Source: Polyangiaceae bacterium
GTDB taxonomy: Bacteria; Myxococcota_A; Polyangia; Polyangiales; Polyangiaceae
Assembly (NCBI GenBank): GCA_019637295.1
Contig: JAHBVX010000004.1
Location: 434,001-498,000 of the forward strand
Direction of reading: 5' to 3'
Length of the DNA stretch: 64,000 nt
The translations under genes and the position numbers were made by a program. The notes beneath the pieces were generated by a model, which did no database searches, was not told where the DNA came from, and was given only the letters and a program-made list of their open reading frames with translations. This document shows positions 1 through 64,000 of the stretch, piece after piece. The number at the start of each line of letters is the position of its first letter. Positions within the stretch are counted from its first letter, which is position 1.

Positions 1-165
1 GGCGAGACCGGCAAGCATCACCGTGAACGGCTCGGCGCCGCCGAGCAGCACGCCGAGCCCGAACGCACCACTTCCCGCGCCGAGGGCCGCGCGCTCCGCA
101 CGACGAGGCCCCGGACCGGGCTCGAGCCCCACCTGCCGGAAATCGAGGGGCGACGTGCTCCGCAT
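1..165 (-). CDS. Partial hypothetical protein, probable membrane protein (runs off left edge)
   Basis: Reading leftward from an ATG at 165 there are 55 open codons with no stop before the window edge. The product starts MRSTSPLDFRQVGL and turns hydrophobic and glycine-rich (GAFGLGVLLGG, FTVMLAGLA), like the first part of a membrane segment. A GGAGG lies only two bases upstream of the ATG, which is unusually close, so the exact start is uncertain. It would be divergent from the lipoprotein at 289. No family is recognisable from this fragment, and it could be a chance open frame in high-GC DNA. Confidence 0.4.
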   Translation of the reverse strand, partial: MRSTSPLDFRQVGLEPGPGPRRAERAALGAGSGAFGLGVLLGGAEPFTVMLAGLA

Positions 166-251
166 TGCCTCCAGGTTAGCAGGACACGACGCGGCGCGCC
201 CGCTCGCGGCGCCGTCGCTCGACCGCCCTCCGGCGCGCGGCGCGCCCGAGG

Positions 252-280
252 GCGACAACACGGGCGCGCGCGTGTAGAGT
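252..280 (+). promoter_or_regulatory. Candidate promoter giving a near-leaderless mRNA
   Basis: GCGACA at 252-257 and TAGAGT at 275-280 are separated by 17 bases, a reasonable match to a housekeeping -35/-10 pair. The expected transcription start is about 287, two bases before the ATG at 289, so the mRNA would be nearly leaderless. No Shine-Dalgarno sequence precedes that ATG, which fits. Confidence 0.4.
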
Positions 281-288
281 GCGAGCCC

Positions 289-747
289 ATGAACGCACGC
301 AGTCGTGTCGGCGTCGCTCTGGTGCTCGGGCTCGCGCTGCTCGCGTGCAAGAAGCTACAGTCCGAGCAGGAGCCGAAGGCCGAGGGCGCACCTGCGACTT
401 CCTCGCTCAGCGCGCCACCCGCGCCGCCCAAGGCTGAAGGCGACGAGGAGGATGACGACGGACCCACTGGCCTGAAAGGTCTGAGAGAAGGCGACAAGTG
501 CAGCGCGGGCAACTGCGTACAGGCTTGCGCCGCGGGCGCGCGCTGCAAGTTCCTGTGCAGTGGAGGCGGCTGCAAACAGACCTGCCAAAAGGGCTCGGAC
601 TGCCGCGCCGCTTGCAGTGGCGGACGCTGCGTTCAGACCTGCGAGGACGGCGCGAAGTGTGATCTCAAGTGTAGCGGAGGTAGCTGCACTCAGAGCTGCG
701 CGGGAGCGAAATGCGACAAGTCCTGCTCCGGCAAGGGCTGTAGCTGA
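289..747 (+). CDS. Cysteine-rich surface lipoprotein
   Basis: This is a secreted lipoprotein of 152 residues with no recognised enzymatic domain. The N-terminus has a short positive region, a hydrophobic stretch and a lipobox LLAC with Cys20 as the predicted lipidated residue. An acidic, Ala/Pro-rich linker with a run of Glu/Asp (EGDEEDDD) follows. The C-terminal 80 residues are about one fifth cysteine, built from short units such as CSGGGCKQTC and CSGGRCVQTC that probably form a compact disulfide-bonded module. It is convergent with the dehydrogenase gene, leaving only 10 bases between the stops. The function is unknown. It could bind metal or act as a structural surface protein. Confidence 0.8.
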   Translation: MNARSRVGVALVLGLALLACKKLQSEQEPKAEGAPATSSLSAPPAPPKAEGDEEDDDGPTGLKGLREGDKCSAGNCVQACAAGARCKFLCSGGGCKQTCQKGSDCRAACSGGRCVQTCEDGAKCDLKCSGGSCTQSCAGAKCDKSCSGKGCS

Positions 748-757
748 GGGGTCGGCC

Positions 758-2122
758 TCAGGGGAAGATCTCGCGCTCTTCGTAGACTTGCTGCAGGCGC
801 TGGAGCGCGACCACGTAGCACGCCGTGCGGAAGTCACAGCCCGCGTTGAGTGCGACGTGGGCAACTCGACTGTACGCGTTCTCCATCGCCTCCCGCAGCC
901 GAGTCTCCACTTCCTCGATGTCCCATTGCTCGCTGCGACGGTTCTGCACCCACTCGTAGTAGCTCACGGTGACGCCGCCGGCGTTCGCGATCACGTCGGG
1001 CAGCACCTCGATGCCGCGACGCAGCAGCACGCGCTCGCCGTCGGGGGTCGTGGGGCCGTTGGCACCCTCAGCCACCAGCTTGACCTGTAGAGCCTCCGCC
1101 TCCGTGACGCCCACCTGGTTCTCGAGCGCTGCCGGGACGAAGATGTCCGCCTGGAGCGAGAAGAAGTCCTCCCGCGTGATGGCGTTGCCGTTTGGGTACC
1201 CGGCGATCGACCCATGGCTCTGCACATAGCTCTGCAGCCGATGTGCGTTGAAGCCCTCGGGGTTGTAGAGGTACCCGGTGTGGTCGCCCACGGCCACCAG
1301 GGACACGCCGAGGTGGCTCAGCAGGACCGCGGTGTGCGAGCCCACGTTGCCGAAGCCCTGCACCATCAGCTTCTTGCCCTCGAGGTCGAAGTGGTTGCGA
1401 CGCGCCCAGTCCTGAATGCAGAACACCAGCCCCTGCCCCGTCGCCTTCTCGCGACCGAACGTGCCGCCGCTGGTGATCGGCTTCCCGGTCACGACCCCCA
1501 TCACTGCCTGCTTGCTGACCATCCCGACGGTGTTCACGTAGGTGTCCATCGCCCAAGCCATGGTCTGCGCGTTGGTCCCCATGTCCGGCGCCGGGATGTC
1601 GTAGTCCGGGCCGATGTTGCCGCCGAGCGCGTGAAAGAAGCGACGCGTGATGCGCTGCAGCTCCGCGCGGCTGACTTCGCGAGGGTTGAACTTGATGCCT
1701 CCCTTGGCCCCACCGAAGGGCAGGTTCATCAGCGAACACTTCCACGTCATGAGCGACGCAAGCGCCTTGAAGTCGTCGAGGGATGCGCTCTCGTGGTAGC
1801 GCATGCCCCCTTTGTAAGGGCCGAGGATGTTCGAGTGCTGGATCCGGTAGCCCTTGAAGAGTCGGTACTCGCCATTGTCCATCCGCACCGGGAAGTGGAC
1901 GATCAGCTCGTTCTTCGGCTGGCTCAGGATGGACTGAACGTAGGCCGGGGTCCCGATGATCGACGCCGCTCGGTCCAGGTAGCCTTGGACCACGGTGAAG
2001 AATTCGTAGCGCTCCTCCGGCGGGGCGTTCGACGGTGACGAACGACCGATGACCTCGAGGGGGCGGGACGATCGGGGTGCTTCGCGCACGTTGGTCTCGG
2101 TCCCTGATGCTAACTCGCTCAT
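758..2122 (-). CDS. gdhA: Glu/Leu/Phe/Val dehydrogenase, probably NAD(P)-glutamate dehydrogenase
   Basis: This enzyme interconverts glutamate and 2-oxoglutarate plus ammonia, linking nitrogen and carbon metabolism in the cytoplasm. The 454-residue product has the usual length of the small hexameric class. Visible signatures are the substrate-binding PYKGGMRYH (Lys104), the catalytic-lysine motif PFGGAKGGI (Lys140), the catalytic Asp in APDMGT (Asp180) and the Rossmann dinucleotide motif VQGFGNVGS. The frame stays open to 2287, but the ATG at 2122 is preceded by AGGAG at proper spacing, so this start is preferred. It is transcribed alone, convergent with the lipoprotein at 289. Glutamate rather than leucine or phenylalanine as substrate is inferred from overall similarity. 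Confidence 0.92.
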   Translation of the reverse strand: MSELASGTETNVREAPRSSRPLEVIGRSSPSNAPPEERYEFFTVVQGYLDRAASIIGTPAYVQSILSQPKNELIVHFPVRMDNGEYRLFKGYRIQHSNILGPYKGGMRYHESASLDDFKALASLMTWKCSLMNLPFGGAKGGIKFNPREVSRAELQRITRRFFHALGGNIGPDYDIPAPDMGTNAQTMAWAMDTYVNTVGMVSKQAVMGVVTGKPITSGGTFGREKATGQGLVFCIQDWARRNHFDLEGKKLMVQGFGNVGSHTAVLLSHLGVSLVAVGDHTGYLYNPEGFNAHRLQSYVQSHGSIAGYPNGNAITREDFFSLQADIFVPAALENQVGVTEAEALQVKLVAEGANGPTTPDGERVLLRRGIEVLPDVIANAGGVTVSYYEWVQNRRSEQWDIEEVETRLREAMENAYSRVAHVALNAGCDFRTACYVVALQRLQQVYEEREIFP

Positions 2123-2323
2123 GACGTCGCTCCTAGCTCTCGGGGCAGAGTGCCCGGGCCAGGCCGAGTCTCTCTGTTTCGTGGGTGTGTCCCCAAGATT
2201 TCGGACAGGTTTTCCCCCAAGCGCCCAAGCCAAGCCAGAGGATTTCGCATCAACGCGGCGCGTTAGATGGCGGATTTCTGCCCGCACTTCCTGCGCCGAC
2301 CGCCCGCGGGCTGACGCGGCCCG

Positions 2324-3226
2324 TCAGCTCGCTTCCGGATCCACCCGATTCGCGGCGAGCACCCGCGCCGGCGGCGAGCGCAGCCCGCGGACCAAACCCA
2401 CCCAGGACAGGGCCTTCAGCAGCGCATAGCTGATGTCGAGCTCCCACCAGAAGAAGCCTTGGCGGGTGCTCGACGGGTAGTAATGGTGGTTGTTGTGCCA
2501 GCCCTCCCCGAGGGTGAGCAGCGCCAGGAGCATCGAGTTTCGGCTGGTGTCTGCGGTGCGATAGCGGCGGGTTCCGAACACGTGCATCAGCGAGTTGATG
2601 CTGAAGGTGCCGTGGTACAGCAGCACCGTCGACAGGAAGAAGCCGCCGAACAGCGCCTTGGCCCCGCCGAGCGCGAAGCACGCCACGCCGAGCGCGATGG
2701 CCGGCAGTAGATGGTAGCGGTTCAGGAACCGAAGCTCGGGGTACTTCGCGAAGTCCTTGATGCGATGGATGGGGGTCGCATCGTACTTGCGACACACGAT
2801 CCAGCCCATGTGGCTCCACCAGAAGCCGCGCTTGGGGGAGTGGATGTCTCGCTCCGTGTCCGAGTAGCGGTGGTGGTCCCGATGGTGCCCGGCCCACCAC
2901 AGCGGACCCTTCTGAGCGGCCGACGCGCCACCGATCGCCATCAGGAGCTGCATGCCTCGCCCCAGTTTGTAGGACCGGTGCGCGAAGTAGCGATGATAGC
3001 CGGCGGTGATGAAGAACATGCGTGTGACGTACAGTCCGACGCACAGCGCGAGCTCCGACCAACCAAAGCCAGTGAAGAACACCCCGAGCGGAGCCAGGTG
3101 CATGAGCAGGAACGGGATGGCACCCACCCGGTTGACCCGTTCGTCCGCGGCGCGCTCGTAGCGCGCGGGCAGCTCGGGCAAGGGAGCGGGCAATGCGGCG
3201 GTCCCCGGTCGAATCACGCTGGCCAT
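2324..3226 (-). CDS. Acyl-CoA/acyl-lipid desaturase (delta-9 type)
   Basis: This is a membrane di-iron enzyme that inserts a cis double bond into a fatty acyl chain, adjusting membrane fluidity. The three histidine boxes of the stearoyl-CoA desaturase family are all present: HRYFAH (residues 78-83), HRDHH (115-119) and HNNHH near residue 255. Each is separated by hydrophobic membrane segments, and the length (300 residues) is typical. A GTG two codons upstream (3232) is an alternative start, but the ATG at 3226 gives a normal N-terminus. cdsA lies upstream on the same strand, 84 bases away, so the two membrane-lipid genes may be co-transcribed. The electron donor is not encoded nearby. Confidence 0.93.
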   Translation of the reverse strand: MASVIRPGTAALPAPLPELPARYERAADERVNRVGAIPFLLMHLAPLGVFFTGFGWSELALCVGLYVTRMFFITAGYHRYFAHRSYKLGRGMQLLMAIGGASAAQKGPLWWAGHHRDHHRYSDTERDIHSPKRGFWWSHMGWIVCRKYDATPIHRIKDFAKYPELRFLNRYHLLPAIALGVACFALGGAKALFGGFFLSTVLLYHGTFSINSLMHVFGTRRYRTADTSRNSMLLALLTLGEGWHNNHHYYPSSTRQGFFWWELDISYALLKALSWVGLVRGLRSPPARVLAANRVDPEAS

Positions 3227-3310
3227 GTCCACGCGAAGCTAGCGCGCCCCGTGTCAGGATTCGTTCATGACAGGGTCACATTTCCAGCGTGAACGCCCCT
3301 GAAACGAGGC

Positions 3311-4132
3311 TCAACCCGCGACGAAGACAGTGTAGGCCCAGACGATCGGGCTCACGATCAAGAGCGCGTCGATGCGATCGAGCAGCCCCCCGTGGCCGGG
3401 GACAATCCAACCCGAGTCCTTGATCCCGGTGCTGCGCTTGAGCAGGGACTCGACTAGGTCCCCGAGCTGGCCGAGGCCGCCCGCGACGAGCGCCAGGGGC
3501 ACGACATGATGAAGAGGGATGCTCGGCAGGTACCAGAAGTGGGCGATGAGCGCGCCGAGGGTCGAGCCCACCAGCGAGCCCACGAAGCCCGCTCGCGTCT
3601 TCTTCGGGCTGACGGCCTCGTACAGCTTGGTCTTGCCCAAGAAACGACCAAAGAAGTAGCCCCCGGTGTCGCCGAGCCAGGCGAAGGTGAGCGTCATCAG
3701 CACGTAGCGGGGCCCGAGCTCCCCTTGATCACGATGCAGCAGCGCGATCGTGGTGAGCAACGCTCCTACGTAGAAGGGGCCGGCGACGTTGGCCATGATC
3801 CGCAGCCCTGCGGACGGGATCTCCCCGAGCCGCCAGAGCGGCAAGAGCACCCCCAGGATGGGCACGGCGCACATCACCGCGATGAGCACCTGCGGCTCCG
3901 TCGTCGCGAAGTACAGCGCGGCGCTGACTGCTACCGTCATCAGCGCGCCCAGTATCTGCGCGATCTTGTCCCCCGGATGCGTCATTCCGAACAGCTCGGT
4001 GGCGCCGACGAAGCAGGCGAAAGCGACCAGGCAATACCAGCCCCACGCGGGCGCCAGGAACATCAGCGCGAGCAGGAGCGGGACGACGACGACCGCCGTC
4101 GCCACGCGGACGAACAAATTGCTCTGCGCCAC
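3311..4132 (-). CDS. cdsA: Phosphatidate cytidylyltransferase
   Basis: It makes CDP-diacylglycerol from phosphatidate and CTP, the branch point of phospholipid synthesis, in the inner membrane. The 273-residue protein has about seven to eight hydrophobic segments. Its C-terminus carries the full family signature, reading LLKRSTGIKDSG followed by PGHGGLLDRID. The frame is open much further upstream, but that extension is low-complexity Arg-rich sequence running into the divergent gene at 4247. The GTG at 4132, just before the first membrane helix, is therefore chosen as the start, although no strong ribosome site is visible. uppS, often a neighbour of cdsA elsewhere, is separate here, about 47 kb away at 51660. 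Confidence 0.92.
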   Translation of the reverse strand: MAQSNLFVRVATAVVVVPLLLALMFLAPAWGWYCLVAFACFVGATELFGMTHPGDKIAQILGALMTVAVSAALYFATTEPQVLIAVMCAVPILGVLLPLWRLGEIPSAGLRIMANVAGPFYVGALLTTIALLHRDQGELGPRYVLMTLTFAWLGDTGGYFFGRFLGKTKLYEAVSPKKTRAGFVGSLVGSTLGALIAHFWYLPSIPLHHVVPLALVAGGLGQLGDLVESLLKRSTGIKDSGWIVPGHGGLLDRIDALLIVSPIVWAYTVFVAG

Positions 4133-4234
4133 GCGAGGCTCGTTATCAGCATGTGGACGCCGTGCCAAGCGGCGCGTGCGCGGGCGCGCTCGCGTCGCGA
4201 GGGTCCGGGACCTGGCGGTGGCCGGCGGGTGATC

Positions 4235-4240
4235 TAGACT
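4235..4240 (+). promoter_or_regulatory. Candidate -10 element, leaderless start
   Basis: TAGACT ends 6 bases before the ATG at 4247, placing the expected transcription start on or next to the start codon. No clear -35 box is seen at 17-base spacing. It resembles the TAGAGT upstream of 289. Confidence 0.3.
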
Positions 4241-4246
4241 TCCCTG

Positions 4247-5017
4247 ATGCGACCGCTCTCCCCGACTTGGCTCATTGCCGCTGCGCTCGCAGCGGCGGCG
4301 TCGCCTGCGGCGGCGGAGCCGAAGCGGGCTGGCGCTGGGGCGCCTGCCGCACGGAGCGAGGTGAGAGCCGCTACCGCGCTCGCGGACCGGCTGCGTCATG
4401 CCTCCGTGCTCTTGCCGGAGATGGGCTGCAGCGGAGTCGTCGCGCACAGCCAGAGCGAGATCGTCACCGCGGCCCACTGCATCCCCTCTGGTCGGAGTGC
4501 CGTGACCGTACGGCACCTCGAGCTCGGCACACGCACTGCCACGGTGCTGTACCGCGACGACGCGCGGGACCTCGCCTGGCTCGAGCTGTCCGAGCCGTTC
4601 GCCGTGTCGGCGTTCCCGCTGGCCACCGGCCTACCGAAGGTCAACGACAAGCTCGTCTTCCTTGGGCGCATCGATCGCGCCAAGCGCCCTCGGCGCGCGG
4701 TGGTGGAGCGGGTGGCTCGCTGTCCGCACCTCCCGGAGCTGGACGACGCGCTGTTCACGACCCTCGACGCCAAGCCGGGGGACTCCGGCGCCCCGCTGGT
4801 GAACGACCAAGGCGAGGTGGTGGCCCTGGTGCAGGGCGGTGCGCGCTGTCACATCGCGTCGCCGGTGTATCCGCTCGTCCGCGCTCGAGCCGCACGAGAG
4901 GCGTCGCTGAGCGGCCCGAGCTCAACGCCGGCAGAGCGGCTGGGTCCCTTCCGCGTCGAGCGCACGCGCGACGGCTATCGGCTGCGCTGGTCCTTCTCCT
5001 GGCGTCTGGGCGGCTGA
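4247..5017 (+). CDS. Secreted trypsin-like serine protease (S1 family)
   Basis: This is a 256-residue exported protease. A signal peptide (hydrophobic residues 8-23, ending ASPAAAE) is followed by a chymotrypsin-fold domain with a complete triad: His77 in TAAHC, Asp108 in RDLAWLEL and Ser180 in GDSGAP. Cysteines near 61 and 78 match the disulfide next to the catalytic histidine. The substrate is unknown. It starts divergently from cdsA, and the ATG lacks a Shine-Dalgarno sequence, consistent with leaderless translation. A DUF2378 gene follows 36 bases downstream on the same strand. The protease could act periplasmically or be secreted for predation, but nothing in the sequence decides this. 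Confidence 0.88.
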   Translation: MRPLSPTWLIAAALAAAASPAAAEPKRAGAGAPAARSEVRAATALADRLRHASVLLPEMGCSGVVAHSQSEIVTAAHCIPSGRSAVTVRHLELGTRTATVLYRDDARDLAWLELSEPFAVSAFPLATGLPKVNDKLVFLGRIDRAKRPRRAVVERVARCPHLPELDDALFTTLDAKPGDSGAPLVNDQGEVVALVQGGARCHIASPVYPLVRARAAREASLSGPSSTPAERLGPFRVERTRDGYRLRWSFSWRLGG

Positions 5018-5053
5018 CGGAGCGCTACTTGTCAGATCGCGCGTGCCGGCCCC

Positions 5054-5668
5054 ATGCTCCCGGCCATGCTGCCGGACCTCGCCGAGCTGGGCGATTTCGC
5101 ATCCATCTCGCGCAGCGGCCCCGTCGACGTCGCCGCCCACCGGAAGCTCGCCGAGGGCAGCCAAGTCAAGGGGCTGTTCTTTCGCGCGCTGCTCGCTCAG
5201 CTGCCCAGCGACCGACAACCATCGCCGCCGCGGCGCTACCTGCCCTTCCGCGCCTATCCCATGCCCGACTACATCGACCTCTTGGTGCACGCTGCCGAGT
5301 CGTTGCATCCGGGTCGCTCACTCCGGGAAGGACTGCTGGCCCTCGGTGAGCTCGGCTACGTCGCCTTCGCCGACAGCCTGGTGGGGCGCGTGATGATGGG
5401 CGTGCTCGGCACGGATCTCGAGGGGGTGCTCGAGCGTGCGCCCAAGGCCTACGGCGTGTCGGTCGAGCCGGGCGTCGTGACGTCGCGCCGCCTCGCGCCC
5501 CAGCACTGGCGCATCGGCTTTCAGCAGATCCCCAACTTCATCGACAGCTACCAGGTCGGCGTGGTCGAAGGCGCGATCCGCCATCACGGCGGCGAGCCCG
5601 AGGTGCGAGCCCACCTGCTCGCGCCCGACGTCGGGGTGCTCGACGTGAAGTGGACCGAGCGACGGTAG
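5054..5668 (+). CDS. DUF2378 family protein (myxobacterial)
   Basis: This 204-residue soluble protein belongs to the DUF2378 family, which is largely restricted to and expanded in Myxococcales. The typical opening motif VKGLFF, a following alpha-helical region (YPMPDYIDLL, SLREGLLALGELGYVAF), and the conserved later block with FQQIPNFIDSYQVGVVEG are visible. Family function is not established. Starts at 5054 and 5066 are both possible, and neither has a clear ribosome site. It follows the S1 protease by 36 bases and may share its transcript. It is convergent with the metallo-hydrolase at 5678, with only 9 bases between them. Confidence 0.8.
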   Translation: MLPAMLPDLAELGDFASISRSGPVDVAAHRKLAEGSQVKGLFFRALLAQLPSDRQPSPPRRYLPFRAYPMPDYIDLLVHAAESLHPGRSLREGLLALGELGYVAFADSLVGRVMMGVLGTDLEGVLERAPKAYGVSVEPGVVTSRRLAPQHWRIGFQQIPNFIDSYQVGVVEGAIRHHGGEPEVRAHLLAPDVGVLDVKWTERR

Positions 5669-5677
5669 TCGCGCGCG

Positions 5678-6409
5678 TCACACCCTCAGCACTTCGCCCT
5701 GCTCGAGCACCCGAATGACGCTGCGCTCGGCGGAGAAGTCGTCGGGGTAGTGGATCAGTCGCATGCGCGCGCGAAGCGCCTCGGGCAACTCGGCCAGCCG
5801 CGCGTAGGGCGTGTGGACGCCGTAGTTCGTCTCGTGAACGATCGAGTCCGCGCTCGAGAGCCACTCGATGAGGCTTGGATCGAAGGCCGTGTCCGCGCTG
5901 TAGCCCAGGCATCGCCCGCCGGCCGTGATCCGCAGCGCGGTGGTCGGCACGTGATGCACCGTGAGTCGCGACTCGATGCGAAACGGTCCAATGGTGACGG
6001 AGTCGACGAGCGGTGTCAGCTCGAAGTAGTCCGCCAGTTCGAGGGAGCGCGGCGGTGAGCCGGGGGCGTCGATGAGCTGCTCCATGCCCGCCGCCAAGTG
6101 ACCCTCCCACAGGCGGGCGAGCACCGCCGGGTGCGCGACGAGGCGCGCCCGCCGACCCAGCACGAAGCGACAAAAGTAGCCGAAGCCCTCGAGCCCCGAG
6201 CTGTGATCCGCGTGCAGGTGCGTGAGCGCGACGGCTAGCACGTCTCCCACGTCCACGCCCGCCTTCGCCTCGGCCAGCATCTTGCGGATTGGGTGGGGGC
6301 AATCCACGAGCAGGTGCGCCTGTCCGCAGCGCAGGAGCAGGCAGGACGAGTACCAGCGCGCGCTGAACGCGTCCCCCACGCCCAGCGCCAGCAGCTCGAG
6401 CCCGGTCAT
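5678..6409 (-). CDS. Metallo-beta-lactamase-fold hydrolase (RNase Z-like)
   Basis: This is a 243-residue cytoplasmic metallo-hydrolase. The zinc motif HxHxDH is present as THLHADH (His64, His66, Asp68, His69), with further ligands in HHVP, GYSADT and HETN, the arrangement seen in RNase Z/ElaC and related phosphodiesterases. It lacks an obvious tRNA-binding exosite insertion, so a generic phosphodiesterase or hydrolase role is safer than tRNA maturation. Its ATG (6409) overlaps the coaD stop in ATGA. This makes it the last gene of a coupled tetR, MFS, coaD, MBL operon and fixes the start. Confidence 0.85.
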   Translation of the reverse strand: MTGLELLALGVGDAFSARWYSSCLLLRCGQAHLLVDCPHPIRKMLAEAKAGVDVGDVLAVALTHLHADHSSGLEGFGYFCRFVLGRRARLVAHPAVLARLWEGHLAAGMEQLIDAPGSPPRSLELADYFELTPLVDSVTIGPFRIESRLTVHHVPTTALRITAGGRCLGYSADTAFDPSLIEWLSSADSIVHETNYGVHTPYARLAELPEALRARMRLIHYPDDFSAERSVIRVLEQGEVLRV

Positions 6410-6897
6410 GCCGCGCCCTGCTGGCTGATGCGACGCCGAAGCGCCCGCTCGACCTCGACGACGCAGAACTCCGACACCCCGAGCCCCGCGACGAGCCGAC
6501 GCTTGAGCTCGGAGCTGGAGACCACCGCCAGCTCCGCCTGCGCGGGTAAGAATACGGTGGCGAGTTCGGGCGCGAGCGCCTGGTTCGCGGCGGCCAACTC
6601 GAGCTCCGAGCCCACATCGGCCAGATCGCGCACACCTCGCAACAGATGAGTCGCGCCGATCCGACGGGCGTGCTCGACGACGAGGCCGCGGGTATGCGCG
6701 ATCGACACGTTGGGGACCTCGCGCAGGGTCGCTCGCGCGAGCCGAACTCGCTCGGTCGCAGCGAACAGCGGCTGTTTGCTCGGGTTTTCGGCCACGAGCA
6801 CGCGCACGTGGTGGAACAGCTTGGCGGCCATCACCACGACCGACGCGTGACCCCGGGTCATGGGGTCGAACGAGCCGGCGTACACTGCGGTCGTCAT
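6406..6897 (-). CDS. coaD: Pantetheine-phosphate adenylyltransferase (CoaD-like)
   Basis: This enzyme transfers AMP from ATP to 4'-phosphopantetheine, the penultimate step of CoA synthesis. The 163-residue protein has the nucleotidyltransferase motif GSFDPMTRGH, the LLRGVRDLADV block and the ATP-binding VSSSELKR. It departs from the usual family text in places: MTRGH in place of the common T/NGH form, and ANQAL where bacterial CoaD usually has NRxL. It may therefore be a divergent or specialised paralogue. The ATG at 6897 overlaps the MFS stop in ATGA, deciding the start against upstream in-frame alternatives. It is coupled on both sides, an unusual setting for a normally free-standing essential gene. 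Confidence 0.83.
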   Translation of the reverse strand: MTTAVYAGSFDPMTRGHASVVVMAAKLFHHVRVLVAENPSKQPLFAATERVRLARATLREVPNVSIAHTRGLVVEHARRIGATHLLRGVRDLADVGSELELAAANQALAPELATVFLPAQAELAVVSSSELKRRLVAGLGVSEFCVVEVERALRRRISQQGAA

Positions 6898-8108
6898 CGC
6901 GCGACCTCCGCTCGTAGCACGGGCAAGTCCCGAGCGCCGAATCCGCGAGGCACCCAAGCCAGCGCAGCGACCGCGAGTAGGGTCCCAAGCCCGAAGTGCG
7001 TGGGATAACCCAGAGCTTCCGCGGAGAAGCCGGACAACGCCGACGCCGCCCCAGTGGCGATCACCACCGCGGAGGCCTGAACCGTGTAGTCGGATGCTTC
7101 ACTGCCCGGTCGCGTGCGGTCCATCATGGCGGTGAACAGGGCCGCGGTCGCCATGCCGCTGGTCAAGTGCTCGATCAGCGACACGACCAGCACCGCGCCA
7201 TAGGACGGCTGGAGCGCGACGACGGTGAAGCAGGCAAGGCTCATCGCCTGCAGCAGGCCGAACGCGAGCAGCGCGCGCTTGCGCCCAATGCGCTCCACCG
7301 CGTAGCCCCCGAGCAGCGCACCGATGAGCCCGGTGGTGAAACCTCCGAGCCCCAGCACGCCGCCGATGTCGGCGAGATCGAAGCCCAGGTCCACCAACAG
7401 CGGTCTGAGCATGCCGGTTCCGAAGGCGTCTCCCAACTTGTAGACCAGGAGCAGCACGAGCCAGCGGGACATGCCCGGCAGACGAGCGAAGCTCCTCCAG
7501 TGCGTGAGCGTGGGGGCTCGGGTAGCGGGCTCGGAGCGCGGCGCCTCCTGGTGGCGCAAGATGGGCAGCGACGCGAGCGCGAGCGCGGCCGCGATGGCGA
7601 GGAAGGTCCCGCGCCACCCGAACCAATCGAAGGTGAGCAGGAGCACCCCGCCACCCAGGATCATGCCGACGCGATAGCCGGCCACCTGCACGCCGTTACC
7701 TCGCCCTCGCTCGTGCGGAGCGAGCAGGGAGACCGCCAGTCCGTCGCTGGCAATGTCCTGGGTGGCCGCGACCAAGTTCGCGAGCAGGACGGCAGCGAGC
7801 ACCAGGGGCAGCTGCGTTTGTGGGTTCAGCGCGGCCACGGCGAGCATCAGAGCGATGGCGGAGGCCTGAAGCGGCAAGATCCACGACCGCCGGCGGCCAA
7901 CCCGTGCGCTGCCGTGACGATCGAGCACCGGGGCCCACAGGAACTTGAGGGCCCAAGGCAGCGCCAGCAGCGAGACGAGCCCGATCGCGGGCAACGCGAT
8001 GTCTTGCTTGCGCATCAACACCGGGAGTGCTTGGGTGAAGAACCCGAAGGGCAGTCCTTGGGACAAGTAGAGCGTGCCCAGCAGCCCGAGCTTGGCCAGG
8101 GTGCTCAC
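6894..8108 (-). CDS. AmpG-like MFS permease
   Basis: This is a 404-residue inner-membrane transporter with about twelve hydrophobic segments. The opening YLSQGLPFGFFTQALP, the DIASDGLAV motif after helix 4 and the GNGVQVAGYRVGMILGGG block match the AmpG/PAT branch of the major facilitator superfamily. Known members import muropeptides or acetyl-CoA. The actual substrate is unknown. It starts at GTG 8108, which overlaps the tetR stop as GTGA, and its stop overlaps coaD. Expression is therefore probably tied translationally to the regulator, and coupling to a CoA-synthesis gene hints at a coenzyme- or peptidoglycan-related substrate, which is inference only. Confidence 0.85.
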   Translation of the reverse strand: MSTLAKLGLLGTLYLSQGLPFGFFTQALPVLMRKQDIALPAIGLVSLLALPWALKFLWAPVLDRHGSARVGRRRSWILPLQASAIALMLAVAALNPQTQLPLVLAAVLLANLVAATQDIASDGLAVSLLAPHERGRGNGVQVAGYRVGMILGGGVLLLTFDWFGWRGTFLAIAAALALASLPILRHQEAPRSEPATRAPTLTHWRSFARLPGMSRWLVLLLVYKLGDAFGTGMLRPLLVDLGFDLADIGGVLGLGGFTTGLIGALLGGYAVERIGRKRALLAFGLLQAMSLACFTVVALQPSYGAVLVVSLIEHLTSGMATAALFTAMMDRTRPGSEASDYTVQASAVVIATGAASALSGFSAEALGYPTHFGLGTLLAVAALAWVPRGFGARDLPVLRAEVAR

Positions 8109-8710
8109 GACTCGCCCTCGGCGAGCAGCGCCCGGGCGAGCGTGCGCAGCATGGGCGCTGCGAACCCCCGGGGTGCGATTCTCCCGAGGACGTCCAGCTG
8201 GTACGCCCCTTCGATGGCGGAGAGCAGGGCAGCGGCGATGCCAGATGCCTCGGAGCGTCGCGACCCACTCAGCAGCGGCTCCACCAATCGGGTGAGCTCT
8301 GCGAGCCGCTCGCGGTACAGTCGCTCCACCACGTTGCGTACGTCGGGCTTGCGCAGCGCCTCGGTCCCGAGCATCACCCAGCACACGACGGAGTCACGAT
8401 CCGCGTCCGGACCGAGCGCGACATGCGCGTCCAGCAGCGCCACCAGGCGCTCCCAGTCGGACTTGGCGCGAGCGGCTCGCTTCTCATAGCGGGCGCGGAG
8501 CGCCACGCCAAGCTCCTCGGCCAGCGCGATCAGGATCTCTTCCTTGGAGCCGAAGTGATAGTGCAAGAGCCCCGGCGCCAGCCCCGCGGCGGCGGCGATC
8601 GCCGCCGTGGAGGCGCCGTCGTAGCCGCCGCTGGCCATCACCTGCCGCAGGGCCGACACGATCTGACCGCGACGATGCTCGGTATTCGACGGGCGGGGCA
8701 TGGGCTCCAT
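8105..8710 (-). CDS. TetR-family transcriptional regulator
   Basis: This is a regulator of about 200 residues, with an N-terminal helix-turn-helix (STAAIAAAAGLAPGLLHYHFGSKEE) and a C-terminal ligand and dimerisation domain without sequence clues to its ligand. Two starts are possible: ATG 8710 (MEPMPRPS) and ATG 8701 (MPRPS). The first lies inside the 36-bp inverted repeat at 8705-8740, which is a good candidate for its own operator, and neither start has a clear ribosome site. It heads the operon with the MFS permease, coaD-like and MBL genes and probably represses all four until an unknown ligand appears. Confidence 0.88.
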   Translation of the reverse strand: MEPMPRPSNTEHRRGQIVSALRQVMASGGYDGASTAAIAAAAGLAPGLLHYHFGSKEEILIALAEELGVALRARYEKRAARAKSDWERLVALLDAHVALGPDADRDSVVCWVMLGTEALRKPDVRNVVERLYRERLAELTRLVEPLLSGSRRSEASGIAAALLSAIEGAYQLDVLGRIAPRGFAAPMLRTLARALLAEGES

Positions 8711-8740
8711 TCTTGGTTGGTTACCCAACCTAGAATGGAG
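8705..8740. promoter_or_regulatory. 36-bp near-perfect palindrome over tetR start, probable TetR operator
   Basis: The left arm CTCCATTCTTGGTTGG (8705-8720) and the right arm CCAACCTAGAATGGAG (8725-8740) are inverted copies that match at 15 of 16 positions around a TTAC spacer. The inner core GGTTGG-TTAC-CCAACC (8715-8730) is perfect. Position over the first tetR start codon and dyad symmetry are what is expected of a TetR autoregulatory operator. As RNA it could also fold into a hairpin that hides the start codon. Confidence 0.65.
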
Positions 8741-8786
8741 CGCGACGGGCGCAGTGTCAAGCCCAGCGGCGCTGGCTCGCAGCGTC

Positions 8787-9452
8787 CTAGCTGCCCGCGA
8801 GCAGGATGACGGGCACCGGCGTGCGTCGGCGCAGCTGCTCGAGGGCTCCCGCGTCGACCCAGGGCTCGCCCAGGGAAGCGGCCACCAGCCGCACGCCCTG
8901 GGCCGCGGCATGGGCCGCGATGGCGTCCACGGTCGCCACGCGCTCTGCGCCCGACGGCAGCCGCAGCTCATCGAGCTCGTGGGCGCCGAGCCGGCGGAGC
9001 AGGCCCCGGAGGGACTCGAGCCGCGTCGGGTCCGCAGCGACGCACAACACCCGCGCTCCGCCCTCGCGCCGGGGCCGCGCGGGCGGCTCGCTCCCCAGCA
9101 CGACACCGCGCGCGGAGGCGAACTGCTGCACCGCCCCCGCCAAGTGCCCACGCATGACTCGAAACGACGAGGGCACGTCGTGCGAGGCTGCGACGCGTGA
9201 CAGCTCCGCGCGCGCCCGGCCCTCGGCGACGCGGAAGAACGCCTCAATCGTCTCGGCTCCGACGGGGCTCGACCTCCCGCTGGACTCCACCAGCACCGTG
9301 AAGGGAAGCGCGGCCATGTGCAGCGCGCGTTGCTCCTCCACGAAGACGCCACTCAGCTCCACGCGCAGCTCGCGTGCCATGCGAGCCGCCGCCAACGCCG
9401 TGGCACCGACGTCGCAGCTCACATCGAAGATGGCGACGACCTGATCACGCAT
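8787..9452 (-). CDS. Universal stress protein-like (UspA-fold) protein
   Basis: A protein of about 221 residues that starts with a Usp-type beta strand and helix (VVAIFDVSCDVGATALAAARMA) followed by ELSGVFVEE. It has a second, degenerate half ending in TPVPVILLAGS, as in tandem-Usp proteins. The ATP-binding G-2x-G-9x-G(S/T) motif is not clear, so it may not bind nucleotide. ATG 9452 overlaps the end of the Lon-like protease gene by 8 bases. ATGs at 9461 and 9473 are alternatives. The overlap suggests co-translation with the protease and a role in stress handling, which is inferred. Confidence 0.6.
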   Translation of the reverse strand: MRDQVVAIFDVSCDVGATALAAARMARELRVELSGVFVEEQRALHMAALPFTVLVESSGRSSPVGAETIEAFFRVAEGRARAELSRVAASHDVPSSFRVMRGHLAGAVQQFASARGVVLGSEPPARPRREGGARVLCVAADPTRLESLRGLLRRLGAHELDELRLPSGAERVATVDAIAAHAAAQGVRLVAASLGEPWVDAGALEQLRRRTPVPVILLAGS

Positions 9453-11922
9453 CCTCACCATCCCGGCTGCCATCGGGGGGGGCGCTGCCTGCCGCCGCGT
9501 CCGACCCGTCCTGCACCTTGACGAAGCGCGAGAACCCCTCGGCGATGATCGCGAACTCGATCAGCTGCGCCAAGACCTTGGCGTTGACGCTGTCCTCCGG
9601 GAAGTCGCCGGCCTCGTCGGCGGCTCCGGCCGGCACGCCAGCCAGGAGTTCGAGCGCCTCGTCCGCAGTGGAGACGGCGTAGATCGAGAACTCACCGCGC
9701 TGGCAGGCGGCCACGACGTCCTCGCGCAGCACCAAGTTGTCCACGTTCGCCCGGGGGATGATCACACCCTGAGCGCCGGTCAGGCCCCGGGCCAGACACA
9801 CGTCGAAGAAGCCTTCTATCTTCTCGTTCACGCCGCCGATCGCCTGGGTCTGCCCGTGCTGGCTGACGGAGCCCGTGAGCGCGAGGCCCTGCTTCATGGG
9901 CACCTCCGCCAGCGCCGAAATCAGCGCCATGAGCTCGGCCAACGACGCGCTGTCGCCCTCGACACCGAAGTAGGACTGCTCGAACACCAAGCTCGCGTTC
10001 AGAGAAAGTGGCACTTGCCGGGTATAGCGAGCTGCGAAGTAGCTGCTGAGGATGAGCACGCCCTTGGAGTGGACAGCGCCGCCGAGCTCCACTTCACGCT
10101 CGATGTCGACGACCTTTCCATCTCCAACCCGCGCGGTCGCCGTGATGCGCGTTGGCAAACCGAATCGCGCGCCGCCGAACTCCAGCACGGAGAGGCCGTT
10201 GACTTGCCCGACCCTCTCCCCGGACGTGTCCACCAGCACGGTGTGCTGCAGGATCTGCTCGATGAACCGCTCGCGCAGCCGCGACAGGCGCTCGGCTCGC
10301 CGAGCGAGCGCGGCGTTGACGTCGCCGCGGGTCACGCGCTCACCATCTCGCTCGGCACACAGGTGGTCAGCCTGGTGAAGCACGTCTATCAACTCGCGCA
10401 CCTCGGTCGACAGGCGGCGCCGATCTCCAACCGTGCGGCTGCTGTGCTCGACCAGCCGCGACACGGCGCCCTGGTCGAAGGTTCGCAGGCCATCTTGCTG
10501 CTCGATGGTGGCAATGAAGCGCGCCAGGAGCAGCTCGTTCTCCGGGTTGCGCTCGATGTGGTCCTCGAAATCGGCCACCACCTTGAACAACTCCGCGACG
10601 TCCGAGTCCAGCTCGACCATCAGGTGATAGAGGTGTCGGTCGCCGACCAAGATGACCCTCACGTCTAGCGCGATGGGCTGGGGCTCGAGTGACTCGCCGC
10701 TGGTGAGCCCGACGACCTGAGCCAGGGACTCGATCCTGGCCTCCTTGGCGTACAGCGCGCGCTTGAGCGCGGGCCAGGAGTGAGGGTTCCCGAGCAGCTC
10801 TTCCGCGTCCAGGATCAGGTATCCCCCGTTGGCGCGGTGCAGCGCGCCCGCCCGCACCATCGAGAAGTCGCTGACCAGCGCGCCGAACTCCGCGCGCTGT
10901 TCGACGCGGCCGAGCAGGCGATCGAGGCTCGGGCGATTCTCGTACACGACCGGCGCGCCTGCGGTCCCGGTCCGATCTACGAAGACGTTGACCCGATAGC
11001 GATCGAACCGCCGCCGTTGGTCGAGGAGCAGCTTCGCTCCATCGTCCTGCTCCTGGAAGTTGTCGGCATGCTCGAGGACGTCGTCCCGCAGCAGCCGAAA
11101 GTGGTCGAGCACCTCGGGCAGGTCCGCCCATCGGGACTCGAGTTCTTCGAACGCTTGGTCGACGGCGGAGGCGACGGCGTCTTTCGCGACGGCGCGAGCC
11201 TGATCCCGCGCTTGCTTGCTCAGACGGGGCACTTCTCGTAGTTCGCGGCTCAGCTTGTCCTGCAAGCGCCGCACGCACGACTCGAGGCGCTCCTGCTCCT
11301 CCCGAGGCAGCTTCTGGAACTCGTCCGGGGCCAGCACCTCACCGTCCTTGACCGGCGCGAACGCGACTCCACTCGGCAGACGCACCATGGTGATGCCAAA
11401 CACCCGCGCGTCCTCCTCTATCCGCTTGAAGATGCTCTCCGAGTGCGATGACAGCTTCGCCTGGATCTCCTCGATGTGCGCGCGCAGCGCCTCGCTCTCG
11501 AGCGCGGCCGGAATGGCGGTACGCAGGTCGTCGATCAGCCGGTCGGCGTCCTGCCGGAGGGCGCGGGCCCGGCCCGCCGGGAGGCACAGGGCCCTGGCGC
11601 CCCCGGGACGCCGAAAATCGCGCACATAGCAGTAGTCGCTGGACGCCTGCTGGGTGGACGCTACTCGCTGCAACTCGGAGCGGATGAAGGCGTGCTTGCC
11701 GTGGCCGTGGGGCCCGATCACCAGCAGGTTGTAACCCTCCCGCGACATCGCCAGGGCGAAGCGCGTGGCCTCGACGGCGCGGCGTTGCCCGAAGGGCTCG
11801 CGCAAGGGTTCGAGCTCGGCGGTGGTGACGAAGGGCAGCCCGCTCTCCTCACAACGGCGACACAACTCGGTCCCGGTCAGCCGAACCGCGTCCGAGATGC
11901 TGGCAGAAGCCTGTTCCGTCAT
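9445..11922 (-). CDS. Lon-like ATP-dependent serine protease (LonB/AAA_32 type)
   Basis: This is an ATP-dependent protease of 825 residues. An N-terminal AAA domain has a Walker-A-like loop GPHGHGKHA and a long helical insertion. The C-terminal Lon protease domain has catalytic Ser658 in EGDSAS and Lys701 in VNEKIEG, with the same 43-residue Ser-Lys spacing as classical Lon. It lacks the N-terminal substrate-binding domain of LonA and no membrane segment is visible, so it belongs with the soluble LonB-like group found in many proteobacteria. ATG 11922 (MTEQAS) is preferred over the upstream 11964. The UspA-like gene overlaps its stop. Confidence 0.9.
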   Translation of the reverse strand: MTEQASASISDAVRLTGTELCRRCEESGLPFVTTAELEPLREPFGQRRAVEATRFALAMSREGYNLLVIGPHGHGKHAFIRSELQRVASTQQASSDYCYVRDFRRPGGARALCLPAGRARALRQDADRLIDDLRTAIPAALESEALRAHIEEIQAKLSSHSESIFKRIEEDARVFGITMVRLPSGVAFAPVKDGEVLAPDEFQKLPREEQERLESCVRRLQDKLSRELREVPRLSKQARDQARAVAKDAVASAVDQAFEELESRWADLPEVLDHFRLLRDDVLEHADNFQEQDDGAKLLLDQRRRFDRYRVNVFVDRTGTAGAPVVYENRPSLDRLLGRVEQRAEFGALVSDFSMVRAGALHRANGGYLILDAEELLGNPHSWPALKRALYAKEARIESLAQVVGLTSGESLEPQPIALDVRVILVGDRHLYHLMVELDSDVAELFKVVADFEDHIERNPENELLLARFIATIEQQDGLRTFDQGAVSRLVEHSSRTVGDRRRLSTEVRELIDVLHQADHLCAERDGERVTRGDVNAALARRAERLSRLRERFIEQILQHTVLVDTSGERVGQVNGLSVLEFGGARFGLPTRITATARVGDGKVVDIEREVELGGAVHSKGVLILSSYFAARYTRQVPLSLNASLVFEQSYFGVEGDSASLAELMALISALAEVPMKQGLALTGSVSQHGQTQAIGGVNEKIEGFFDVCLARGLTGAQGVIIPRANVDNLVLREDVVAACQRGEFSIYAVSTADEALELLAGVPAGAADEAGDFPEDSVNAKVLAQLIEFAIIAEGFSRFVKVQDGSDAAAGSAPPDGSRDGEDA

Positions 11923-12065
11923 ACCACCACCATGCGCCGCAGTTACCTCGCCCGGACGTGCCATGACCCGCCGCGGCGGGCAAGTCGGACCACTGGGCGA
12001 CTACGCGCCGAAGGGCAGGGCCGCGAGCTTCGCCGGCGCGAGCAGCGCGTGGATTCACGAGCCGC

Positions 12066-13106
12066 TCAACGACTGAGCCCGACGCGCTGTCTGGCCTCGA
12101 GGCAGGACTGACCCCGCACCGGGAAGTCACGACAGCTGCTGGGGCGATCGGCGTACGCGCGGCAGCGGTAAGGCTCGCTCGCGCCGCCGTCCCCGGTCAA
12201 CGCCACGCAGCGCCCCGCGGGGCGCGGCACGACGAGCTGGCCGTCATCGCTCGCCGTCAACTCTGGGTGCCGCGCTGCGAAGCGCTCACCGGGGCGGAGC
12301 CAAATGACGTGGTAGCCTTCTCGACAACAGGCGCCGCACCGCCCGCACTCGCCCGCGTCGAAGCAGGGCTCCCAGCGCTCGCAGGCCGGCTCGTCGGGCG
12401 CAACTGGGAGGCCGCCGCGCCCCTGAAGCCCCGTCTGCCGACAGCGAGTAGCGCCGCGCCAAAGGAAGCTCCACGCGCAGTCCCCGCAGCGCAGTTCGGC
12501 GCTCGCGTGCCTGGGCAATCCCGTCGAGTGCCGCGGCCTCACGGTCGTCCACGACGTCTGCCCGCGCGCGGCCGGCTGCACGACGTCCGCGATGCGGCGC
12601 GTCGCGTCGAGCGCGCGCTCGATCGGGGACCACAACACGGAGCTCCGCGCGTAGATCCACGCTGCCCGTGCCATGGGCGTCGCCGGATCCTCGTCACCCG
12701 AGAGTGGGTCCTCGGGCAGGGCGTCCCAGTACGGCCGATGGTCGGTGGTCACGGAGAGCAACTGCCGCAGCCCGTGCCGGCGCGCCCACTGGGCCTGCAG
12801 GCGGTGACACGCGTGCTCGCGCACCACATCGCGGTCATCGTCGTTGCACAGCCCCCAGTCCACCATCTCGAAGGCGTGTTCACCGGCCACTGCGGCGTGA
12901 CACAGCTCGTGAAAGACGAGCTGGGCCAGGCTGTCGTCGGCGTCGAAGTCCGTGGCGCGGGTGATGCGGAGGGTTCCCCTGCCGTCGTACGAGGCGTACA
13001 CGTCCTCGGCTCGCTCGACGCGCAGGCCGAGCTCCTCGGCAGCCGTCAGCCAGATGCGATCGACCGGATCCGAGTAGTGCGCCGAAATGGTCCGCTTCCA
13101 GGTCAT
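12066..13106 (-). CDS. HExxH metallopeptidase-like domain fused to YkgJ-type Cys cluster
   Basis: This 346-residue protein appears to join two modules. Residues 1-170 contain LVFHELCHAAVAGEH (His66, Glu67, His70), a zinc-metallopeptidase signature with a downstream DREHACH-like stretch that might supply a third ligand. The C-terminal 120 residues carry CGRCGACC plus spaced cysteines (CRAYADRPSSCRDFP), the pattern of the YkgJ family, described as zinc- or iron-chelating. A GGAG seven bases before ATG 13106 supports this start over a GTG at 13118. It sits upstream of the Lon-like gene on the same strand, 143 bases away. Neither substrate nor partner is known. Confidence 0.72.
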   Translation of the reverse strand: MTWKRTISAHYSDPVDRIWLTAAEELGLRVERAEDVYASYDGRGTLRITRATDFDADDSLAQLVFHELCHAAVAGEHAFEMVDWGLCNDDDRDVVREHACHRLQAQWARRHGLRQLLSVTTDHRPYWDALPEDPLSGDEDPATPMARAAWIYARSSVLWSPIERALDATRRIADVVQPAARGQTSWTTVRPRHSTGLPRHASAELRCGDCAWSFLWRGATRCRQTGLQGRGGLPVAPDEPACERWEPCFDAGECGRCGACCREGYHVIWLRPGERFAARHPELTASDDGQLVVPRPAGRCVALTGDGGASEPYRCRAYADRPSSCRDFPVRGQSCLEARQRVGLSR

Positions 13107-13210
13107 TTGTCGCTCCACGGCGCGGCGCGAGCGCTCGGCGCCCTCTCAGGGTGGCGGCGGCAGGACCCGACTGGCACGACCGACGTTCGTTTGTTACGTT
13201 GCGTCACCTC

Positions 13211-14410
13211 ATGAGTAGCTCCCCCGACAGCGCGCTGCAGCGCGCGAGACAACACTGTTTCCTCTCCGGCGTGGGTGACGTGGGGGAGGCGCTGTGCGGG
13301 CTGAACATGCCCTACGGACTCGCGAAGATCCAGCACGTCCAGCGCGAGCTCGGCTACCCGCCGGACGCCAGCTTCGTAGGCGCGCCGGACGCTACCGTCA
13401 CTCGCAACGAGAACCGCTGGAAGCAGGGCTTCGGTTACGGAGGTCGCGTGCAGTGGTCGGGAGACTTCGCCGTCCTCGACATCAAGAGCAACCACTGCGG
13501 CATGATCGCGGTCGCCGTTCACGAGCCGCCACCACCCGCCGAGATCGAGTCGCGCGCGCGTCGGCTCATGGCGGAGCCGCTCGTCATCGACGACGTGCAG
13601 GTGGACTTCGACCTGGCCGAGGGCAACCATTTCTTGGATCTGTGCACGGTGACCAGCGCAGAAGACGGCGTCAAGACATCGGACACAATCGCCGTGATCC
13701 ACTCGAGCGGCCACGAGTTTCGCGAGACCTCACCGCGTGGCCCCGGCATCTACTGGGATCAGAGCGAGTCACTCGCCGCCATGATGGAGACCCGGCAGAC
13801 CCCGTTTGGCTCGCTCCACATCTTGCGCGACCAGGACGCGGAGCGCTGGTACGCGGCCTATCGTTACTGCCAAGAGTTCTCGCTCCGGAGGCGCCAGGCG
13901 CTCGCCGAGGCGCTGCTCGGCCCCGTCACGCTCATCTGTAACCGAACGCACCAGGGGCTCGCGGCGATCAACGACGCCATCTTGGGATGCTACTGCTTCG
14001 ACGACGCCGACCTCGAGCGGGGGCAGCTCTTCCCGCTGACGCTCGCCCCGGAGCTCCCAGTCTACCTGGTGCGGCCCGAGCCGAGCTTCTCCGATCGGGC
14101 GCTGGATGCCACCGGGTTCGGCGAGCGCGCGGAGCGGCTGGGTCTGTTGGACCGACTGCGCCAGGTCAACCTGCTGCCGCATGGCGGAGGCTACAGCTAT
14201 GCCCAGTTCGCCTCGGCCAGCCGAGTCGTGGAGCATGACTCTCGTCGCTCCTTCGAGCTGGTGCGTCGCGACGGCAGCGTCGAGCTGACCGAAGACGTGC
14301 GCGCGCTCGCGGCGGGCTATCGCGGAGACGAGGTGCGCAGCCGGATGGTCGAGCTCGGCTTGGGCCAGCCCGTACTGCAGGCGCGCATCGACTACATCTT
14401 GCGGGTGTGA
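13211..14410 (+). CDS. Divergent RtcB-like protein (possible RNA ligase relative)
   Basis: This is a 399-residue cytoplasmic protein. Read along its length it shows, in the order found in RtcB RNA ligases, LDIKSNHCGMIAV (like VDIGCGM, giving Asp90 and Cys96), AEGNHFLDL (His140), IAVIHSSG (like LHSGSRG, His164), CNRTHQGL (His247) and LPHGGGYS (like the SHGAGR loop holding the guanylated histidine, His324). The length also matches RtcB. Between Asp and Cys there are four extra residues, and the KGAxRA loop is not obvious, so activity may differ. Assignment to the RtcB fold is inference from motif order. ATG 13211 is chosen. It is convergent with the next gene, overlapping it by 19 bases. Confidence 0.5.
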   Translation: MSSSPDSALQRARQHCFLSGVGDVGEALCGLNMPYGLAKIQHVQRELGYPPDASFVGAPDATVTRNENRWKQGFGYGGRVQWSGDFAVLDIKSNHCGMIAVAVHEPPPPAEIESRARRLMAEPLVIDDVQVDFDLAEGNHFLDLCTVTSAEDGVKTSDTIAVIHSSGHEFRETSPRGPGIYWDQSESLAAMMETRQTPFGSLHILRDQDAERWYAAYRYCQEFSLRRRQALAEALLGPVTLICNRTHQGLAAINDAILGCYCFDDADLERGQLFPLTLAPELPVYLVRPEPSFSDRALDATGFGERAERLGLLDRLRQVNLLPHGGGYSYAQFASASRVVEHDSRRSFELVRRDGSVELTEDVRALAAGYRGDEVRSRMVELGLGQPVLQARIDYILRV

Positions 14411-16830
14411 CCGAGCCGCGCGACGCCCCACAGCACGGTGGCCACCGCGAGCGCGAGCAGCGCGAAGGGCAGCTCGCTGAGCACCCGCAGCGCCGTCCAG
14501 TAGCTGTCCCCGCAGAAGAACAGCATCAGCACGATCACGGCGATGCGCCCGGTCTGGGCCACGACGAGCCCGAGCGCCAAGGCGCTGCCGAGGTCCGACT
14601 TCAGGCGGCGCGTCAGGAGCAGCCAGGTCACGAGCAGTGGCAGTGCGTACTTGTGCACCAGCGCAGCCGCGATCACCCAGGCAGCGACGTTCGGGTCACC
14701 GAACCCGCCAGCCCTGTAGTCCAGCGAGCCGATGTCGAGGTTGCCAGTGATCGCGACCCGCTGCAGAAAGGCGAGTGCAAACCCGAAGGTCACCAGCGGC
14801 AACAGCGCCACCAGTCGCGCCTGCGGCGCCTCGGGCCAGCTGGCGCGGTCCAGCGCACGAGAAGCCTCGTCGGCGAGTATCCAGAACGCCATCACCGCCG
14901 GCACCTCGAAGTTGCGCGAGACCCAGGCGAAGGACGCGAGCGCCAAGAGGATCGAGAACCCCCAGGCGCCCCGCCGACCGACGAGCACCGCCGCCACGGC
15001 AAATACCACGATGGCCGAGCGACCGAGCCAGGGCGGCGCGTGGTCCCGAAGGGCGAGGCAGACGCACACGACGAGCGCGACGCCAAGAGGCCCGACCATG
15101 CGGCGCGCGGGGCCCCGACACAGGATGGCCGTGCCCGCGACCACCGAGAGACAGGCGGCCACGAGTCCCGCCACCGGATCCTTGAGCAAGAAGCGTGGGA
15201 AGAACTCGCCGCTCTTGGTGGCAACGCCCCACAACAAGGCCAGAGCCGAGGCGATCCCCAGCGCGCCGAGCCCGTCCAGCCGTGGCCGTCGCCACGGGGA
15301 CGCCGCCCGGCCGTGCAGGAAGCCAACCTGGACGAACAACAGCATACCCACCGCGAGCGCGACGTAGGCCATCGGCTTGACGTTGGTGGTGTACGCGAGC
15401 AGGAGCACTCCGGGCAGCAGCACGGGCGCGATCCGCGTGTGCCGCTCCAGGAAGCCCGCGACCTTCCCGGGCGCAAGGAGCAGCCCCACCACCGGCAGCA
15501 AGAGCACGGTGAACAACGCGCCGCGCACGACGTTCGGCCACTGACCGTGCAGCTTCTCGGTGCCGTAGACCAAGACCAAGGAAGGTACGACCAGGATCGC
15601 GCTCGCGGCCACCGCCGCCCACGGCACGTGTCCCAGCGCGAGCCAGAGCAGCCCGATGCAGTAAGCCACCACGAGCAGCGCGGTCGCCCAAGATGCCGGC
15701 GACGAGATGCCTGTGGCGCGCTCCAGTTCGCTGTCTGCGATCCGCACGGCCTGGCGTCCGAACTCCGTACGCTCGCTCACGGAGGAGCTGCCCTTGCAGC
15801 GCGCGAGTGCGTCCTCCGCCGCCGGGCTCGAACGCTCGAGCACCCGGGCGGCGTAGCTCACCGCGCGCTCGGCCTCATGACATGCCAAGCGGGAGCGAGC
15901 GTCGTCGTCGAGCTCGAGCCACTCCGCGACGACGTGACCCCGGCCGTGAGCGGGGCTCGCCACCCCCAGCAGCGCGGCGAAGGTCGCCGCCAGGTCCACC
16001 TGCTCGACGCGTCCCTGCGCGCGGCCGCGCTCCGCGATACCGGGGCCATACGCAAAGAGCGGGCAGCGGCGCTGCACGACCGAGTCCGAGCCGTGTGTGC
16101 CGGTGTCCGTCGCTCCGTGGTCGCTCGTGACGACGACCGTGACGTCCTTGGGCTGCTCGGCGAGCAACTCGAACAGTTGACGATCGAAGTCACGCAGGTG
16201 CGCGGCGTAGCGGGCGGAGAGCACCCCGTAGGCGTGGCCTTGATGGTCCGGGGTGACGAAATGCACGACCATCAGGCTCGGCTCCTTGGCCAGCAGCGTG
16301 CGTGCGTCCCGGAAAGTCTTGGGGTTGAAGTCGACGTCGATGGCGACGCCGTGCGGGTCGAGCAGTGCCTCGTCGATGTGGGCGCCATACATCTGCACCC
16401 AGGTCGGATCCCCCGATAGCGCCGTCGAGAGCCCGACGGACTTGGCGTTCTCGAACAACGTGTTGAACGGCGTGCGGTCCGGGTTGAGATTGCGCAGGAC
16501 CTGCTCGAGGCGTCCGGGCTGGCCAGTCGCGTACGCCAGCACTGCGCTGGTCGTCATGCTCACTCGCGCGGCCCACACCTCGCCGCTCGTGTGCTGCTGC
16601 ATCGCGCGACTGAAGCGCGGCATGACCTCCGGGTTGGTAGCAAAGTCGTAGCGAAGCCCGTCGACGACCACGAGCAGCAGTCGCTCCGTCAGCGCCGCCG
16701 TAACCGGCGCTCGGGGCTCGACCTCGACCACCATACGGCCTGGGAGCAGCAGCCGAATGAGCGCCTGCACCAGGCCGACCACCAGCACGGCCACGGCGAG
16801 CAGCACGATGAGGGGACGGCCGAGTCGCAC
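14392..16830 (-). CDS. Membrane phosphodiesterase/phosphotransferase with GPI-ethanolamine-phosphate-transferase architecture
   Basis: This 812-residue membrane protein has one N-terminal helix, an extracytoplasmic alkaline-phosphatase-fold domain (about 45-330), then some twelve or more transmembrane helices. Active-site text is VVVDGLRYD (Asp57), MTTSAV (Thr93/94 as candidate nucleophile), VTPDHQGHAYG (Asp195, His199) and TSDHGATDTGTHGSDS (Asp237, His238, His246). The last two closely resemble eukaryotic PIG-N/PIG-O/PIG-G enzymes. A role adding a phospho-substituent to a glycolipid is inferred. The GTG start at 16830 is divergent from the flippase, which could handle the same glycan. The 3' end overlaps the RtcB-like gene by 19 bases. 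Confidence 0.72.
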   Translation of the reverse strand: MRLGRPLIVLLAVAVLVVGLVQALIRLLLPGRMVVEVEPRAPVTAALTERLLLVVVDGLRYDFATNPEVMPRFSRAMQQHTSGEVWAARVSMTTSAVLAYATGQPGRLEQVLRNLNPDRTPFNTLFENAKSVGLSTALSGDPTWVQMYGAHIDEALLDPHGVAIDVDFNPKTFRDARTLLAKEPSLMVVHFVTPDHQGHAYGVLSARYAAHLRDFDRQLFELLAEQPKDVTVVVTSDHGATDTGTHGSDSVVQRRCPLFAYGPGIAERGRAQGRVEQVDLAATFAALLGVASPAHGRGHVVAEWLELDDDARSRLACHEAERAVSYAARVLERSSPAAEDALARCKGSSSVSERTEFGRQAVRIADSELERATGISSPASWATALLVVAYCIGLLWLALGHVPWAAVAASAILVVPSLVLVYGTEKLHGQWPNVVRGALFTVLLLPVVGLLLAPGKVAGFLERHTRIAPVLLPGVLLLAYTTNVKPMAYVALAVGMLLFVQVGFLHGRAASPWRRPRLDGLGALGIASALALLWGVATKSGEFFPRFLLKDPVAGLVAACLSVVAGTAILCRGPARRMVGPLGVALVVCVCLALRDHAPPWLGRSAIVVFAVAAVLVGRRGAWGFSILLALASFAWVSRNFEVPAVMAFWILADEASRALDRASWPEAPQARLVALLPLVTFGFALAFLQRVAITGNLDIGSLDYRAGGFGDPNVAAWVIAAALVHKYALPLLVTWLLLTRRLKSDLGSALALGLVVAQTGRIAVIVLMLFFCGDSYWTALRVLSELPFALLALAVATVLWGVARLGHTRKM

Positions 16831-16941
16831 GCGCGGACCCTAACTCATCACACCCGATTCGCGGCGTCCCGGCGTTGCCCGGCGAGGAGGGCGCCGGCAA
16901 AACGGTTGCGTTTGGCCGGGTCCGCCGCTACGTGCCGAGGC

Positions 16942-18453
16942 GTGTCACTGGCGGCCCAAGCGGGTAGAGGCATCGCCTGGTCCAGCGCGGGGAAGGCGGT
17001 TTCACAGCTGGTTGGGGTGGTCGTCTCCCTGGTCCTCGCGCGACTGCTGGCGCCCGCGGATTTCGGGTTGGTTGCCATGGCTGTCATCGTGACGGGCTTC
17101 CTGGGCGTCGTGGGCGATCTCGGCCTCACCTCCGCACTGATCCAGCGAGAGACGCTGGACGAACGCCACCGCTCGACTGTGTTCTGGACGTTGCTGGCAT
17201 TCGGGCTCGCGTTGGCCGGGGGCACCGCGCTGGTGGCGCCATGGATCGCCGACTTCTACGAGGCGCCGAACCTGACGACGCTGCTGCGGGTGCTGAGCAT
17301 CGACTTCGTGCTCGCACCGGTGACCACCCTGCACTACGCGCTGCTGGCGCGCGAGCTGCGGTTCAAACAGATAGCCCTGTGCGAGGCCCTAGCCGTGTTG
17401 CTGTCGGGTGGCCTCGCGCTCGGCCTTGCCTTGTCTGGCGTCGGGCTCTGGGCATTGGTGTTCAAGTCTCTCGCGGCCAGCCTGGTGCTGTCGGTCGGCT
17501 TTGCCCGCATGACGGGGTGGTGGCCAACGGCGCTCTTCGATCGGCGCGCGCTGTCCGAGCTCTGGCCCTTCAGCGCCAACCTCCTGGGCACCACCGTGGC
17601 CAGCTACTGGGCACACCAGACCGACGATCTGCTGATCGGGAAGACCCTGGGAGCCGCGCCGCTCGGCCTGTACACCCGCGCCTACGGCACGATGATGCAC
17701 CCGGTCAGCGAGGTCGGCTCGGTGATTGGCCGCGTCATGTTCCCCACCTTGTCCCTGCTGCAGCACGACGACACCGAGGCCAAGCGACTGTACCTGAAGG
17801 TGCTGGGCACCACCGCGCTCTTGATCTTCCCGGTAATGGCCGGGCTGTGTGCGATGGCGGACACCTTCTTGCTCGTTGTCTTCGGTGAGCAATGGAGTGG
17901 CGCTGCGACGGTGCTACGCATCTACAGCGTGATCGGCGCCTATCACGCGATATCGAGCACGGTGAGCTGGCTCTACAAGTCGCGTGGAGCCACCCGCCTG
18001 CTCTTCCGTTACACGCTGGTCTCGAGCGCGATCACCATCCTGGCCATCGCCATCGGCGCGCGCTTCGCCAGCATCGAGGCCGTCGCCCTCGCCTACGGCA
18101 TCGCTACGGTCGTCCTGCTCTCGTATCCGCACTTCCGCTTGGCGGGCAGCCTCATCGGTCTCACCCCTGGGGAGGTGCTCGGCCGAGTGTGGGGAGTAGC
18201 GCTGGCCGCCGCGGTGATGGGCGGGTTGGTCTACGGGGCGCGCCGCGCCCTGCCAGGGCTATTGCCGCCGGTCGCGGAGCTCATGGGCTACGCCTTTCTA
18301 GGCAGCATCGCGTATCTAGTGTTGCTCCGCGTCGGTCGCGTGCAGGTCTACGCTGAACTTCGGCTCGAGCTTCGGCGGCGTGTCGAGGCGTGGGCGGGTG
18401 TCGAGCAAACCGAGACGGCTCGGAGCGCCACGGACGACAAGCGTCACGACTGA
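16942..18453 (+). CDS. Polysaccharide/oligosaccharide flippase (Wzx/WzxC-like, MOP superfamily)
   Basis: This is an inner-membrane protein of 503 residues with about twelve to fourteen hydrophobic segments. It starts GRGIAWSSAGKAVSQLVGVVVSLVLARLLAPADFGLVAMA, the typical first two helices of the RfbX/WzxC family, which flips lipid-linked sugars to the periplasmic face. The internal SANLLGTTVASYWAHQTDDLLIGKTLG block is also family-like. GTG 16942 is the most reasonable start. A long in-frame extension upstream is low-complexity antisense to the neighbour. No glycosyltransferases are adjacent, so the exported glycan is unknown. The adjoining divergent phosphotransferase-like enzyme is a plausible partner. 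Confidence 0.86.
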   Translation: MSLAAQAGRGIAWSSAGKAVSQLVGVVVSLVLARLLAPADFGLVAMAVIVTGFLGVVGDLGLTSALIQRETLDERHRSTVFWTLLAFGLALAGGTALVAPWIADFYEAPNLTTLLRVLSIDFVLAPVTTLHYALLARELRFKQIALCEALAVLLSGGLALGLALSGVGLWALVFKSLAASLVLSVGFARMTGWWPTALFDRRALSELWPFSANLLGTTVASYWAHQTDDLLIGKTLGAAPLGLYTRAYGTMMHPVSEVGSVIGRVMFPTLSLLQHDDTEAKRLYLKVLGTTALLIFPVMAGLCAMADTFLLVVFGEQWSGAATVLRIYSVIGAYHAISSTVSWLYKSRGATRLLFRYTLVSSAITILAIAIGARFASIEAVALAYGIATVVLLSYPHFRLAGSLIGLTPGEVLGRVWGVALAAAVMGGLVYGARRALPGLLPPVAELMGYAFLGSIAYLVLLRVGRVQVYAELRLELRRRVEAWAGVEQTETARSATDDKRHD

Positions 18454-18467
18454 CTCGGCCAGAGACC

Positions 18468-21113
18468 TCAGGGGGATGCGGCGCGCTGCTTCTTCTGCTT
18501 CGGGTCCGGCACGTCGAACCCCGTTGGCTTGCGCGACGGCACGGCGCCCTCGTCCGCCCAGCGAAAGGCGTGCGGCGTCATCGGTCGCCCGAGCGCATAC
18601 AATACGGAGGTGTCGTAAGCCGCGAGCGGCGGAGTGGCGCTCCCTGGCCGATGAACGAACGACGGATGCTGCGAGCCGCGGTCGAGCTCGACCACTCGCG
18701 AACATCCCGTGCTCACCAGCACCGCGGCCAACGAGTCGCTGGAGTCGTGCGTGGCTTTCGCGACGAGGACACGCCCACGCGAGGTGACACACAGCGCCCC
18801 ACGCTCACGTAGCGGGCCATGTGCCCGCGCATGGTCCGTGAGCTTGCCTTCCTCCGCGAGCAGCGGCAGCTGCACCGCCTCCTCGTCGCGCGCCAACACT
18901 GGGACCTTGCCAGGTGGCTCGATCCGAGGCGGACGCCCTGGCCCCAAGACCAACGTGGCGTACACAGCACGCAGATCGAGCGCCGACTTGCCGTCGAACG
19001 CCATGCCGTAGCGGGTGACCTCAGTGGCGTGTCCGACGCTGATCGCTGCGACCACACGGAAGCGTTCGCTGTCATCGAGCTCGTGCTTCTTGCTCGCGCC
19101 GCCGGCCATGGAGGGTTCCTTCGCGCCAGCCCGCACGCGCAGATCGATGCGCCCGGGCTCGAACGCCAACAGCTCCACGGCCAGACTACCCAGCTTCGAA
19201 TTGGCTGCATACACCCCTGGCAGCCAAGCCGGAGGCGGCTGGACGCCGCTGTCCGGCTTCCAGCGAATGCCGGAGGGATCCCGCGGCACCGGGTCCCGCA
19301 CCATCACGTAGAAGAAGTCCTTGGCGCTCCAGCGTACGAACCTCGCGGGGTCGACGGCCATCGCGTCGTGCGCCTTCTTGAGATTGAACTCCTTGGCGCG
19401 CATGTCGACGATGTCCGTGTACACGAACCCGCAGTGTCCAGGGTTCATGTCCAGGTGCATGCCGTAGGAGCACCCCGCTTGCCGGAGCGCCTTGCCCAGG
19501 GTCGGACCGTCGATCTCGGGTCCGAACGCGTAGTACAAGTGCCCGGCGGCCGTTACGCACAGCGCGGTGCGATGGGTCATCACGCTCGTGCCGCTGACCT
19601 GCCAACCCCAGATGTAGCGACCGGTCGGGTTGGCCACGCCGTCCTCGACCAAGGGGTCGAGGTTCTGGCGAAACGACGCGACGTCGCCCGGAATGTCCGT
19701 TGACTGGGGCCAGCTGCCGAGGCCGACGCGCCGGTCGTCGGTGACGGTCACGGTGGCCCCGCCGGGAACCGGAGGCAGCAGGACACGCCGATTGACCATC
19801 ATTCCGTACTTCCCGTGGGTGGTCTTGAACGCGCCGTTGAACGTCGCGACGATGCGCTTCTGGGTGTCCTCGTCCCGCGGCAGCCGCCCGTTGCCGGGCG
19901 GACCGGTCAGCGGTTTCGGGTCCTCGAATCCGGCCTCCATGCCAAGCTCGAGCTGCCGCATGTCCATCGCCACCAGCAAGACCTCGGAGTACGGGCGGTC
20001 CGGGTCGGGGCGAATGAAGGTCGTGAAGAAGTAGGGCGGCGCCTTGCCAGCCCCTTGAGCTGCCGTCGGCAGCGGCGTGAGGAACGGCAGCTCGACCGGC
20101 TTCCACTCGCCTTCACCCGGCTTGGTCTCCTTCCACAACGACGGGACCGGCGGCGGCGGCCAGTTGTCTTGATCCGCAGCCAGCTCGGACGCGTCCAACA
20201 CGTGGGCAGCGAGGGACTCTCGTTCGACACCCTCTCGCAGCTCGCTTTGCTCGCCCCCCTGATCGAACAGGCTGTAGGTCGTGCGCTTCACGCGGTCTTT
20301 GGCGCCGAACACTTGATCCTCGAGCCACGCGATCGGCGCAGGCCCGATCTCCGCCCGCACCGTGTCGACGCCCCACAGGATCAGGGGCTTCGGGTGCTGC
20401 ACGTGCGCGACCGCTCGCGCAGCGTACGCTTGCCCGCCCGCCTTGCCGGACAGCTCGCGGCTCTCGATGTTCAGGCGCAGCCCCCGTGCGGCATCGCCCA
20501 GATCGATGTCGAGGGTGGGAGGACTCAGCACGAGCTCCGCCTGCTTCGCGGGCAGCTCGAGCACCACGTCCGTGCGACCCAGCCCCGCGATCGAGCCCGT
20601 CTGCTGGTAGGAGGTGATGCCCTGCAGCAGGCGGTGAAAGCGACTGGTCGGTCGATCCGCCGCCCTCACGCCCGCGAGCTCGAGCAGCGTGATGCCTTGG
20701 ATGTTGCCGAAGGCGACCGTTGCGAACGCGGCGTAGGAACCGCGCACCTCGAGTCCGGCATCGTCTCCCAGAGGGGTCTCGGTGAGGTTGCGCAACGTGG
20801 AGACCGCGAAGGGTTTGCCGTCGGAGCTGACGCGCACGCGTGCCCGGTACACGTCACGCGGCTGCCCCTCGCCTTTGGAACCCAGGAACAACAGCCGGCG
20901 GCCCAGAAACGTCTCGGTGAGCACGCCAAGCGAAGGTTCCCAGCGGATGTCCGCAGGCGAGACCACCGTGTCCGACGCGACAGAGAGCATGTGGGCGAGA
21001 CCGTCCAGGGACTGCTCCCCGGGACGTGGCGCGCTGCAGCGCGCCGCGAGCCCGACGCCAGCGGCGATGGCAAGCAGCGGCGCGCGCTGGCGGATGAACT
21101 CGGAGGCTGCCAT
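18468..21113 (-). CDS. Secreted protein with two phosphodiester-glycosidase (NAGPA/DUF2233)-like cores
   Basis: This 881-residue exported protein has a hydrophobic N-terminus ending GLAARCS, which may be a weak lipobox. The central part (about 390-560) contains ATFNGAFKTTHGKYG and RTALCVTAAGHLYYAF with QAGCSYGMHLDMNPG, the pattern of phosphodiester glycosidase domains. Near the C-terminus a shorter copy recurs: RGALCVTSRGRVLVA with STGCSRVVELDRGSQ. The second copy looks degenerate. The substrate is unknown, with cell-wall or teichoic-like phosphosugars possible. It is convergent with the flippase gene, 14 bases apart. ATG 21113 has no strong ribosome site. Confidence 0.75.
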   Translation of the reverse strand: MAASEFIRQRAPLLAIAAGVGLAARCSAPRPGEQSLDGLAHMLSVASDTVVSPADIRWEPSLGVLTETFLGRRLLFLGSKGEGQPRDVYRARVRVSSDGKPFAVSTLRNLTETPLGDDAGLEVRGSYAAFATVAFGNIQGITLLELAGVRAADRPTSRFHRLLQGITSYQQTGSIAGLGRTDVVLELPAKQAELVLSPPTLDIDLGDAARGLRLNIESRELSGKAGGQAYAARAVAHVQHPKPLILWGVDTVRAEIGPAPIAWLEDQVFGAKDRVKRTTYSLFDQGGEQSELREGVERESLAAHVLDASELAADQDNWPPPPVPSLWKETKPGEGEWKPVELPFLTPLPTAAQGAGKAPPYFFTTFIRPDPDRPYSEVLLVAMDMRQLELGMEAGFEDPKPLTGPPGNGRLPRDEDTQKRIVATFNGAFKTTHGKYGMMVNRRVLLPPVPGGATVTVTDDRRVGLGSWPQSTDIPGDVASFRQNLDPLVEDGVANPTGRYIWGWQVSGTSVMTHRTALCVTAAGHLYYAFGPEIDGPTLGKALRQAGCSYGMHLDMNPGHCGFVYTDIVDMRAKEFNLKKAHDAMAVDPARFVRWSAKDFFYVMVRDPVPRDPSGIRWKPDSGVQPPPAWLPGVYAANSKLGSLAVELLAFEPGRIDLRVRAGAKEPSMAGGASKKHELDDSERFRVVAAISVGHATEVTRYGMAFDGKSALDLRAVYATLVLGPGRPPRIEPPGKVPVLARDEEAVQLPLLAEEGKLTDHARAHGPLRERGALCVTSRGRVLVAKATHDSSDSLAAVLVSTGCSRVVELDRGSQHPSFVHRPGSATPPLAAYDTSVLYALGRPMTPHAFRWADEGAVPSRKPTGFDVPDPKQKKQRAASP

Positions 21114-21214
21114 GGGCCAGGCTCCGGTCTAGCCAGGGCCCCGGGGGTACGCAAGTAAGTTCCTCGCCACGTGACCCAGCCGGCCGCCCCCCGGATCGGG
21201 ACACCGGTCAGAGG

Positions 21215-21499
21215 TCACTCGATGACGCGGCTGCTCGCGACCAGCTGCTCGGCGAGGACGCGCAACGCTTGGTGCGACCACGTCTCCGAACGCGGCGTCA
21301 ATGCCCGAAGGTAGTGCATCGCGCGTTCGGTGCGGTCCCGTCCCGAGTAGGGTCGCAGGTCCACGACCCGTGCCAAGGGGCGCGCCGCTGGGCGCGCATG
21401 GCCGAGCCCCTCGAGATGATGAGCGAGCGCGCGCTCCGTCGCTGTCGCGCCGGGGTATCGCGCTAGCTCCTCAGCCGTCAACGTCGCGTGCCTCACCAT
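21215..21499 (-). CDS. Small hypothetical protein downstream of pilQ
   Basis: A 94-residue soluble, Arg/Ala/Leu-rich protein with predicted helices and no membrane segment or known motif. It begins 19 bases after the pilQ stop on the same strand, so it may be the last gene of the pilMNOPQ transcript. Its composition and third-position bias look like real coding sequence, but it is short and the start at 21499 has no clear ribosome site. It could also be spurious. Confidence 0.5.
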   Translation of the reverse strand: MVRHATLTAEELARYPGATATERALAHHLEGLGHARPAARPLARVVDLRPYSGRDRTERAMHYLRALTPRSETWSHQALRVLAEQLVASSRVIE

Positions 21500-21518
21500 G
21501 ATGTCCGACCCGCAGGCG

Positions 21519-23822
21519 TCAGCGCCCGAGCGCCTCGGAGCGATTGACGATCCGCGGGGTCAGGAAGATGACCAGCTCGCCTCGCGTGTCGCTCGCGCGA
21601 CGCCGCTGGAAGAGCAAGCCAATCAGCGGGATGTCCCCGAAGAATGGCACCTGATTGAGGTTGCGACCCGTGTTGCGCGTGAAGATCCCGCCGATCACCG
21701 CGGTGTGACCATCCATCACGAGCAGGTTCGTCTCGGCTTCGCGCTTCAGGATGGTTGGATCGCCGCGCGCAGACGTCTGGTTGAAGTCAGGCTCGTCCCG
21801 GTTGATCTTGACCTTCATGCTGACGCTGCCGTCGGCGGTCACGTGCGGACGAACCAATAGCTGCAGCTTGGCCTCCTGGAACGTCGTCTGCACACCCTGC
21901 GCGCTGATCTGCGAGAACGGGATCAGCGTTCCCTGGGAGATGCGCGCCTCGTGGTTGTCCAGCGTCAGAATGCGGGGGCTGGAGAGAATGCGCAGCATAC
22001 CGCTCGACTCCGCGGCGCTCAGACGCACGGCGAGGTTGATGGTGTTGTCGATGGACCCGAACGTGAGACCCAGCGCACCGCCTTGGCCCGTGCCGACCGT
22101 CGCCGGGAGGTTCACCGCGAAGTTCGGGTTCGGAACCGAGTTGGAGAACGGCGACAGACCTGCGGTTGGGGTGTTGGTGTCGCTCGCGCCGCCGACCATT
22201 CCCACCGAGTTGGGGAACGCCAAGCCCGTGGGATTTCCCGTGGCGCTCGAGAACGTGGCGTCCCCGCCCCACTGAATGCCGACGTCCCTCAGGTAGTTGC
22301 TGGTCGCCTCGACGATTCGTGCTTCCACCAGCACCTGCGGCGTCTGGGTGTCGAGTGACCGAGTGAGCTCCTCGATCTGATTCAAGTTCCCGGCGACGTC
22401 ACGTACGATCATGACGTTGGTGCGGTCGTCGACCGCGATCGTGCCGCGCTCGCTGAGCAAGTCCTTGGCACGCGCCTGGATGTCCTTCGCGTCCGCGTAG
22501 CTGACCGGAATCAGGCGAGTCTCGATGGGCGCGAGCTGCATTTCCTGCTTGCGCCTCGCGATGGCCATCTCGCGCTCCTTCTCGAGCTCCGCCAGGGGAG
22601 CGACGCGGATCATGTTGCCCGCGCGCACCATGCCCAGGCTCTTGGCCTGCAGCACCACGTCCAGCGCCTGGTCCCAGGGCACGTTGCGCATGCGAATGGT
22701 GACGTTGCCGGACACGTTGTCGGCCGTCACGATGTTCACGCGCCCCACGTCCGCAAGCAGCCTGAGCACGTTGTGGATGTCGGCGTCCTTGAGATCCAGA
22801 TCGATGCGCCGCCCGGTGAAGCGACCGGCCTGCCCCATCACCACGTTCGAGACGGCGGCTGCTTCGTTGGCCTCGCTGACCTGCTCCGCCATGCCGCTCG
22901 GCACCCCGTCGAACACCTGAGGCACGTCCGAGAAATCTTGCTCGACGTGAACGGTTCGCGTCTTGCGCGCGGCGCCGCCGTCCTTGCCCACACCCGTGAG
23001 GGTCGACGGCAGGCTGCCTGGCTTGGAGAACGACCACACTAGCGTGCTGCCACGACGAGTGACTCGTGCGTCCGCCCCCGCTGCATCCACGTCGATGAGC
23101 ACCTCGTTCTCCGCGCCCGTGGGCTTGTAGCTGCTGACCGCGGTGACCAGTCCGCCGAACGCGGTGGTGTCGAGAGTTCGGGACAAGGCCTCGGGCAACC
23201 TCACGTTCTGGAGCCGCAACGTGCGACGTCCCTGGCTGACCGACTCGGCGAAGCGCACGGTGTGCGAGACGTCGATCAGCACTCGGTCCTCGAGCGACGT
23301 GTGCTCGAAGCGGACGTCCGAGACGCGGGCGACCTGATCCGACTCGGGCGCGCTCGTCGTCCGCGGTGCGGTGCCCGCTCGCTCCTTCATCACGCCGAGC
23401 GGCCCCGGTCTGAACACGAGCACCAGGTCATCCCCCTGGGCGCGGACGGCATACTCGGCGTCCTTCACCAGCGTGACCATGATCCGGGTAGTCTTGCCGG
23501 TCGGAGTGTCGAAGGCCTGCGCCAGGACCCCGCCGACCACGCCGGTGCGCCGCGTCACCGCCGCTGGCGCGCCCTTGATGGCGGCGCCTGGCACGTCGAC
23601 GATCAGCCGACGCCGTTTGTGGTCGAGGCGCGCGGAGAAGGTCGGCGCCGACGAGAAGCTCACGGTCACCTGGGCGGCGCCCGCGTCGTCCGTGGCGGAG
23701 ACGCGGATGTCCGTCGCGTAGCGTGGCTGAGCCCCCAGCGCAGCTGCGCTTTGGGGCAACGAGGCCAGAAGTGCGAACCCCAACGCGATGGCGCTGGAGA
23801 GTCGGGGCGAGGTCCACCTCAT
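21519..23822 (-). CDS. pilQ: Type IV pilus secretin PilQ
   Basis: This is the outer-membrane secretin through which the type IV pilus passes. The 767-residue precursor has a signal peptide (residues 8-26, ending SAAALGA), two AMIN domains that bind peptidoglycan (starting about 35 and 165), a secretin N-terminal/STN domain (IDLDLKDADIHNVLRLLADVG, followed by NVSGNVTIRMRNVPWDQAL) and the C-terminal secretin barrel. The barrel includes LVEARIVEATSNYLRDVGIQ and the family motif VPFFGDIPLIGLLFQ. ATG 23822 is preceded by GGAG at six bases, deciding the start. It is separated from pilP by 201 bases, wider than the overlapping pilM-P junctions, so it may have its own promoter. Confidence 0.96.
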   Translation of the reverse strand: MRWTSPRLSSAIALGFALLASLPQSAAALGAQPRYATDIRVSATDDAGAAQVTVSFSSAPTFSARLDHKRRRLIVDVPGAAIKGAPAAVTRRTGVVGGVLAQAFDTPTGKTTRIMVTLVKDAEYAVRAQGDDLVLVFRPGPLGVMKERAGTAPRTTSAPESDQVARVSDVRFEHTSLEDRVLIDVSHTVRFAESVSQGRRTLRLQNVRLPEALSRTLDTTAFGGLVTAVSSYKPTGAENEVLIDVDAAGADARVTRRGSTLVWSFSKPGSLPSTLTGVGKDGGAARKTRTVHVEQDFSDVPQVFDGVPSGMAEQVSEANEAAAVSNVVMGQAGRFTGRRIDLDLKDADIHNVLRLLADVGRVNIVTADNVSGNVTIRMRNVPWDQALDVVLQAKSLGMVRAGNMIRVAPLAELEKEREMAIARRKQEMQLAPIETRLIPVSYADAKDIQARAKDLLSERGTIAVDDRTNVMIVRDVAGNLNQIEELTRSLDTQTPQVLVEARIVEATSNYLRDVGIQWGGDATFSSATGNPTGLAFPNSVGMVGGASDTNTPTAGLSPFSNSVPNPNFAVNLPATVGTGQGGALGLTFGSIDNTINLAVRLSAAESSGMLRILSSPRILTLDNHEARISQGTLIPFSQISAQGVQTTFQEAKLQLLVRPHVTADGSVSMKVKINRDEPDFNQTSARGDPTILKREAETNLLVMDGHTAVIGGIFTRNTGRNLNQVPFFGDIPLIGLLFQRRRASDTRGELVIFLTPRIVNRSEALGR

Positions 23823-24023
23823 TGTTTGCTCCGATGACCGCGCTGGCCGAAACCCGTTTCCGACCGCGCGGTTCTGCGATTGCGTCATCCTAAGCGGTTC
23901 AAAAAGGGACGAACAAATTCCTTGCCTACGCTTTCTCGCGAAAGTGTCGGGCGCAGGCGGGTGCGCGAGCACGCGGACACGCGCGCGCGCGACGGACGCC
24001 CCTCGCCTCGCCTCACCCCGCGG
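23823..24023. other. pilP-pilQ spacer with small hairpin and alternating CG tract
   Basis: This 201-base gap interrupts the otherwise overlapping pil operon. It contains a short inverted repeat CTTTC-TCGC-GAAAG at 23931-23944, a relatively A/T-rich patch at 23895-23925 that might serve as a pilQ promoter, and a 15-bp alternating purine-pyrimidine run (ACACGCGCGCGCGCG, 23977-23991). No clear -35/-10 pair was found. Confidence 0.35.
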
Positions 24024-24605
24024 TCACTCGCCGTCGACGACGGTACCCTCGGGTCGAAGCGGGATGACCCGGGTCGCGCTCGGCACGTCCGGATTCTTGG
24101 CGTCCTCCCGGATCAGCACGATGTCCCCGTCACGGATGCGGTCCACTCGCCAGGTGATCTCGTAGCTCGCGCCGGAGCCAGCGCCGCCAGAGACCACCTC
24201 CGGTCGGCCAACGAACTGGCCGCGCTGAATCACGTGCCCCTTACCCGTCGGGTCGACCAGCATGGCCTTGGCCGGGTGAATGCCGGTCACGATACCGACC
24301 AACCGCAGCTCGTCCACGCCGTACTGATTGAGGATGATTTCCCGCTGATTCTGGCTGCGAGTGCGGGCTTCGTCCACGAACACGCCAGCGAACGAGCGGA
24401 ACGGATCCCGGCTTCGGTCGCTCTCGGCGAACTCGGCCTCCTGAAAGTCGAGCTTGGGTGGGCCCGCCTCCACCACCCCGGGGCCGGCGTCCGCGTCGGC
24501 CTGCGCGGAGACCTCGGACGGCGTGCCGTAGACGATCTCGTCCTCGCAGGCGACGCCGAGCGCCGCCAGCGCGATCACCGCGGAGAGTGCCGGCTTGGAC
24601 CTCAC
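24024..24605 (-). CDS. pilP: Type IV pilus assembly lipoprotein PilP
   Basis: This inner-membrane lipoprotein joins the PilMNO platform to the PilQ secretin. The 193-residue product has a hydrophobic lead and lipobox LGVAC, an acidic low-complexity linker (QADADAGPGVVEAGPP) and the C-terminal beta domain with RDPFRSF, VDELRLVGIV, AMLVDPTGKGHVI and ITWRVDRIRDGDIVL, typical of PilP. The GTG at 24605 overlaps the pilO stop as GTGA and is preceded by GGGAGG, so the start is well supported. Confidence 0.93.
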   Translation of the reverse strand: MRSKPALSAVIALAALGVACEDEIVYGTPSEVSAQADADAGPGVVEAGPPKLDFQEAEFAESDRSRDPFRSFAGVFVDEARTRSQNQREIILNQYGVDELRLVGIVTGIHPAKAMLVDPTGKGHVIQRGQFVGRPEVVSGGAGSGASYEITWRVDRIRDGDIVLIREDAKNPDVPSATRVIPLRPEGTVVDGE

Positions 24606-25222
24606 GGCTGACCTCCCCTGGCGGCTGCTCCACGTTTGTCCGTCTTGCGCTGCGCCTCGCTCAGGGCTCGGAACGCCGTGGCGAGCACCTCCACCTTCAC
24701 GTTCACGTCCTCCCCCTCCTGCTTGGGATCGGTGGCAGAGATGTTCTCCATGTTGATGATGCGATCCAGCTGTCCCACGCCGTAGAAGAATTTGGCGACC
24801 TGATGAAAGCGCCCCGTCAGCTCGAGCTTCATGGGCACGCGAGCGTAGAACTCCTCGGGGATCTCTTCCTGGGGCGTCCACCCGCTGAGGCTCACCCCGC
24901 TGACGTTCGCGACGGTCTGCAGTGAACTCAAGAACGCCGGTCCCTCGGTGGTTTCGGGCAGCACCTTCTGCAGTTCCCGCTGCCGCTGTTGGCGATCCGT
25001 GAGCTCCGCCAGGTCCTTCTGGTAGGCGAACTCCTTCTCGCGCTCGGTGGCCAGGTCCGAGCGAAGCTGCCGCTCCTTGCCTTGCGCGGCGGTGATGCTG
25101 CTGGCCAGCTCACCGTAGAAGACCACGAAGTAGGCCACGCCGACGAGCAGCAGCAAGCCGACGCCGATGCCGAACTTGGCCAGCAGCGGCAGTTTCGAGA
25201 GCGCTGATTCCCGAGCAGCCAT
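24602..25222 (-). CDS. pilO: Type IV pilus inner-membrane protein PilO
   Basis: A 206-residue bitopic protein with one transmembrane helix (about 15-36), a coiled-coil (ERQLRSDLATEREKEFAYQK) and a ferredoxin-like periplasmic domain (FLSSLQTVANVSGVSLSGW, then LTGRFHQVAKFFYGVGQLDR), as in PilO. It dimerises with PilN in the pilus alignment complex. Its ATG shares one base with the pilN stop (TGATG), and its stop overlaps the pilP start. Confidence 0.94.
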   Translation of the reverse strand: MAARESALSKLPLLAKFGIGVGLLLLVGVAYFVVFYGELASSITAAQGKERQLRSDLATEREKEFAYQKDLAELTDRQQRQRELQKVLPETTEGPAFLSSLQTVANVSGVSLSGWTPQEEIPEEFYARVPMKLELTGRFHQVAKFFYGVGQLDRIINMENISATDPKQEGEDVNVKVEVLATAFRALSEAQRKTDKRGAAARGGQP

Positions 25223-25860
25223 CAGTACCTCACCTCGGCTTCCAGCTGAAATCGCACGATCTCGAGCCCAGTCGCGTTGTCCTTCTCTTTGCGCGCCGGC
25301 AACAGGCGAACATTCTCGAACAGGCTCGAGAGATTCATGCGCCGCGCCAGCTCGCTGACGTCCTCACCGTCGCGGGCCGCACCTTCGAGGCGCACGCGCC
25401 GGTTGGTCTCGACGAAGCGCGAGATCCAGAGCCGGCGAGCGTCCCATCCAGGGTTGAACACGGCCAGCGGATTCTGCTTTCGGATCTGGGCCAGCTTGTC
25501 CGGATCCACGCTCGGCCCGCGGCCGGGCGTCAAGATGCGAGCCAGCTCCAGCATCACGCTGGTCGGGCCGGTTCGCGCGCTCTGCAGCTTCGCGATGGCG
25601 TCCTCCCGCGCTCGAAGCTGCGCGAGCTCGGTCTTGATCGCCGCGTGATTGGCCACCGTCTGCTTCGCGGTGTCGATCTGCGTCTCGAGCTCGCGATTCT
25701 TGCGATTCTGGCTGGCGAGCTCCTCGTTCTTCATGCCGTGAAACAGGAACAGCGCGCCGACTTCGAGCACGAACAACCCGAGGATGACGAGCAACCACGC
25801 CTGTCCGCCTTCACTCCGTTCCGCGCGCTTCCTCTGCGGCAGCAGGTTGATGCGAATCAC
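25222..25860 (-). CDS. pilN: Type IV pilus inner-membrane protein PilN
   Basis: A 212-residue bitopic protein. The N-terminus MIRINLLPQRKR is the conserved PilN peptide that docks into cytoplasmic PilM. It is followed by a transmembrane helix (about 23-43), a long coiled-coil rich in Gln/Lys/Glu and a periplasmic domain. ATG 25860 overlaps the pilM stop in ATGA, so pilM and pilN are translationally coupled. Confidence 0.95.
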   Translation of the reverse strand: MIRINLLPQRKRAERSEGGQAWLLVILGLFVLEVGALFLFHGMKNEELASQNRKNRELETQIDTAKQTVANHAAIKTELAQLRAREDAIAKLQSARTGPTSVMLELARILTPGRGPSVDPDKLAQIRKQNPLAVFNPGWDARRLWISRFVETNRRVRLEGAARDGEDVSELARRMNLSSLFENVRLLPARKEKDNATGLEIVRFQLEAEVRY

Positions 25861-26930
25861 GTGCGAGTCTCCTTCTCGTGTCGGAGCGCCAGACCGAGTG
25901 CCACGGAGAGCTGCGCCGCGCGGGCCTGTAGCAGTTGGTGACTCACGTCGCGAGGATCGGCCGCAATTCGCTCGATCGGAGACCAGACTTCGGAGGGTAC
26001 GCGGGCGCGTCGTTCGATGGCCTGCGCCAGGCTCACCAAATTGGCGGAGCCACCGGTCACGAAGATGCGCATGATCTCGGCCTCTCCGCTGGTTGCCATG
26101 AAGAAGTCCAGACTGCGCTGGATCTCCGCCGCGATGGCGTCACTGACCGAGTCGATGATCTGGACGACCTGGGCGGGCACCATCCCGGGTTGTCCGCCCT
26201 GCGCATCCAGCGCCCCGCCGCACTTGTATGCCTCGGCTTGGTCGAAGGGCACGCCGAGCTGCTTCTGGATCTCGTCGGTAATGATGTTACCACCGCTGGC
26301 GATCTCGCGGGTGAAGGCGCTGACGCCACCGGCGACGATGTTGAGCGACGTGAGGCTCGCTCCCACGTTGATGATGGCGATGGTCTGATCCGGTGGCAGC
26401 CCTCGTGAGAACTCGAACAGGTTCTGCACTGTGAAGGCGTCGATGTCGCACACCACGGGTCGCAGCTTCGCGTCCCGAGCGAGCTGCGCGTAGTCGTTGA
26501 TCTGATCTCGTTTGGCGGCCACCAGCAAGAGGTCCATCTGACTGACCTCGGGGCGCCGGCGCAACACCTGGTAGTCGACCTGTACGTCCTTGATGTCGAA
26601 GGGGATGTGCTGCTCCGCCTCCCAGTGAATCTGTTCGTCCAGCTCCGCCTGCGTCATCATGGGGACGCTGATCTTGCGGATGATCACGGTCTGACCCGAC
26701 ACGCTGATCGCGCACTCCTTCTGTCGGATCTTCGCGTTGTGAAACACGCGCTGCAGCGTCTCGATGACGACCCCCGAGTCCATCACCTGGCCGTCCACGA
26801 TGGTCTGCGGAGCCAGCGGCGCATAGCCGAGGCGCAGCAGGCTGACCCCGCGCCGGCTCTCCTTGAGCTGACAGACCTTGATGGAGCTAGTCCCGATGTC
26901 GACCCCGACCAGGTTCTTTCCATCAGCCAT
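25857..26930 (-). CDS. pilM: Type IV pilus actin-like ATPase PilM
   Basis: A 357-residue cytoplasmic protein of the FtsA/actin fold and first gene of pilMNOPQ. The phosphate-1 loop VGVDIGTSSIKVCQL, the phosphate-2 loop INVGASLTSLNIV and the adenosine motif VTGGSANLVSL are visible. The SHS2-like region with RKISVPMMTQAELDEQIHWEAEQ is characteristic of PilM. GGAGGG about ten bases upstream of ATG 26930 supports the start. The operon drives twitching (S-type) motility in myxobacteria. The regulatory region is 26931-27257. Confidence 0.96.
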   Translation of the reverse strand: MADGKNLVGVDIGTSSIKVCQLKESRRGVSLLRLGYAPLAPQTIVDGQVMDSGVVIETLQRVFHNAKIRQKECAISVSGQTVIIRKISVPMMTQAELDEQIHWEAEQHIPFDIKDVQVDYQVLRRRPEVSQMDLLLVAAKRDQINDYAQLARDAKLRPVVCDIDAFTVQNLFEFSRGLPPDQTIAIINVGASLTSLNIVAGGVSAFTREIASGGNIITDEIQKQLGVPFDQAEAYKCGGALDAQGGQPGMVPAQVVQIIDSVSDAIAAEIQRSLDFFMATSGEAEIMRIFVTGGSANLVSLAQAIERRARVPSEVWSPIERIAADPRDVSHQLLQARAAQLSVALGLALRHEKETRT

Positions 26931-27257
26931 GGACTCGGCCCTCCCGTCCGCCGGGGCGCGGCCCCGGCCCGGCGCGCTGACCCGACGGGGTCGCGGGTGC
27001 AGAGCCTCCCAAAAGCACGCTGTTTGACGTCATGTTGCTTGCCTGAAGGGGTGGCCGAGCGCGGCTCGGGGAAATCTGGGACAAACTTTGGCACCACCGA
27101 GGAAAAGACGCCAAAAATCCGATGCTCTTCTGGCGAGTGCTGAGCATTCATTCAGGTTCACGCTCAGGCCACCCCACTTTCTTGGGCTTTCGAGCGGAGC
27201 ATGGCAGATGTAGGTGCTCGCTCGCCGGGGCACCGCCCCTCAACGAGGCTTTCTTTG
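26931..27257. promoter_or_regulatory. Divergent intergenic region between pilM and the LysM gene
   Basis: This 327-base gap separates two divergent transcripts and should hold both promoters. It contains the perfect octamer TGACGTCA (27025-27032) and a wider inverted repeat, TTTGGC (27087-27092) and GCCAAA (27110-27115), separated by 17 bases, in a locally A/T-richer stretch. I found no convincing -35/-10 pair, and short open frames here do not look coding. Confidence 0.45.
27087..27115. repeat. Inverted repeat, possible operator in pilM/LysM intergenic region
   Basis: TTTGGC and GCCAAA form perfect arms around a 17-base spacer, a geometry compatible with a dimeric regulator binding two successive major grooves. 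It lies about 160 bases upstream of pilM and 140 bases upstream of the LysM gene, so it could affect either. Confidence 0.3.
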
Positions 27258-28436
27258 ATGCGACGGTTGCTGCCGGCCCTGCTCCTGATGCTCAGCGCGA
27301 CGACGACGACCGCCAGCGCGCAGCCCAGCCCGAAGCGCCACCGCGTCTACCCCGGGCAGACCCTCGGAGGCATCGCCAAGCGCTACAACGTCGGCCTCGA
27401 TGAGCTGTGCAAGGCCAACGGGCTCCGGCGCAAGGACCCGATCCGCCCCAAGCAAGAGCTGATCATCCCCGAGACTCCGGCGGAGAAGCTCGAGCGCGAG
27501 CGGCGGGACGCGGCAGCCAAGAGCGCCGCGGCGAAGACCGCCGCGGCCAGCAAGAACGCGAGCACGAAGAGCGCGACCACGACCGCGACCACCAAGAGCG
27601 CGACCGCCAAGAGCGCGACCGCCAAGAGCGCGGCCGCCAAGAGCGCGACCACCAAGAGCGCGACCGCCAAGAGCACGGCCGCCAAGAGCGCGACCACCAA
27701 GAGCGCGACCGCGACGCCCGCAAGCAACGCGACCTCCAGCAGCGCGGCGTCACGCACGTCCTCTGGAAAGCCCGGACCCACGCGCGACGAGCCCAAGAGC
27801 TTTGCGCAGAAGCCGAAACGAAAGGGCTTCATCATTCTCTCGAGCACGACCGGGTCCTGGTCCGGTCAGGCGCTCGACAAGAAGGGGCAGGTCACGACGA
27901 ACGCCCGAGTGGGCGCGGCCAAGGTCATGGCCTCTTGGCGCACGGGACAGAAGGAGGACATCCACGATCGCCTCATCCGGCTCCTGGTGCGGGTCAGCGA
28001 TCAGTTCGGCGGGCGTCCCATCCGCGTCGTGAGCGGTTATCGCCCGTATCGACCGGATCAGTACACGCAACACTCCAAGCACAACGATGGCAGGGCGGTG
28101 GACTTCTTCGTGCTGGGAGTCCCCAACACCGTCGTCCGCGACTTCGCCCGCACGCTGCCCAACGTGGGCGTCGGCTACTATCCAAACTCCAGCTTCGTGC
28201 ATCTGGACGTGCGCGAGATCAACAGTTACTGGGTGGACTACTCGGGCCCGGGAGAGGCACCACGCTACGCGAACTCCCGCGGAGAGGATCCCGGTAAGCC
28301 AGCACCCAAGCCCATCCCCACCTCCGAGGCCGCGTCCGAGCCCGAAGCCGAGTCGACCGACTCGCCGGAGCCAGCGCCGGCGTCGGGCTCAGCCGACTCG
28401 CGACCCGGCGAGGCCGACGACAAGACCAAGAGCTGA
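27258..28436 (+). CDS. Secreted LysM / M15-like (DUF882) peptidoglycan peptidase with Lys/Ala/Ser/Thr repeat linker
   Basis: This 392-residue exported protein has a signal peptide (1-21, ending ASAQ) and a LysM peptidoglycan-binding domain (about 28-71, HRVYPGQTLGGIAKRYNV). A basic repeat region (87-152) follows, built of KSAT/KSAA units, then an M15/YcbK-type domain. The zinc-site motif HxxGxAxD is present as SKHNDGRAVDFF with a later FVHLDV, so a D,D- or L,D-peptidase role at the cell wall is likely. The C-terminus is Pro/Glu/Ser-rich. ATG 27258 begins the signal peptide and is chosen over an upstream in-frame ATG. It is divergent from pilM. The lysine-rich linker resembles histone-H1-like tails and could bind anionic polymer. 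Confidence 0.85.
   Translation: MRRLLPALLLMLSATTTTASAQPSPKRHRVYPGQTLGGIAKRYNVGLDELCKANGLRRKDPIRPKQELIIPETPAEKLERERRDAAAKSAAAKTAAASKNASTKSATTTATTKSATAKSATAKSAAAKSATTKSATAKSTAAKSATTKSATATPASNATSSSAASRTSSGKPGPTRDEPKSFAQKPKRKGFIILSSTTGSWSGQALDKKGQVTTNARVGAAKVMASWRTGQKEDIHDRLIRLLVRVSDQFGGRPIRVVSGYRPYRPDQYTQHSKHNDGRAVDFFVLGVPNTVVRDFARTLPNVGVGYYPNSSFVHLDVREINSYWVDYSGPGEAPRYANSRGEDPGKPAPKPIPTSEAASEPEAESTDSPEPAPASGSADSRPGEADDKTKS
27579..27713 (+). repeat. 15-bp tandem repeat coding for KSATA/KSATT units
   Basis: About nine imperfect copies of a 15-base unit (consensus GACCGCCAAGAGCGC with GACCACC and GGCCGCC variants) encode the Lys/Ala/Ser/Thr linker of the LysM protein. Copy number is likely to vary between strains by slippage. 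Confidence 0.8.
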
Positions 28437-28494
28437 GGGTCCGTCAGGAGTCGACCCGGGAGCTGTCGATTGTTCGACGGCGCTCGAGCCGCGG

Positions 28495-28836
28495 TCAGCT
28501 CGCTCGCACCCGGCGTCGCTTGGTCACGCGGTCCGGATCGGACCGCAAGATAGCGCCCGTAGCGGCGTCTCGGTAGCGCGCCTGGTGCGTGAAGGCGCCT
28601 GCCGAGAGTAGCCCGTCGTCCGGCTCGAACAGGGTGCGGACCTCTCGACTCTCGCCGCGCGCGATGGCCTCACGCCCCTGAGCCGTCTCTTTGTCGACGC
28701 GCCACGTGCCGAGATCGGCGGGCAGCTCCTCGAGCCGGCCGAGCCGCTGTTCGGCGAACCCTGGTACCTCCCGCAACATCAGTCCGACATAGAGCGCGAC
28801 CGCCACTGCCCCTAGCGCGAACAGGAAGAGGACCAT
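28495..28836 (-). CDS. Small membrane-anchored hypothetical protein
   Basis: A 113-residue protein with one N-terminal transmembrane helix (residues 2-21) followed by a soluble, charged domain (FAEQRLGRLEELPADLGTWRVD, then REVRTLFEPDDG) and a very basic C-terminus (DRVTKRRRVRAS). No family is recognised. It begins 3 bases after the stop of the lipoprotein gene at 28840 on the same strand, so the two are almost certainly one transcript. Confidence 0.7.
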   Translation of the reverse strand: MVLFLFALGAVAVALYVGLMLREVPGFAEQRLGRLEELPADLGTWRVDKETAQGREAIARGESREVRTLFEPDDGLLSAGAFTHQARYRDAATGAILRSDPDRVTKRRRVRAS

Positions 28837-28839
28837 GAC

Positions 28840-29484
28840 TCAGAAGCCGCAGTACGCTTCCATGGTGTCACTCCAGCCCGGACTCTGGCACGTGCCGGTG
28901 AAGCCGAAGGTGACGCCCGGGCTCGGTCCGGCCACGCAGCTGCACGTGAGGCCGGTGGGGGTCGGCCAACACTTCACGCCCCAGCCGCCGCTCGGCGCGC
29001 TGCACGAGAGGGAGCAGGACCCATCGCTGCCGCCGCTAGCGCTGCACTCCGGCTCCGGTCCCTGGACGCACTCGACGAACGCGTCCAGTACGGGAGCGCA
29101 CTGGGGCGCGAGCTGGGGCTCCGAGTCCTCGCAGCTCAAGGGATACGCCAGCGCGCAGTCGAGCACCTTGTCGAACTCCGCGCCGCAGCCGTAGCTGCTC
29201 GCCATGGCGACGGATTGGTTGAGCTCCGCGACGCAGCTCGGGAGCGGGCACGGGGTCTGGCTGATCTTCTGGCAGAGCTGAGCGATCTTGGAGCTGGCTC
29301 CACCCGTGCCCCCTGACGCGACGCCGCCGCCGCTGCCGCCCGCGCCGCTACCGCCCGCGCCGCTGCCGCCCGCGCCGCTGCCGCCCGCGCCGCTGCCGCC
29401 GTCCGCGCCGCCGCCGTCCGTCTTGCCTCCGCAAGCCACCAGCAGGCCAAGGGCCACGATCACCGTCCAACTCAGTCGTCGCAT
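28840..29484 (-). CDS. Lipoprotein with Gly/Ser/Ala repeat linker and Cys-rich domain
   Basis: A 214-residue lipoprotein with lipobox LLVAC, then a linker made of GSGAG units (encoded by a 15-bp repeat), then a cysteine-rich extracellular domain (about 70-214) with some fifteen cysteines (CQKISQTPCPLPSC, CSASGGSDGSCSLSC, CWPTPTGLTCSC). No catalytic motif was seen. ATG 29484 gives a proper signal peptide and has GGAG upstream. It is coupled to the small membrane protein downstream. Confidence 0.8.
   Translation of the reverse strand: MRRLSWTVIVALGLLVACGGKTDGGGADGGSGAGGSGAGGSGAGGSGAGGSGGGVASGGTGGASSKIAQLCQKISQTPCPLPSCVAELNQSVAMASSYGCGAEFDKVLDCALAYPLSCEDSEPQLAPQCAPVLDAFVECVQGPEPECSASGGSDGSCSLSCSAPSGGWGVKCWPTPTGLTCSCVAGPSPGVTFGFTGTCQSPGWSDTMEAYCGF
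29331..29405 (-). repeat. 15-bp tandem repeat in lipoprotein linker
   Basis: Five copies of a 15-base unit (plus-strand CGCTGCCGCCCGCGC with single-base variants) encode the GSGAG linker of the lipoprotein at 28840-29484. Confidence 0.75.
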
Positions 29485-29541
29485 TGCTCCGCTCCCGGCG
29501 TCTTCTGCCACGCGAATGGGTCCGGCGCAATCGGCTCCCGG

Positions 29542-30747
29542 TCAGCCCGGCTCGGCGTCGAAGTCGTCCGCGAGGCCAGCAGCGTACTCGACCATGGCCG
29601 GGATCTGGTCCGAGGCGACGTCTCGCCAAAAGAGCTGCCAGCCCGGGGTGCGCACGAACCCGTCGCACATCTGAACGTACCACTGCTGGGTTGGGTTGCC
29701 CGTGCGGGTGCGCCAGAACACTCGCGGCAGCTCCCGGGTCAGGCGCGTCCACAGATCGCGGCCCATTCCTTCGCCGCGGGCCAGCGGCTCGACCGCGAAC
29801 TTGGACAGGTAGGGAGCGATGGGAGTATCGAAGACGATCGCCGCGCCGCGATACTCTTGCTCCACGAACACGACCCGCGGCGCACGCTCGAAGTACCCCG
29901 GCGCGAGGGGTCGACCGAAGCTCAGCTCGAACAGCCGCTCGAGGCGCGGCACGTCGAGCTCGGCGTAGGAGGCGTGGCGCAGGATGGCCGAGCCACGCTT
30001 GATCAGCGTCCCGGCTCCCTTCACGGTGAACAGCTCGCGCAACAGGTCGAGCGGCGAAGTCACACTGACGACCAGCCGCTCGTGCATGGCCAGCAGCGTG
30101 TGCACCGCCTGCACCAACGCGGAGTCTGGCAGGCCGCGCAGCGCCTCCGCCAGCACGTCGGCGTCCGTGCGCAGGTTCACGAGCGACACGGTGCTGCCCT
30201 CGAGCGGGATCTGGTGGGACTCGACCAGCGCGACACGTCGCTCCGCGAGTAGCCCCAGACCACCGCGGCGGCGGAGCAGGACGAGCTTGCGCGTTCCGAG
30301 CGCACGGGTCACGTCCGCCAGCCACGCCAGGCGCGCGTCCAGAGCAGTGTCGGACCGCATCACCACGATGGGAATCACGCCTGCACGGAGTCGCTCACGC
30401 AGCGTGTCCACGATGCCCGCGGCGTCCGAGCCATGGATCTCGGCCGCTACCTGCGCCGATTCGAAGCGGCGTAGCAACCGCTCGCCGAGTGGAGCCGCCC
30501 GGTCGGCGTCGAACAATCCGAGCACGACCGGAGCGACCAGACCGAGCTCACCCAGAAACCGTATCTGCTCCACGAGCCCACCGACCCCCTGACGCACGAC
30601 CGGGGCCCCCGGCGCGAGGACGGCGAAGCTCTCCTTCGGCAGCTCGCGGAAGAGCGTCAGGTACAGCTCGGCCTCGGAGCGCCGACCCACGCTGGAGAGG
30701 AAGGTGAGCACCGCGTCGGCGACGGGGACCTTGGGCGGCGGTGACAT
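29542..30747 (-). CDS. N-acetylglutamate synthase-like protein (amino-acid-kinase fold plus NAT domain)
   Basis: A 401-residue two-domain protein. The first 250 residues resemble the acetylglutamate-kinase fold (FAVLAPGAPVVRQGVGGLVEQIRFLGELGL, VMRSDTALDARLAWLADVTRALGTRKLVLL). The C-terminal part (about 255-400) has the signatures of the vertebrate-type NAGS acetyltransferase domain (YLSKFAVEPLARGEGMGRDLW, VFWRTRTGNPTQQWYVQMCDG). Such proteins acetylate glutamate with acetyl-CoA as the first arginine step. No arg gene is adjacent. The kinase half looks too degenerate to phosphorylate acetylglutamate, so it is probably regulatory, which is inference. Confidence 0.75.
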   Translation of the reverse strand: MSPPPKVPVADAVLTFLSSVGRRSEAELYLTLFRELPKESFAVLAPGAPVVRQGVGGLVEQIRFLGELGLVAPVVLGLFDADRAAPLGERLLRRFESAQVAAEIHGSDAAGIVDTLRERLRAGVIPIVVMRSDTALDARLAWLADVTRALGTRKLVLLRRRGGLGLLAERRVALVESHQIPLEGSTVSLVNLRTDADVLAEALRGLPDSALVQAVHTLLAMHERLVVSVTSPLDLLRELFTVKGAGTLIKRGSAILRHASYAELDVPRLERLFELSFGRPLAPGYFERAPRVVFVEQEYRGAAIVFDTPIAPYLSKFAVEPLARGEGMGRDLWTRLTRELPRVFWRTRTGNPTQQWYVQMCDGFVRTPGWQLFWRDVASDQIPAMVEYAAGLADDFDAEPG

Positions 30748-30923
30748 GCGGGCGCGGATCTCTACCGCGAGGTCGCCGAGCCCCCCAAGCGCGAATGCAG
30801 AGTCCGGACAACCGCGGCCCGCGCGTCCAGACGAGCGGGGGCCATCCCGGCCACCAGGCCAACGATTCTGGCATCTTCCGCGGCGACGCGGGGCGGAACG
30901 GCGCTTGCTCCTGCGGAGCGTCG

Positions 30924-31631
30924 ATGACGACGCGACTGCTCACTACCTGCCTGCTGCTGCTGTTGCCGGTCGCCTGCGGTGACGCCGGAGGCGAAGTAGC
31001 GGGAGGCTTCGACCCCGCACCCCCGGCCACCGGCACCTCCGCCTCGTCCGGGGACGCGGGCACAGGCCCGGTGATCGGCGTCGACGCTGGGGCGCCCGGC
31101 ACCTCCGATCTCCAGAGCTGCGCGCTCGGAGAGACTCGCTCCTGCTACTCCGGGCCTACGGGGACCGAGGACGTGGGCGCCTGCAGCGCGGGCTCCCAGT
31201 CCTGCGTCATCGACGGAGAGTTCGGCACTTGGGGTCCGTGCCAGAGCGAGACCACGCCAACGGCGGAGCTCTGCGACAATCACATCGACGACGACTGCAA
31301 CGGTGAGGTCGACGAGGGCTGCCCGGAGGACTGCCTCGAGACGGTGGCCATCAACATCTCTGGCGACTGCGTGACCGTCGACTGTCCAGCCTCCGCTCCC
31401 TACCCGGTCGGCTGCAGCATCGACTTCGTGGGCAAGACGCCGCACGGCTGCGTGGCGAGCACGCCGGACTCCGCGACGGTATTCTTCAAAGAGGGAGTGG
31501 TGTGTGACGCCGGCTATCTGGTCGGGAGCCTGACCTGTTCGTGCAAGCCGGGAGCAGGCCTCGACGCCAGCAACTGCAGCATCAACAAGGCGAACAAGCA
31601 CTACAAGGCCCACCAGAGCGAGTGCCCATGA
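30924..31631 (+). CDS. Cys-rich lipoprotein with MopE-type metal-binding motif
   Basis: A 235-residue lipoprotein (lipobox LLPVACGD) with a Gly/Ala/Ser linker and a cysteine-rich body. It contains CALGETRSCYSG and GACSAGSQSC, followed by LCDNHIDDDCNGEVDEGC. The latter is the short Asp/Asn/Cys motif of MopE-like putative metal-binding proteins common on myxobacterial surfaces. The C-terminal half has paired cysteines (VCDAGYLVGSLTCSC). GGAG six bases ahead supports ATG 30924. Metal specificity, whether calcium or copper, cannot be told from the motif. Confidence 0.8.
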   Translation: MTTRLLTTCLLLLLPVACGDAGGEVAGGFDPAPPATGTSASSGDAGTGPVIGVDAGAPGTSDLQSCALGETRSCYSGPTGTEDVGACSAGSQSCVIDGEFGTWGPCQSETTPTAELCDNHIDDDCNGEVDEGCPEDCLETVAINISGDCVTVDCPASAPYPVGCSIDFVGKTPHGCVASTPDSATVFFKEGVVCDAGYLVGSLTCSCKPGAGLDASNCSINKANKHYKAHQSECP

Positions 31632-31679
31632 CAGGGGCCCATTGCGCCTCGCGACGAAGGACGCTACGAAACGGCGGCG

Positions 31680-32336
31680 ATGCGTGCCGCTCGTTCGTAC
31701 AGGTTCCTGCTCGGCAGGGTGGCTGCCGCGCTGCTGCTGGTCTCGGGAGCCGCGAGCGCGCAAGGTTCGGCGCCGGACGACGAGGGTGCCTACGTTCCGA
31801 AGACCGAGAGACGAGGAGACTTCACTCTCGGAGCTTCGGCGGGGCTCTTGGTGGGTAACGCGACGGGGTATCCGAACGAGGTCGGCAAGATCGACAACTC
31901 CGCGTACGTCGCCGACCCTGGGCCCGGCGTCGGGTACCACTACACCGTGTGGCTCGGCGGCGCGCTGCGCGACTGGTTCACCTTTGCCCTGGGCCTGGAC
32001 GGGCTGTCGTACCAGCGGCGGGGGATGGACGTCGCGGGCACCGGCTTCGTGTTCCGCGTGGAGGTGTTTCCGCTGTTCGACGCCTTCCCTCAGGGCCGGG
32101 ATCTGGGGCTTTACGGCAGCGTCGGGCTCGGTGGGCTGACGATCAAGGAGGGCAGCGAGACCCGCGCCGACGGCGGCGCCATGAGCCTGGTGGGCCTCGG
32201 CGCGTTCTACGAACCGCTGCGCTTCGGGAGCTTCTCCGCCGGACCGATGGTCGAGTATCAGCAGCTCTTCAGTCAGACGGTGAACATGCAGTCGGCCACC
32301 GCGGGCATGCGGCTGGCGTTCTACGCGGCGCCGTGA
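31680..32336 (+). CDS. Outer-membrane beta-barrel-like protein
   Basis: A 218-residue exported protein with a signal peptide (about 1-28, ending GAASAQG), followed by alternating amphipathic strands with Gly/aromatic turns (GDFTLGASAGLLVG, VGYHYTVWLGGAL, FTFALGLDGLSYQ, LGLYGSVGLGGLTI, GMRLAFYAA), the look of a small eight- to ten-strand barrel. No specific family was recognised. It follows the MopE-like lipoprotein by 48 bases, and the two could work together at the cell surface. Its 3' end overlaps prmC (convergent) by 16 bases. Confidence 0.72.
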   Translation: MRAARSYRFLLGRVAAALLLVSGAASAQGSAPDDEGAYVPKTERRGDFTLGASAGLLVGNATGYPNEVGKIDNSAYVADPGPGVGYHYTVWLGGALRDWFTFALGLDGLSYQRRGMDVAGTGFVFRVEVFPLFDAFPQGRDLGLYGSVGLGGLTIKEGSETRADGGAMSLVGLGAFYEPLRFGSFSAGPMVEYQQLFSQTVNMQSATAGMRLAFYAAP

Positions 32337-33220
32337 CCCTGCTTGGCGCTGACGACGCGCTGGTGACCCGCGTGGTCCCGGTGCACCGCGATCTCGCCGA
32401 ATCCCGCGGCCGCGAGCAGCGCAGAGACGCGTTCAGCCTGATCGTAGTGCAGTTCGAGCGCCAGTGAGCCGCCGGGGGTCAGCCGCTCCGCGGCGCCGCT
32501 GACGATGCGCCGCACGATGTCGAGTCCGTCGGCCCCGCCGTCGAGCGCGATGCGGGGCTCGAAATCGCGAATGCCCGGATCGAGCTGCTCGACTAGCGTC
32601 GAGGGGATGTAGGGCGGATTGCCCACGATGGCATCGAAGCGCCGAGGCGACGCGACCGCGTCGAACAGATCCCCCTGAACGAAGTCGACATTGGGTAGCA
32701 CACCGAGCCGCAGCGCGTTGTGGCGCGCCACCTCCAGCGCGGCCTCTTCGATGTCTGCGCCCGTGACTCGCCAGGTGCGTCGCTGCCGAGCAAACGCGAT
32801 GGCGACGCAACCCGAGCCGGTACACAGATCGAGCAGCGCGCCGTGCATCGAACGAGCGCGCGTTGCCGCCAGCGCGACCTCGACCAGCGTCTCGGTGTCG
32901 GCTCGGGGGATGAGCACCGCGGGAGCCACTCGGAAGGGCAAGCCATAGAACTCCCGACTGCCCAAGATGTAGGAGACCGGCTCCCCTCCTCGGCGTCGCT
33001 TGATGAGCTCTCTCACCCCAGCCAGCTCCGCCGGAGACAGGGGTCTGTCGCGCTCCAGGATCAAGCGGATGCGGTCGACGCCGAGGGCGTGGGCAATGAC
33101 GAGCTCGGCGTCGAGCCTGGGGCTATCGAACCCGCGCGCGCGGAAGTCTTCCTGTGCCCAGGCAGCGACTCGCCCGATGCTCCAGGGTTCTCGAGCTGCG
33201 GATGGTGCGGCTCGGGTCAT
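32321..33220 (-). CDS. prmC: Release-factor glutamine methyltransferase PrmC
   Basis: It methylates the GGQ glutamine of peptide-chain release factors 1 and 2 using SAM. The 299-residue protein has the N-terminal helical domain and a Rossmann methyltransferase domain with the SAM loop LLDLCTGSGCVAI and the diagnostic VGNPPYIP, followed by EPRIALDGGADGLD. ATG 33220 overlaps the stop of the phosphohexomutase-like gene (ATGA), making a two-gene coupled unit. In-frame starts further upstream would intrude into that gene. prfA is not next to it. Confidence 0.94.
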   Translation of the reverse strand: MTRAAPSAAREPWSIGRVAAWAQEDFRARGFDSPRLDAELVIAHALGVDRIRLILERDRPLSPAELAGVRELIKRRRGGEPVSYILGSREFYGLPFRVAPAVLIPRADTETLVEVALAATRARSMHGALLDLCTGSGCVAIAFARQRRTWRVTGADIEEAALEVARHNALRLGVLPNVDFVQGDLFDAVASPRRFDAIVGNPPYIPSTLVEQLDPGIRDFEPRIALDGGADGLDIVRRIVSGAAERLTPGGSLALELHYDQAERVSALLAAAGFGEIAVHRDHAGHQRVVSAKQGHGAA

Positions 33221-34338
33221 GACTCCACTCCAGCAGCACACTCGGCAACGTCTGGCCAACCGATCGGCAGCTCGTGCAGGGCCCTTCCGGAACGCGCGAG
33301 CACGTCGACCAGTCGCAGCGTGGCGTAGATGGCGTCGTCGTAGCCGTGATAGCGATCCCCGAAAGCGAAGTGCCCGTCGACATCCCCGGCGAGCAACGCG
33401 CCCTCCTCGCTGGCGCGCGCGGTGGCAGACGTCAGGTCCGCGCGCAGTGCGCGGCCCGAGTGGGCGGCGATGTCGTCCATCACGGTCTGGTCGAGGCCCG
33501 GCCCCACCACGATGGCGGCCCCGGCACGTGCCGCGAGCACGTCTCGCGCGAACAGCACGAGCAGGCGCGCGGGGGCTACGACCTCGCCGCTGGCGTCGAC
33601 CACGCCGAGCCGATCTCCGTCCGCGTCCCAGGAGACGCCCAGCCCCGCGCCGTGTTGTCTCACCGAGGCCCCTAGCTCGGCCAGGTTCGCGGGAACGGAC
33701 GGATCCGGCGGGTGACGCGGAAACGAGCCGTCCATCGTGGCGTTGAGGCCGATGGGGGCAAGCCCCGCGCGACGCAGCGCGCGCATGCCCACGGGCCCGG
33801 CCACCCCGTGACCCCCGTCCACCACCAGCTTGGGCTTGGGTTCCGCGAGGAGCACGCGGTCGCGAAGCTCGTCCAGGTAGGCGTCCTCGATCGGTGTGGT
33901 CTGCAGCGAGCCCCGCGTCCCGACCGGGGGGGTCGTGTCGCGCGCTCGCTCGGCCAGCGTGCGGATGTCCGCAGCACCCAGGGGGCCGCTGGCGCGCACG
34001 AGCTTGAAGCCGTTCACGTCCCCCGGCTCGTGCCCGCCGGTGATCATCACCCCGCCGTCACCCTCGAGCAGCTGGACCCCGAAGGACAAGAGCGGCATCG
34101 GACCGACGCCAACGTCGATCACGTCCGCTCCGCCGTCGACCATGCCGTGTACGAGCGCTTCGAACAGTCGCGGGCTCGAGCGCCGGCAGTCGCGAGCGAC
34201 GACGATGCGTGCGACCGGAGCGGCGTTCGGTCGGAGCAGCCGCGCGGTGCTCACCCCGACGCGATACACGAGGCCATCCGGTAGGTCGCGCTCCGCCACG
34301 CCTCGGATGCAGGTGTGTCGATAGACGCCTTCACTCAT
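33217..34338 (-). CDS. Degenerate phosphomannomutase/phosphoglucomutase-like protein
   Basis: A 373-residue member of the alpha-D-phosphohexomutase superfamily. The magnesium loop DADGDRLG (238-245) and the sugar-binding region GDVDGHFAF are present. However, the phosphoserine loop, normally T-x-S-H-N-P, reads TGGHEP (100-105), so the catalytic serine is glycine and Asn is Glu. The protein also ends near where domain 4, which holds the substrate phosphate-binding loop, should begin (usual length about 450-460). It is unlikely to be a normal mutase and may be a regulatory or sugar-phosphate-binding pseudoenzyme. Its stop overlaps prmC. Confidence 0.8.
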   Translation of the reverse strand: MSEGVYRHTCIRGVAERDLPDGLVYRVGVSTARLLRPNAAPVARIVVARDCRRSSPRLFEALVHGMVDGGADVIDVGVGPMPLLSFGVQLLEGDGGVMITGGHEPGDVNGFKLVRASGPLGAADIRTLAERARDTTPPVGTRGSLQTTPIEDAYLDELRDRVLLAEPKPKLVVDGGHGVAGPVGMRALRRAGLAPIGLNATMDGSFPRHPPDPSVPANLAELGASVRQHGAGLGVSWDADGDRLGVVDASGEVVAPARLLVLFARDVLAARAGAAIVVGPGLDQTVMDDIAAHSGRALRADLTSATARASEEGALLAGDVDGHFAFGDRYHGYDDAIYATLRLVDVLARSGRALHELPIGWPDVAECAAGVES

Positions 34339-34425
34339 GCGCCGCTGAACCTACAACAGCGTCCCGGTGTCGGCGACCGGACTCGTCTCGGGCTAGGTCG
34401 ATTGGGGCGCAGGGGGCACGCTCGG

Positions 34426-35475
34426 TCACAGCCAGGGACTCGAGCCTGCGTTGATGATGGTGCCGATCCCCGCGGTCAACCCCAGGTACACCACTCGGGT
34501 GTCGCTGAAGGCACCACCCGGCAGCGTCACCGCGCCCTGGTGCAAGCCGCCGTGGCCGCAGAGAATGGCCAACTCGAAGGGCTCGACGCAGAGCTGGGCC
34601 TGGAGCTGGTCGATGGCGGTGCCGGCGCCCGTCTGGCGCGCGAAGATGCGCTGCGCGGTGGCGTGCAGGCGCACGGGCTCCACCTGCAACGTGGCCAGCG
34701 CGCCGACGGCCGGCTCCGTGTCGATGCGCCGCGTGGCGTGATCCCCGAGGTTATAGCGGCCGCCCAACACCAGTGAGCCCGTGGCGGCCAGCTCGAACAG
34801 GATGGTGCGGTTGAGTAGCTGGTAGCCAACCTCGACCGTTGGAAGCTCGAACTGCGAGCGATAGATCTTGTTGTTACCTAGAAACTGAAACCCGAGCCCG
34901 ATGCGCGCGAAGGGACCGTGGTCCTCCCCGAGGAAGCCGCGCGCTCCCGCTCGCGAGCTCATCTCTAGTTGGCCCTCGAGCCCGTCGCTGCCACCGCCGA
35001 TGGCCATGAACCAGGTGCTGCGCTTGGTGTAGTAGCCCGACGTCTGCACGACGTCGGGGTCGATCGCGAACAGGAATCCGGTCGTGCGGGTGTCCGCGTC
35101 GCTCCCCCGGATGTCGAAGCCGTGGATGCGCAGCGTGACGAGATCGAGAAACACCGCGACGGCATCGCCTGGGTCGTCTTCTGCCGTGGGCTCGGCGGTA
35201 CCTCGGCGCGGCGACGACGGCCGCGGCGGGGGGTGGACGCCCGGAGCGCGGTAGGTGGGCGGAGGCGGCGGACCATAGCCGAGGGGCCGCGCGCCGTAGG
35301 GCGGTGGGGGCTGCCAGCCGCTGGGTTGGGGCTGCGCGCAGGGGGGCGGGGCACCGCCGTAGTTCGGAGGCAACGGCTGACAGCTCGCCGGCGGCGGACG
35401 TGGCTGGGCCGCGACCTTGGAGCCCGCGAAGAGCAGCGCCAGGAGGAACAGGACCATCGAACCGCGTAGGGGCAT
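34426..35475 (-). CDS. Exported Pro-rich outer-membrane-like protein
   Basis: A 349-residue secreted protein. A signal peptide (1-23, ending SKVAAQ) is followed by a Pro/Gly/Tyr-rich linker (about 24-95) and a C-terminal domain of alternating strands (FDIRGSDADTRTTGFLFAID, ARIGLGFQFLGNNKIY, VVYLGLTAGIGTII) that looks like an outer-membrane barrel or a cell-envelope beta domain. The linker could cross the peptidoglycan layer. A similar Pro/Gly/Tyr-rich N-terminus occurs in the protein at 48486, suggesting a small family. Function unknown. Confidence 0.7.
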   Translation of the reverse strand: MPLRGSMVLFLLALLFAGSKVAAQPRPPPASCQPLPPNYGGAPPPCAQPQPSGWQPPPPYGARPLGYGPPPPPTYRAPGVHPPPRPSSPRRGTAEPTAEDDPGDAVAVFLDLVTLRIHGFDIRGSDADTRTTGFLFAIDPDVVQTSGYYTKRSTWFMAIGGGSDGLEGQLEMSSRAGARGFLGEDHGPFARIGLGFQFLGNNKIYRSQFELPTVEVGYQLLNRTILFELAATGSLVLGGRYNLGDHATRRIDTEPAVGALATLQVEPVRLHATAQRIFARQTGAGTAIDQLQAQLCVEPFELAILCGHGGLHQGAVTLPGGAFSDTRVVYLGLTAGIGTIINAGSSPWL

Positions 35476-35677
35476 CGATCGGATCTACGGCGTCCCCCGG
35501 CTGAGCTTCCCGACCCCTGACCTGGAAGCCACTGATTTCATTGCTATTTTTCGCCAGACTGTTCACACCACAGGTGAGTCCGAACGTTCACGGCGGCTTC
35601 TCACGGCCGGCGCGCTGACATAGGACACGGCTCACGGCGGCACGCCGCCGCGCACCGATTCAAGGAGTAACGACGGC
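35476..35677. promoter_or_regulatory. A/T-richer divergent promoter region upstream of peroxiredoxin
   Basis: This 202-base gap between two divergent genes contains the least G/C-rich stretch of the neighbourhood (about 35530-35565, TTTCATTGCTATTTTTCGCC). A good ribosome site, AAGGAG, lies nine bases before the peroxiredoxin ATG. A firm -35/-10 pair could not be assigned. Confidence 0.35.
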
Positions 35678-36181
35678 ATGACCATCCAGATTGGCGATCA
35701 GCTTCCCGACGCAACCCTGAGCGAGTCGACCGAGTTCGGGGACGCGTGTCCCCTGGCCCCCAAGAACGTCTCGGTGGCGGAGGCGAGTCGCGGCAAGCGC
35801 ATCGTGATCTTCGGACTGCCGGGAGCGTACACGCCCACGTGTTCGGCGCAGCACGTCCCCGGCTACCTGAAGCACCTCGACGCGCTCAAGGCGAAGGGCG
35901 TCGATGAGGTCTGGTGCGTCTCGGTCAACGACGGCTTCGTCATGGCAGCCTGGGGCCGCGAGCAAGGCGCCATCGGCAAGATCCGCATGTTGGGCGACGG
36001 CAGCGCCGAGCTGACGAAGAAGCTCGGGCTCGAGCTCGACCTCACTGGCGGCGGCATGGGGTTGCGGATGCAGCGGTTCTCCATGCTGGTGAACGACGGC
36101 AAGGTAGAGCAGCTCAACGTGGAGAAGCCGCGCTCCTTCGAGGTCAGCAACGCCGAGACCATGCTCTCGCAGCTCGGCTGA
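35678..36181 (+). CDS. Peroxiredoxin, Prx5 type
   Basis: This 167-residue thiol peroxidase reduces hydrogen or alkyl peroxides. The peroxidatic Cys55 sits in GLPGAYTPTCSAQHVPGY, the Prx5-type motif. Other family blocks are WCVSVNDGFVMAAWG and LGLRMQRFSMLVNDGKV. Cys79 in WCVS and Cys24 are extra cysteines, so a resolving partner cannot be assigned with certainty. Prx5 enzymes usually take electrons from thioredoxin or glutathione/glutaredoxin. It is monocistronic, with AAGGAG ahead and strong hairpins after the stop. Confidence 0.93.
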   Translation: MTIQIGDQLPDATLSESTEFGDACPLAPKNVSVAEASRGKRIVIFGLPGAYTPTCSAQHVPGYLKHLDALKAKGVDEVWCVSVNDGFVMAAWGREQGAIGKIRMLGDGSAELTKKLGLELDLTGGGMGLRMQRFSMLVNDGKVEQLNVEKPRSFEVSNAETMLSQLG

Positions 36182-36191
36182 TGGGGATGAT

Positions 36192-36220
36192 GGCGCTCGG
36201 GCCGATCGGTCCCGAGCGCC
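36192..36220 (+). terminator. Strong hairpin after peroxiredoxin gene
   Basis: GGCGCTCGGG (36192-36201) and CCCGAGCGCC (36211-36220) are perfect ten-base arms around a nine-base loop that is itself palindromic (CCGATCGG). It starts 10 bases after the stop. No T-run follows, so termination might be weak or need a factor. Confidence 0.6.
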
Positions 36221-36231
36221 GCACGCCGCTC

Positions 36232-36249
36232 GGGAGGCGCGCGCCTCCC
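36232..36249. repeat. Perfect 18-bp palindrome in peroxiredoxin-sppA convergent gap
   Basis: GGGAGGCGC followed directly by GCGCCTCCC makes a perfect 18-bp palindrome without a loop, 11 bases after the first hairpin. It may be part of a bidirectional termination region between the convergent peroxiredoxin and sppA genes. Confidence 0.5.
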
Positions 36250-36334
36250 CGCCTCGCCGAGGTGAACTCGTCGGTGACCCATCCCACGCGGGCCTGCTCC
36301 GCCGGCGTGAGCTGGGTCGATTCTCGACAGCTCT

Positions 36335-38158
36335 TCAGCGCACGACGAACGCGAGCGGCAGCGCCGTGAGGTTTCGCTCGCCGGAGGCGAGCGGAGACAG
36401 CGTCGACAGAAACGGTCGCCACTCGCTGTGCGCTGCTCGCAGCAGGGTGCCCCGCGTGGTCGTCACCCGCTCCACCGCGCGCGCGATCTCCGCCTCGGAG
36501 GCGTCCTCCCCGACGAGCAGCAGATCGAACAAGCTCTCACGCCCTCCCTCGACGACGACCGCGGCGCGCTCGTCGAGCTCGCCGAGCTTGCGTGCCTCGG
36601 CGATCGCTTCGGAGAGGCCGCCAAGCTCGTCCACGAGCCCTTGCGCGTGACCCTGGGTGCCGGACCAGATCCGCCCCTCCGCGTTGGCGCGCACCTTCTC
36701 GAGCGGCATCGAACGCCCGTCGGCGATGCGGCGCATGAACAGCTCGTAGGTGTCGAGCATGTTGTCGTGCACTCGCTTGCGCGTCGCGTCGTCCCAAGGC
36801 GTGATGCCCGAGAGGTAGGTGGAGCGGGCGCGCGCCTCCTGACTGTCGCTGGCAGGGAAGGTGGCGCTGGTCACGCCATACTCGGCGAGGGTCTCCCCGA
36901 GCGTGATCTTTCCTCCAAACACGCCGATGCTGCCCACGATGCTGGAGCGCTCGGCGAAGATCTTGGTGCCCGCGCAAGCGAGATAGTACCCACCGCTCGC
37001 GGCCATGCTGCCGACCGAGACCACTAGGGGCTTCTGCTTCTTGAGCTGCATCAGCTCGTGCCAGAGCAGATCGCTGGCCAGCGCAGAGCCCCCGGGGGAG
37101 TCGACGCGCAGCACGACGGCCTTGATGGCGTCGTCCTTGGCCACACGCCGAAGCACCTTCTGCAGCGACTTGTGCGTGATGCCGCCGCCGTCGAGCAGGC
37201 TGCCCCCCTCCAGGGTGATGGCCCCCTCCGCGATCACCACGGCTACGCGTGGGCCCGATGCGGTCTCGTCGGAGCCGGCCAGAATACGGACCAGCTCCGC
37301 CAGGTCCGGCCCACTCGAGGGCTCCGAGCGCGACCCGAACAGCGTGGACACTCGCGACGCGTCGGCGAGCTTCTTGGCGTCATCCAGCGCCTCGGCTTCG
37401 AAGCCGAGCTCGTCGACCAACCCTCTCGCCTTGGCCGCGGGGGCGCTCCATGGCCCGAGCTCGAGCGCGCGCCCCAGCTCCTTGGGCCTGCGCTTGCCTG
37501 CCGCGGCGTTGTCGAGCCAGGTCTTGCGGATGGACGTGAGGACGTGCAGCAGCGACTCTCGTGCTTCGTCGCTCGGTGCGTCCTGGGTGAGAGACTCGAC
37601 CGCGCTCTTGTACTTCCCGACGTGAACGAAGTCCGCCCTCACCTTCAGCTTGTCGAGCGCGCCTTTGAAGTAGAGCGTCTGCCCGGCGAGCCCCACGGTG
37701 GATACGTCCCCGGCTGGGCTGAGCCACAGCCTGTCACAGCCCCGCAGAGCCAGCATGGTGCTGGCGTTGTCGAGCGTGTGCGCGTGGCACACGACGGGCT
37801 TACCCGAGTCTCCGAGCGCTCGCAGCCGGCGCCCGAGCTCCTCGCTGCGCGAGATGCCGAGGCTGCTCGTGCCAAAGCGCACGAACACCGAGCGCGCGTC
37901 CTGATCGCGACTCGCCCGGTCGAGCGCGCGCAGGAGCCCGGTGAACGTGCGGGAGGCGGGCATCGGGAACAGCCCGCCCGACCCCATGCCCTCCGGCGCC
38001 CCCGCGCTGAGATCGAGCTCGATCACCTTGGCGGTGGAGAACTTGAAGAACGAACTCGACGCTCCCTCGGTCCTCGACAAAGGGCCCGGCCTCGGCCGCC
38101 CCTCGCAGCTCGCCAGCGAGAGGCCGAGCAGCGCGACCGCGAGGGCGCGCCGGCTCAC
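36335..38158 (-). CDS. sppA: Signal peptide peptidase SppA (long form), predicted lipoprotein
   Basis: A 607-residue long-form SppA with two tandem S49 domains, which degrades cleaved signal peptides in the membrane. The Lys of the Ser-Lys dyad is in the first domain (GKYKSAVES, Lys184) and the catalytic Ser in the second (SVGSMAASGGYY, Ser388), like the E. coli enzyme. Unusually, the N-terminus is a lipoprotein signal (ALLGLSLASC, Cys18) instead of a simple transmembrane helix. GTG 38158 overlaps the stop of the TPR gene as GTGA, so both are coupled. Confidence 0.92.
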   Translation of the reverse strand: MSRRALAVALLGLSLASCEGRPRPGPLSRTEGASSSFFKFSTAKVIELDLSAGAPEGMGSGGLFPMPASRTFTGLLRALDRASRDQDARSVFVRFGTSSLGISRSEELGRRLRALGDSGKPVVCHAHTLDNASTMLALRGCDRLWLSPAGDVSTVGLAGQTLYFKGALDKLKVRADFVHVGKYKSAVESLTQDAPSDEARESLLHVLTSIRKTWLDNAAAGKRRPKELGRALELGPWSAPAAKARGLVDELGFEAEALDDAKKLADASRVSTLFGSRSEPSSGPDLAELVRILAGSDETASGPRVAVVIAEGAITLEGGSLLDGGGITHKSLQKVLRRVAKDDAIKAVVLRVDSPGGSALASDLLWHELMQLKKQKPLVVSVGSMAASGGYYLACAGTKIFAERSSIVGSIGVFGGKITLGETLAEYGVTSATFPASDSQEARARSTYLSGITPWDDATRKRVHDNMLDTYELFMRRIADGRSMPLEKVRANAEGRIWSGTQGHAQGLVDELGGLSEAIAEARKLGELDERAAVVVEGGRESLFDLLLVGEDASEAEIARAVERVTTTRGTLLRAAHSEWRPFLSTLSPLASGERNLTALPLAFVVR

Positions 38159-40221
38159 GGGCCGTGCTCCGGCAGGTCCGTCGTGTCGATCTCGGGCTTG
38201 TCGTCCTTGGGCGGGTCCGGCTGCGCGGTCGCCGTTGGGGGTGAGCCGGCGGGGGCCCCTTCGCCTTGGGCGATGCGCGCGGCCGCGTGTTGGCCATACG
38301 ACGTGGAGGAACCCGCCTGCTCCAGTATGCGGCGGTAGATCGCGATGGCGCCCTTGCGATCCCCCGAATCCCACTTCTGATCCGCGCTGGCGACCAGGGC
38401 GGGCAGGTAGCTCGGGTTCTTCTCCAGCACCTTCTCGTACATCTCCTTGGCGGTATCTGGGTCGCGCTTCAGACGAGCGACATCCCCGAGGCCCGAGAGC
38501 GCCTCGGTGTTGCCGGGCTGGGACGCGAGCACCGCCTTGTAGAGCTTCTCGGCGCGGTCGAGATCGCCTTTCTTGACGGCGGAAGCGGCCTGCGTGAGCT
38601 GAGCGCGGAAGTTGCCCGTCTCCACGTACTCCTCGTTGGCCCCGGCGGTGGTGTCCAACATGGGCAGAGTGCTCGGATCTACCGTGGCTACTTCCGCTGC
38701 AGCATCCGTTCCCGCGTCGGCCAGACCCTGGTGGCGCTGAATGAACGACTCGAGCTCGTCGAACAGGGGGTGGCTCTTGGCGCGGTCACCCGCTTTGGAG
38801 AGCTCGGTGGCCGCTGCGGCGATCTGTCCGTCCCGCACCAGAGCGTAGACGAGCAGCGCACGGCTCCTCCCGAGACCGCGCTCGGGTGCCGCGGCGGCAC
38901 GCAGTCGCTCCACGACCGACGACAGCACTGGAGACTTGTCCGCCAGATCCAGCGCCGCGAGCACGTACGCGTTCTCGGGCTCTGTCGCGCGATCGGCGAT
39001 CGCGGCGACCAGTTGGCGGGCGCGCTCGAGCTTGCCCGCCAGCCTGAGGACGTCGATCTCCGCGCGCTTGACCGACGGATCCTCGGCAGCGTGCTGCTTG
39101 GCGCGTTCGACGGCCTGCTCTGCACGACCAACCCGCGCGCCGAGCTGGCGGTGTGTGGCCTGGACGAGTTGCTCGCTCTTGGGGTCGAGCAAGCGCAAGC
39201 GCAGCCACAGCAAGTCGGCGCGCAGCGCCTCGAGGCGCGCCAGCTCGCGAAGCACGGCAGGATCGTCTTCCGCCAGGGCGCTGGCCTTGTCGAGTTGCTC
39301 GCGGGCAGCTTCGTAGTCGGCTCCCTCCAGATGTTCGTTGGCCTTGGTGAGCAACTCTTGAACTCGGGCGTCGGACGCCTGCGCGACGACCTCCCCACCT
39401 CGCACGAATCCTTCGAGGTAGCGCCGACCCACGGTCGCACCAACCACGACCACGGCTCCCACCAGCACCACGCCCACCACCCAGCGCGAGCCCGAGCGGC
39501 GCGACATCGACGGCGCGACCACCTTGTCGTCCGGAGGCAGGTCCGAGTAGGACAGCATGGCGTCGCGAACCGCGCTCGGCGTCGGCGTGAGCGTCGCGTC
39601 CACGGGTGGGTGATCGACGCGCTCGGTGCGCGGCAGCGTCGGGGGCTCAGGCTCGAACTCGGGCTTGCTCGGGCGGGGCGTCGCGTTGGCGACGCGCGCG
39701 GTCGGGGGCTCCACGTCGGGCTGTGGGGCGCTCGGCGCGGTCGGCCCCGGAGGCGCTCCGGGATCGAGCGGCGCGGTACGTCGAAGGTCGGGAGGCGCGG
39801 CCGGTCGCTCGGCGGCGGGTGCGTTCGCGGCCAGAACGTTGGGCGGTGGCGCCACCCCGGCGAGGGTGCGATGCATCGCGCTGGTTCGCGGTGCGGGCAT
39901 GGCGCGCGCGTGAAAGAACGGCTCGAGCTCGGCGATGGACCCGAGGGGGCGCGGTGGCTGATTGCCCCGCGAGAGCAGATCCTCCGGCGCGACCTGCCGC
40001 TGGGCGATGCCTCGCTGCAGCTCTCGAAGCGACGTGTAGACCAGCTCGCGGCCTTGGGCAGTCCGCACTACCCAGCGCTCGGGTGCGCCGATACCCTTGT
40101 CCGGAGGCTTGATCCGAAACTGGTGCCCGCAATTGGTGCACTTGACGGTGGTCCCGCGCTCCGAGACCAGCGCGTCGTCGAACTCGTATTCGGTGCCGCA
40201 CCGGCCGCAGCGGACGTCCAT
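38155..40221 (-). CDS. Zinc-ribbon / TPR membrane protein
   Basis: A 688-residue protein. An N-terminal zinc ribbon of the MJ0042 type (CGRCGTEYEFDD, then CTNCGHQF) is followed by a GYF-like domain (WVVRTAQGRELVYTSLRELQRGI), a Pro/Ala-rich linker, one transmembrane helix (about 236-258) and TPR repeats to the C-terminus (YEAAREQLDKASALAEDDP, DLDRAEKLYKAVLASQPGNTEALSGLG). Similar proteins are common in myxobacteria, and their role is probably scaffolding in the envelope. It is translationally coupled to sppA, suggesting a link to membrane-protein quality control. Confidence 0.82.
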   Translation of the reverse strand: MDVRCGRCGTEYEFDDALVSERGTTVKCTNCGHQFRIKPPDKGIGAPERWVVRTAQGRELVYTSLRELQRGIAQRQVAPEDLLSRGNQPPRPLGSIAELEPFFHARAMPAPRTSAMHRTLAGVAPPPNVLAANAPAAERPAAPPDLRRTAPLDPGAPPGPTAPSAPQPDVEPPTARVANATPRPSKPEFEPEPPTLPRTERVDHPPVDATLTPTPSAVRDAMLSYSDLPPDDKVVAPSMSRRSGSRWVVGVVLVGAVVVVGATVGRRYLEGFVRGGEVVAQASDARVQELLTKANEHLEGADYEAAREQLDKASALAEDDPAVLRELARLEALRADLLWLRLRLLDPKSEQLVQATHRQLGARVGRAEQAVERAKQHAAEDPSVKRAEIDVLRLAGKLERARQLVAAIADRATEPENAYVLAALDLADKSPVLSSVVERLRAAAAPERGLGRSRALLVYALVRDGQIAAAATELSKAGDRAKSHPLFDELESFIQRHQGLADAGTDAAAEVATVDPSTLPMLDTTAGANEEYVETGNFRAQLTQAASAVKKGDLDRAEKLYKAVLASQPGNTEALSGLGDVARLKRDPDTAKEMYEKVLEKNPSYLPALVASADQKWDSGDRKGAIAIYRRILEQAGSSTSYGQHAAARIAQGEGAPAGSPPTATAQPDPPKDDKPEIDTTDLPEHGP

Positions 40222-40365
40222 TGCCGAAAACCCTTGGGAAAAGCGAAGGGCAACTTAGCACGGCGACCGACCGGCACCGGCAACTTGTCGCAGAAACGAG
40301 CGGTCACGTCCCGGCGGTGAACCATCCTTCACGGGCCTGGCCCAAACCCACCGAAAAACCGCCCC

Positions 40366-40393
40366 TTGAACGGGGCACATCACTTGCTACCCT
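40366..40393 (+). promoter_or_regulatory. Candidate promoter for the 40436 lipoprotein
   Basis: TTGAAC (40366-40371) and TACCCT (40388-40393) lie 16 bases apart, a modest match to -35/-10. The resulting leader of about 35 bases includes a GGGAG ribosome site before ATG 40436. Confidence 0.3.
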
Positions 40394-40435
40394 TCCAGGC
40401 GCGCGCCATGGGCGCGAGGTAACGGGAGCTAGCGC

Positions 40436-40990
40436 ATGAACCGACCCCTATCCTTCTTGTTCGCGTCGGGCGTCGCCCTGGCGCTGGCGGGCTGCCCCAT
40501 CTACCCGGAGGAGCCGTACGGCTGCGTGAGCCACTCCGACTGCGGCCCGGGCCGGCAGTGCGACTCGACGAGCGGCGTCTGCTTCCTGCCGAAGGGAGGG
40601 ACGGGCGGGCAGTCTGGCGCCCAGACCTGTTCGGCGCCTTCGGACTGCGGGGTCAACGAGACCTGCAGCAAGACCGGCCAGTGCCGCATCGGTGACTGCA
40701 GCTTCCACGGCTGCGTCGCGGGCTACAGCTGCGAGGTCGTCGGCGGCGCGTTCACCTGCGCGCCTTCGGGCAGCGGGGGCGCGGGAGGCGCGGGAGGCTC
40801 GGCGGGAAGCGCCGGTGCAGGCGGCGTCGCCGGTGGGGCCGGTCAGGCGGGCAGCGGCGGTCAAGCGGGCAGCGCCGGGACTGGCGGGGCCGCAGGCAGC
40901 AGCGGCAGCGCGGGCGCCGGGGGCAGCAGCGGCGCGTCGAGCGACGCCGGGCAGGCAGGCGCGGACGCCAGCGTCCCGGACGCCGGCTGA
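40436..40990 (+). CDS. Cys-rich lipoprotein with Gly/Ala/Ser-rich C-terminal tail
   Basis: A 184-residue lipoprotein (lipobox LALAGC, Cys20). After it come two DCGxxxxC-type modules (CVSHSDCGPGRQCDSTSGVC and CSAPSDCGVNETCSKTGQC) resembling short disulfide-rich repeats in myxobacterial surface proteins, then a long Gly/Ala/Ser tail. Unusually the low-complexity stretch is at the C-terminus, not as a linker. No function can be assigned. It is convergent with sspB, 4 bases apart. Confidence 0.8.
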   Translation: MNRPLSFLFASGVALALAGCPIYPEEPYGCVSHSDCGPGRQCDSTSGVCFLPKGGTGGQSGAQTCSAPSDCGVNETCSKTGQCRIGDCSFHGCVAGYSCEVVGGAFTCAPSGSGGAGGAGGSAGSAGAGGVAGGAGQAGSGGQAGSAGTGGAAGSSGSAGAGGSSGASSDAGQAGADASVPDAG

Positions 40991-40994
40991 CGCG

Positions 40995-41642
40995 CTACTT
41001 CACGACCCGCAGATACGACGGGAGTTCTCGCTTCTTGCCGGGCTTGGGCGGCTCGGAGGCGGGGGGGCCATCGCTCGGCTCGGCGGGGCTCTCGTCAGGA
41101 CCGTCCGACTCCTGTGGCCTGGCGCTGCGAGGCTGCGAACGCAGCGGCGCTTGGGGCTCCGGCTCGGGCATTTGCAGCTCGAGCTGCGCGGGCTCGGCCG
41201 CCTGGGGCGCGGCTGCTGGCTCCGTGGCGGAGCCGGTCTCCACCTCGCCTTCCGGCACCGCGCGCAGGTGGGCTCGGGCCGCCTGCTTCTTCTGAACCTG
41301 CTCGGCCTGCGCGGCGACCTCCGGAGGTACGTCGTCCGGCCACACCATGGCGCGACCGTCTGCACCGACCAGCGCGTAGATCGCTTGCCACGGGAGAACG
41401 CAATAGTGCGGCGAGCGATTGAAACTCAACGTGCACGACACCGAGTCGTCATCGACGTTGAGATCCGGAATGGGCACCGGCATGTTGAGACCGATCTGCA
41501 GCACCAAGTTGGGCTGGTGCTTGAACCAATTCGGGACCCTCACCTTGTCCGTGCGGGGGTCGAGGTGCACGAACACGTCGGTGCTCTCGAGGAGCGCTAG
41601 GACCACATCCTTCTTGGCCGGCAGCCGGGTGGGGTGCTTCAT
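40995..41642 (-). CDS. sspB: SspB-type ClpXP specificity-enhancing adaptor
   Basis: A 215-residue cytoplasmic adaptor that delivers ssrA-tagged peptides to ClpXP. The N-terminal substrate-binding domain shows VFVHLDPRTDKVRVPNWF, LVLQIGLNMPVPIPDL, VSCTLSFNRSPHYCVLPWQAIYALVG. It is followed by a long Pro/Glu/Ala-rich linker (about 120-205) and the C-terminal ClpX-docking peptide RELPSYLRVVK, matching the LRVVK end of E. coli SspB. ATG 41642 starts the conserved domain. It stands alone here, away from clpX. Confidence 0.88.
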   Translation of the reverse strand: MKHPTRLPAKKDVVLALLESTDVFVHLDPRTDKVRVPNWFKHQPNLVLQIGLNMPVPIPDLNVDDDSVSCTLSFNRSPHYCVLPWQAIYALVGADGRAMVWPDDVPPEVAAQAEQVQKKQAARAHLRAVPEGEVETGSATEPAAAPQAAEPAQLELQMPEPEPQAPLRSQPRSARPQESDGPDESPAEPSDGPPASEPPKPGKKRELPSYLRVVK

Positions 41643-41761
41643 GTCCCGCCGCAAATACCGCCGAAGCCCGCGAGTTGCCAGTTGGAAGCACTCCCCCGAC
41701 GGTACCGCTCGCATCGAGAGCGAGTGCAGACGTGGCTGGGGCCTGATAGAATCGTAGAATC

Positions 41762-43720
41762 ATGCGGGTAAGTGCGCTGTCCTTGGCTGCGGTTGGGATT
41801 GGGATGTTCACCGCAGCTTGCGGCGGAGGCGGATCCGGCGGGAACGGTGGCGCAGGGGGCTACGTCGGACTGGGGGGCTTCGCCGGAGCCAGCGCGGGCG
41901 GCGGCGTGGCCGGCAGCGCTGGGATGGCGGGCGCGAGCGGAGCGGGGGCCGGCGGTGTGGGCGGAGGCACCGGCGGCGTGGGCGGAGGCACCGGCGGCGT
42001 GGGCGGAGGCATCGGGGGCACGGGCGCGGTTGGCCCGGACGCGACGATTCAGCCGGGCGCGGCCGATCGCGTGTTGCTCAAGGGCATGATCGTCACGCCC
42101 GACTCGAGCTTCGACGGCGAGCTGTTGGTCCAGAGCGACACCATCACCTGCGTGGGTGCGGGCGCGGCGTGCGCGGGGCAGTCCGGCGCGGCGGGTGCCA
42201 CCATCATCACGACCAACGGGATCATCGCGCCCGGGCTGATCGACGCGCACAACCACATCCTGTTCGACATCTTCAACGACGACCATTGGGTGCCGACGCT
42301 GCCCAAGTCGTGCACGTCGGTCGCCGACTGCAACGTGTCGAACTACTGCAGCGGTGGCAAGTGCGACTGTGTGGACAGCGTGTGTCGCTATCGCAATCAC
42401 AATCACTGGACCGCAGAGGCCGAGTACGCGCTCATGCTCGACTACAAGCAGTGCCTCGAGAACGCCTCTCAGGGCAAGCCCGTGTGGTGCCCGCAAGGCT
42501 ACGACAGCGCGGGGAACGTGAAGTGCGAGATGGTCAAGTGGGGCGAGATGAAGGGCCTGGTCGCGGGCACCACGTCCATCGTGGGGCTACCGGGCACGTC
42601 GAGCGGCTGCTTCTCGTCCGTCGCGCGCTCCATCGACGTGGCGCAGAACGGGCTGGGCGCGGACAAGATCCAGACCAGCGCCCTGTTCCCACCGAGCGCA
42701 GCGGGCGCCAACGGGGTCTGCAACAACTACGCGTCAGGGACGACGGATGCCTACTTGATCCATGTGGGCGAGGGCGTGGACCCGGCGGCCCTGGGCGAGT
42801 TCTCCACGCTGAACACGGTGACCACGCCCGACGGCTGCTTGCTGGCTCCACAGACGGCGATCACCCATGGCACCGCTTTCACACCAACCGAGTTCGCAAC
42901 CATGGCGGCAGCGGGGATGAAGCTCACCTGGTCGCCAGCGTCCAACCTCGCTCTCTACGGCGTGACGACGAACATTCCTCAGGCCATCGCGGCAGGCGTC
43001 GAGATCTCCCTCGGTCCGGACTGGTCCATGGGTGGCAGTCAGAACCTACTCGATGAACTGCGCGTCGCGGACGGGTGGGACAACGCCCACTGGAACGACA
43101 CCCTGAGCACCAAAGACCTGGTGACCATGGCCACCAAGAACGGCGCCAACGCCCTCGGGCTGCTGTCGCGGCTCGGCACCCTCGAGGTAGGGAAGCTGGC
43201 CGACCTGTTCGTGATCGGCGGGGACGCGAGCAAGCCCTATGACGCCATCGTCGGCGCACGACCGGCTGACGTGAGGCTGGTCATGATCGGCGGAGTGGTG
43301 CTGTTCGGCGACGCTCAGCTCGAAGCAGCCGGGCCCGCCAACCCGGGCTGCGAGAGCCTGACGGTCTGCGGTCGCAACAAGTTCGCCTGCGTGGCCGAGC
43401 CCAGCACCCAGAACAAGCTGAACCAGACGCTCTCGCAGATCGAGACCGCGCTGCAGTCGTCCTTCGTGGATCTCGACACCATCCCGGTGCTCCCGGCGTC
43501 GAGTTGCTCGCCCGCCTGCTCGGCCTCGCAGGAGTGCTTCGCGCGGACGACCTTTCCAAAGGCGCCGGGTATGTGCCCGGCCGCGTGCCCCGCCGGGGAG
43601 GAGTGCTTCCGCCGCTTCCTGTCGGGCAACAACCAGTACCAGTGCCTCAGCACCAACGCCTGCGCACCCAAGAAGTCGAAGACGATGGCGCCCATCGCAC
43701 CGCTCGTGATCTGCAACTAA
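41762..43720 (+). CDS. Lipoprotein amidohydrolase with Cys-rich inserts
   Basis: This 652-residue lipoprotein (lipobox FTAAC) has a Gly-rich linker (about 21-90, partly a 21-bp repeat) followed by an amidohydrolase-superfamily TIM barrel. Metal ligands are the HxH of GLIDAHNH, the His of AYLIHVGEG, the His of TAITHGTAF and the Asp of LGPDWSMGG, with the final TLEVGKLADLFVI typical of the family. A small disulfide-rich insert (CTSVADCNVSNYC, then CDCVDSVC) follows the HxH strand, and a Cys-rich tail ends the protein. The probable substrate is a ring amide or deaminated compound, not identifiable. It would act outside the cytoplasm, unusual for this family. Confidence 0.87.
   Translation: MRVSALSLAAVGIGMFTAACGGGGSGGNGGAGGYVGLGGFAGASAGGGVAGSAGMAGASGAGAGGVGGGTGGVGGGTGGVGGGIGGTGAVGPDATIQPGAADRVLLKGMIVTPDSSFDGELLVQSDTITCVGAGAACAGQSGAAGATIITTNGIIAPGLIDAHNHILFDIFNDDHWVPTLPKSCTSVADCNVSNYCSGGKCDCVDSVCRYRNHNHWTAEAEYALMLDYKQCLENASQGKPVWCPQGYDSAGNVKCEMVKWGEMKGLVAGTTSIVGLPGTSSGCFSSVARSIDVAQNGLGADKIQTSALFPPSAAGANGVCNNYASGTTDAYLIHVGEGVDPAALGEFSTLNTVTTPDGCLLAPQTAITHGTAFTPTEFATMAAAGMKLTWSPASNLALYGVTTNIPQAIAAGVEISLGPDWSMGGSQNLLDELRVADGWDNAHWNDTLSTKDLVTMATKNGANALGLLSRLGTLEVGKLADLFVIGGDASKPYDAIVGARPADVRLVMIGGVVLFGDAQLEAAGPANPGCESLTVCGRNKFACVAEPSTQNKLNQTLSQIETALQSSFVDLDTIPVLPASSCSPACSASQECFARTTFPKAPGMCPAACPAGEECFRRFLSGNNQYQCLSTNACAPKKSKTMAPIAPLVICN
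41957..42019 (+). repeat. 21-bp tandem repeat coding Gly-rich linker
   Basis: Three copies of a 21-base unit (starting GTGGGCGGAGGCACCGGC) encode VGGGTGG units in the amidohydrolase linker. The third copy is diverged. The unit length equals that of the larger repeat at 59910-60098. Confidence 0.7.
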
Positions 43721-43738
43721 GAGCGGTCGCGGCTCCGT

Positions 43739-44917
43739 TCATCTGGACTCGCTCGCGGGTTCTCGCAGAGCGACCGGTCCGCGCAGCTGCGCGCCGTCGA
43801 AGCCCGCGGCCCGCTCGACAGCGGGAGCGTGACTCGTCCCGGTCGTACGAAACGCCTCGATGCCGCGCTCGGTCGCCACCAAGAGCACCGCCCCGGAAGA
43901 GTCGAGCACGACGTCGCGAGAGAACCACGGGGAGCGCCGCAAGCGACCGCCGAGCGAGACGACGACCGCGGGCTGCGCTTGCCCCGGAGCGCCGAGCACG
44001 AGCTCGTCAGCCGGGCGCGCAGGGTGGGCGACGCCGAGCACGACCGCCTCTTGGTCCGGATCGAAGGCCACCCCTTCGAGCGAGGCTCCGAGTGACGACA
44101 CGCCGACCCACGCACCCGCGGGCGCGAGCCCCTCCTTCACCACTGCGAACAGGTCGAGCCCCTGAGGGTGGAGCCTGGCGAGCCAGCTGCGCTCGCTGCT
44201 GGCGTCGAAGACGACTCGCGAGCTCGTGTGGGGACGCTTGGGATGACTCACCGAGCCCACCATCCACTCCGGGCCGAAGTCGCTCAGCACGAAGAGCTCG
44301 TCGAAGCTGTCGCTGCCGACACGAGCCCGGGCGTTCAGCGCAAACACCGCCGGGCTCTCGCTCGGGCCCAGCGCATACAGCGACGCCGGCAGACCCGTGT
44401 ACGCGCGCCCGGCCCTGGGCTCGAGGTGCTCGTCGAGCTCCCTCCACTCGGTGCCGTACTCGTCCGCGACGGCCAGCACCCGCGAGCCCGTCACGACGAC
44501 GCGGACGTCGCCCGGCAGCGCCGGCGAGCTCGATTCGTGAACGAACTGCCCGTCGTAGCGCAGCGCGTGGACGCGGCTACCGTCCACCCAGCCGTTCTTC
44601 TCGACCACGAGCAGTCGCTGTCGATGGGCGTCCCAGCACAGATCCGTGATGACCCAGGCGAGCGGATGGACTGCGCGCACACTGCCCGTATCGACGTCGA
44701 ACACGACCAAGTCGCCGCTCTCGTCGAGCCCAAAGGCGGCTCGCGGAACCGGCCAGCCCGCGGGGGCATCCGCACGTATGTCGGGTGGCAGCTCACGCGA
44801 CGGCCCATCATCGACCCGCGCCGTGCCCACGTCTTCCGTTGGTGGGTCGGCGTCGCAGGCGAGGACGGCCGCAGGGACGAACAGCAGAGCGAGCAGCGAG
44901 GATGTGGGCTTTTCCAT
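43739..44917 (-). CDS. Beta-propeller-like lipoprotein
   Basis: A 392-residue lipoprotein (lipobox AVLAC, Cys21) with repeated four-strand-like units (GLDESGDLVVFDVDTGSVRAV, DLCWDAHRQRLLVVEKNGWVDGS, SRVLAVADEYGTEWRELD, VVFDASSERSWLARLHPQG, GVAFDPDQEAVVLGVAH), the periodicity of a WD/SMP-30-like beta-propeller. It could bind a ligand or a surface partner. No catalytic motif was seen. It is convergent with the amidohydrolase gene, 18 bases apart. Confidence 0.75.
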   Translation of the reverse strand: MEKPTSSLLALLFVPAAVLACDADPPTEDVGTARVDDGPSRELPPDIRADAPAGWPVPRAAFGLDESGDLVVFDVDTGSVRAVHPLAWVITDLCWDAHRQRLLVVEKNGWVDGSRVHALRYDGQFVHESSSPALPGDVRVVVTGSRVLAVADEYGTEWRELDEHLEPRAGRAYTGLPASLYALGPSESPAVFALNARARVGSDSFDELFVLSDFGPEWMVGSVSHPKRPHTSSRVVFDASSERSWLARLHPQGLDLFAVVKEGLAPAGAWVGVSSLGASLEGVAFDPDQEAVVLGVAHPARPADELVLGAPGQAQPAVVVSLGGRLRRSPWFSRDVVLDSSGAVLLVATERGIEAFRTTGTSHAPAVERAAGFDGAQLRGPVALREPASESR

Positions 44918-45000
44918 TCCCCCTGCTCGGCGGCCACGCTCGCGAGTTGCGCGCCGACTTCACACCGCCGCAGGCGAGCCGCGGCGACGCGCTCGTGACG

Positions 45001-45492
45001 TCAATCGACTGGGCGGGGCGCGTGGTTGCCAACAATCTGCGCGCGGGTGTCCAACCCGACGTCCTCCCAACGCTCGACGTCGAGCGAGAAGACGACCAGG
45101 GCTGCGGTGGGCAGCGTCCACTCCACGCCGCTGAGCTCGGACGCGAGCTGCTCGAGTCCCGGGTTGTGGCCGATCATCAGCACTCGGGATGCAGCGTCCG
45201 GCACCTGGGCGAGCAGCGCGAGATACTCCCTCGGCTCGGCGAGGTAGAGCCTTCGCGTCAGCCACACGTCGGCCGACCACGCGGAGCTCTCGGCGATGAC
45301 GAGCGCGGTCTGACGTGCGCGGCACGCGCTCGAGGACACGATCAAGTCCGGCACCCAGCCGCCGTCGGCGATCAGTCGCGCCACGACCGGCGCGTCGCGC
45401 TCGCCCCGCTTGTTCAGCGGCCGGTCGTGGTCATCCCGAGCGGGATCGCTCCAGCTCGACTTGGCGTGGCGCATCAAGAGCAGCGTCTTCAT
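45001..45492 (-). CDS. sixA: SixA-type phosphohistidine phosphatase
   Basis: A 163-residue cytoplasmic histidine phosphatase. The catalytic LLLMRHAKSSW (Arg8, His9), the second arginine in SSSACRARQTALVI and the second histidine in LMIGHNPGLEQLA give the complete phosphoglycerate-mutase-like active site of SixA, which removes phosphate from histidine on phosphotransfer proteins. It is followed downstream by the propeller lipoprotein and preceded, 31 bases away, by the lipoprotein gene at 45524, all on the same strand. Confidence 0.9.
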   Translation of the reverse strand: MKTLLLMRHAKSSWSDPARDDHDRPLNKRGERDAPVVARLIADGGWVPDLIVSSSACRARQTALVIAESSAWSADVWLTRRLYLAEPREYLALLAQVPDAASRVLMIGHNPGLEQLASELSGVEWTLPTAALVVFSLDVERWEDVGLDTRAQIVGNHAPRPVD

Positions 45493-45523
45493 TGGCAGAG
45501 CACCCTACCCTCGACGCCCGGGC

Positions 45524-47098
45524 TCAGGGCAACCACTCGCGCTTGGAGACCAACGCGCCCGCGACCTCCACCCGGTTGACGTCGCCTTTGTCGCACTGAA
45601 TCTTCACCCGCGGCGAGCCGCCCTCTGCGGCGATCACCCCGAAGATGCGCGCGGGTTCGGTATGGACCTCGTCGGTACAAAACGCCATCACCCGGGTGCC
45701 CGTCGCCAACGTGCCAAAGCGGATGCTCGCGACGGGGACAGTGATCTCCGTCTTGTCCGACAGGCGGCGCACCTTCACGTTCTTGCCCGCGACCTCCAGC
45801 ACGGTGCCGAGCAGGTAGTCCTTGGAGGGCGGCCGGAGCGGCGCCCATACGCGAACACCGACCAGCTGAGCCGTGGGCGGCAAGAGCTCGGCTGTGTCCG
45901 CCGCGCGCAGGGCCGATGCGTCGACCCAGCCTTCGACCTCGTCGAGTAGCCTGGCTTGCCGGCTCTCTCCCGGATCCTTCATCAGCACCAGCGCGTGCGT
46001 GCGGCCCCTGCCCAGCACCCACACGCGCGCGCCATGCGCGACGCGCTCGCCGCGGGACTTGGTGGCGTCGGCTGGGCTGCCCACGTCGACGGCGCCATAG
46101 GTCCACGCGGACTTGGGCACGTCGAATCGGCAGCCAAGGCGCTGGCACTCCGCGGCCACGCGCAGGCGGGCGCGTGCCCGCTCGATCTCCGGTGGATCCT
46201 TGGTGAAGCGAGCGTGAATCAGGTCTTGCTCGAAGCGAGAGAGGGTCTGCGCCGCCCGCGAGTCGGTCAGCGCCGCGTCGGAGAGCTTCACCAGATGCAC
46301 GACCAGTGCCTCTTGGATCAGCTCGCGCGCCAGGGGGACCTCGTGCTTCGCCAGCGCCTCGCTCCGCGCCAGCTCGTCGACCTTGTTCGCTGCGTCCAGC
46401 CATTTGCCCGCGGCCAATAGCGGGCGCAGATCGCGCGCGGTGTGGAGCACCGCGAGCTTCGCCAAGGTTCGCTCTGCGTTCGCCTTCGAGTCCTTGGCGA
46501 GGGCGACGCCTGCGTCTTTCGAGTGCAGCAGCTCGCGCGCGCGGGCGGGCTCACCCGCCTGCAAGTGATGCTCGAAGGCGGCGCTCAGGCAGGTCAGCAG
46601 CGGCTCGGCGGCGGCTGCCATCAGCTGGTCACGGAAGTGCGGTCGCGGCTTCAGTCCGAGGGGCTCAGCCACGATCCGGAGCGCTTGCGCGCAGTCCTTG
46701 GTCTCGGCGGCACTCTGGGCCACTCGAGCGGCACGAGCCTCGTCGAGCGCGCGCTGAACCGCGCGCGCCTTCTCGGTCGTCGCCAGGCCGCCGAGCAGTC
46801 GGGCCTCCTCGGCGCGAGCTTCGGCCGTGTCGGGGTCACCCGCTGCCAGCGCACGCTCGGCGTCCGCCACCAGCAGCTGGGCGAGGTCGTCCTTGCCCTC
46901 CTCGGCCGCCGACGTCCCGGCGAAGCGATCGAGCAACTTGCGGTACTGCGCCGGATCGCGGCTCTGGCGGGCGCGCTCGAGCAGCCGCGCTGCCTTCTCG
47001 TCGTCCACGGTCACCGGCTGGGCGGGCTCGGTGGTCGCGCCGCCGCAGCCAGTCAGAAGCGCGAGCCCCAGGATCGTCACCCCAAAGACACCCTTCAT
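45524..47098 (-). CDS. Large helical lipoprotein with C-terminal SH3/Tudor-like region
   Basis: A 524-residue lipoprotein (lipobox LALLTGC, Cys18). The first 350 residues are Ala/Glu/Arg-rich helical repeats of TPR-like character (ARLLERARQSRDPAQYRKLLDRF, ERALAAGDPDTAEARAEEARLLGG). The C-terminus has a beta region (LLGTVLEVAGKNVKVRRLSDK, SIRFGTLATGTRVMAFC) like a Tudor/SH3 barrel. No family is recognised. It precedes sixA and may be co-transcribed with it. Confidence 0.75.
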   Translation of the reverse strand: MKGVFGVTILGLALLTGCGGATTEPAQPVTVDDEKAARLLERARQSRDPAQYRKLLDRFAGTSAAEEGKDDLAQLLVADAERALAAGDPDTAEARAEEARLLGGLATTEKARAVQRALDEARAARVAQSAAETKDCAQALRIVAEPLGLKPRPHFRDQLMAAAAEPLLTCLSAAFEHHLQAGEPARARELLHSKDAGVALAKDSKANAERTLAKLAVLHTARDLRPLLAAGKWLDAANKVDELARSEALAKHEVPLARELIQEALVVHLVKLSDAALTDSRAAQTLSRFEQDLIHARFTKDPPEIERARARLRVAAECQRLGCRFDVPKSAWTYGAVDVGSPADATKSRGERVAHGARVWVLGRGRTHALVLMKDPGESRQARLLDEVEGWVDASALRAADTAELLPPTAQLVGVRVWAPLRPPSKDYLLGTVLEVAGKNVKVRRLSDKTEITVPVASIRFGTLATGTRVMAFCTDEVHTEPARIFGVIAAEGGSPRVKIQCDKGDVNRVEVAGALVSKREWLP

Positions 47099-47150
47099 GG
47101 CTGCGCAGCAAGCTCCCGGCGGGCGCAGGCGTCAAGAGGCGCCGCAGTGT

Positions 47151-47690
47151 TCAGGTCCAGAGATTCGGACCGGCCTGCTTGGCCTTCTCCTTGTCAGCCT
47201 TCAGCCGCTCGATGAACTCCAGCAGTATGCTCGTGAAGGTGCCTGCGGCGGGCTCGAGCTCGCCGCCGTGAAGCCAGACGAAGCGTCCAGACTCGTCGAG
47301 GGCGAGGGTCGCGCCAGAGCCGACGACGCCCGCTAGCGGAGTCAAGCCAGTCACGCCATCGTCGATGAGCCGCCGGCGCCGATCGCGGATGTCCAGCGGT
47401 GGCGGGACCTCGGCAGCGATGCCGTACACCTCCAGGCCATAGTCGTGTGCCCAGCGTGGGCCAACCGCGTAGGGCTTGGGTCGCTGCCACACTTCTTGCT
47501 TTGCCTGCACGGCGATGGCGCCGTGTGCCACGACGAACTCGAGGTAGTCACTCGGGAGCGAGACGCCAAGGTCCGCTTCGAGCTGCTGAACGGCGGCGCG
47601 ACTCGAGACCTTCGTCGTCCAGACCCAGTACCCGAAGTCGTCGTCCAGCGCCATGATGGCCGACGCGACGTCGGTGGCTTCGCGTGTCAT
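47151..47690 (-). CDS. SMI1/KNR4 (SUKH) family protein
   Basis: A 179-residue soluble protein with the SUKH fold signatures LEADLGVSLPSDYLEFVVAHGA, followed by LEVYGIAAE and FVWLHGG. SUKH proteins are often immunity proteins of contact-dependent or polymorphic toxin systems. No toxin gene is next to it, so it may be an orphan or have a housekeeping role. ATG 47690 has AGGAG at good spacing. It is divergent from the gene at 47822. Confidence 0.78.
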   Translation of the reverse strand: MTREATDVASAIMALDDDFGYWVWTTKVSSRAAVQQLEADLGVSLPSDYLEFVVAHGAIAVQAKQEVWQRPKPYAVGPRWAHDYGLEVYGIAAEVPPPLDIRDRRRRLIDDGVTGLTPLAGVVGSGATLALDESGRFVWLHGGELEPAAGTFTSILLEFIERLKADKEKAKQAGPNLWT

Positions 47691-47821
47691 GCTCGTCTCC
47701 TCTGGTCGACTCGCATACCGTTCCCGCGCCGGACCGGCAAGGGATCGATCCCCCGCAGGATCGCCTCGAGGCCCCGGGGGCAGTTCCATCGCACCAGCAA
47801 TTGCTCTATCCGTGACGCACC

Positions 47822-48409
47822 ATGTCCGCGCTCCCCGAGGGGGCCGAGCAGCTCGCCTGGCTCGCCCGACAGAAACGCCTGGCCTTCGAACCGCGTCCCA
47901 ACGAGGACTGGTTTCACGCTTGGGAGCCCTTCGACACCATGGTGAGCGCGGAGCACTACGTCAACGCGGTGTCGTGGTCGATGCCGCCCGGGACGGTGAC
48001 CGCCGCCGAGCCGTGGCTGGCGGACCTCGCCGGCGAGCCCATCGATCGAACGTTGCTCGTGTTCGTGTCGCATCCGGCGTTCACTCGACGCGCGGCAGCT
48101 CGCGCCGGCGAGCACTTCAACACGCGTGTCGCCTACCTCGAGAGTCCGCCCCCGCCGACGGTCCGCATTGGCGATGCTACCTGGGATGCGCAGGTCACGA
48201 CTCTGGCCGCGTCCGCATCCGAGGCGGTCGCCGCCTTGCCGTCCGGCGCGCGACAGCTGTTGCTCTCGTGGCGCTTCACCGGCCACCTGGAGGTCAGGCC
48301 CGGAGGCTTTGTCGTACACTTCGCCGGTACGCGTCCGACCGCCGACCATCTGGGCCGGCTCTTGGGGACGGTGCCCGAGTTGACGCGCGCGCTGCTGGGA
48401 CCGCGCTAG
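47822..48409 (+). CDS. Hypothetical soluble protein
   Basis: A 195-residue protein without signal peptide or membrane segment. It has an N-terminal aromatic-rich region (RPNEDWFHAWEPFDTMVSAEHYVNAVSW) and alternating strands later (TLLVFVSHPAF, VRIGDATWDAQVTTLA, RQLLLSWRFTGHLEVRPGGFVVHFAGTRP), suggesting a mixed alpha/beta fold. Composition and codon bias look coding. I do not recognise the family. It lies divergently from the SUKH gene. Confidence 0.65.
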   Translation: MSALPEGAEQLAWLARQKRLAFEPRPNEDWFHAWEPFDTMVSAEHYVNAVSWSMPPGTVTAAEPWLADLAGEPIDRTLLVFVSHPAFTRRAAARAGEHFNTRVAYLESPPPPTVRIGDATWDAQVTTLAASASEAVAALPSGARQLLLSWRFTGHLEVRPGGFVVHFAGTRPTADHLGRLLGTVPELTRALLGPR

Positions 48410-48422
48410 AGCTGTGACGCCG

Positions 48423-48452
48423 TTGACAACCAGCGGTACCTGAAGCTAGAAG
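48423..48452 (+). promoter_or_regulatory. Candidate sigma-70-type promoter
   Basis: TTGACA (48423-48428, perfect -35) and TAGAAG (48447-48452) are 18 bases apart. The expected start, about 48459, leaves a leader of about 27 bases with GGAG before ATG 48486. Confidence 0.45.
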
Positions 48453-48485
48453 CTGTGAATGGGGATCCAGCGCGGGAGCGGAAGC

Positions 48486-49340
48486 ATGCGTGGGCTTACC
48501 GAGTGGTTCTTGGCTGTCGGCGTTACGCTGTGCGCGCCGTCCGCGTGGGCGCAGCCCGACTCACCTCCGCCGCCCGCAGAGACGGAGCCCGTCCCCCCCC
48601 CGCCGCCACCTCCACCACCAGCGCAGCCCGCGCCGGGCTACGGACAACCGCCGCCGCCAGGGCAGCCGCCGCCGGGTTACGGTCAGCCGCCGCCGGGCTA
48701 CCATGGCCCCCCACCTCATGGCCCGCCGCCGGGCTACTACGCGCCACCACCGCCGCCGCCTGCGGATCCGACGGTGCACTTTCACGACGGTTTCTACCTC
48801 CAGTTCGGGCTCGGGCTCGGCAGCATGTCGACGAGCGCGACCATCGATCCCGCTCCTTCCAACCCGCCGGACGTGAGCATCACCGGGATGGGAGTCGCGG
48901 GTCAGTTCCTGCTCGGAGGCACCCCGGCGCCGGGCTTCGTGATCGGCGGCGGCAGCATGGGGTTCTCGGCGCCCAGGGCCAAGCTCAAGGAGGATGGCCA
49001 GGAAGTCGCGCTCGACGACGAGACCTTCAACCTATCGATGCTGGGGCTGTTCGTGGACTACTATTTCGATCCGACTCAGGGCTTCCACCTGCAGGCGCTC
49101 ATCGGGTTCGCGCAGCTGAGCTCGGACGACTCGGACGCCGACGAGAACCCGACGGGCGTTGGCCTGTCCCTCGGACTCGGCTACGAGTGGTGGGTGGGCG
49201 AGCAGTGGGGACTGGGGGTGCTGGGCAAGCTCATGTACGCATCGACCTCGGTGGACGTGGACTTGGTCACTGGCGGCACCGGGTCGATCAAGTATCAGAC
49301 CCTGGTCCCCGCGTTGCTCTTGACGGCAACTCTGCACTGA
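48486..49340 (+). CDS. Pro-rich outer-membrane barrel-like protein
   Basis: A 284-residue exported protein with a signal peptide (1-22, ending SAWAQ), a Pro/Gly/Tyr-rich spacer (about 23-95, repeated PPPGYGQPP) and a C-terminal barrel-like domain (FYLQFGLGLGSMS, FHLQALIGFAQLS, VGLSLGLGYEWWVG, LLLTATLH). GGAG seven bases upstream favours ATG 48486 over an in-frame ATG at 48459. It precedes the two-component genes by 38 bases on the same strand and might be their target or sensor partner. It resembles the protein at 34426 in layout. Confidence 0.78.
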   Translation: MRGLTEWFLAVGVTLCAPSAWAQPDSPPPPAETEPVPPPPPPPPPAQPAPGYGQPPPPGQPPPGYGQPPPGYHGPPPHGPPPGYYAPPPPPPADPTVHFHDGFYLQFGLGLGSMSTSATIDPAPSNPPDVSITGMGVAGQFLLGGTPAPGFVIGGGSMGFSAPRAKLKEDGQEVALDDETFNLSMLGLFVDYYFDPTQGFHLQALIGFAQLSSDDSDADENPTGVGLSLGLGYEWWVGEQWGLGVLGKLMYASTSVDVDLVTGGTGSIKYQTLVPALLLTATLH

Positions 49341-49378
49341 GGTCGACCCGGCCTCCGCGACGGAGTATTGATCCGTCC

Positions 49379-50080
49379 ATGCAGCGCATCGTCGTGGTCG
49401 AGGACGAGCCCGCCATCGCGGAGAGCGTGGCCTACGCCCTCAAGCGCGACGGCTTCTCCGTCTCGATCACGGGGTCCGCGGTGGAGGCCGAGCAGATCGC
49501 GCCGGAGGCGCAGCTGATCCTGCTCGACCTGATGTTGCCCGACGGCAGCGGGTTCGACTTGATCGGTCGCTTGCGGCGCCAGGGGCTCAGCACGCCCATC
49601 ATCGTGCTGTCCAGTCGCGATGGCGAGGCCGACCGCGTCGCCGCGCTCGAGACGGGTGCGGACGACTACGTCACCAAGCCGTTCTCGCCGCGGGAGGTGG
49701 TCGCTCGCGTACGCGCCGTGCTGCGTCGCACCGGCACCCAACCCGAAGAGAGCGGGGCCGAGCGAGAGCTTCCGTTGCAGCTCGACGACACGACTCGGCG
49801 AGCCACCGTGAGCGGGCGCGCGCTCGATCTGACCAAGGTGGAGTTCGACCTGCTCGCCGCGCTCCTGAGTAGCCCAGGTCGAGTGTACACGCGGGCACAG
49901 CTGATCGATCGCGTCTGGGGAGACGGGTTCGCGGTGAGTGACAGAACCATCGACAGCCACGTCAAGTCACTGCGCAAGAAGGTAGGCGAAGCTGGCGGCA
50001 ACCCGGGCTGGCTCGAGACCGTGCGGGGCGTTGGCTACCGCGTCACGGACGACCCGAGCCCGAGTGACGACAAGCCGTGA
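49379..50080 (+). CDS. OmpR/PhoB-family response regulator
   Basis: A 233-residue regulator. The receiver domain has the acidic pocket VVEDE, phospho-acceptor Asp50 in LILLDLMLPDGSG and Lys in YVTKPF. The C-terminal winged helix has the family text YTRAQLIDRVWGDGFAVSDRTIDSHVKSLRKK and GVGYRV. It pairs with the kinase that overlaps its stop by GTGA. Target genes are unknown. The envelope protein gene just upstream is a candidate. Confidence 0.93.
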   Translation: MQRIVVVEDEPAIAESVAYALKRDGFSVSITGSAVEAEQIAPEAQLILLDLMLPDGSGFDLIGRLRRQGLSTPIIVLSSRDGEADRVAALETGADDYVTKPFSPREVVARVRAVLRRTGTQPEESGAERELPLQLDDTTRRATVSGRALDLTKVEFDLLAALLSSPGRVYTRAQLIDRVWGDGFAVSDRTIDSHVKSLRKKVGEAGGNPGWLETVRGVGYRVTDDPSPSDDKP

Positions 50081-51558
50081 CCCGCCTGGTCGTCGTCGCC
50101 GCGGCCGCCATCGGCTTGATCTTGTTCGCGGCCTTCGTGGTGGCCCGCTTGCTCGAGAGCCGCACGCGAGGCGTCTCCATCCGGATGCAGGTGTTCCTGG
50201 CGTTGGCGCTGATCGTCGGCGCGTTCTCCTTCGGCCTGGGGGTGATGGTGATCGATCGCATCGAGGCTCGCGCGGTGCGCCTGGCGACCCAGGCCGCGAC
50301 GGACGAGGCCCAGAGCATCGCAGGCATCGTGCAAGGAGAGCTGGATCGGACCGGCGCGGGCGTCGGGGAGGTCGCAGCGCGGCTCGAGTTCGAGCGGCGA
50401 CGCGGCGCGGACTTGCGGCTGGAGCTACTCGACGTGGACGACCGGGTGCTCTTCCCTCAAGGCGCTTCGAGCGCGCGGGGCACGCCGGGGACCGTGACCG
50501 TCGACGCCCCCATCGACAGCGCTGGCCGACGCATCGGCGCCGTTCGGGTCGTCAAGCCCACGATCGTGATGCGTCTGCTCTTGGCCGACTTCGCGCCCAC
50601 GGTGCTGGTCATCAGCCTCGTGTTGGGGGCGGCTGCAGCCATCTCTGCCGCGTTGATCGGCCGTTCCATCGCGCGACCAATCGAAGCACTCACGCAGTTC
50701 GCCGAGCGTGTCAGCTCGGGGGAGCGTACCGCCGCGCCACCCGCTGGGGCCGGACGCGAGGTCATGCGCCTGAGCCGCTCCATCGACTCGATGCGGCGTC
50801 AGCTCGAGGGGCGGCCCTTCGTGGAGACCTTCGCGGCCGACCTGTCTCACGAGCTGAAGAACCCCGTCGCCGCCATCCGCGCTAGCGCCGAGGTGCTCGA
50901 AGAGAGCGCGCTCGACGAGCCCGAGGAGGCCCGCCGTTTCGTGGCCCGCATTCGCGAGTCGACCGCGCGCATCGAGCGACTGCTGGGCGATCTGCTCAGT
51001 CTGGCGCGCATCGAAGCTCGCGGTGTGGAGCAACTCGAGCGAGTCGACGTGGGGGCAGTGACGCGTCAGGTCCGAGATGAGCGTGGCACCGACGCCGCTC
51101 GCATCCAGGTCACGACCGAGGACGACGTGCGGGTACGGGGAGACAGCAGCTGGCTCGCGCGCGCGATCGGCAATCTGGTGGACAACGCGCTGGTGCACGG
51201 CAAGCCGAACAGCGACGTGCGCGTGACGGTGGCCCGCGCTCGCGAGGACGTCTCGGTGAGTGTCGAGAGCGAGGGCGCCGTGCCCAAGCACGTGCGCGAC
51301 AATCTGTTTCGCCGCTTCGTGACGACCCGGCCCGACAAGGGCGGAACGGGGCTGGGGCTGGCCATCGTGCGGGCCGTGGCGGAGTCCCACGGCGGGCGCG
51401 CCGAGTTGATGCAGCCCGGGCCGCCGCGCGTCGTTTTCGCGCTGCTGTTGCCTCCAGCCAGCCGGAGCGCCGCGGACGAGCTGCGCGCGGCGGTGCAGGA
51501 CGCCCGCCGAGGCGTAGCCAGTAATGCTAATGATTCAGAGGACTTGGACGCGAGCTAG
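50077..51558 (+). CDS. Sensor histidine kinase
   Basis: A 493-residue membrane kinase. It has two N-terminal hydrophobic segments (about 1-22 and 37-60), an extracytoplasmic sensor region (about 62-165), a third helix, then HAMP (GRSIARPIEALTQFAERVSSG), HisKA with the phosphorylated His in DLSHELKNPVAAI, and an ATPase domain with N box NLVDNALVHG and G box GGTGLGLAIV. The GTG start overlaps the regulator stop (GTGA). The signal is unknown. Confidence 0.92.
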   Translation: MTRLVVVAAAAIGLILFAAFVVARLLESRTRGVSIRMQVFLALALIVGAFSFGLGVMVIDRIEARAVRLATQAATDEAQSIAGIVQGELDRTGAGVGEVAARLEFERRRGADLRLELLDVDDRVLFPQGASSARGTPGTVTVDAPIDSAGRRIGAVRVVKPTIVMRLLLADFAPTVLVISLVLGAAAAISAALIGRSIARPIEALTQFAERVSSGERTAAPPAGAGREVMRLSRSIDSMRRQLEGRPFVETFAADLSHELKNPVAAIRASAEVLEESALDEPEEARRFVARIRESTARIERLLGDLLSLARIEARGVEQLERVDVGAVTRQVRDERGTDAARIQVTTEDDVRVRGDSSWLARAIGNLVDNALVHGKPNSDVRVTVARAREDVSVSVESEGAVPKHVRDNLFRRFVTTRPDKGGTGLGLAIVRAVAESHGGRAELMQPGPPRVVFALLLPPASRSAADELRAAVQDARRGVASNANDSEDLDAS

Positions 51559-51659
51559 CGAGCGGCTCGCGATTCTCCTCGAAACCTTCACACACGCTCC
51601 AGGGCGTTCGCGCTTGGCTGTGCGAGCTTTCTTCGGGCCGGCGCCCCGGCTCCAGCCGA

Positions 51660-52457
51660 ATGAAAAAGAAACCCATGACCAACAAGCTCAACATCCCTCG
51701 TCACGTCGCGATCATCATGGATGGCAATGGCCGCTGGGCGGAAGCCCGCAACCTCGAGCGCGTCGAAGGGCACGCGGAGGGCGCTCGCGCCGTCCGGGAG
51801 ACCGTGGAGACAGCGGCGCGCAATGGCATCGAGTACCTGACCCTGTACGCCTTCAGCGCGGCGAACTGGGCGCGCCCTCGCCGCGAGGTCGAAGCGCTGA
51901 TGCGACTGCTCGTGGATTTCGCGAAGAAGGAGCGCTCGGAGCTGCGCAGTCTCGGCATCCGCGTCAACGTCATCGGCCAGCTCGAAGAGCTACCGACGGG
52001 CACGCGCCATGCGGTCGAAGACCTGATCCGATACACGGCTGACGGCTCCAAGATGACCTTGACGCTGGCGCTCTCGTACGGCGGACGCCAGGACATCGTG
52101 GAGGCGGCTCGAGCGCTCGCGGTCCGAGCCCGAGCTGGGCTCGTCCTGCCGGAGGAGATCGACGAGTCGTTCTTCCATCGCGAAATGACGACGCGCTCGC
52201 TCCCCGACGTGGATCTCCTCATCCGCACCGGCGGAGAGACCCGAGTGAGCGACTTCCTACTCTACGAGTCCGCGTACGCGGAGCTCGTGTTCCTGCCCAT
52301 CATGTGGCCCGAGTTCGTACCCCAAACCTTGCTCGACGCCGTCGAGCTGTACTCGCGCCGCGAGCGCCGCTTCGGACGTACCTCGGCGCAGGTCGTCCGC
52401 GGCGAACACGCAGCCTTCGACCCGCTCGATCCGGTGCGCGAAGCGCCCGCTCCGTGA
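51660..52457 (+). CDS. uppS: Isoprenyl transferase (undecaprenyl diphosphate synthase)
   Basis: This enzyme makes the C55 lipid carrier for cell-wall glycans by cis-prenyl addition. The 265-residue protein shows IIMDGNGRWAEARNL with catalytic Asp, LTLYAFSAANWARP, LALSYGGRQDIVEAA and DVDLLIRTGGETRVSDF, all family signatures. The start at 51660 or at ATG 51675 is uncertain, and no strong ribosome site is seen. It follows the kinase gene after 101 bases. It is convergent with the cytochrome gene across a perfect hairpin. Confidence 0.95.
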   Translation: MKKKPMTNKLNIPRHVAIIMDGNGRWAEARNLERVEGHAEGARAVRETVETAARNGIEYLTLYAFSAANWARPRREVEALMRLLVDFAKKERSELRSLGIRVNVIGQLEELPTGTRHAVEDLIRYTADGSKMTLTLALSYGGRQDIVEAARALAVRARAGLVLPEEIDESFFHREMTTRSLPDVDLLIRTGGETRVSDFLLYESAYAELVFLPIMWPEFVPQTLLDAVELYSRRERRFGRTSAQVVRGEHAAFDPLDPVREAPAP

Positions 52458-52468
52458 GGATCCCGCAC

Positions 52469-54145
52469 CTAGGGCACCGTGAAGGTCACGGTGCCGTCGA
52501 TGTGAAGATCAGGCCGGCTGAACGTCAGGTTCGGTAGGATGTTCTCGTGGCAGGCGCTGCAGTTGGTGGGCAGCGGGTGGGGCGGAGGCGGCGGCAACCC
52601 GTGGCAGCTGCCGCACGCAGCCTGCGTACCGTCGACGGTCGTCCACGAGGGCGCGGTGAGGCTCCCGCCCGAGGGGAACCCGTTGCGCGTCACGGCTCCA
52701 TGACAGGCGGTGCTCTGGCAGCTTCCGGCAGCGTACACGGGCGCCGCGCCGTGAGCCGTAGCCGCGCCGGAGAACAGCACCTCCGCCGGTCCGAAGGTGT
52801 CGACGTGCCCGCTCGAGAGCACGGTCTGGGGCACGAGGTGGCACTCGCCGCAGGGCACCGGCCGCGAGCTCGACGTACCGAGCACGTGAACCTGGTGGGC
52901 TCCCACACCTGGGGAGGTCGTCCCCGAGTTCCCCGCCAGGTCCAGCGGAGGCGCGGGGTTGGTGCTGCCGTGACACGACGTGCAAGACTCGTTCATGGAC
53001 ACGTTCACGACGCCGTCGACGTGCTTGAGACGGTCGATGATGGTCACGTTGTCCGGGCCGACCACCTCCGCATGACAGCGCGCGCAGTCCGTCATCTGCG
53101 GGTGAGGCGGCGGCGGCGGCGCGCCATGACAGCTCGTGCAACCGAGCGGTCCCGCCGTCGTCCAGAGGGGAGAGGGCGCCAGCGACGCGGGGCTCGGACC
53201 GTGACAGTGGCTGTCCGCGCAGCGCACCTCGTCTCGCTCCCACGTGGGGGTCCGGCCACCGGTCGCGGCGATGCCCGTGAAGGACACCTCCGCCACTCCG
53301 TTGGCGTGCCCCTCGCTCGCGGACGACGCGGGGACGACGTGGCACTCGCCGCAGGCGACGGGTCGACTGAACGCCCCTCCAGCGAGGTGCGCCTGGTGCG
53401 CGCCGACGCCGATCGCCGTCACCGCCTCGTTGCCGAGGGTGTCCTTGGGTGGCGCAGGATCGTCCCCGCTGCCGTGGCACTGGGTGCAGCCGCCGTCGTT
53501 CGCCTGCACGATGCCGTCCACGTGCTTCTCCGGCGCGATGATCTTGCCCGCAGCGTCAACCACCTCCGAGTGGCAGGCCACGCAACGGGTCGACTGCGGA
53601 TGCGGCGGTGAAGGGGGCAGTCCGTGACAGGTCCCGCACGCGTCTTCAGTCGAGCGCGGCGCGGTCCAGACCGCCCCCGCGCCGCTGGGCCCATGACAGT
53701 AGCTGTCGGTGCAGCGACGCGCACTGAAATCGTAGTGGGGCTGCCGGCCGTCTTTGGCGGCGAGGCTGCCGAACACGAGCTCGGCGGGTAGCTCCGTGTC
53801 GGCGTGACCCGGGGAGTCGGTGCGCGCCGGCACCAGATGACACTCGCTGCAGGCGATGGCCGCGTGATTGACTCCGGCGTTCAAGTGAATTGCGTGGGCA
53901 CCCACCCCAGGGTGACTCGACTCGGTCGCTCCCGAGAGATCGGCGGGAGGAGCAGCGCGCGCCAACGCGTCCCCCGGGCGGTCCGGATCGCCGTGACACG
54001 TGGCGCAGCGACGCAGGTCTTCGCCTGCCGGCTTGGCGCGCTGCTCGAGGCACCCGGCGGGTACGGCTGCTGCCAGCGTCGCCAGCAGCAGCGTGGCCCC
54101 GAGGCCAACTTGCGCCAAGAGGCCCTTCGGCGGTCGCTCAACCAT
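52469..54145 (-). CDS. Multihaem cytochrome c lipoprotein with 12 CxxCH and 3 Cx4CH motifs
   Basis: A 558-residue exported cytochrome with a hydrophobic lead ending AAVPAGC (probable lipobox). I count twelve CxxCH motifs (CATCH, CSECH, CGTCH, CVACH, CTQCH, CGECH, CTSCH, CARCH, CTSCH, CGECH, CGSCH, CSACH) plus three longer CxxxxCH forms (CTDSYCH, CADSHCH, CQSTACH), so up to fifteen haems. The chain is three repeats of about 175 residues, each with GVGAHxxH, a CxECH and a Cx4CH, like Geobacter C4xCH/CxxCH cytochromes. The ATG overlaps the upstream cytochrome stop by 8 bases. It is most likely the outer, surface-facing cytochrome of a porin-cytochrome complex. Confidence 0.88.
   Translation of the reverse strand: MVERPPKGLLAQVGLGATLLLATLAAAVPAGCLEQRAKPAGEDLRRCATCHGDPDRPGDALARAAPPADLSGATESSHPGVGAHAIHLNAGVNHAAIACSECHLVPARTDSPGHADTELPAELVFGSLAAKDGRQPHYDFSARRCTDSYCHGPSGAGAVWTAPRSTEDACGTCHGLPPSPPHPQSTRCVACHSEVVDAAGKIIAPEKHVDGIVQANDGGCTQCHGSGDDPAPPKDTLGNEAVTAIGVGAHQAHLAGGAFSRPVACGECHVVPASSASEGHANGVAEVSFTGIAATGGRTPTWERDEVRCADSHCHGPSPASLAPSPLWTTAGPLGCTSCHGAPPPPPHPQMTDCARCHAEVVGPDNVTIIDRLKHVDGVVNVSMNESCTSCHGSTNPAPPLDLAGNSGTTSPGVGAHQVHVLGTSSSRPVPCGECHLVPQTVLSSGHVDTFGPAEVLFSGAATAHGAAPVYAAGSCQSTACHGAVTRNGFPSGGSLTAPSWTTVDGTQAACGSCHGLPPPPPHPLPTNCSACHENILPNLTFSRPDLHIDGTVTFTVP
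52473..52495. terminator. Perfect hairpin between uppS and the cytochrome gene
   Basis: GGCACCGTGA (52473-52482) and TCACGGTGCC (52486-52495) form a ten-base perfect stem with a three-base loop. It starts 15 bases after the uppS stop and covers the last codons of the convergent cytochrome gene, so it may stop uppS transcripts. There is no T-run. Confidence 0.5.
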
Positions 54146-55178
54146 GGCAGTACCCACACATCTGTGCGCCCGTCCCCTGGGAGCTCTGCCAACCATTGGG
54201 ATGAGGGTTGCCTCCGTACGCACCCACCTTGTGACAGCGGATGCAGTTGGTCGCGGGGCCCTGCTCGTGACAGCCCGCGCACGCGACGATGTCACGCCGC
54301 GCTTCGCGGCCGTGGAAGCTGCGAGACGCGGTGTTGGTGCCTACCCAGCCGGGCGGATGGGGATTGCGACTGCCGGCGCGGTTGGCGCTCACTCCGCGAG
54401 CGACGTGGCACCCGTCGCAGCTCTGCACGGTGTGGCAGCTCAGGCACCGCGCCGGCTGAGACTGCGCCTCGATGGCGTGGCGCACCATGAAGTCGCCGCG
54501 GTGGACGAAACTTCGCTCGAGCTGCTCGGGTCGCCGTCGCTCGATGGAGAGGCCCTGGGTCATGTCGTGGCAGTCATCGCACTGCGCCTGCGAGTGGCAG
54601 CCTTGGCAGAGTTGCATGTTCTGGGTGGCGAGCTGCCCGTGGCGCTTCGCGAAGCTGGCGTCGTGCCGTAGAAACGTCTTGGGCAACGTCTTGCGCAGCT
54701 CCAGCTGCGAATGACACGGCGTGCACACGCCCTGGTCCCACTGCTGTTGGTGCTCGTGACACGAGAAGCACTGCGCCATGGGTGGTAGCGACGGCTTGTC
54801 CGGCTCCACGACGCCAGCGTGGCACGGAGCGCACTGGCCTTTGATGCCCTTCATGGTCAAGTGCTGATCGTGATTGAACGTGATGGGCCCGGAGACCCGC
54901 GCGGGCTTCACGTCGAGCACCGCGAGGGCTTCGTGGGCGTCGTCGCGATGACAGCTCGTGCACAGCGATTGATCGGGCAACTTGTGCGCGCGGTCCTTCT
55001 CGGACACCACGTGACAGCTGTTGCAGGATAGACACGCGGGCTTGCCCGGAGTGCCACATTCGAGTCCGGCGAGGTGCACCAGGTGCGGGAAGCGCGGGGC
55101 CGCCCGGTCGGAGCACGCGCCGGCGACCAGCGCGCCCGCGAGCGCCACGACGAGGAGCACCAGGAGCCGGTGACTCAC
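54138..55178 (-). CDS. 12-haem cytochrome c lipoprotein
   Basis: A 346-residue exported cytochrome with a signal ending LVAGAC (probable lipobox). Twelve CxxCH haem sites are visible (CNSCH, CTSCH, CAPCH, CFSCH, CTPCH, CQGCH, CDDCH, CLSCH, CDGCH, CAGCH, CIRCH, CGYCH), about one haem per 29 residues. FNHDQHLTMKG is a c7/c3-type distal-histidine pattern. The GTG start overlaps the porin stop (GTGA), and its stop lies inside the next cytochrome start. It probably carries electrons within or on the periplasmic side of the barrel. Confidence 0.9.
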   Translation of the reverse strand: MSHRLLVLLVVALAGALVAGACSDRAAPRFPHLVHLAGLECGTPGKPACLSCNSCHVVSEKDRAHKLPDQSLCTSCHRDDAHEALAVLDVKPARVSGPITFNHDQHLTMKGIKGQCAPCHAGVVEPDKPSLPPMAQCFSCHEHQQQWDQGVCTPCHSQLELRKTLPKTFLRHDASFAKRHGQLATQNMQLCQGCHSQAQCDDCHDMTQGLSIERRRPEQLERSFVHRGDFMVRHAIEAQSQPARCLSCHTVQSCDGCHVARGVSANRAGSRNPHPPGWVGTNTASRSFHGREARRDIVACAGCHEQGPATNCIRCHKVGAYGGNPHPNGWQSSQGTGAQMCGYCHG

Positions 55179-56557
55179 AGTGCACCTCGCCGGGGAGCGA
55201 GATCGAAATCGTAAGCCGCGCGCAGCAACGTCTGCGCGTCGAAGCGCGCGTAGGGAGACTGCGCTAGCGAGCTTCCCCAGAGGACCCTCAGCGCCTCGCT
55301 CAGCTGGTAACTCAGGGTGCCCGCCAGCACGCTGCTGGTGCTGTGCCGCTCGATGGCTTCATCGTACAGGTAGCCGTAGACCTCCACGGTGCCGGTGAAG
55401 GCAGGGCTGAACCGCTGCGCGACGGACGCGCGAAGCGCGTGGTAGCCGTTGTCCACGGCCAGCACGCGGGTGAAGCCGAGCCGCGCGACGGTGCTCTGCG
55501 CTACCCCCGGAGCAACCCGCACCCCGAGCTCACCCCGCGCGCCGCGACGCGTGTCATCGTAGAGCTGCACGGCACCTGCTCCGTCGAAAGTGACCTCGGG
55601 CAGCGCGCGAAATACCAGTTGTGTCCCCGCTTCGTCGTAGCCGTCGGTGCTGAAGACGCTGAGCACGGACTGTCGCGATAGGTACAGCGCCGGCTCGGTG
55701 CGGCGCAGCTCGACGGAGAGATCGAGCGGCCTTGCCGGCGTCGTGTCCACGAACACTCGCGCGTCCGCGAACCGCCTCGCGTCGAGCTCCATCAGGCTGA
55801 AGCCGCCCACGGACACCGCGGCAGACGGCTGGTAGCGGGCATCTGCGGCGAGGTTTCGGCGACTGACGCCGCCGGTCTCGTGTTGCTCGTGGAAGGACAA
55901 TCCAGCGAACCCACCGTGGCGCGCGTAGCCGATGCGACCGCCCGCCAGCCAGTGCCCAGAGCGGTCGGGCTCCGGGAGCGCGTTGGGCTCGATGAGCAAG
56001 GAGTCGTAGGCGGCGCCCAGGTGGTGATAGCCCGGGCGCGCGTCCCAGCGCGGCAACACGGTGAAGCCGCCGTAGGCATCGGCGTCGAAGCCGCTGCCCA
56101 GAGCAGCGCCAGCGCGCGCGCCGTCGAAGCGCGCGTAGCGCGCGGCTCCTCCCGCGACGAGCTGCCGACCCAGGCGCACGGCGAGCGGTCCGTGGCGCAG
56201 TCGCACATTCGCGCTCTGCACGTCACCGTCCGTCCGGCGCGTGGACTCGGGGTCGCCAATGAACACGCTTCCCCAAGCGGACAGCTCGATGTCCAGGGAG
56301 TCTTCGCCCAGCGGGCCGTCGAGATCGAGCGCGCGCAGAGAGACGTACTGGTGCATCGGCGCGACCGTGTGCTCCGACACCAACGCGCCGCCCGGCCCGG
56401 GCATGAGCGCGCGACGAAAGAGCTGCAGGGTAGTCTCCCCGTGCGCGATCAGTTGATGGCGATCCGCGGTCGGCTCCTCCGCGGGCGTGTCCGCGCCGGC
56501 CTCCGGCGCCGCGAGCAGCAGCGCCATCGCGGCATTTGTCACGTGACGAGCCCGCAT
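55175..56557 (-). CDS. Outer-membrane beta-barrel, probable porin of a porin-cytochrome complex
   Basis: A 460-residue protein with a signal peptide (about 1-22) and many amphipathic strands to the end (VRLRHGPLAVRLGRQLV, GHWLAGGRIGYARHGGFAG, GELGVRVAPGVAQSTVARLGF, FTGTVEVYGYLY, LRAAYDFDL). The C-terminus lacks the usual terminal aromatic residue. The size resembles Geobacter OmbB-type barrels more than the longer MtrB. Overlap with two multihaem cytochrome genes is the main evidence for its role. Starting at ATG 56557 gives a clean signal sequence. It follows the TPR/kinase pair by 72 bases. Confidence 0.78.
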   Translation of the reverse strand: MRARHVTNAAMALLLAAPEAGADTPAEEPTADRHQLIAHGETTLQLFRRALMPGPGGALVSEHTVAPMHQYVSLRALDLDGPLGEDSLDIELSAWGSVFIGDPESTRRTDGDVQSANVRLRHGPLAVRLGRQLVAGGAARYARFDGARAGAALGSGFDADAYGGFTVLPRWDARPGYHHLGAAYDSLLIEPNALPEPDRSGHWLAGGRIGYARHGGFAGLSFHEQHETGGVSRRNLAADARYQPSAAVSVGGFSLMELDARRFADARVFVDTTPARPLDLSVELRRTEPALYLSRQSVLSVFSTDGYDEAGTQLVFRALPEVTFDGAGAVQLYDDTRRGARGELGVRVAPGVAQSTVARLGFTRVLAVDNGYHALRASVAQRFSPAFTGTVEVYGYLYDEAIERHSTSSVLAGTLSYQLSEALRVLWGSSLAQSPYARFDAQTLLRAAYDFDLAPRRGAL

Positions 56558-56629
56558 GAGCGACCCTGTGACTCTTAGGACAAATCCGCGCCAAGAGGAA
56601 TCGAGTTGAGCCCCGAGGCGCGCCAAATC

Positions 56630-57559
56630 TCAGAACGAACCGTGCAGGGCCGCGCCACCAGCGGTCGGCATCAGCGCGGCCGAGGGGCGCTCGCGATCGC
56701 CCGACAGCACCAGGTAGGCGCCGCTGCCGAGCAGCACCGCACCGACCACGAAGGACACCCCGCTCACGGTACCGAGTGTCCTGCCGGAGTCGGCGGCGTC
56801 CGCGCCCACGCGGTTGCAGCGCTTGTCCGCGTCGCAGTTGGCGTCCACCGTGCTCTTCTTCGAGAGCACCATGGCGCCGGTGACGGCACCGACGCCGAGG
56901 CCGACGACCCCGAGCCCGCCGAGCACGTAGCCCACCGTCGGCGAACCGGACCCGCCCTTGGGGGCAGCGCCGACGCCCGGCCCATCCTCGAGAGACACGG
57001 GCTTGCCGACGTCCAGCGTCAACGTTCGCTGCTCGCCCTCGCGCAACGTCACGACCACGTGACGAGGCTCGTGACCGGCAGCACGCACCTCGACCCGATG
57101 TTCGCCCGGATCGACGGGCAAGGGCGTATCGAGCGCGGCGCGCCGCAGCACGACCTCCCCGCGCCGGACGGTGGTGTCGGCCGGGACCGTCGGCGCGAGA
57201 CGCAGACGCAAGCGCGGCAAGCGGGGCTCGAGCGCTCCCGCACGCGCCCGCGCGATGGCCTGGCGCTCGTCGCTCGCGGGCAGCTTCGCGGCGACCTCGC
57301 TGAAGTACGTCCACGCTGTCGCCAGGCGCCCGAGCGTCTCCTCGCAGTCGGCGATGTTGAGCGCGGTACCCGGCGCGGGATCGAGTCGATGACTCTCACG
57401 GAACTTCTCGCACGCGAGCTTCGGGTTGCCGGCATCAGAAGCAGCGCGGCCCTCGCGGAACAACACCTCCGCGGCGGCCGCGTCACCCGCCTGAGCGAAC
57501 GCGGCGGTCGTGTGCAGCGCGAGAGCGCCGATCAAGAGCGTGGCTGAGGCTCGCAGCAT
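56630..57559 (-). CDS. TPR/PEGA-like membrane protein paired with Ser/Thr kinase
   Basis: A 309-residue exported protein with a signal peptide (1-22, ending AAFAQ), a TPR-like region (AEVLFREGRAASDAGNPKLACEKF, ALNIADCEETLGRLATAWTYF), a PEGA-like beta domain (DTPLPVDPGEHRVEVRAAGHEPR) and two C-terminal transmembrane helices flanking a short Cys loop (DANCDADKRCNR). This layout is common beside kinases in Polyangiaceae. It begins 7 bases after the kinase stop, and a role as kinase partner or sensor is inferred. Confidence 0.82.
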   Translation of the reverse strand: MLRASATLLIGALALHTTAAFAQAGDAAAAEVLFREGRAASDAGNPKLACEKFRESHRLDPAPGTALNIADCEETLGRLATAWTYFSEVAAKLPASDERQAIARARAGALEPRLPRLRLRLAPTVPADTTVRRGEVVLRRAALDTPLPVDPGEHRVEVRAAGHEPRHVVVTLREGEQRTLTLDVGKPVSLEDGPGVGAAPKGGSGSPTVGYVLGGLGVVGLGVGAVTGAMVLSKKSTVDANCDADKRCNRVGADAADSGRTLGTVSGVSFVVGAVLLGSGAYLVLSGDRERPSAALMPTAGGAALHGSF

Positions 57560-57566
57560 GTCGGCC

Positions 57567-59054
57567 TCAGTGTCGCCGATCGAACGGGTTCGGGGACACC
57601 GTTTTCGCGCTGGGCACGGGCTTGGCCGTCGCCACGGGCTTGGCCGTCGCCACGGGCTTGGCCGTCGCCATGGGTGAGGCCGTAGGCGGAGTCGGCGAGA
57701 CCAGAGGCTTGCCGACCTTGGCGGTTGGCTTCGCCGTGGGCTGGGGCGGCGCGGGAACGTCGCTCGCGGCCGGCGGCGGTGGCTCTGGAGAGCTGGGCTC
57801 GGGCGCCACGGTCACTGATGGCGTGGGCACCGCGGTCGCCGCCAGGGGCAGGGTCTCGGTCGACGCCGCGCCAGCGTTCGCGGTCGCGCCGCCCCCGGGC
57901 CAGGCGAGGTAGACGCCGAACCCGCTCAAGACCACTGCCGCTAGTCCGGCCGCGGCGTAGAGCGCGGTCCGCCGGGGCCGCGCCTCGGGCAAGCCGTGGT
58001 GCGTCCGCGCCACCGGTGGGCCGGTCATCGTGTTCGTGACCGAGGATGGCGGCCCGGGATCGGCCAACGTCGGCGCGTTGGTGATGGCTCGAGCCAGCTC
58101 CACGCCGCTCGGGTGCGGCGGCGCGCGCACCGCCGAGGGTGACGACGGTACGGGCAGGGTCGAGGCGTCGTCGAGCTCGGCCATCCCGAGGGCGGCGCGC
58201 AGCGCGCTCCGCATCTCGCTCGCCGAAGACCAACGCTGCTCCCGCTCGAACGCCAAGGCTCGGTCGATCACGGCCGCGACGGCGGGCGGCACCTCGGGGC
58301 ACACCTCGGCGAGCACGGGCGCCTTGAGGGTCGCCGCGTAGATGACCTGCTCTTGCACGGTCTCCGCGACGTGCACGAACCGGCCCGAGAGCAGCGTGAA
58401 GATCGTCGCGCCGACGGCCCACACGTCCGTGCGCCCGTCGACTTCGTCCCATCGCCCGCGCGCTTGCTCGGGCGCCATGAACGCGGGCGTCCCGAGCAGG
58501 AGCCCGACGCCAGTCTCCTTGACCTCGGAGGAATACTCGCGGAGCCGAGCGATGCCGAAGTCCAGGATCTTGAGCTGGCCGGCGGAGGTCAGGAACATGT
58601 TCTCGGGCTTCAGATCACGGTGGACGATGCCCCGGTCGTGCGCCGCCGCGAGCACGTCGAGCGCGAACTCCGCGATCGCGAGGGCCTCGTCCAGCGGTAG
58701 TCGCTCGCCCTTGCGTGCCCAGCGCTCCTCCACCGTCTCGCCCTCGAGCAGCTCCATCACCAGGAAGGGCGCGCCGTCCTCGGTCACGTCGTCATCGAGG
58801 ACGGCCACGGTTCCCGCGTGCCCGACCGTGTTGGCGACGTACCCTTCGCGCAGAAAGCGAGAGGTGACGTCCTGGTTCAGCGCCAGCTCGGGGTGGAGCA
58901 GCTTGATGGCCACCCGGGCCTGGTTGCGATGCGTCGCGCGAAACACGGTGGCCATGCCGCCCACGCCGATGACCTGCTCGAGCCGCCACTTGCCGCAGAG
59001 CACGCTCCCGAGCCGGCGCTCGGCGCGATCCTGAACGGGGTCGGGTCGGGTCAT
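57567..59054 (-). CDS. Membrane Ser/Thr protein kinase (PknB-like)
   Basis: A 495-residue Hanks-type kinase. The glycine loop VIGVGGMATVF, VAIK (Lys51), HRDLKPEN (His145, Asp147), DFG (165-167) and GTPAFMAPEQARG are all intact, so it should be active. After a Pro-rich linker come one transmembrane helix (about 364-385) and an extracellular Ala/Pro/Thr/Lys-rich tail including AKPVAT repeats. ATG 59054 directly precedes the kinase domain. The pair with the TPR protein lies upstream of the porin-cytochrome genes on the same strand and may control them. Confidence 0.92.
   Translation of the reverse strand: MTRPDPVQDRAERRLGSVLCGKWRLEQVIGVGGMATVFRATHRNQARVAIKLLHPELALNQDVTSRFLREGYVANTVGHAGTVAVLDDDVTEDGAPFLVMELLEGETVEERWARKGERLPLDEALAIAEFALDVLAAAHDRGIVHRDLKPENMFLTSAGQLKILDFGIARLREYSSEVKETGVGLLLGTPAFMAPEQARGRWDEVDGRTDVWAVGATIFTLLSGRFVHVAETVQEQVIYAATLKAPVLAEVCPEVPPAVAAVIDRALAFEREQRWSSASEMRSALRAALGMAELDDASTLPVPSSPSAVRAPPHPSGVELARAITNAPTLADPGPPSSVTNTMTGPPVARTHHGLPEARPRRTALYAAAGLAAVVLSGFGVYLAWPGGGATANAGAASTETLPLAATAVPTPSVTVAPEPSSPEPPPPAASDVPAPPQPTAKPTAKVGKPLVSPTPPTASPMATAKPVATAKPVATAKPVPSAKTVSPNPFDRRH
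57613..57666 (-). repeat. 18-bp tandem repeat in kinase C-terminal tail
   Basis: Three copies of an 18-base unit (plus-strand GCCACGGGCTTGGCCGTC, the first copy variant) encode AKPVAT units at the kinase C-terminus. Confidence 0.7.
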
Positions 59055-59332
59055 GGGGGCCAAGGATGAGAACGCGCGGAGGCCGGCTGACCTTTCGCAC
59101 GAAGGTTGTACGTTCAGCTTCGCGCAGGTTTCTACGAAAAGCCCGAAAACGGTAGGCGCCTGGCTGACATGGAGGTCCATGTAGCCTCCCCTCCGGCGGC
59201 AAGCGCCGAGGTAGGTAACCCGGGGCCAAAGGCGCACTTCATCGCACGAGGTGCGACCTATCTGCCACCCACGGGGAAAGTACGAAGCAGGGCGGGAGTA
59301 GGATTGCCCGCAACCCTACTCGGAGGTACTCG

Positions 59333-59626
59333 ATGCATCGCTTCGTTCGCCCGGCGGCCAAGGTGGCACTCCTGGGCACGCTATTGGCCGGATCCTTCTA
59401 CGCTGGCGCCGCCTACGCGGCTGATCCGCGGCTCGATCAGGCCGACGCCAACGTCGAGAAGGCGATCGTCCTGCTCGAGGCGGCCGAGAACCCCGGCGTC
59501 AACCCGCCCTTCGGCGGGCACCGTAAGGTGGCCGTGGCGTCCCTCAAGCTGGCGCGAAAGCAGATTGCCAAGGCCAAGCAGTACGCGGACAATCCGCCCA
59601 AGCCCAAGCCCAAGCCCAAGCCGTAA
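59333..59626 (+). CDS. Small secreted protein with KP-repeat tail
   Basis: A 97-residue protein with a signal peptide (1-30, ending GAAYAAD) and one helical domain (LDQADANVEKAIVLLEAA, then HRKVAVASLKLARKQIAKAKQYA) that ends in a Lys-Pro repeat (KPKPKPKP). GGAGG six bases upstream is a strong ribosome site. The helical part could be a small coiled-coil or polymer-binding module in the periplasm. Unknown family. It is followed by the SUMF1 lipoprotein gene 34 bases later. Confidence 0.75.
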   Translation: MHRFVRPAAKVALLGTLLAGSFYAGAAYAADPRLDQADANVEKAIVLLEAAENPGVNPPFGGHRKVAVASLKLARKQIAKAKQYADNPPKPKPKPKP

Positions 59627-59635
59627 CACCGAGGG

Positions 59636-59654
59636 TCGGGCAGGAGGCGCCCGA
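59636..59654 (+). promoter_or_regulatory. RNA hairpin displaying an AGGAGG ribosome site
   Basis: TCGGGC (59636-59641) and GCCCGA (59649-59654) pair around the loop AGGAGGC, which holds a full Shine-Dalgarno sequence. The ATG at 59661 is 13 bases beyond the SD in the linear sequence, so folding the stem would shorten the effective distance. Confidence 0.35.
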
Positions 59655-59660
59655 GCCCAA

Positions 59661-60779
59661 ATGTCCATGTGGTCCCGTCTCTCGCGCCTGAGCGTCGTCG
59701 TATGGCCCGCTCTGCTCAGCGGCTGCGTGGTCTCCTTCGACGGCTATGAGTACGATCCGTCCGGCAGCGGCGGCACCCCGGACGCCAGCGCTGGGGCGGG
59801 AGGCGGGGCGGGAAGCGGAGGGAGCGCTGGGGCCGGCGGCGGCAGCGGCGGACTGGCCGGCGCAGGTGGCGCCGTGGGCGGCAGCGCCGGAGCCGGCGGC
59901 GCTACAGGCGGCACGGGTGGTACCGGCGGAGGCACGGGTGGTACCGGCGGAGGCACGGGTGGTACCGGCGGCGGCACGGGTGGTACCGGCGGAGGCACGG
60001 GTGGTACCGGCGGCGCCACGGGTGGTACCGGCGGAGGCACGGGTGGTACCGGCGGCGCCACGGGTGGTACCGGCGGCGCCACGGGTGGCACCGGCGGCGT
60101 CGTTACGTGCCCCGAAGTCCCCGGCACCGCGCTGATGCGCGACGTACCGAAACCGGGTGGCGGGATCTACTGCATCGATCGCACCGAGGTGACGCAGTCG
60201 CAGTACGCCGCGTTCCTCTCGGCGAGTCCCAGCACCGCGGGACAAGTCGCTGGCTGCTCGACCAACTCGAGCTACACACCAACCAACTGCGGGCAGCCCT
60301 TCGAGCCCGCAGGCAAGGCCAACGATCCGGTGTTCTGCGTGGACTGGTGTGACGCCTACGCGTACTGCGCGTTCGTGGGCAAGCGGCTGTGCGGCAGCGT
60401 CGACGGCGGCTCGCTGGCGGCGACCGATCGCACCAATCCGAGCAAGAGCCAGTGGCACCGCGCCTGTACGATGGCGGGCCAGCGCCAGTTCCCGTACGGC
60501 TCGGTCTTCAGCACCAACGCGTGCAACGGTGCGGAAAGCTCGACCACGCTCACCATCCCGGTCGGGGACAAGGCGACCTGTCAGGGCGGCTACAGCAACA
60601 TCTTCGACATGAGCGGCAACGTCCGGGAGTGGGAGGACGCCTGCAGCGGCACCACCTGCCCCGAACGAGGCGGCGGCTACCTCGACTTCGAGGCGGCGCT
60701 GCGCTGCGACTCGGCGGCGTTGGTGCAACGCATGAGCGTGCACAAGGAGCGCGGCTTTCGCTGCTGCGCCGACCCGTGA
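59661..60779 (+). CDS. SUMF1/formylglycine-generating-enzyme-domain lipoprotein
   Basis: A 372-residue lipoprotein (lipobox LLSGC), with a very long Gly/Thr/Ala linker (about 30-150, largely a 21-bp repeat), then an SUMF1/FGE-sulfatase domain: GGGIYCIDRTEVTQSQYAAFL, VFCVDWCDAYAYCAFVGKRLC and IFDMSGNVREWEDAC with RGFRCC at the end. The domain text fits the broad family found in many myxobacterial surface proteins. The copper-binding cysteine pair of true FGE is not evident, so enzymatic activity is doubtful. Its stop overlaps the phosphodiesterase start. Confidence 0.82.
   Translation: MSMWSRLSRLSVVVWPALLSGCVVSFDGYEYDPSGSGGTPDASAGAGGGAGSGGSAGAGGGSGGLAGAGGAVGGSAGAGGATGGTGGTGGGTGGTGGGTGGTGGGTGGTGGGTGGTGGATGGTGGGTGGTGGATGGTGGATGGTGGVVTCPEVPGTALMRDVPKPGGGIYCIDRTEVTQSQYAAFLSASPSTAGQVAGCSTNSSYTPTNCGQPFEPAGKANDPVFCVDWCDAYAYCAFVGKRLCGSVDGGSLAATDRTNPSKSQWHRACTMAGQRQFPYGSVFSTNACNGAESSTTLTIPVGDKATCQGGYSNIFDMSGNVREWEDACSGTTCPERGGGYLDFEAALRCDSAALVQRMSVHKERGFRCCADP
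59910..60098 (+). repeat. 21-bp tandem repeat (about nine copies) with GGTACC in most units
   Basis: Nine copies of a 21-base unit (GGCACGGGTGGTACCGGCGG plus A or C) encode GTGGTGG units. Variation is mostly GGA/GGC/GCC at the last codons. It is the longest tandem repeat in the window. Confidence 0.85.
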
Positions 60780-61759
60780 GAGCGCAGGTTGGGCTCGGCG
60801 TGGTGGCGCTGCTCGGCGCCTGCGCGTGTGCCGGCGCCGAGCGCGACGCGCCCGCCGGGACAGGAGGTGGCGCAGGCGCCGCGGGACTCGCCGGCCCGGA
60901 GCGGTACCTCACGCCGAGCGCCTACGACTGCCGCGCCAGCGACGCGGTGGAGCCACCCCCGCGCCCTCACCCGCCGAGCTGTCATCGGGACGTGAGCTGC
61001 AGCTCCCCGGTGATCGTGGCTCACCGCATGGCGACCCCGTTTGCGCCGGAGAACAGCCTGTCCGCGCTGCGCGCGGCCATCCTGCTCGGCGTCGATGCCG
61101 TAGAGACGGACGTGCGTCTCAGCGCGGACGGGCAGGTCGTGCTGATCCACGACGCCACCGTCGAGCGCACGTTTCAGGGTAGCGGTGCAGTGAGCGAGCT
61201 CACCCTCGCCGAGCTCGCGCAGCTGCCCATGAAGGTGAACCCGGACCTGGGCGGCGAGTTCGGGTGCGACCGCGTCCCGACCCTCGATGAGGTGTTCGCC
61301 ATCGCCAAGGGGCGCATCATCGTCGAGCTCGAGGTGAAGGACACCGCTGCCGGCGTCGAGTCGGCGCGCTACCTGCGCGACAACGGGCTATACGATCACG
61401 CCTTCTTGCTGTGCAGCCCGTCGGAGTGCGCGGCCGCGCGGGCGGAGGTCCCCGACGTACCCATCATGTCGCGCCCCAGTAGCCTGGAGGCCATCGACGC
61501 CGAGCTCGCGTATGACCCGCCGCCCATTCTGGTGCATACGGATGCCACCGACGCCTACACCGCTCCGGCCGTGGTTGCGAAGATCCACGGCGTGGGCGCG
61601 AAGTTGTTCCAGAACGCGTTCACGAACGCCGACGCGGACGCCATCTTCACGCAGTCGCTCGCGAGCTACCCGAAGCGCTTCGAAGCCGGGGTGGACGTGC
61701 TGCAGACCGAGTACCCCCACTTCGCGCTGACCGCGCTCGGGCGCCTGACGCCGAAGTGA
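60776..61759 (+). CDS. Glycerophosphodiester phosphodiesterase lipoprotein
   Basis: A 327-residue exported lipoprotein (VALLGAC). The GDPD barrel has VAHRMATPFAPENSLSALR, DAVETDVRLSADGQVVLIHD and VELEVKD, giving the catalytic His pair (HR and HD) and the Glu/Asp metal ligands. It should release glycerol phosphate from deacylated phospholipids. The GTG start overlaps the SUMF1 gene stop (GTGA), so expression is coupled. Its place outside the cytoplasm suggests scavenging of prey or environmental lipids, which is inference. Confidence 0.85.
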   Translation: MRAQVGLGVVALLGACACAGAERDAPAGTGGGAGAAGLAGPERYLTPSAYDCRASDAVEPPPRPHPPSCHRDVSCSSPVIVAHRMATPFAPENSLSALRAAILLGVDAVETDVRLSADGQVVLIHDATVERTFQGSGAVSELTLAELAQLPMKVNPDLGGEFGCDRVPTLDEVFAIAKGRIIVELEVKDTAAGVESARYLRDNGLYDHAFLLCSPSECAAARAEVPDVPIMSRPSSLEAIDAELAYDPPPILVHTDATDAYTAPAVVAKIHGVGAKLFQNAFTNADADAIFTQSLASYPKRFEAGVDVLQTEYPHFALTALGRLTPK

Positions 61760-61838
61760 CGCGGCGGAGTGGGAGCGACACCTACCCCTCCCGTTCCATC
61801 CCCTGGCGCCGCCGCGGGGTCGCGCGTACCCTCGCGCG

Positions 61839-63374
61839 ATGGGACTCTCCTCGCTGGCCGCACGGAGCGGCGCTCGGCTCGCCCTGACGCTGCTGGCAGC
61901 CGGCGCCCCGCTGCTGCTCGCCTGTTCGGAGCAGGATGCGAAGCCCCGCTCCCGGCTGGGACCCCTCGACGATCCCTGGGACCACGGCGTGCGCCTGCCC
62001 GAGGCACCACAGCTCGAGGGCGACGAAGTGGCAGGTCGCGACACGCTGCTCCACGGCAACTACATGAGCTGCGGCATCCCGTGGCGGCTGTGGACCGATC
62101 CCAACCTGGGCTCGACGTTCCAGGCGGCGCTCGGCTCGAGTCGCGAGCCGCTGGCGGGCCGCACCGGCAACAACGCCGACCTTCCCTACAACCTCACGGC
62201 GTTCACCGCCGCCGACGGCACGGAGGTCGTGAACGCCAACTGCCTGACGTGCCACGCAAGCAAGTTCGACGGCGAGCTGATCCTGGGTCTCGGTGATCCG
62301 ACCGTAGACTTCACCGGGGGCCTGGGCGGCGGCCCCGCCGTGAGCGCCGCGCTGCTCGACCTGCTCGGGCTGAATGACTCGGAGCGTGAGCACATGGAGA
62401 AGGTGCTCCGCATCGCGAACATCATCGGACCCGAGACGGTGATGCGGACGGTAGGCAACAACCCTGCCGAAGCGCTCGCGATCGTACTGTCGCTCCATCA
62501 CGACCGGGACACCCTCGCCTGGAGCGACGAGCGGCTCATGGAGCTGATCGTGCGCGACGAGCACGGTCAGCCGATCGCCGATCCGAAGCTCACCTCGGAT
62601 CCGCCGCCCTGGTGGCGCTCTGGCAAGAAGAACGCGCTGTTCTACAACGGCATGGCGCGCGGGGACCACCGCGGCACCATGGCGTATGCCACGTCGATCT
62701 GCGTGGACGACGTCGCCGAGGCCAAGCGCGTAGATGGACTGTTCGTGGACATCCAGGCGTTTCTGCGCAGCTTGGAGGCGCCCAAGTATCCGCGCGGCAT
62801 CGACGCCGACCTAGCGGACACCGGCCGGCAGCTCTTCCGACGGGACTGCGCGGGGTGTCACGGCAAGTACGGCGCCGACGGGGGCGAAGACGCCTACCCC
62901 AACCTGCTGTTTCCCCTCGACGTGATCGGCACCGATCCCGTCGTCGCCAACGGTGGCGTGATCCACGCCCCCGAGCTCGTGGATTGGTACAACGACTCGT
63001 TCTACGGAACCATCACGCCGATGGTGCCGAACGATCCCTTCCCTGGCTACGTCGCGCCGCCGCTGGATGGCGTTTGGGCGACCGCTCCGTTCTTGCACAA
63101 CGGCTCCGTGCCCACCATCGAACTCGTGTTGGACAGCACGGCTCGCCCCAAGTACTGGAAGCGCGTGGACTACGACTCCAGCAACTTCGACGAGGACGCG
63201 CTCGGCTGGCCCTGGCTCGGGGTGCCCTATGGCCAGGCGGACGCTCCCGAGGCGGAGCGCAAGTTCATCTACGACACGACTCAGTGGAGCCAGTCGAACG
63301 CCGGACATACCTTCGGCGATCACCTGTCCTTCGACGAGCGCCGCGCGGTCATCGAGTACCTGAAGACGCTCTGA
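61839..63374 (+). CDS. Di-haem c-type cytochrome lipoprotein (RoxA-like)
   Basis: A 511-residue lipoprotein (lipobox PLLLAC). Two haem sites are seen: CLTCH (135-139) and CAGCH (337-341). The stretch VAPPLDGVWATAPFLHNGSVPTIELVL is typical of RoxA/MauG-like di-haem proteins that include rubber oxygenases and cytochrome peroxidases. Dependence on peroxide, O2 or a polymer cannot be decided here. It is shorter than known RoxA. It lies 79 bases after the GDPD gene on the same strand. Confidence 0.83.
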   Translation: MGLSSLAARSGARLALTLLAAGAPLLLACSEQDAKPRSRLGPLDDPWDHGVRLPEAPQLEGDEVAGRDTLLHGNYMSCGIPWRLWTDPNLGSTFQAALGSSREPLAGRTGNNADLPYNLTAFTAADGTEVVNANCLTCHASKFDGELILGLGDPTVDFTGGLGGGPAVSAALLDLLGLNDSEREHMEKVLRIANIIGPETVMRTVGNNPAEALAIVLSLHHDRDTLAWSDERLMELIVRDEHGQPIADPKLTSDPPPWWRSGKKNALFYNGMARGDHRGTMAYATSICVDDVAEAKRVDGLFVDIQAFLRSLEAPKYPRGIDADLADTGRQLFRRDCAGCHGKYGADGGEDAYPNLLFPLDVIGTDPVVANGGVIHAPELVDWYNDSFYGTITPMVPNDPFPGYVAPPLDGVWATAPFLHNGSVPTIELVLDSTARPKYWKRVDYDSSNFDEDALGWPWLGVPYGQADAPEAERKFIYDTTQWSQSNAGHTFGDHLSFDERRAVIEYLKTL

Positions 63375-63419
63375 CGTCCGGCGGTACCGGCGCGAGTGGC
63401 CGGCACCGCGCCGCACCCA

Positions 63420-64000
63420 TCAACAATTCGGGCAGCTGCAGCTCACGCCCTTCTGCCCGGAGAAGTCCGCGCAGGTCGCGTAGGGCGGCGTACACACGCT
63501 CGGACCCAGGCAGCCGCAGCTGAAGTCGCCGCTGCACACGCTCGGGACGTCCACGCAGTGGTTCTGGATGCCGACCTGGGTCTGCCAGCTCGCACACACC
63601 AGATCGCCGGTGCAGTCTGCGCAGGCCTTCACGGTCTTGCACTCCCCGGCCGGGACACAGCTGCCCTCCCAGCACGTCCCCGCTGCGTCCACGAGCGGGA
63701 CCTCCCCCGCCTTGCAGCTCGGCGGCAGGCTGTTGCAGAACACGCCCGCGGGGTCGCAGCTGAAGCCCGCGACGCAGCGTCCGGCCACGCACGACGCCTT
63801 CGCGGGCGCGCCGAGCTGGGCGCACTTGTCTTGCACGCACAGCGCGGGACACGGAACCGGGTCCTCGGAGACCGGCATGCCCAGACAGCTGCAGCAATCC
63901 GCGAAGCGCTTGCAGTCGTCGTCGCTTGCGCACTCGGGCGAGGCTGGCCCCGCGCCGCCGCTGCCGCCGCCCAGCCCGCCGGTGCCGGCGCTGCCACCCG
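63420..64000 (-). CDS. Partial Cys-rich lipoprotein-type surface protein (runs off right edge)
   Basis: The open frame continues past 64000, so the N-terminus is missing. At the edge the protein has a Gly-rich linker (GGSAGTGGLGGGSGG) and then a cysteine-rich region: CASDDDCKRFADCCSCLG, CVAGRCVAGFSCDPAG, CWEGSCVPAGECK, CADCTGDLVC, ending CSCPNC. The linker-plus-Cys layout is the same as other lipoproteins in this window, so a lipobox upstream is expected. Function unknown. Confidence 0.75.
   Translation of the reverse strand, partial: GGSAGTGGLGGGSGGAGPASPECASDDDCKRFADCCSCLGMPVSEDPVPCPALCVQDKCAQLGAPAKASCVAGRCVAGFSCDPAGVFCNSLPPSCKAGEVPLVDAAGTCWEGSCVPAGECKTVKACADCTGDLVCASWQTQVGIQNHCVDVPSVCSGDFSCGCLGPSVCTPPYATCADFSGQKGVSCSCPNC

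Follow-up and report, generated by a model that had tools for sequence, protein, structure and literature searches.

A probable porin-cytochrome electron conduit encoded by three overlapping genes in a Polyangiaceae genome

In Geobacter sulfurreducens, a barrel, an inner and a surface multi-haem cytochrome are encoded in one operon (OmbB-OmaB-OmcB and OmbC-OmaC-OmcC), the cytochromes of OmbB-OmaB-OmcB bearing 8 + 12 haems. MtrCAB of Shewanella, with 10 + 10 haems, combines a barrel-sheathed haem wire with a surface multi-haem lipoprotein. The class Polyangia is known from aerobic, predatory soil isolates, and extracellular electron transfer (EET) has seldom been considered for it. Geobacter also has the ExtABCD and ExtEFG conduits, in which a dodecahaem cytochrome goes with a barrel of 18 or 21 strands and with lipoprotein cytochromes on the outer side (PMC6148476). 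In Anaeromyxobacter, a two-gene porin-cytochrome cluster (Pcc; group IV in Shi et al. 2014, e.g. Adeh_3392) is reported to encode a 12/14-haem cytochrome of 338-344 aa (PMC4245776). A search of the open-access literature for conduits in Polyangia or Polyangiaceae returned nothing relevant, although paywalled work may exist.

The window (the whole stretch of 64,000 nucleotides analysed, from contig JAHBVX010000004.1 of an uncultured Polyangiaceae bacterium) contains three overlapping genes, all on the minus strand, as are all the features located below. These encode an outer-membrane beta-barrel of 460 aa with a signal peptide (a porin-like scaffold identified from its ORF and an AlphaFold2 model; positions 55175..56557), a 12-haem c-type cytochrome lipoprotein of 346 aa with a GTG start (54138..55178; 12 CxxCH and no Cx4CH motifs), and a 15-motif cytochrome lipoprotein of 558 aa (52469..54145; 12 CxxCH and 3 Cx4CH motifs, the latter CTDSYCH, CADSHCH and CQSTACH). 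The stop codon of the barrel gene and the start codon of the 12-haem gene share bases in a 4-base overlap (GTGA, 55175..55178) that recurs in most homologous loci and, to judge from the sequence, likely couples the translation of the two genes. The 12-haem and 15-motif genes overlap by 8 bases (ATGGTTGA, 54138..54145), and the homologous loci mostly show an overlap of 8 or 11 bases at this junction. Every countable detail of the first-pass annotation (barrel length, motif numbers and overlaps) was reproduced; the strand had not been stated there. When the 12-haem and 15-motif proteins were shuffled 2000 times, means of only 0.16 and 0.11 CxxCH motifs were obtained (maxima 3 and 2), and each of the three genes showed the codon-position GC pattern of coding DNA (GC3 0.84, against a GC of 0.69 for the window). 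A chance or artefactual origin was rejected given the shuffles, the conserved linkage and the conserved paralogue described below.

Modelling of the barrel returned a porin-like structure of 22 strands (AlphaFold2, 20 homologues; pLDDT 80, pTM 0.74). It is therefore somewhat smaller than the 26-stranded barrel of MtrCAB; with ideal geometry the backbone radius would be ∼20 Å for 22 strands and ∼23.5 Å for the 26 of MtrB. The best Foldseek matches of the model were outer-membrane barrels, generic ones only. The barrel matched no Pfam or NCBIfam family at E ≤ 1, and its profile matched no PDB chain, MtrB included; membership of the MtrB/PioB family (TIGR03509, PF11854) was accordingly rejected on the basis of profiles. 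Two conserved loops are candidate cytochrome contacts. That formed by residues 167-202 (55952..56059; column conservation 0.67 versus 0.58 overall) would, in the model, be extracellular provided that the termini are periplasmic, and has a pLDDT below 50 over residues 170-189 in the monomer model. That formed by residues 288-306 (EPALYLSRQSVLSVFSTDG, 55640..55696) is the most conserved long loop (0.79), with a pLDDT below 50 over residues 291-303 in the same model.

The 12-haem protein matched the Cytochrome_C7 family PF14522 (37 bits, cut-off 24.8), and in NCBIfam only a short QrcA stretch and the paired-CXXCH model, both below cut-off; no match to MtrA/DmsE (TIGR03508) was found. Its lipobox cysteine, C22 (55113..55115), was invariant in two homologue alignments, and all 12 CxxCH motifs plus 11 further histidines were invariant in 20 of 20 homologues. 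These 11 distal histidines, one fewer than the 12 haems would need, suggest hexacoordinate (bis-histidine) transfer haems. The AlphaFold model of this protein, made without haem, had a pLDDT of 50. The protein is proposed to be the transmembrane wire inside the barrel.

Proteins with the CxxxxCH...CxxCH domain (TIGR01904 / PF09698) were first defined in Geobacter, and the 15-motif protein matched TIGR01904 with 105.7 bits over three stretches (cut-off 27). An internal repeat alignment resolved its 15 motifs into three tandem units of ∼165 aa with five motifs each: unit 1 at 53510..54019, unit 2 at 53006..53509 and unit 3 at 52472..53005. The number of such units beside this barrel ranges from 1 to at least 7 across Myxococcota. 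The lipobox cysteine, C32 (54050..54052), was invariant in the homologue alignment, and the protein is probably exposed at the outer surface. A comparison of it with solved structures returned nothing relevant, and it did not match OmcA/MtrC (TIGR03507); the member of that family in this genome is encoded on contig C1 (see below). The definition of a porin-cytochrome conduit (PMC6148476) names an outer-membrane integral beta-barrel, a multi-haem periplasmic c-type cytochrome in the cluster, an outer-membrane redox lipoprotein and electron conduction across the outer membrane. The 22-strand barrel corresponds to the first of these and the 15-motif protein, with its invariant C32 and 15 motifs, to the third. 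A 12-haem cytochrome is encoded too, but its invariant cysteine makes it a predicted lipoprotein, and its placement on the periplasmic side is a proposal.

The first-pass annotation had ascribed to the trio the composition of OmbB-OmaB-OmcB and MtrCAB. A barrel with two multi-haem cytochromes was indeed found, in one operon and in the same order as in Geobacter sulfurreducens, but the likeness does not extend to the haem counts, to both cytochromes being lipoproteins, to the three five-motif units or to any match with an Mtr model. Compared by description, the locus differs from OmbB-OmaB-OmcB in having 12 + 15 motifs and a surface protein made of three five-motif repeats. MtrCAB appears to work in a similar way but differs in gene order and haem counts, and by sequence profile the trio is distinct from it. 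Also by description, the outer proteins of the Ext conduits carry 5 and 12 haems and stand in another gene order, unlike the 15 motifs here. By published counts and sizes, the nearest likeness within the phylum is to the Anaeromyxobacter Pcc, in which a barrel likewise adjoins a cytochrome of similar length, there with 12 or 14 haem motifs; that cluster is reported without a surface cytochrome, while here a 15-motif lipoprotein comes third.

Homologous barrel/cytochrome pairs are present in other Myxococcota genomes. The search for the trio in other myxobacteria that the annotation had recommended found the barrel family in 71 of 380 sampled Myxococcota genomes and the 12-haem family in 188 of the 380 (strong plus remote matches). 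In every locus inspected an 11-14-haem cytochrome neighboured the barrel, and nearly always a CxxCH/Cx4CH cytochrome did too. The annotation's view that such genes are unexpected in a myxobacterium was therefore too strong, since Pcc clusters are known in Anaeromyxobacter (PMC4245776) and many genomes of myxobacteria carry remote versions. The divergence of the barrel and that of the 12-haem protein were correlated (Mantel r 0.91), and the clade of the window trio (10 members) was identical in the barrel and 12-haem trees (support 99/98 and 96/94). Across Myxococcota, the barrel and OmcA/MtrC co-occurred in 42 genomes (odds ratio 11.7, p 9e-17, uncorrected for phylogeny). The named close barrel matches, taken from a profile scan of genome contigs with the closer barrel set, were all uncultured MAGs, several of them from groundwater, fen or lake by isolate name. 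The habitats of these relatives are compatible with either direction of electron flow.

No inner-membrane partner gene adjoins the window trio. In six of nine relatives within its clade, however, the trio adjoins genes for a tetrahaem protein (a NapC/CymA-type quinol dehydrogenase) and a 27-haem lipoprotein, and both are encoded on another contig of the present genome (68% and 57% identical, respectively, to the proteins of a relative), the tetrahaem protein matching NapC/NirT (PF03264) above cut-off. A paralogous trio, 46-51% identical to that of the window and with 27 of 27 motifs kept, lies on contig C1 in a 20-kb island together with Rieske, cytochrome b, 9-haem, 34-haem (with an NrfH-like head) and NrfD/FeS proteins; the island also encodes an OmcA/MtrC decahaem cytochrome (412 bits, cut-off 209). 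The genome also encodes haem-copper oxidases, and its principal mode of respiration may thus be something other than EET.

The conduit role put forward in the annotation is supported by the motif counts, the 22-strand barrel fold, the lipobox cysteines, the conserved linkage, the co-divergence and the presence of inner-membrane and surface partners; that the proteins form a complex is inferred. We consider it probable that the trio is a quinol-fed, outward-directed porin-cytochrome conduit for EET. The barrel would sit in the outer membrane. The 12-haem protein, held by its lipid anchor, would thread or dock into the barrel from the periplasm and form a wire of bis-histidine haems, and the 15-motif protein, also lipid-anchored and built of three units, would receive the electrons on the outer face of the cell. 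These electrons would most likely originate from quinol and pass through the NapC/CymA-type tetrahaem protein and then the 27-haem lipoprotein before reaching the trio, to end on an extracellular acceptor such as Fe(III)/Mn(IV) minerals, humic substances or a partner cell.

Inward electron uptake has been proposed for PioAB/MtoAB. The same conduit might likewise carry electrons inward, with Fe(II), some other mineral or a partner cell as the donor and quinone or the oxidases as the recipient; this seems unlikely, although the haem-copper oxidases would suit it and both directions have been reported or proposed for CymA- and CbcL-type inner-membrane proteins (PMC6295460). A surface cytochrome is missing from some of the mtr clusters that serve Fe(II) oxidation (PMC4245776), whereas here a large one has been kept and the genome encodes an OmcA/MtrC decahaem protein, features more typical of outward transfer. 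Far less credible is a barrel acting as a substrate channel, with the cytochromes as a terminal reductase devoted to some soluble acceptor (an oxyanion, or a halogenated or nitro compound) instead of wiring the cell to solids in general. The Geobacter conduit porin ExtI has been linked to selenite/tellurite reduction (PMC6148476; PMC5877670), and the genes here point to no particular acceptor; against this, no gene for a catalytic-type haem enzyme or a molybdoenzyme was seen in the conserved neighbourhood, and the invariant haem ligands of the 12-haem protein point to transfer haems. A third reading, in which only the contig C1 trio is at work and the copy in the window is silent or in decay, is most improbable. 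The window copy stands alone and a promoter scan found no sigma-70-like promoter upstream (a weak, uninformative test for Myxococcota), but its motifs, lipobox cysteines and overlaps are intact despite the divergence between the copies, and its clade is a separate one with partners of its own, which this genome still encodes at another place.

Beyond the outward conduit itself, we tentatively suggest, at slightly less than even confidence, that the trio represents a conduit family of its own, restricted to Myxococcota or having its centre there and independent of the porins on which surveys now rely, namely MtrB, OmbB, ExtB/E and ExtI (OmbB and Ext compared by description). In such a family the inner wire would be lipid-anchored, the surface cytochrome would grow in steps of one five-haem unit (from 1 unit to at least 7) and whole sets would have been duplicated, so that a single cell runs three conduits that draw on different quinol-oxidising modules. 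What is new is the breadth of the family, the outer cytochrome of repeated five-haem units and the three conduit sets in one genome; the same gene set recurs across Myxococcota with different inner-membrane modules. Genome screens now use Geobacter and Shewanella porins, which may miss this family, and its specific sequences could be added to them. Because the surface protein varies in its count of five-haem units, its homologues form a ready-made series for relating wire length to electron transfer. Should the conduit prove functional, the uncultured Polyangiaceae found in groundwater and sediment would be able to breathe or feed via the outer membrane, as might many other myxobacteria.

The trio is real and well conserved, and is very probably a porin-cytochrome conduit, which would carry electrons across the outer membrane. 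Its three overlapping genes all lie on the minus strand: that for the outer-membrane barrel (460 aa) occupies positions 56557-55175, that for the 12-CxxCH cytochrome (346 aa, GTG start) 55178-54138, and that for the 15-motif cytochrome, with 12 CxxCH and 3 Cx4CH motifs (558 aa), 54145-52469. The first and second genes share GTGA, and the second and third share ATGGTTGA. On recount, motif numbers, barrel size and overlaps agreed exactly with those of the first-pass annotation. Shuffled cytochrome sequences had on average about 0.1–0.2 CxxCH motifs, and all three genes had coding-like GC contents by codon position. The neighbours appear unrelated: to the left lie a convergent undecaprenyl-diphosphate synthase gene and then a histidine kinase gene, and upstream, on the same strand, are genes for a Ser/Thr kinase and for a TPR-like protein. 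Also present in the window were a gene (59106-60779, plus strand) whose product has a long low-complexity repeat rich in Gly and Thr (GGTGGGTGGTGG type) and, after it, a stretch that looks by eye like a formylglycine-generating-enzyme-type domain, and another (61839-63374, plus strand) for a dihaem protein matching the RoxA-like cytochrome c family (PF21419, 79 bits), possibly a rubber-oxygenase relative.

The barrel matched no Pfam or NCBIfam family, even at E = 1, and its family profile matched no PDB chain. AlphaFold2, run with 20 homologues, predicted 22 strands (pLDDT 80, pTM 0.74); Foldseek searches with this model returned generic outer-membrane barrels with low TM-scores. The ideal backbone radius for 22 strands is ∼20 Å, compared with ∼23.5 Å for the 26-strand MtrB; by this ideal geometry the barrel is therefore probably not too narrow to admit a cytochrome, a possible refutation named in the first-pass annotation. 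Two long loops, 167-202 and 288-306, were left unplaced by the monomer model, and are more conserved (0.67 and 0.79, respectively) than the protein overall (0.58). Provided the barrel termini are periplasmic, both loops are extracellular, and we infer that they touch a cytochrome. The 12-haem protein is of the c7 type. All of its CxxCH motifs, its lipobox cysteine and another 11 histidines are unchanged across 20 homologues, and a chain of bis-His haems would require such motifs and histidines. The 15-motif protein is a member of the TIGR01904 CxxxxCH/CxxCH domain family (105.7 bits; cut-off 27) and is built of three five-motif units in tandem. Since Cx4CH binds haem in Desulfovibrio cytochrome c3, it may plausibly carry 15 haems.

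A conduit has been defined as a multi-haem periplasmic cytochrome, an outer-membrane barrel and an outer-membrane redox lipoprotein (PMC6148476), a description that fits the trio save that the proposed inner cytochrome is, judging from its sequence, a lipoprotein too. In a survey, three or four independent porin families were distinguished, based on MtrB, OmbB, ExtB/E and ExtI (PMC7399161). The composition of OmbB-OmaB-OmcB or MtrCAB, proposed in the first-pass annotation, was borne out as to the kind of system and not as an exact match: OmbB-OmaB-OmcB has 8 + 12 haems (PMC4589669), whereas the trio has 12 + 15 motifs, and identity with MtrCAB was ruled out by family models. Nor is a conduit in a myxobacterium as unexpected for the phylum as was first thought. 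Pcc clusters are not new in Myxococcota: in Anaeromyxobacter such a cluster has two genes, its 12/14-haem cytochrome being 338-344 aa long, and is more abundant with Mn(IV) than with Fe(III)-citrate (PMC4245776). Secreted multi-haem proteins have been recorded in Myxococcota MAGs (PMC11495043), and no description of conduits in Polyangia was found in the open-access papers searched.

When sought in other myxobacteria, the trio was found. The barrel occurs in 16 of 59 relatives' genomes and, in an even sample of the phylum, in 71 of 380 (58 of the 288 high-quality genomes). A scan with named records gave 20 barrel loci; the source in each case was a metagenome-assembled genome, labelled Polyangiaceae, Polyangia, Sorangium sp., Myxococcales or Deltaproteobacteria; going by isolate name, several came from groundwater, fen or lake. 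An 11-14-haem cytochrome adjoins the barrel at every opened locus, near or remote, and a CxxCH/Cx4CH cytochrome of up to ∼1600 residues (L092-L098 and other loci) at nearly all. The surface cytochrome appears to gain or lose entire five-haem units, because CxxCH+Cx4CH counts mostly come in multiples (4+1, 8+2, 12+3, 16+4, 20+5, 28+7 or 28+8); exceptions among remote members are 34+2 and 10+2. The 4-base and 8/11-base gene overlaps are kept at most close loci. In the barrel tree and the 12-haem tree alike, the window clustered with an identical set of nine relatives (support 99/98 and 96/94), a paralogous copy on contig C1 falling in another group in both; the two distance matrices were correlated (r = 0.91, with a permutation that leaves shared ancestry in).

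In six of the nine relatives of the window's clade, genes near the trio encode a 27-haem lipoprotein together with a tetrahaem protein; the latter has three CxxCH and one Cx4CH and matches NapC/NirT, to which the quinol dehydrogenase CymA belongs. The window's own genome (G000; 7.65 Mb, 25 contigs, 98.5% complete) carries such a pair as divergent genes at C12:1064363-1067003 (L068, 8361-11004). Their products are 57% (27-haem) and 68% (tetrahaem) identical to the relative's proteins, and the tetrahaem protein matches NapC/NirT above cut-off. It is therefore unlikely that the window trio is an orphan; its partners in the inner membrane and the periplasm would be encoded elsewhere in the genome. 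The OmcA/MtrC family was present in 42 of 71 barrel genomes versus 34 of 309 others (p 9e-17, uncorrected for phylogeny). Since G000 also encodes haem-copper oxidases, its lifestyle is probably facultative or microaerobic.

The C1 trio is 46-51% identical to that of the window and retains all 27 motifs. It lies within a ∼20 kb cytochrome island (L003, G000:C1:915000-934900, 1568-19550), together with a Rieske protein, cytochrome b, a 9-haem protein, a 34-haem protein with an NrfH-like N-terminal head, a 4-haem protein, two NrfD-type and two FeS proteins, and an OmcA/MtrC-family decahaem cytochrome (412 bits; cut-off 209). Just beyond the left end of the window is a third, remote conduit-like set (L069, G000:C20:420000-435000, 8772-13158). 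It consists of a barrel of 520 aa (barrel profile E 1.6e-14), a cytochrome with 13 haems (E 5.6e-41) and a lipoprotein bearing one Cx4CH only. Members of the same family with large genomes also have this type of set (L114, L117, L119), and more remote versions are found at L116 and L118.

The most likely path begins at the quinol pool, where the NapC/CymA-type protein would take up the electrons; the 27-haem protein would then carry them over the periplasm, and the 12-haem protein, sitting inside the barrel, through the outer membrane to the three-unit 15-motif cytochrome at the surface. This route is read from the genes, motifs, lipid-anchor cysteines, predicted barrel fold, linkage and partners observed; from these we infer complex formation, sidedness, outward direction and acceptor. 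The breadth of the family, the modular surface cytochrome and the triple presence in one genome make the trio more interesting than was first claimed.
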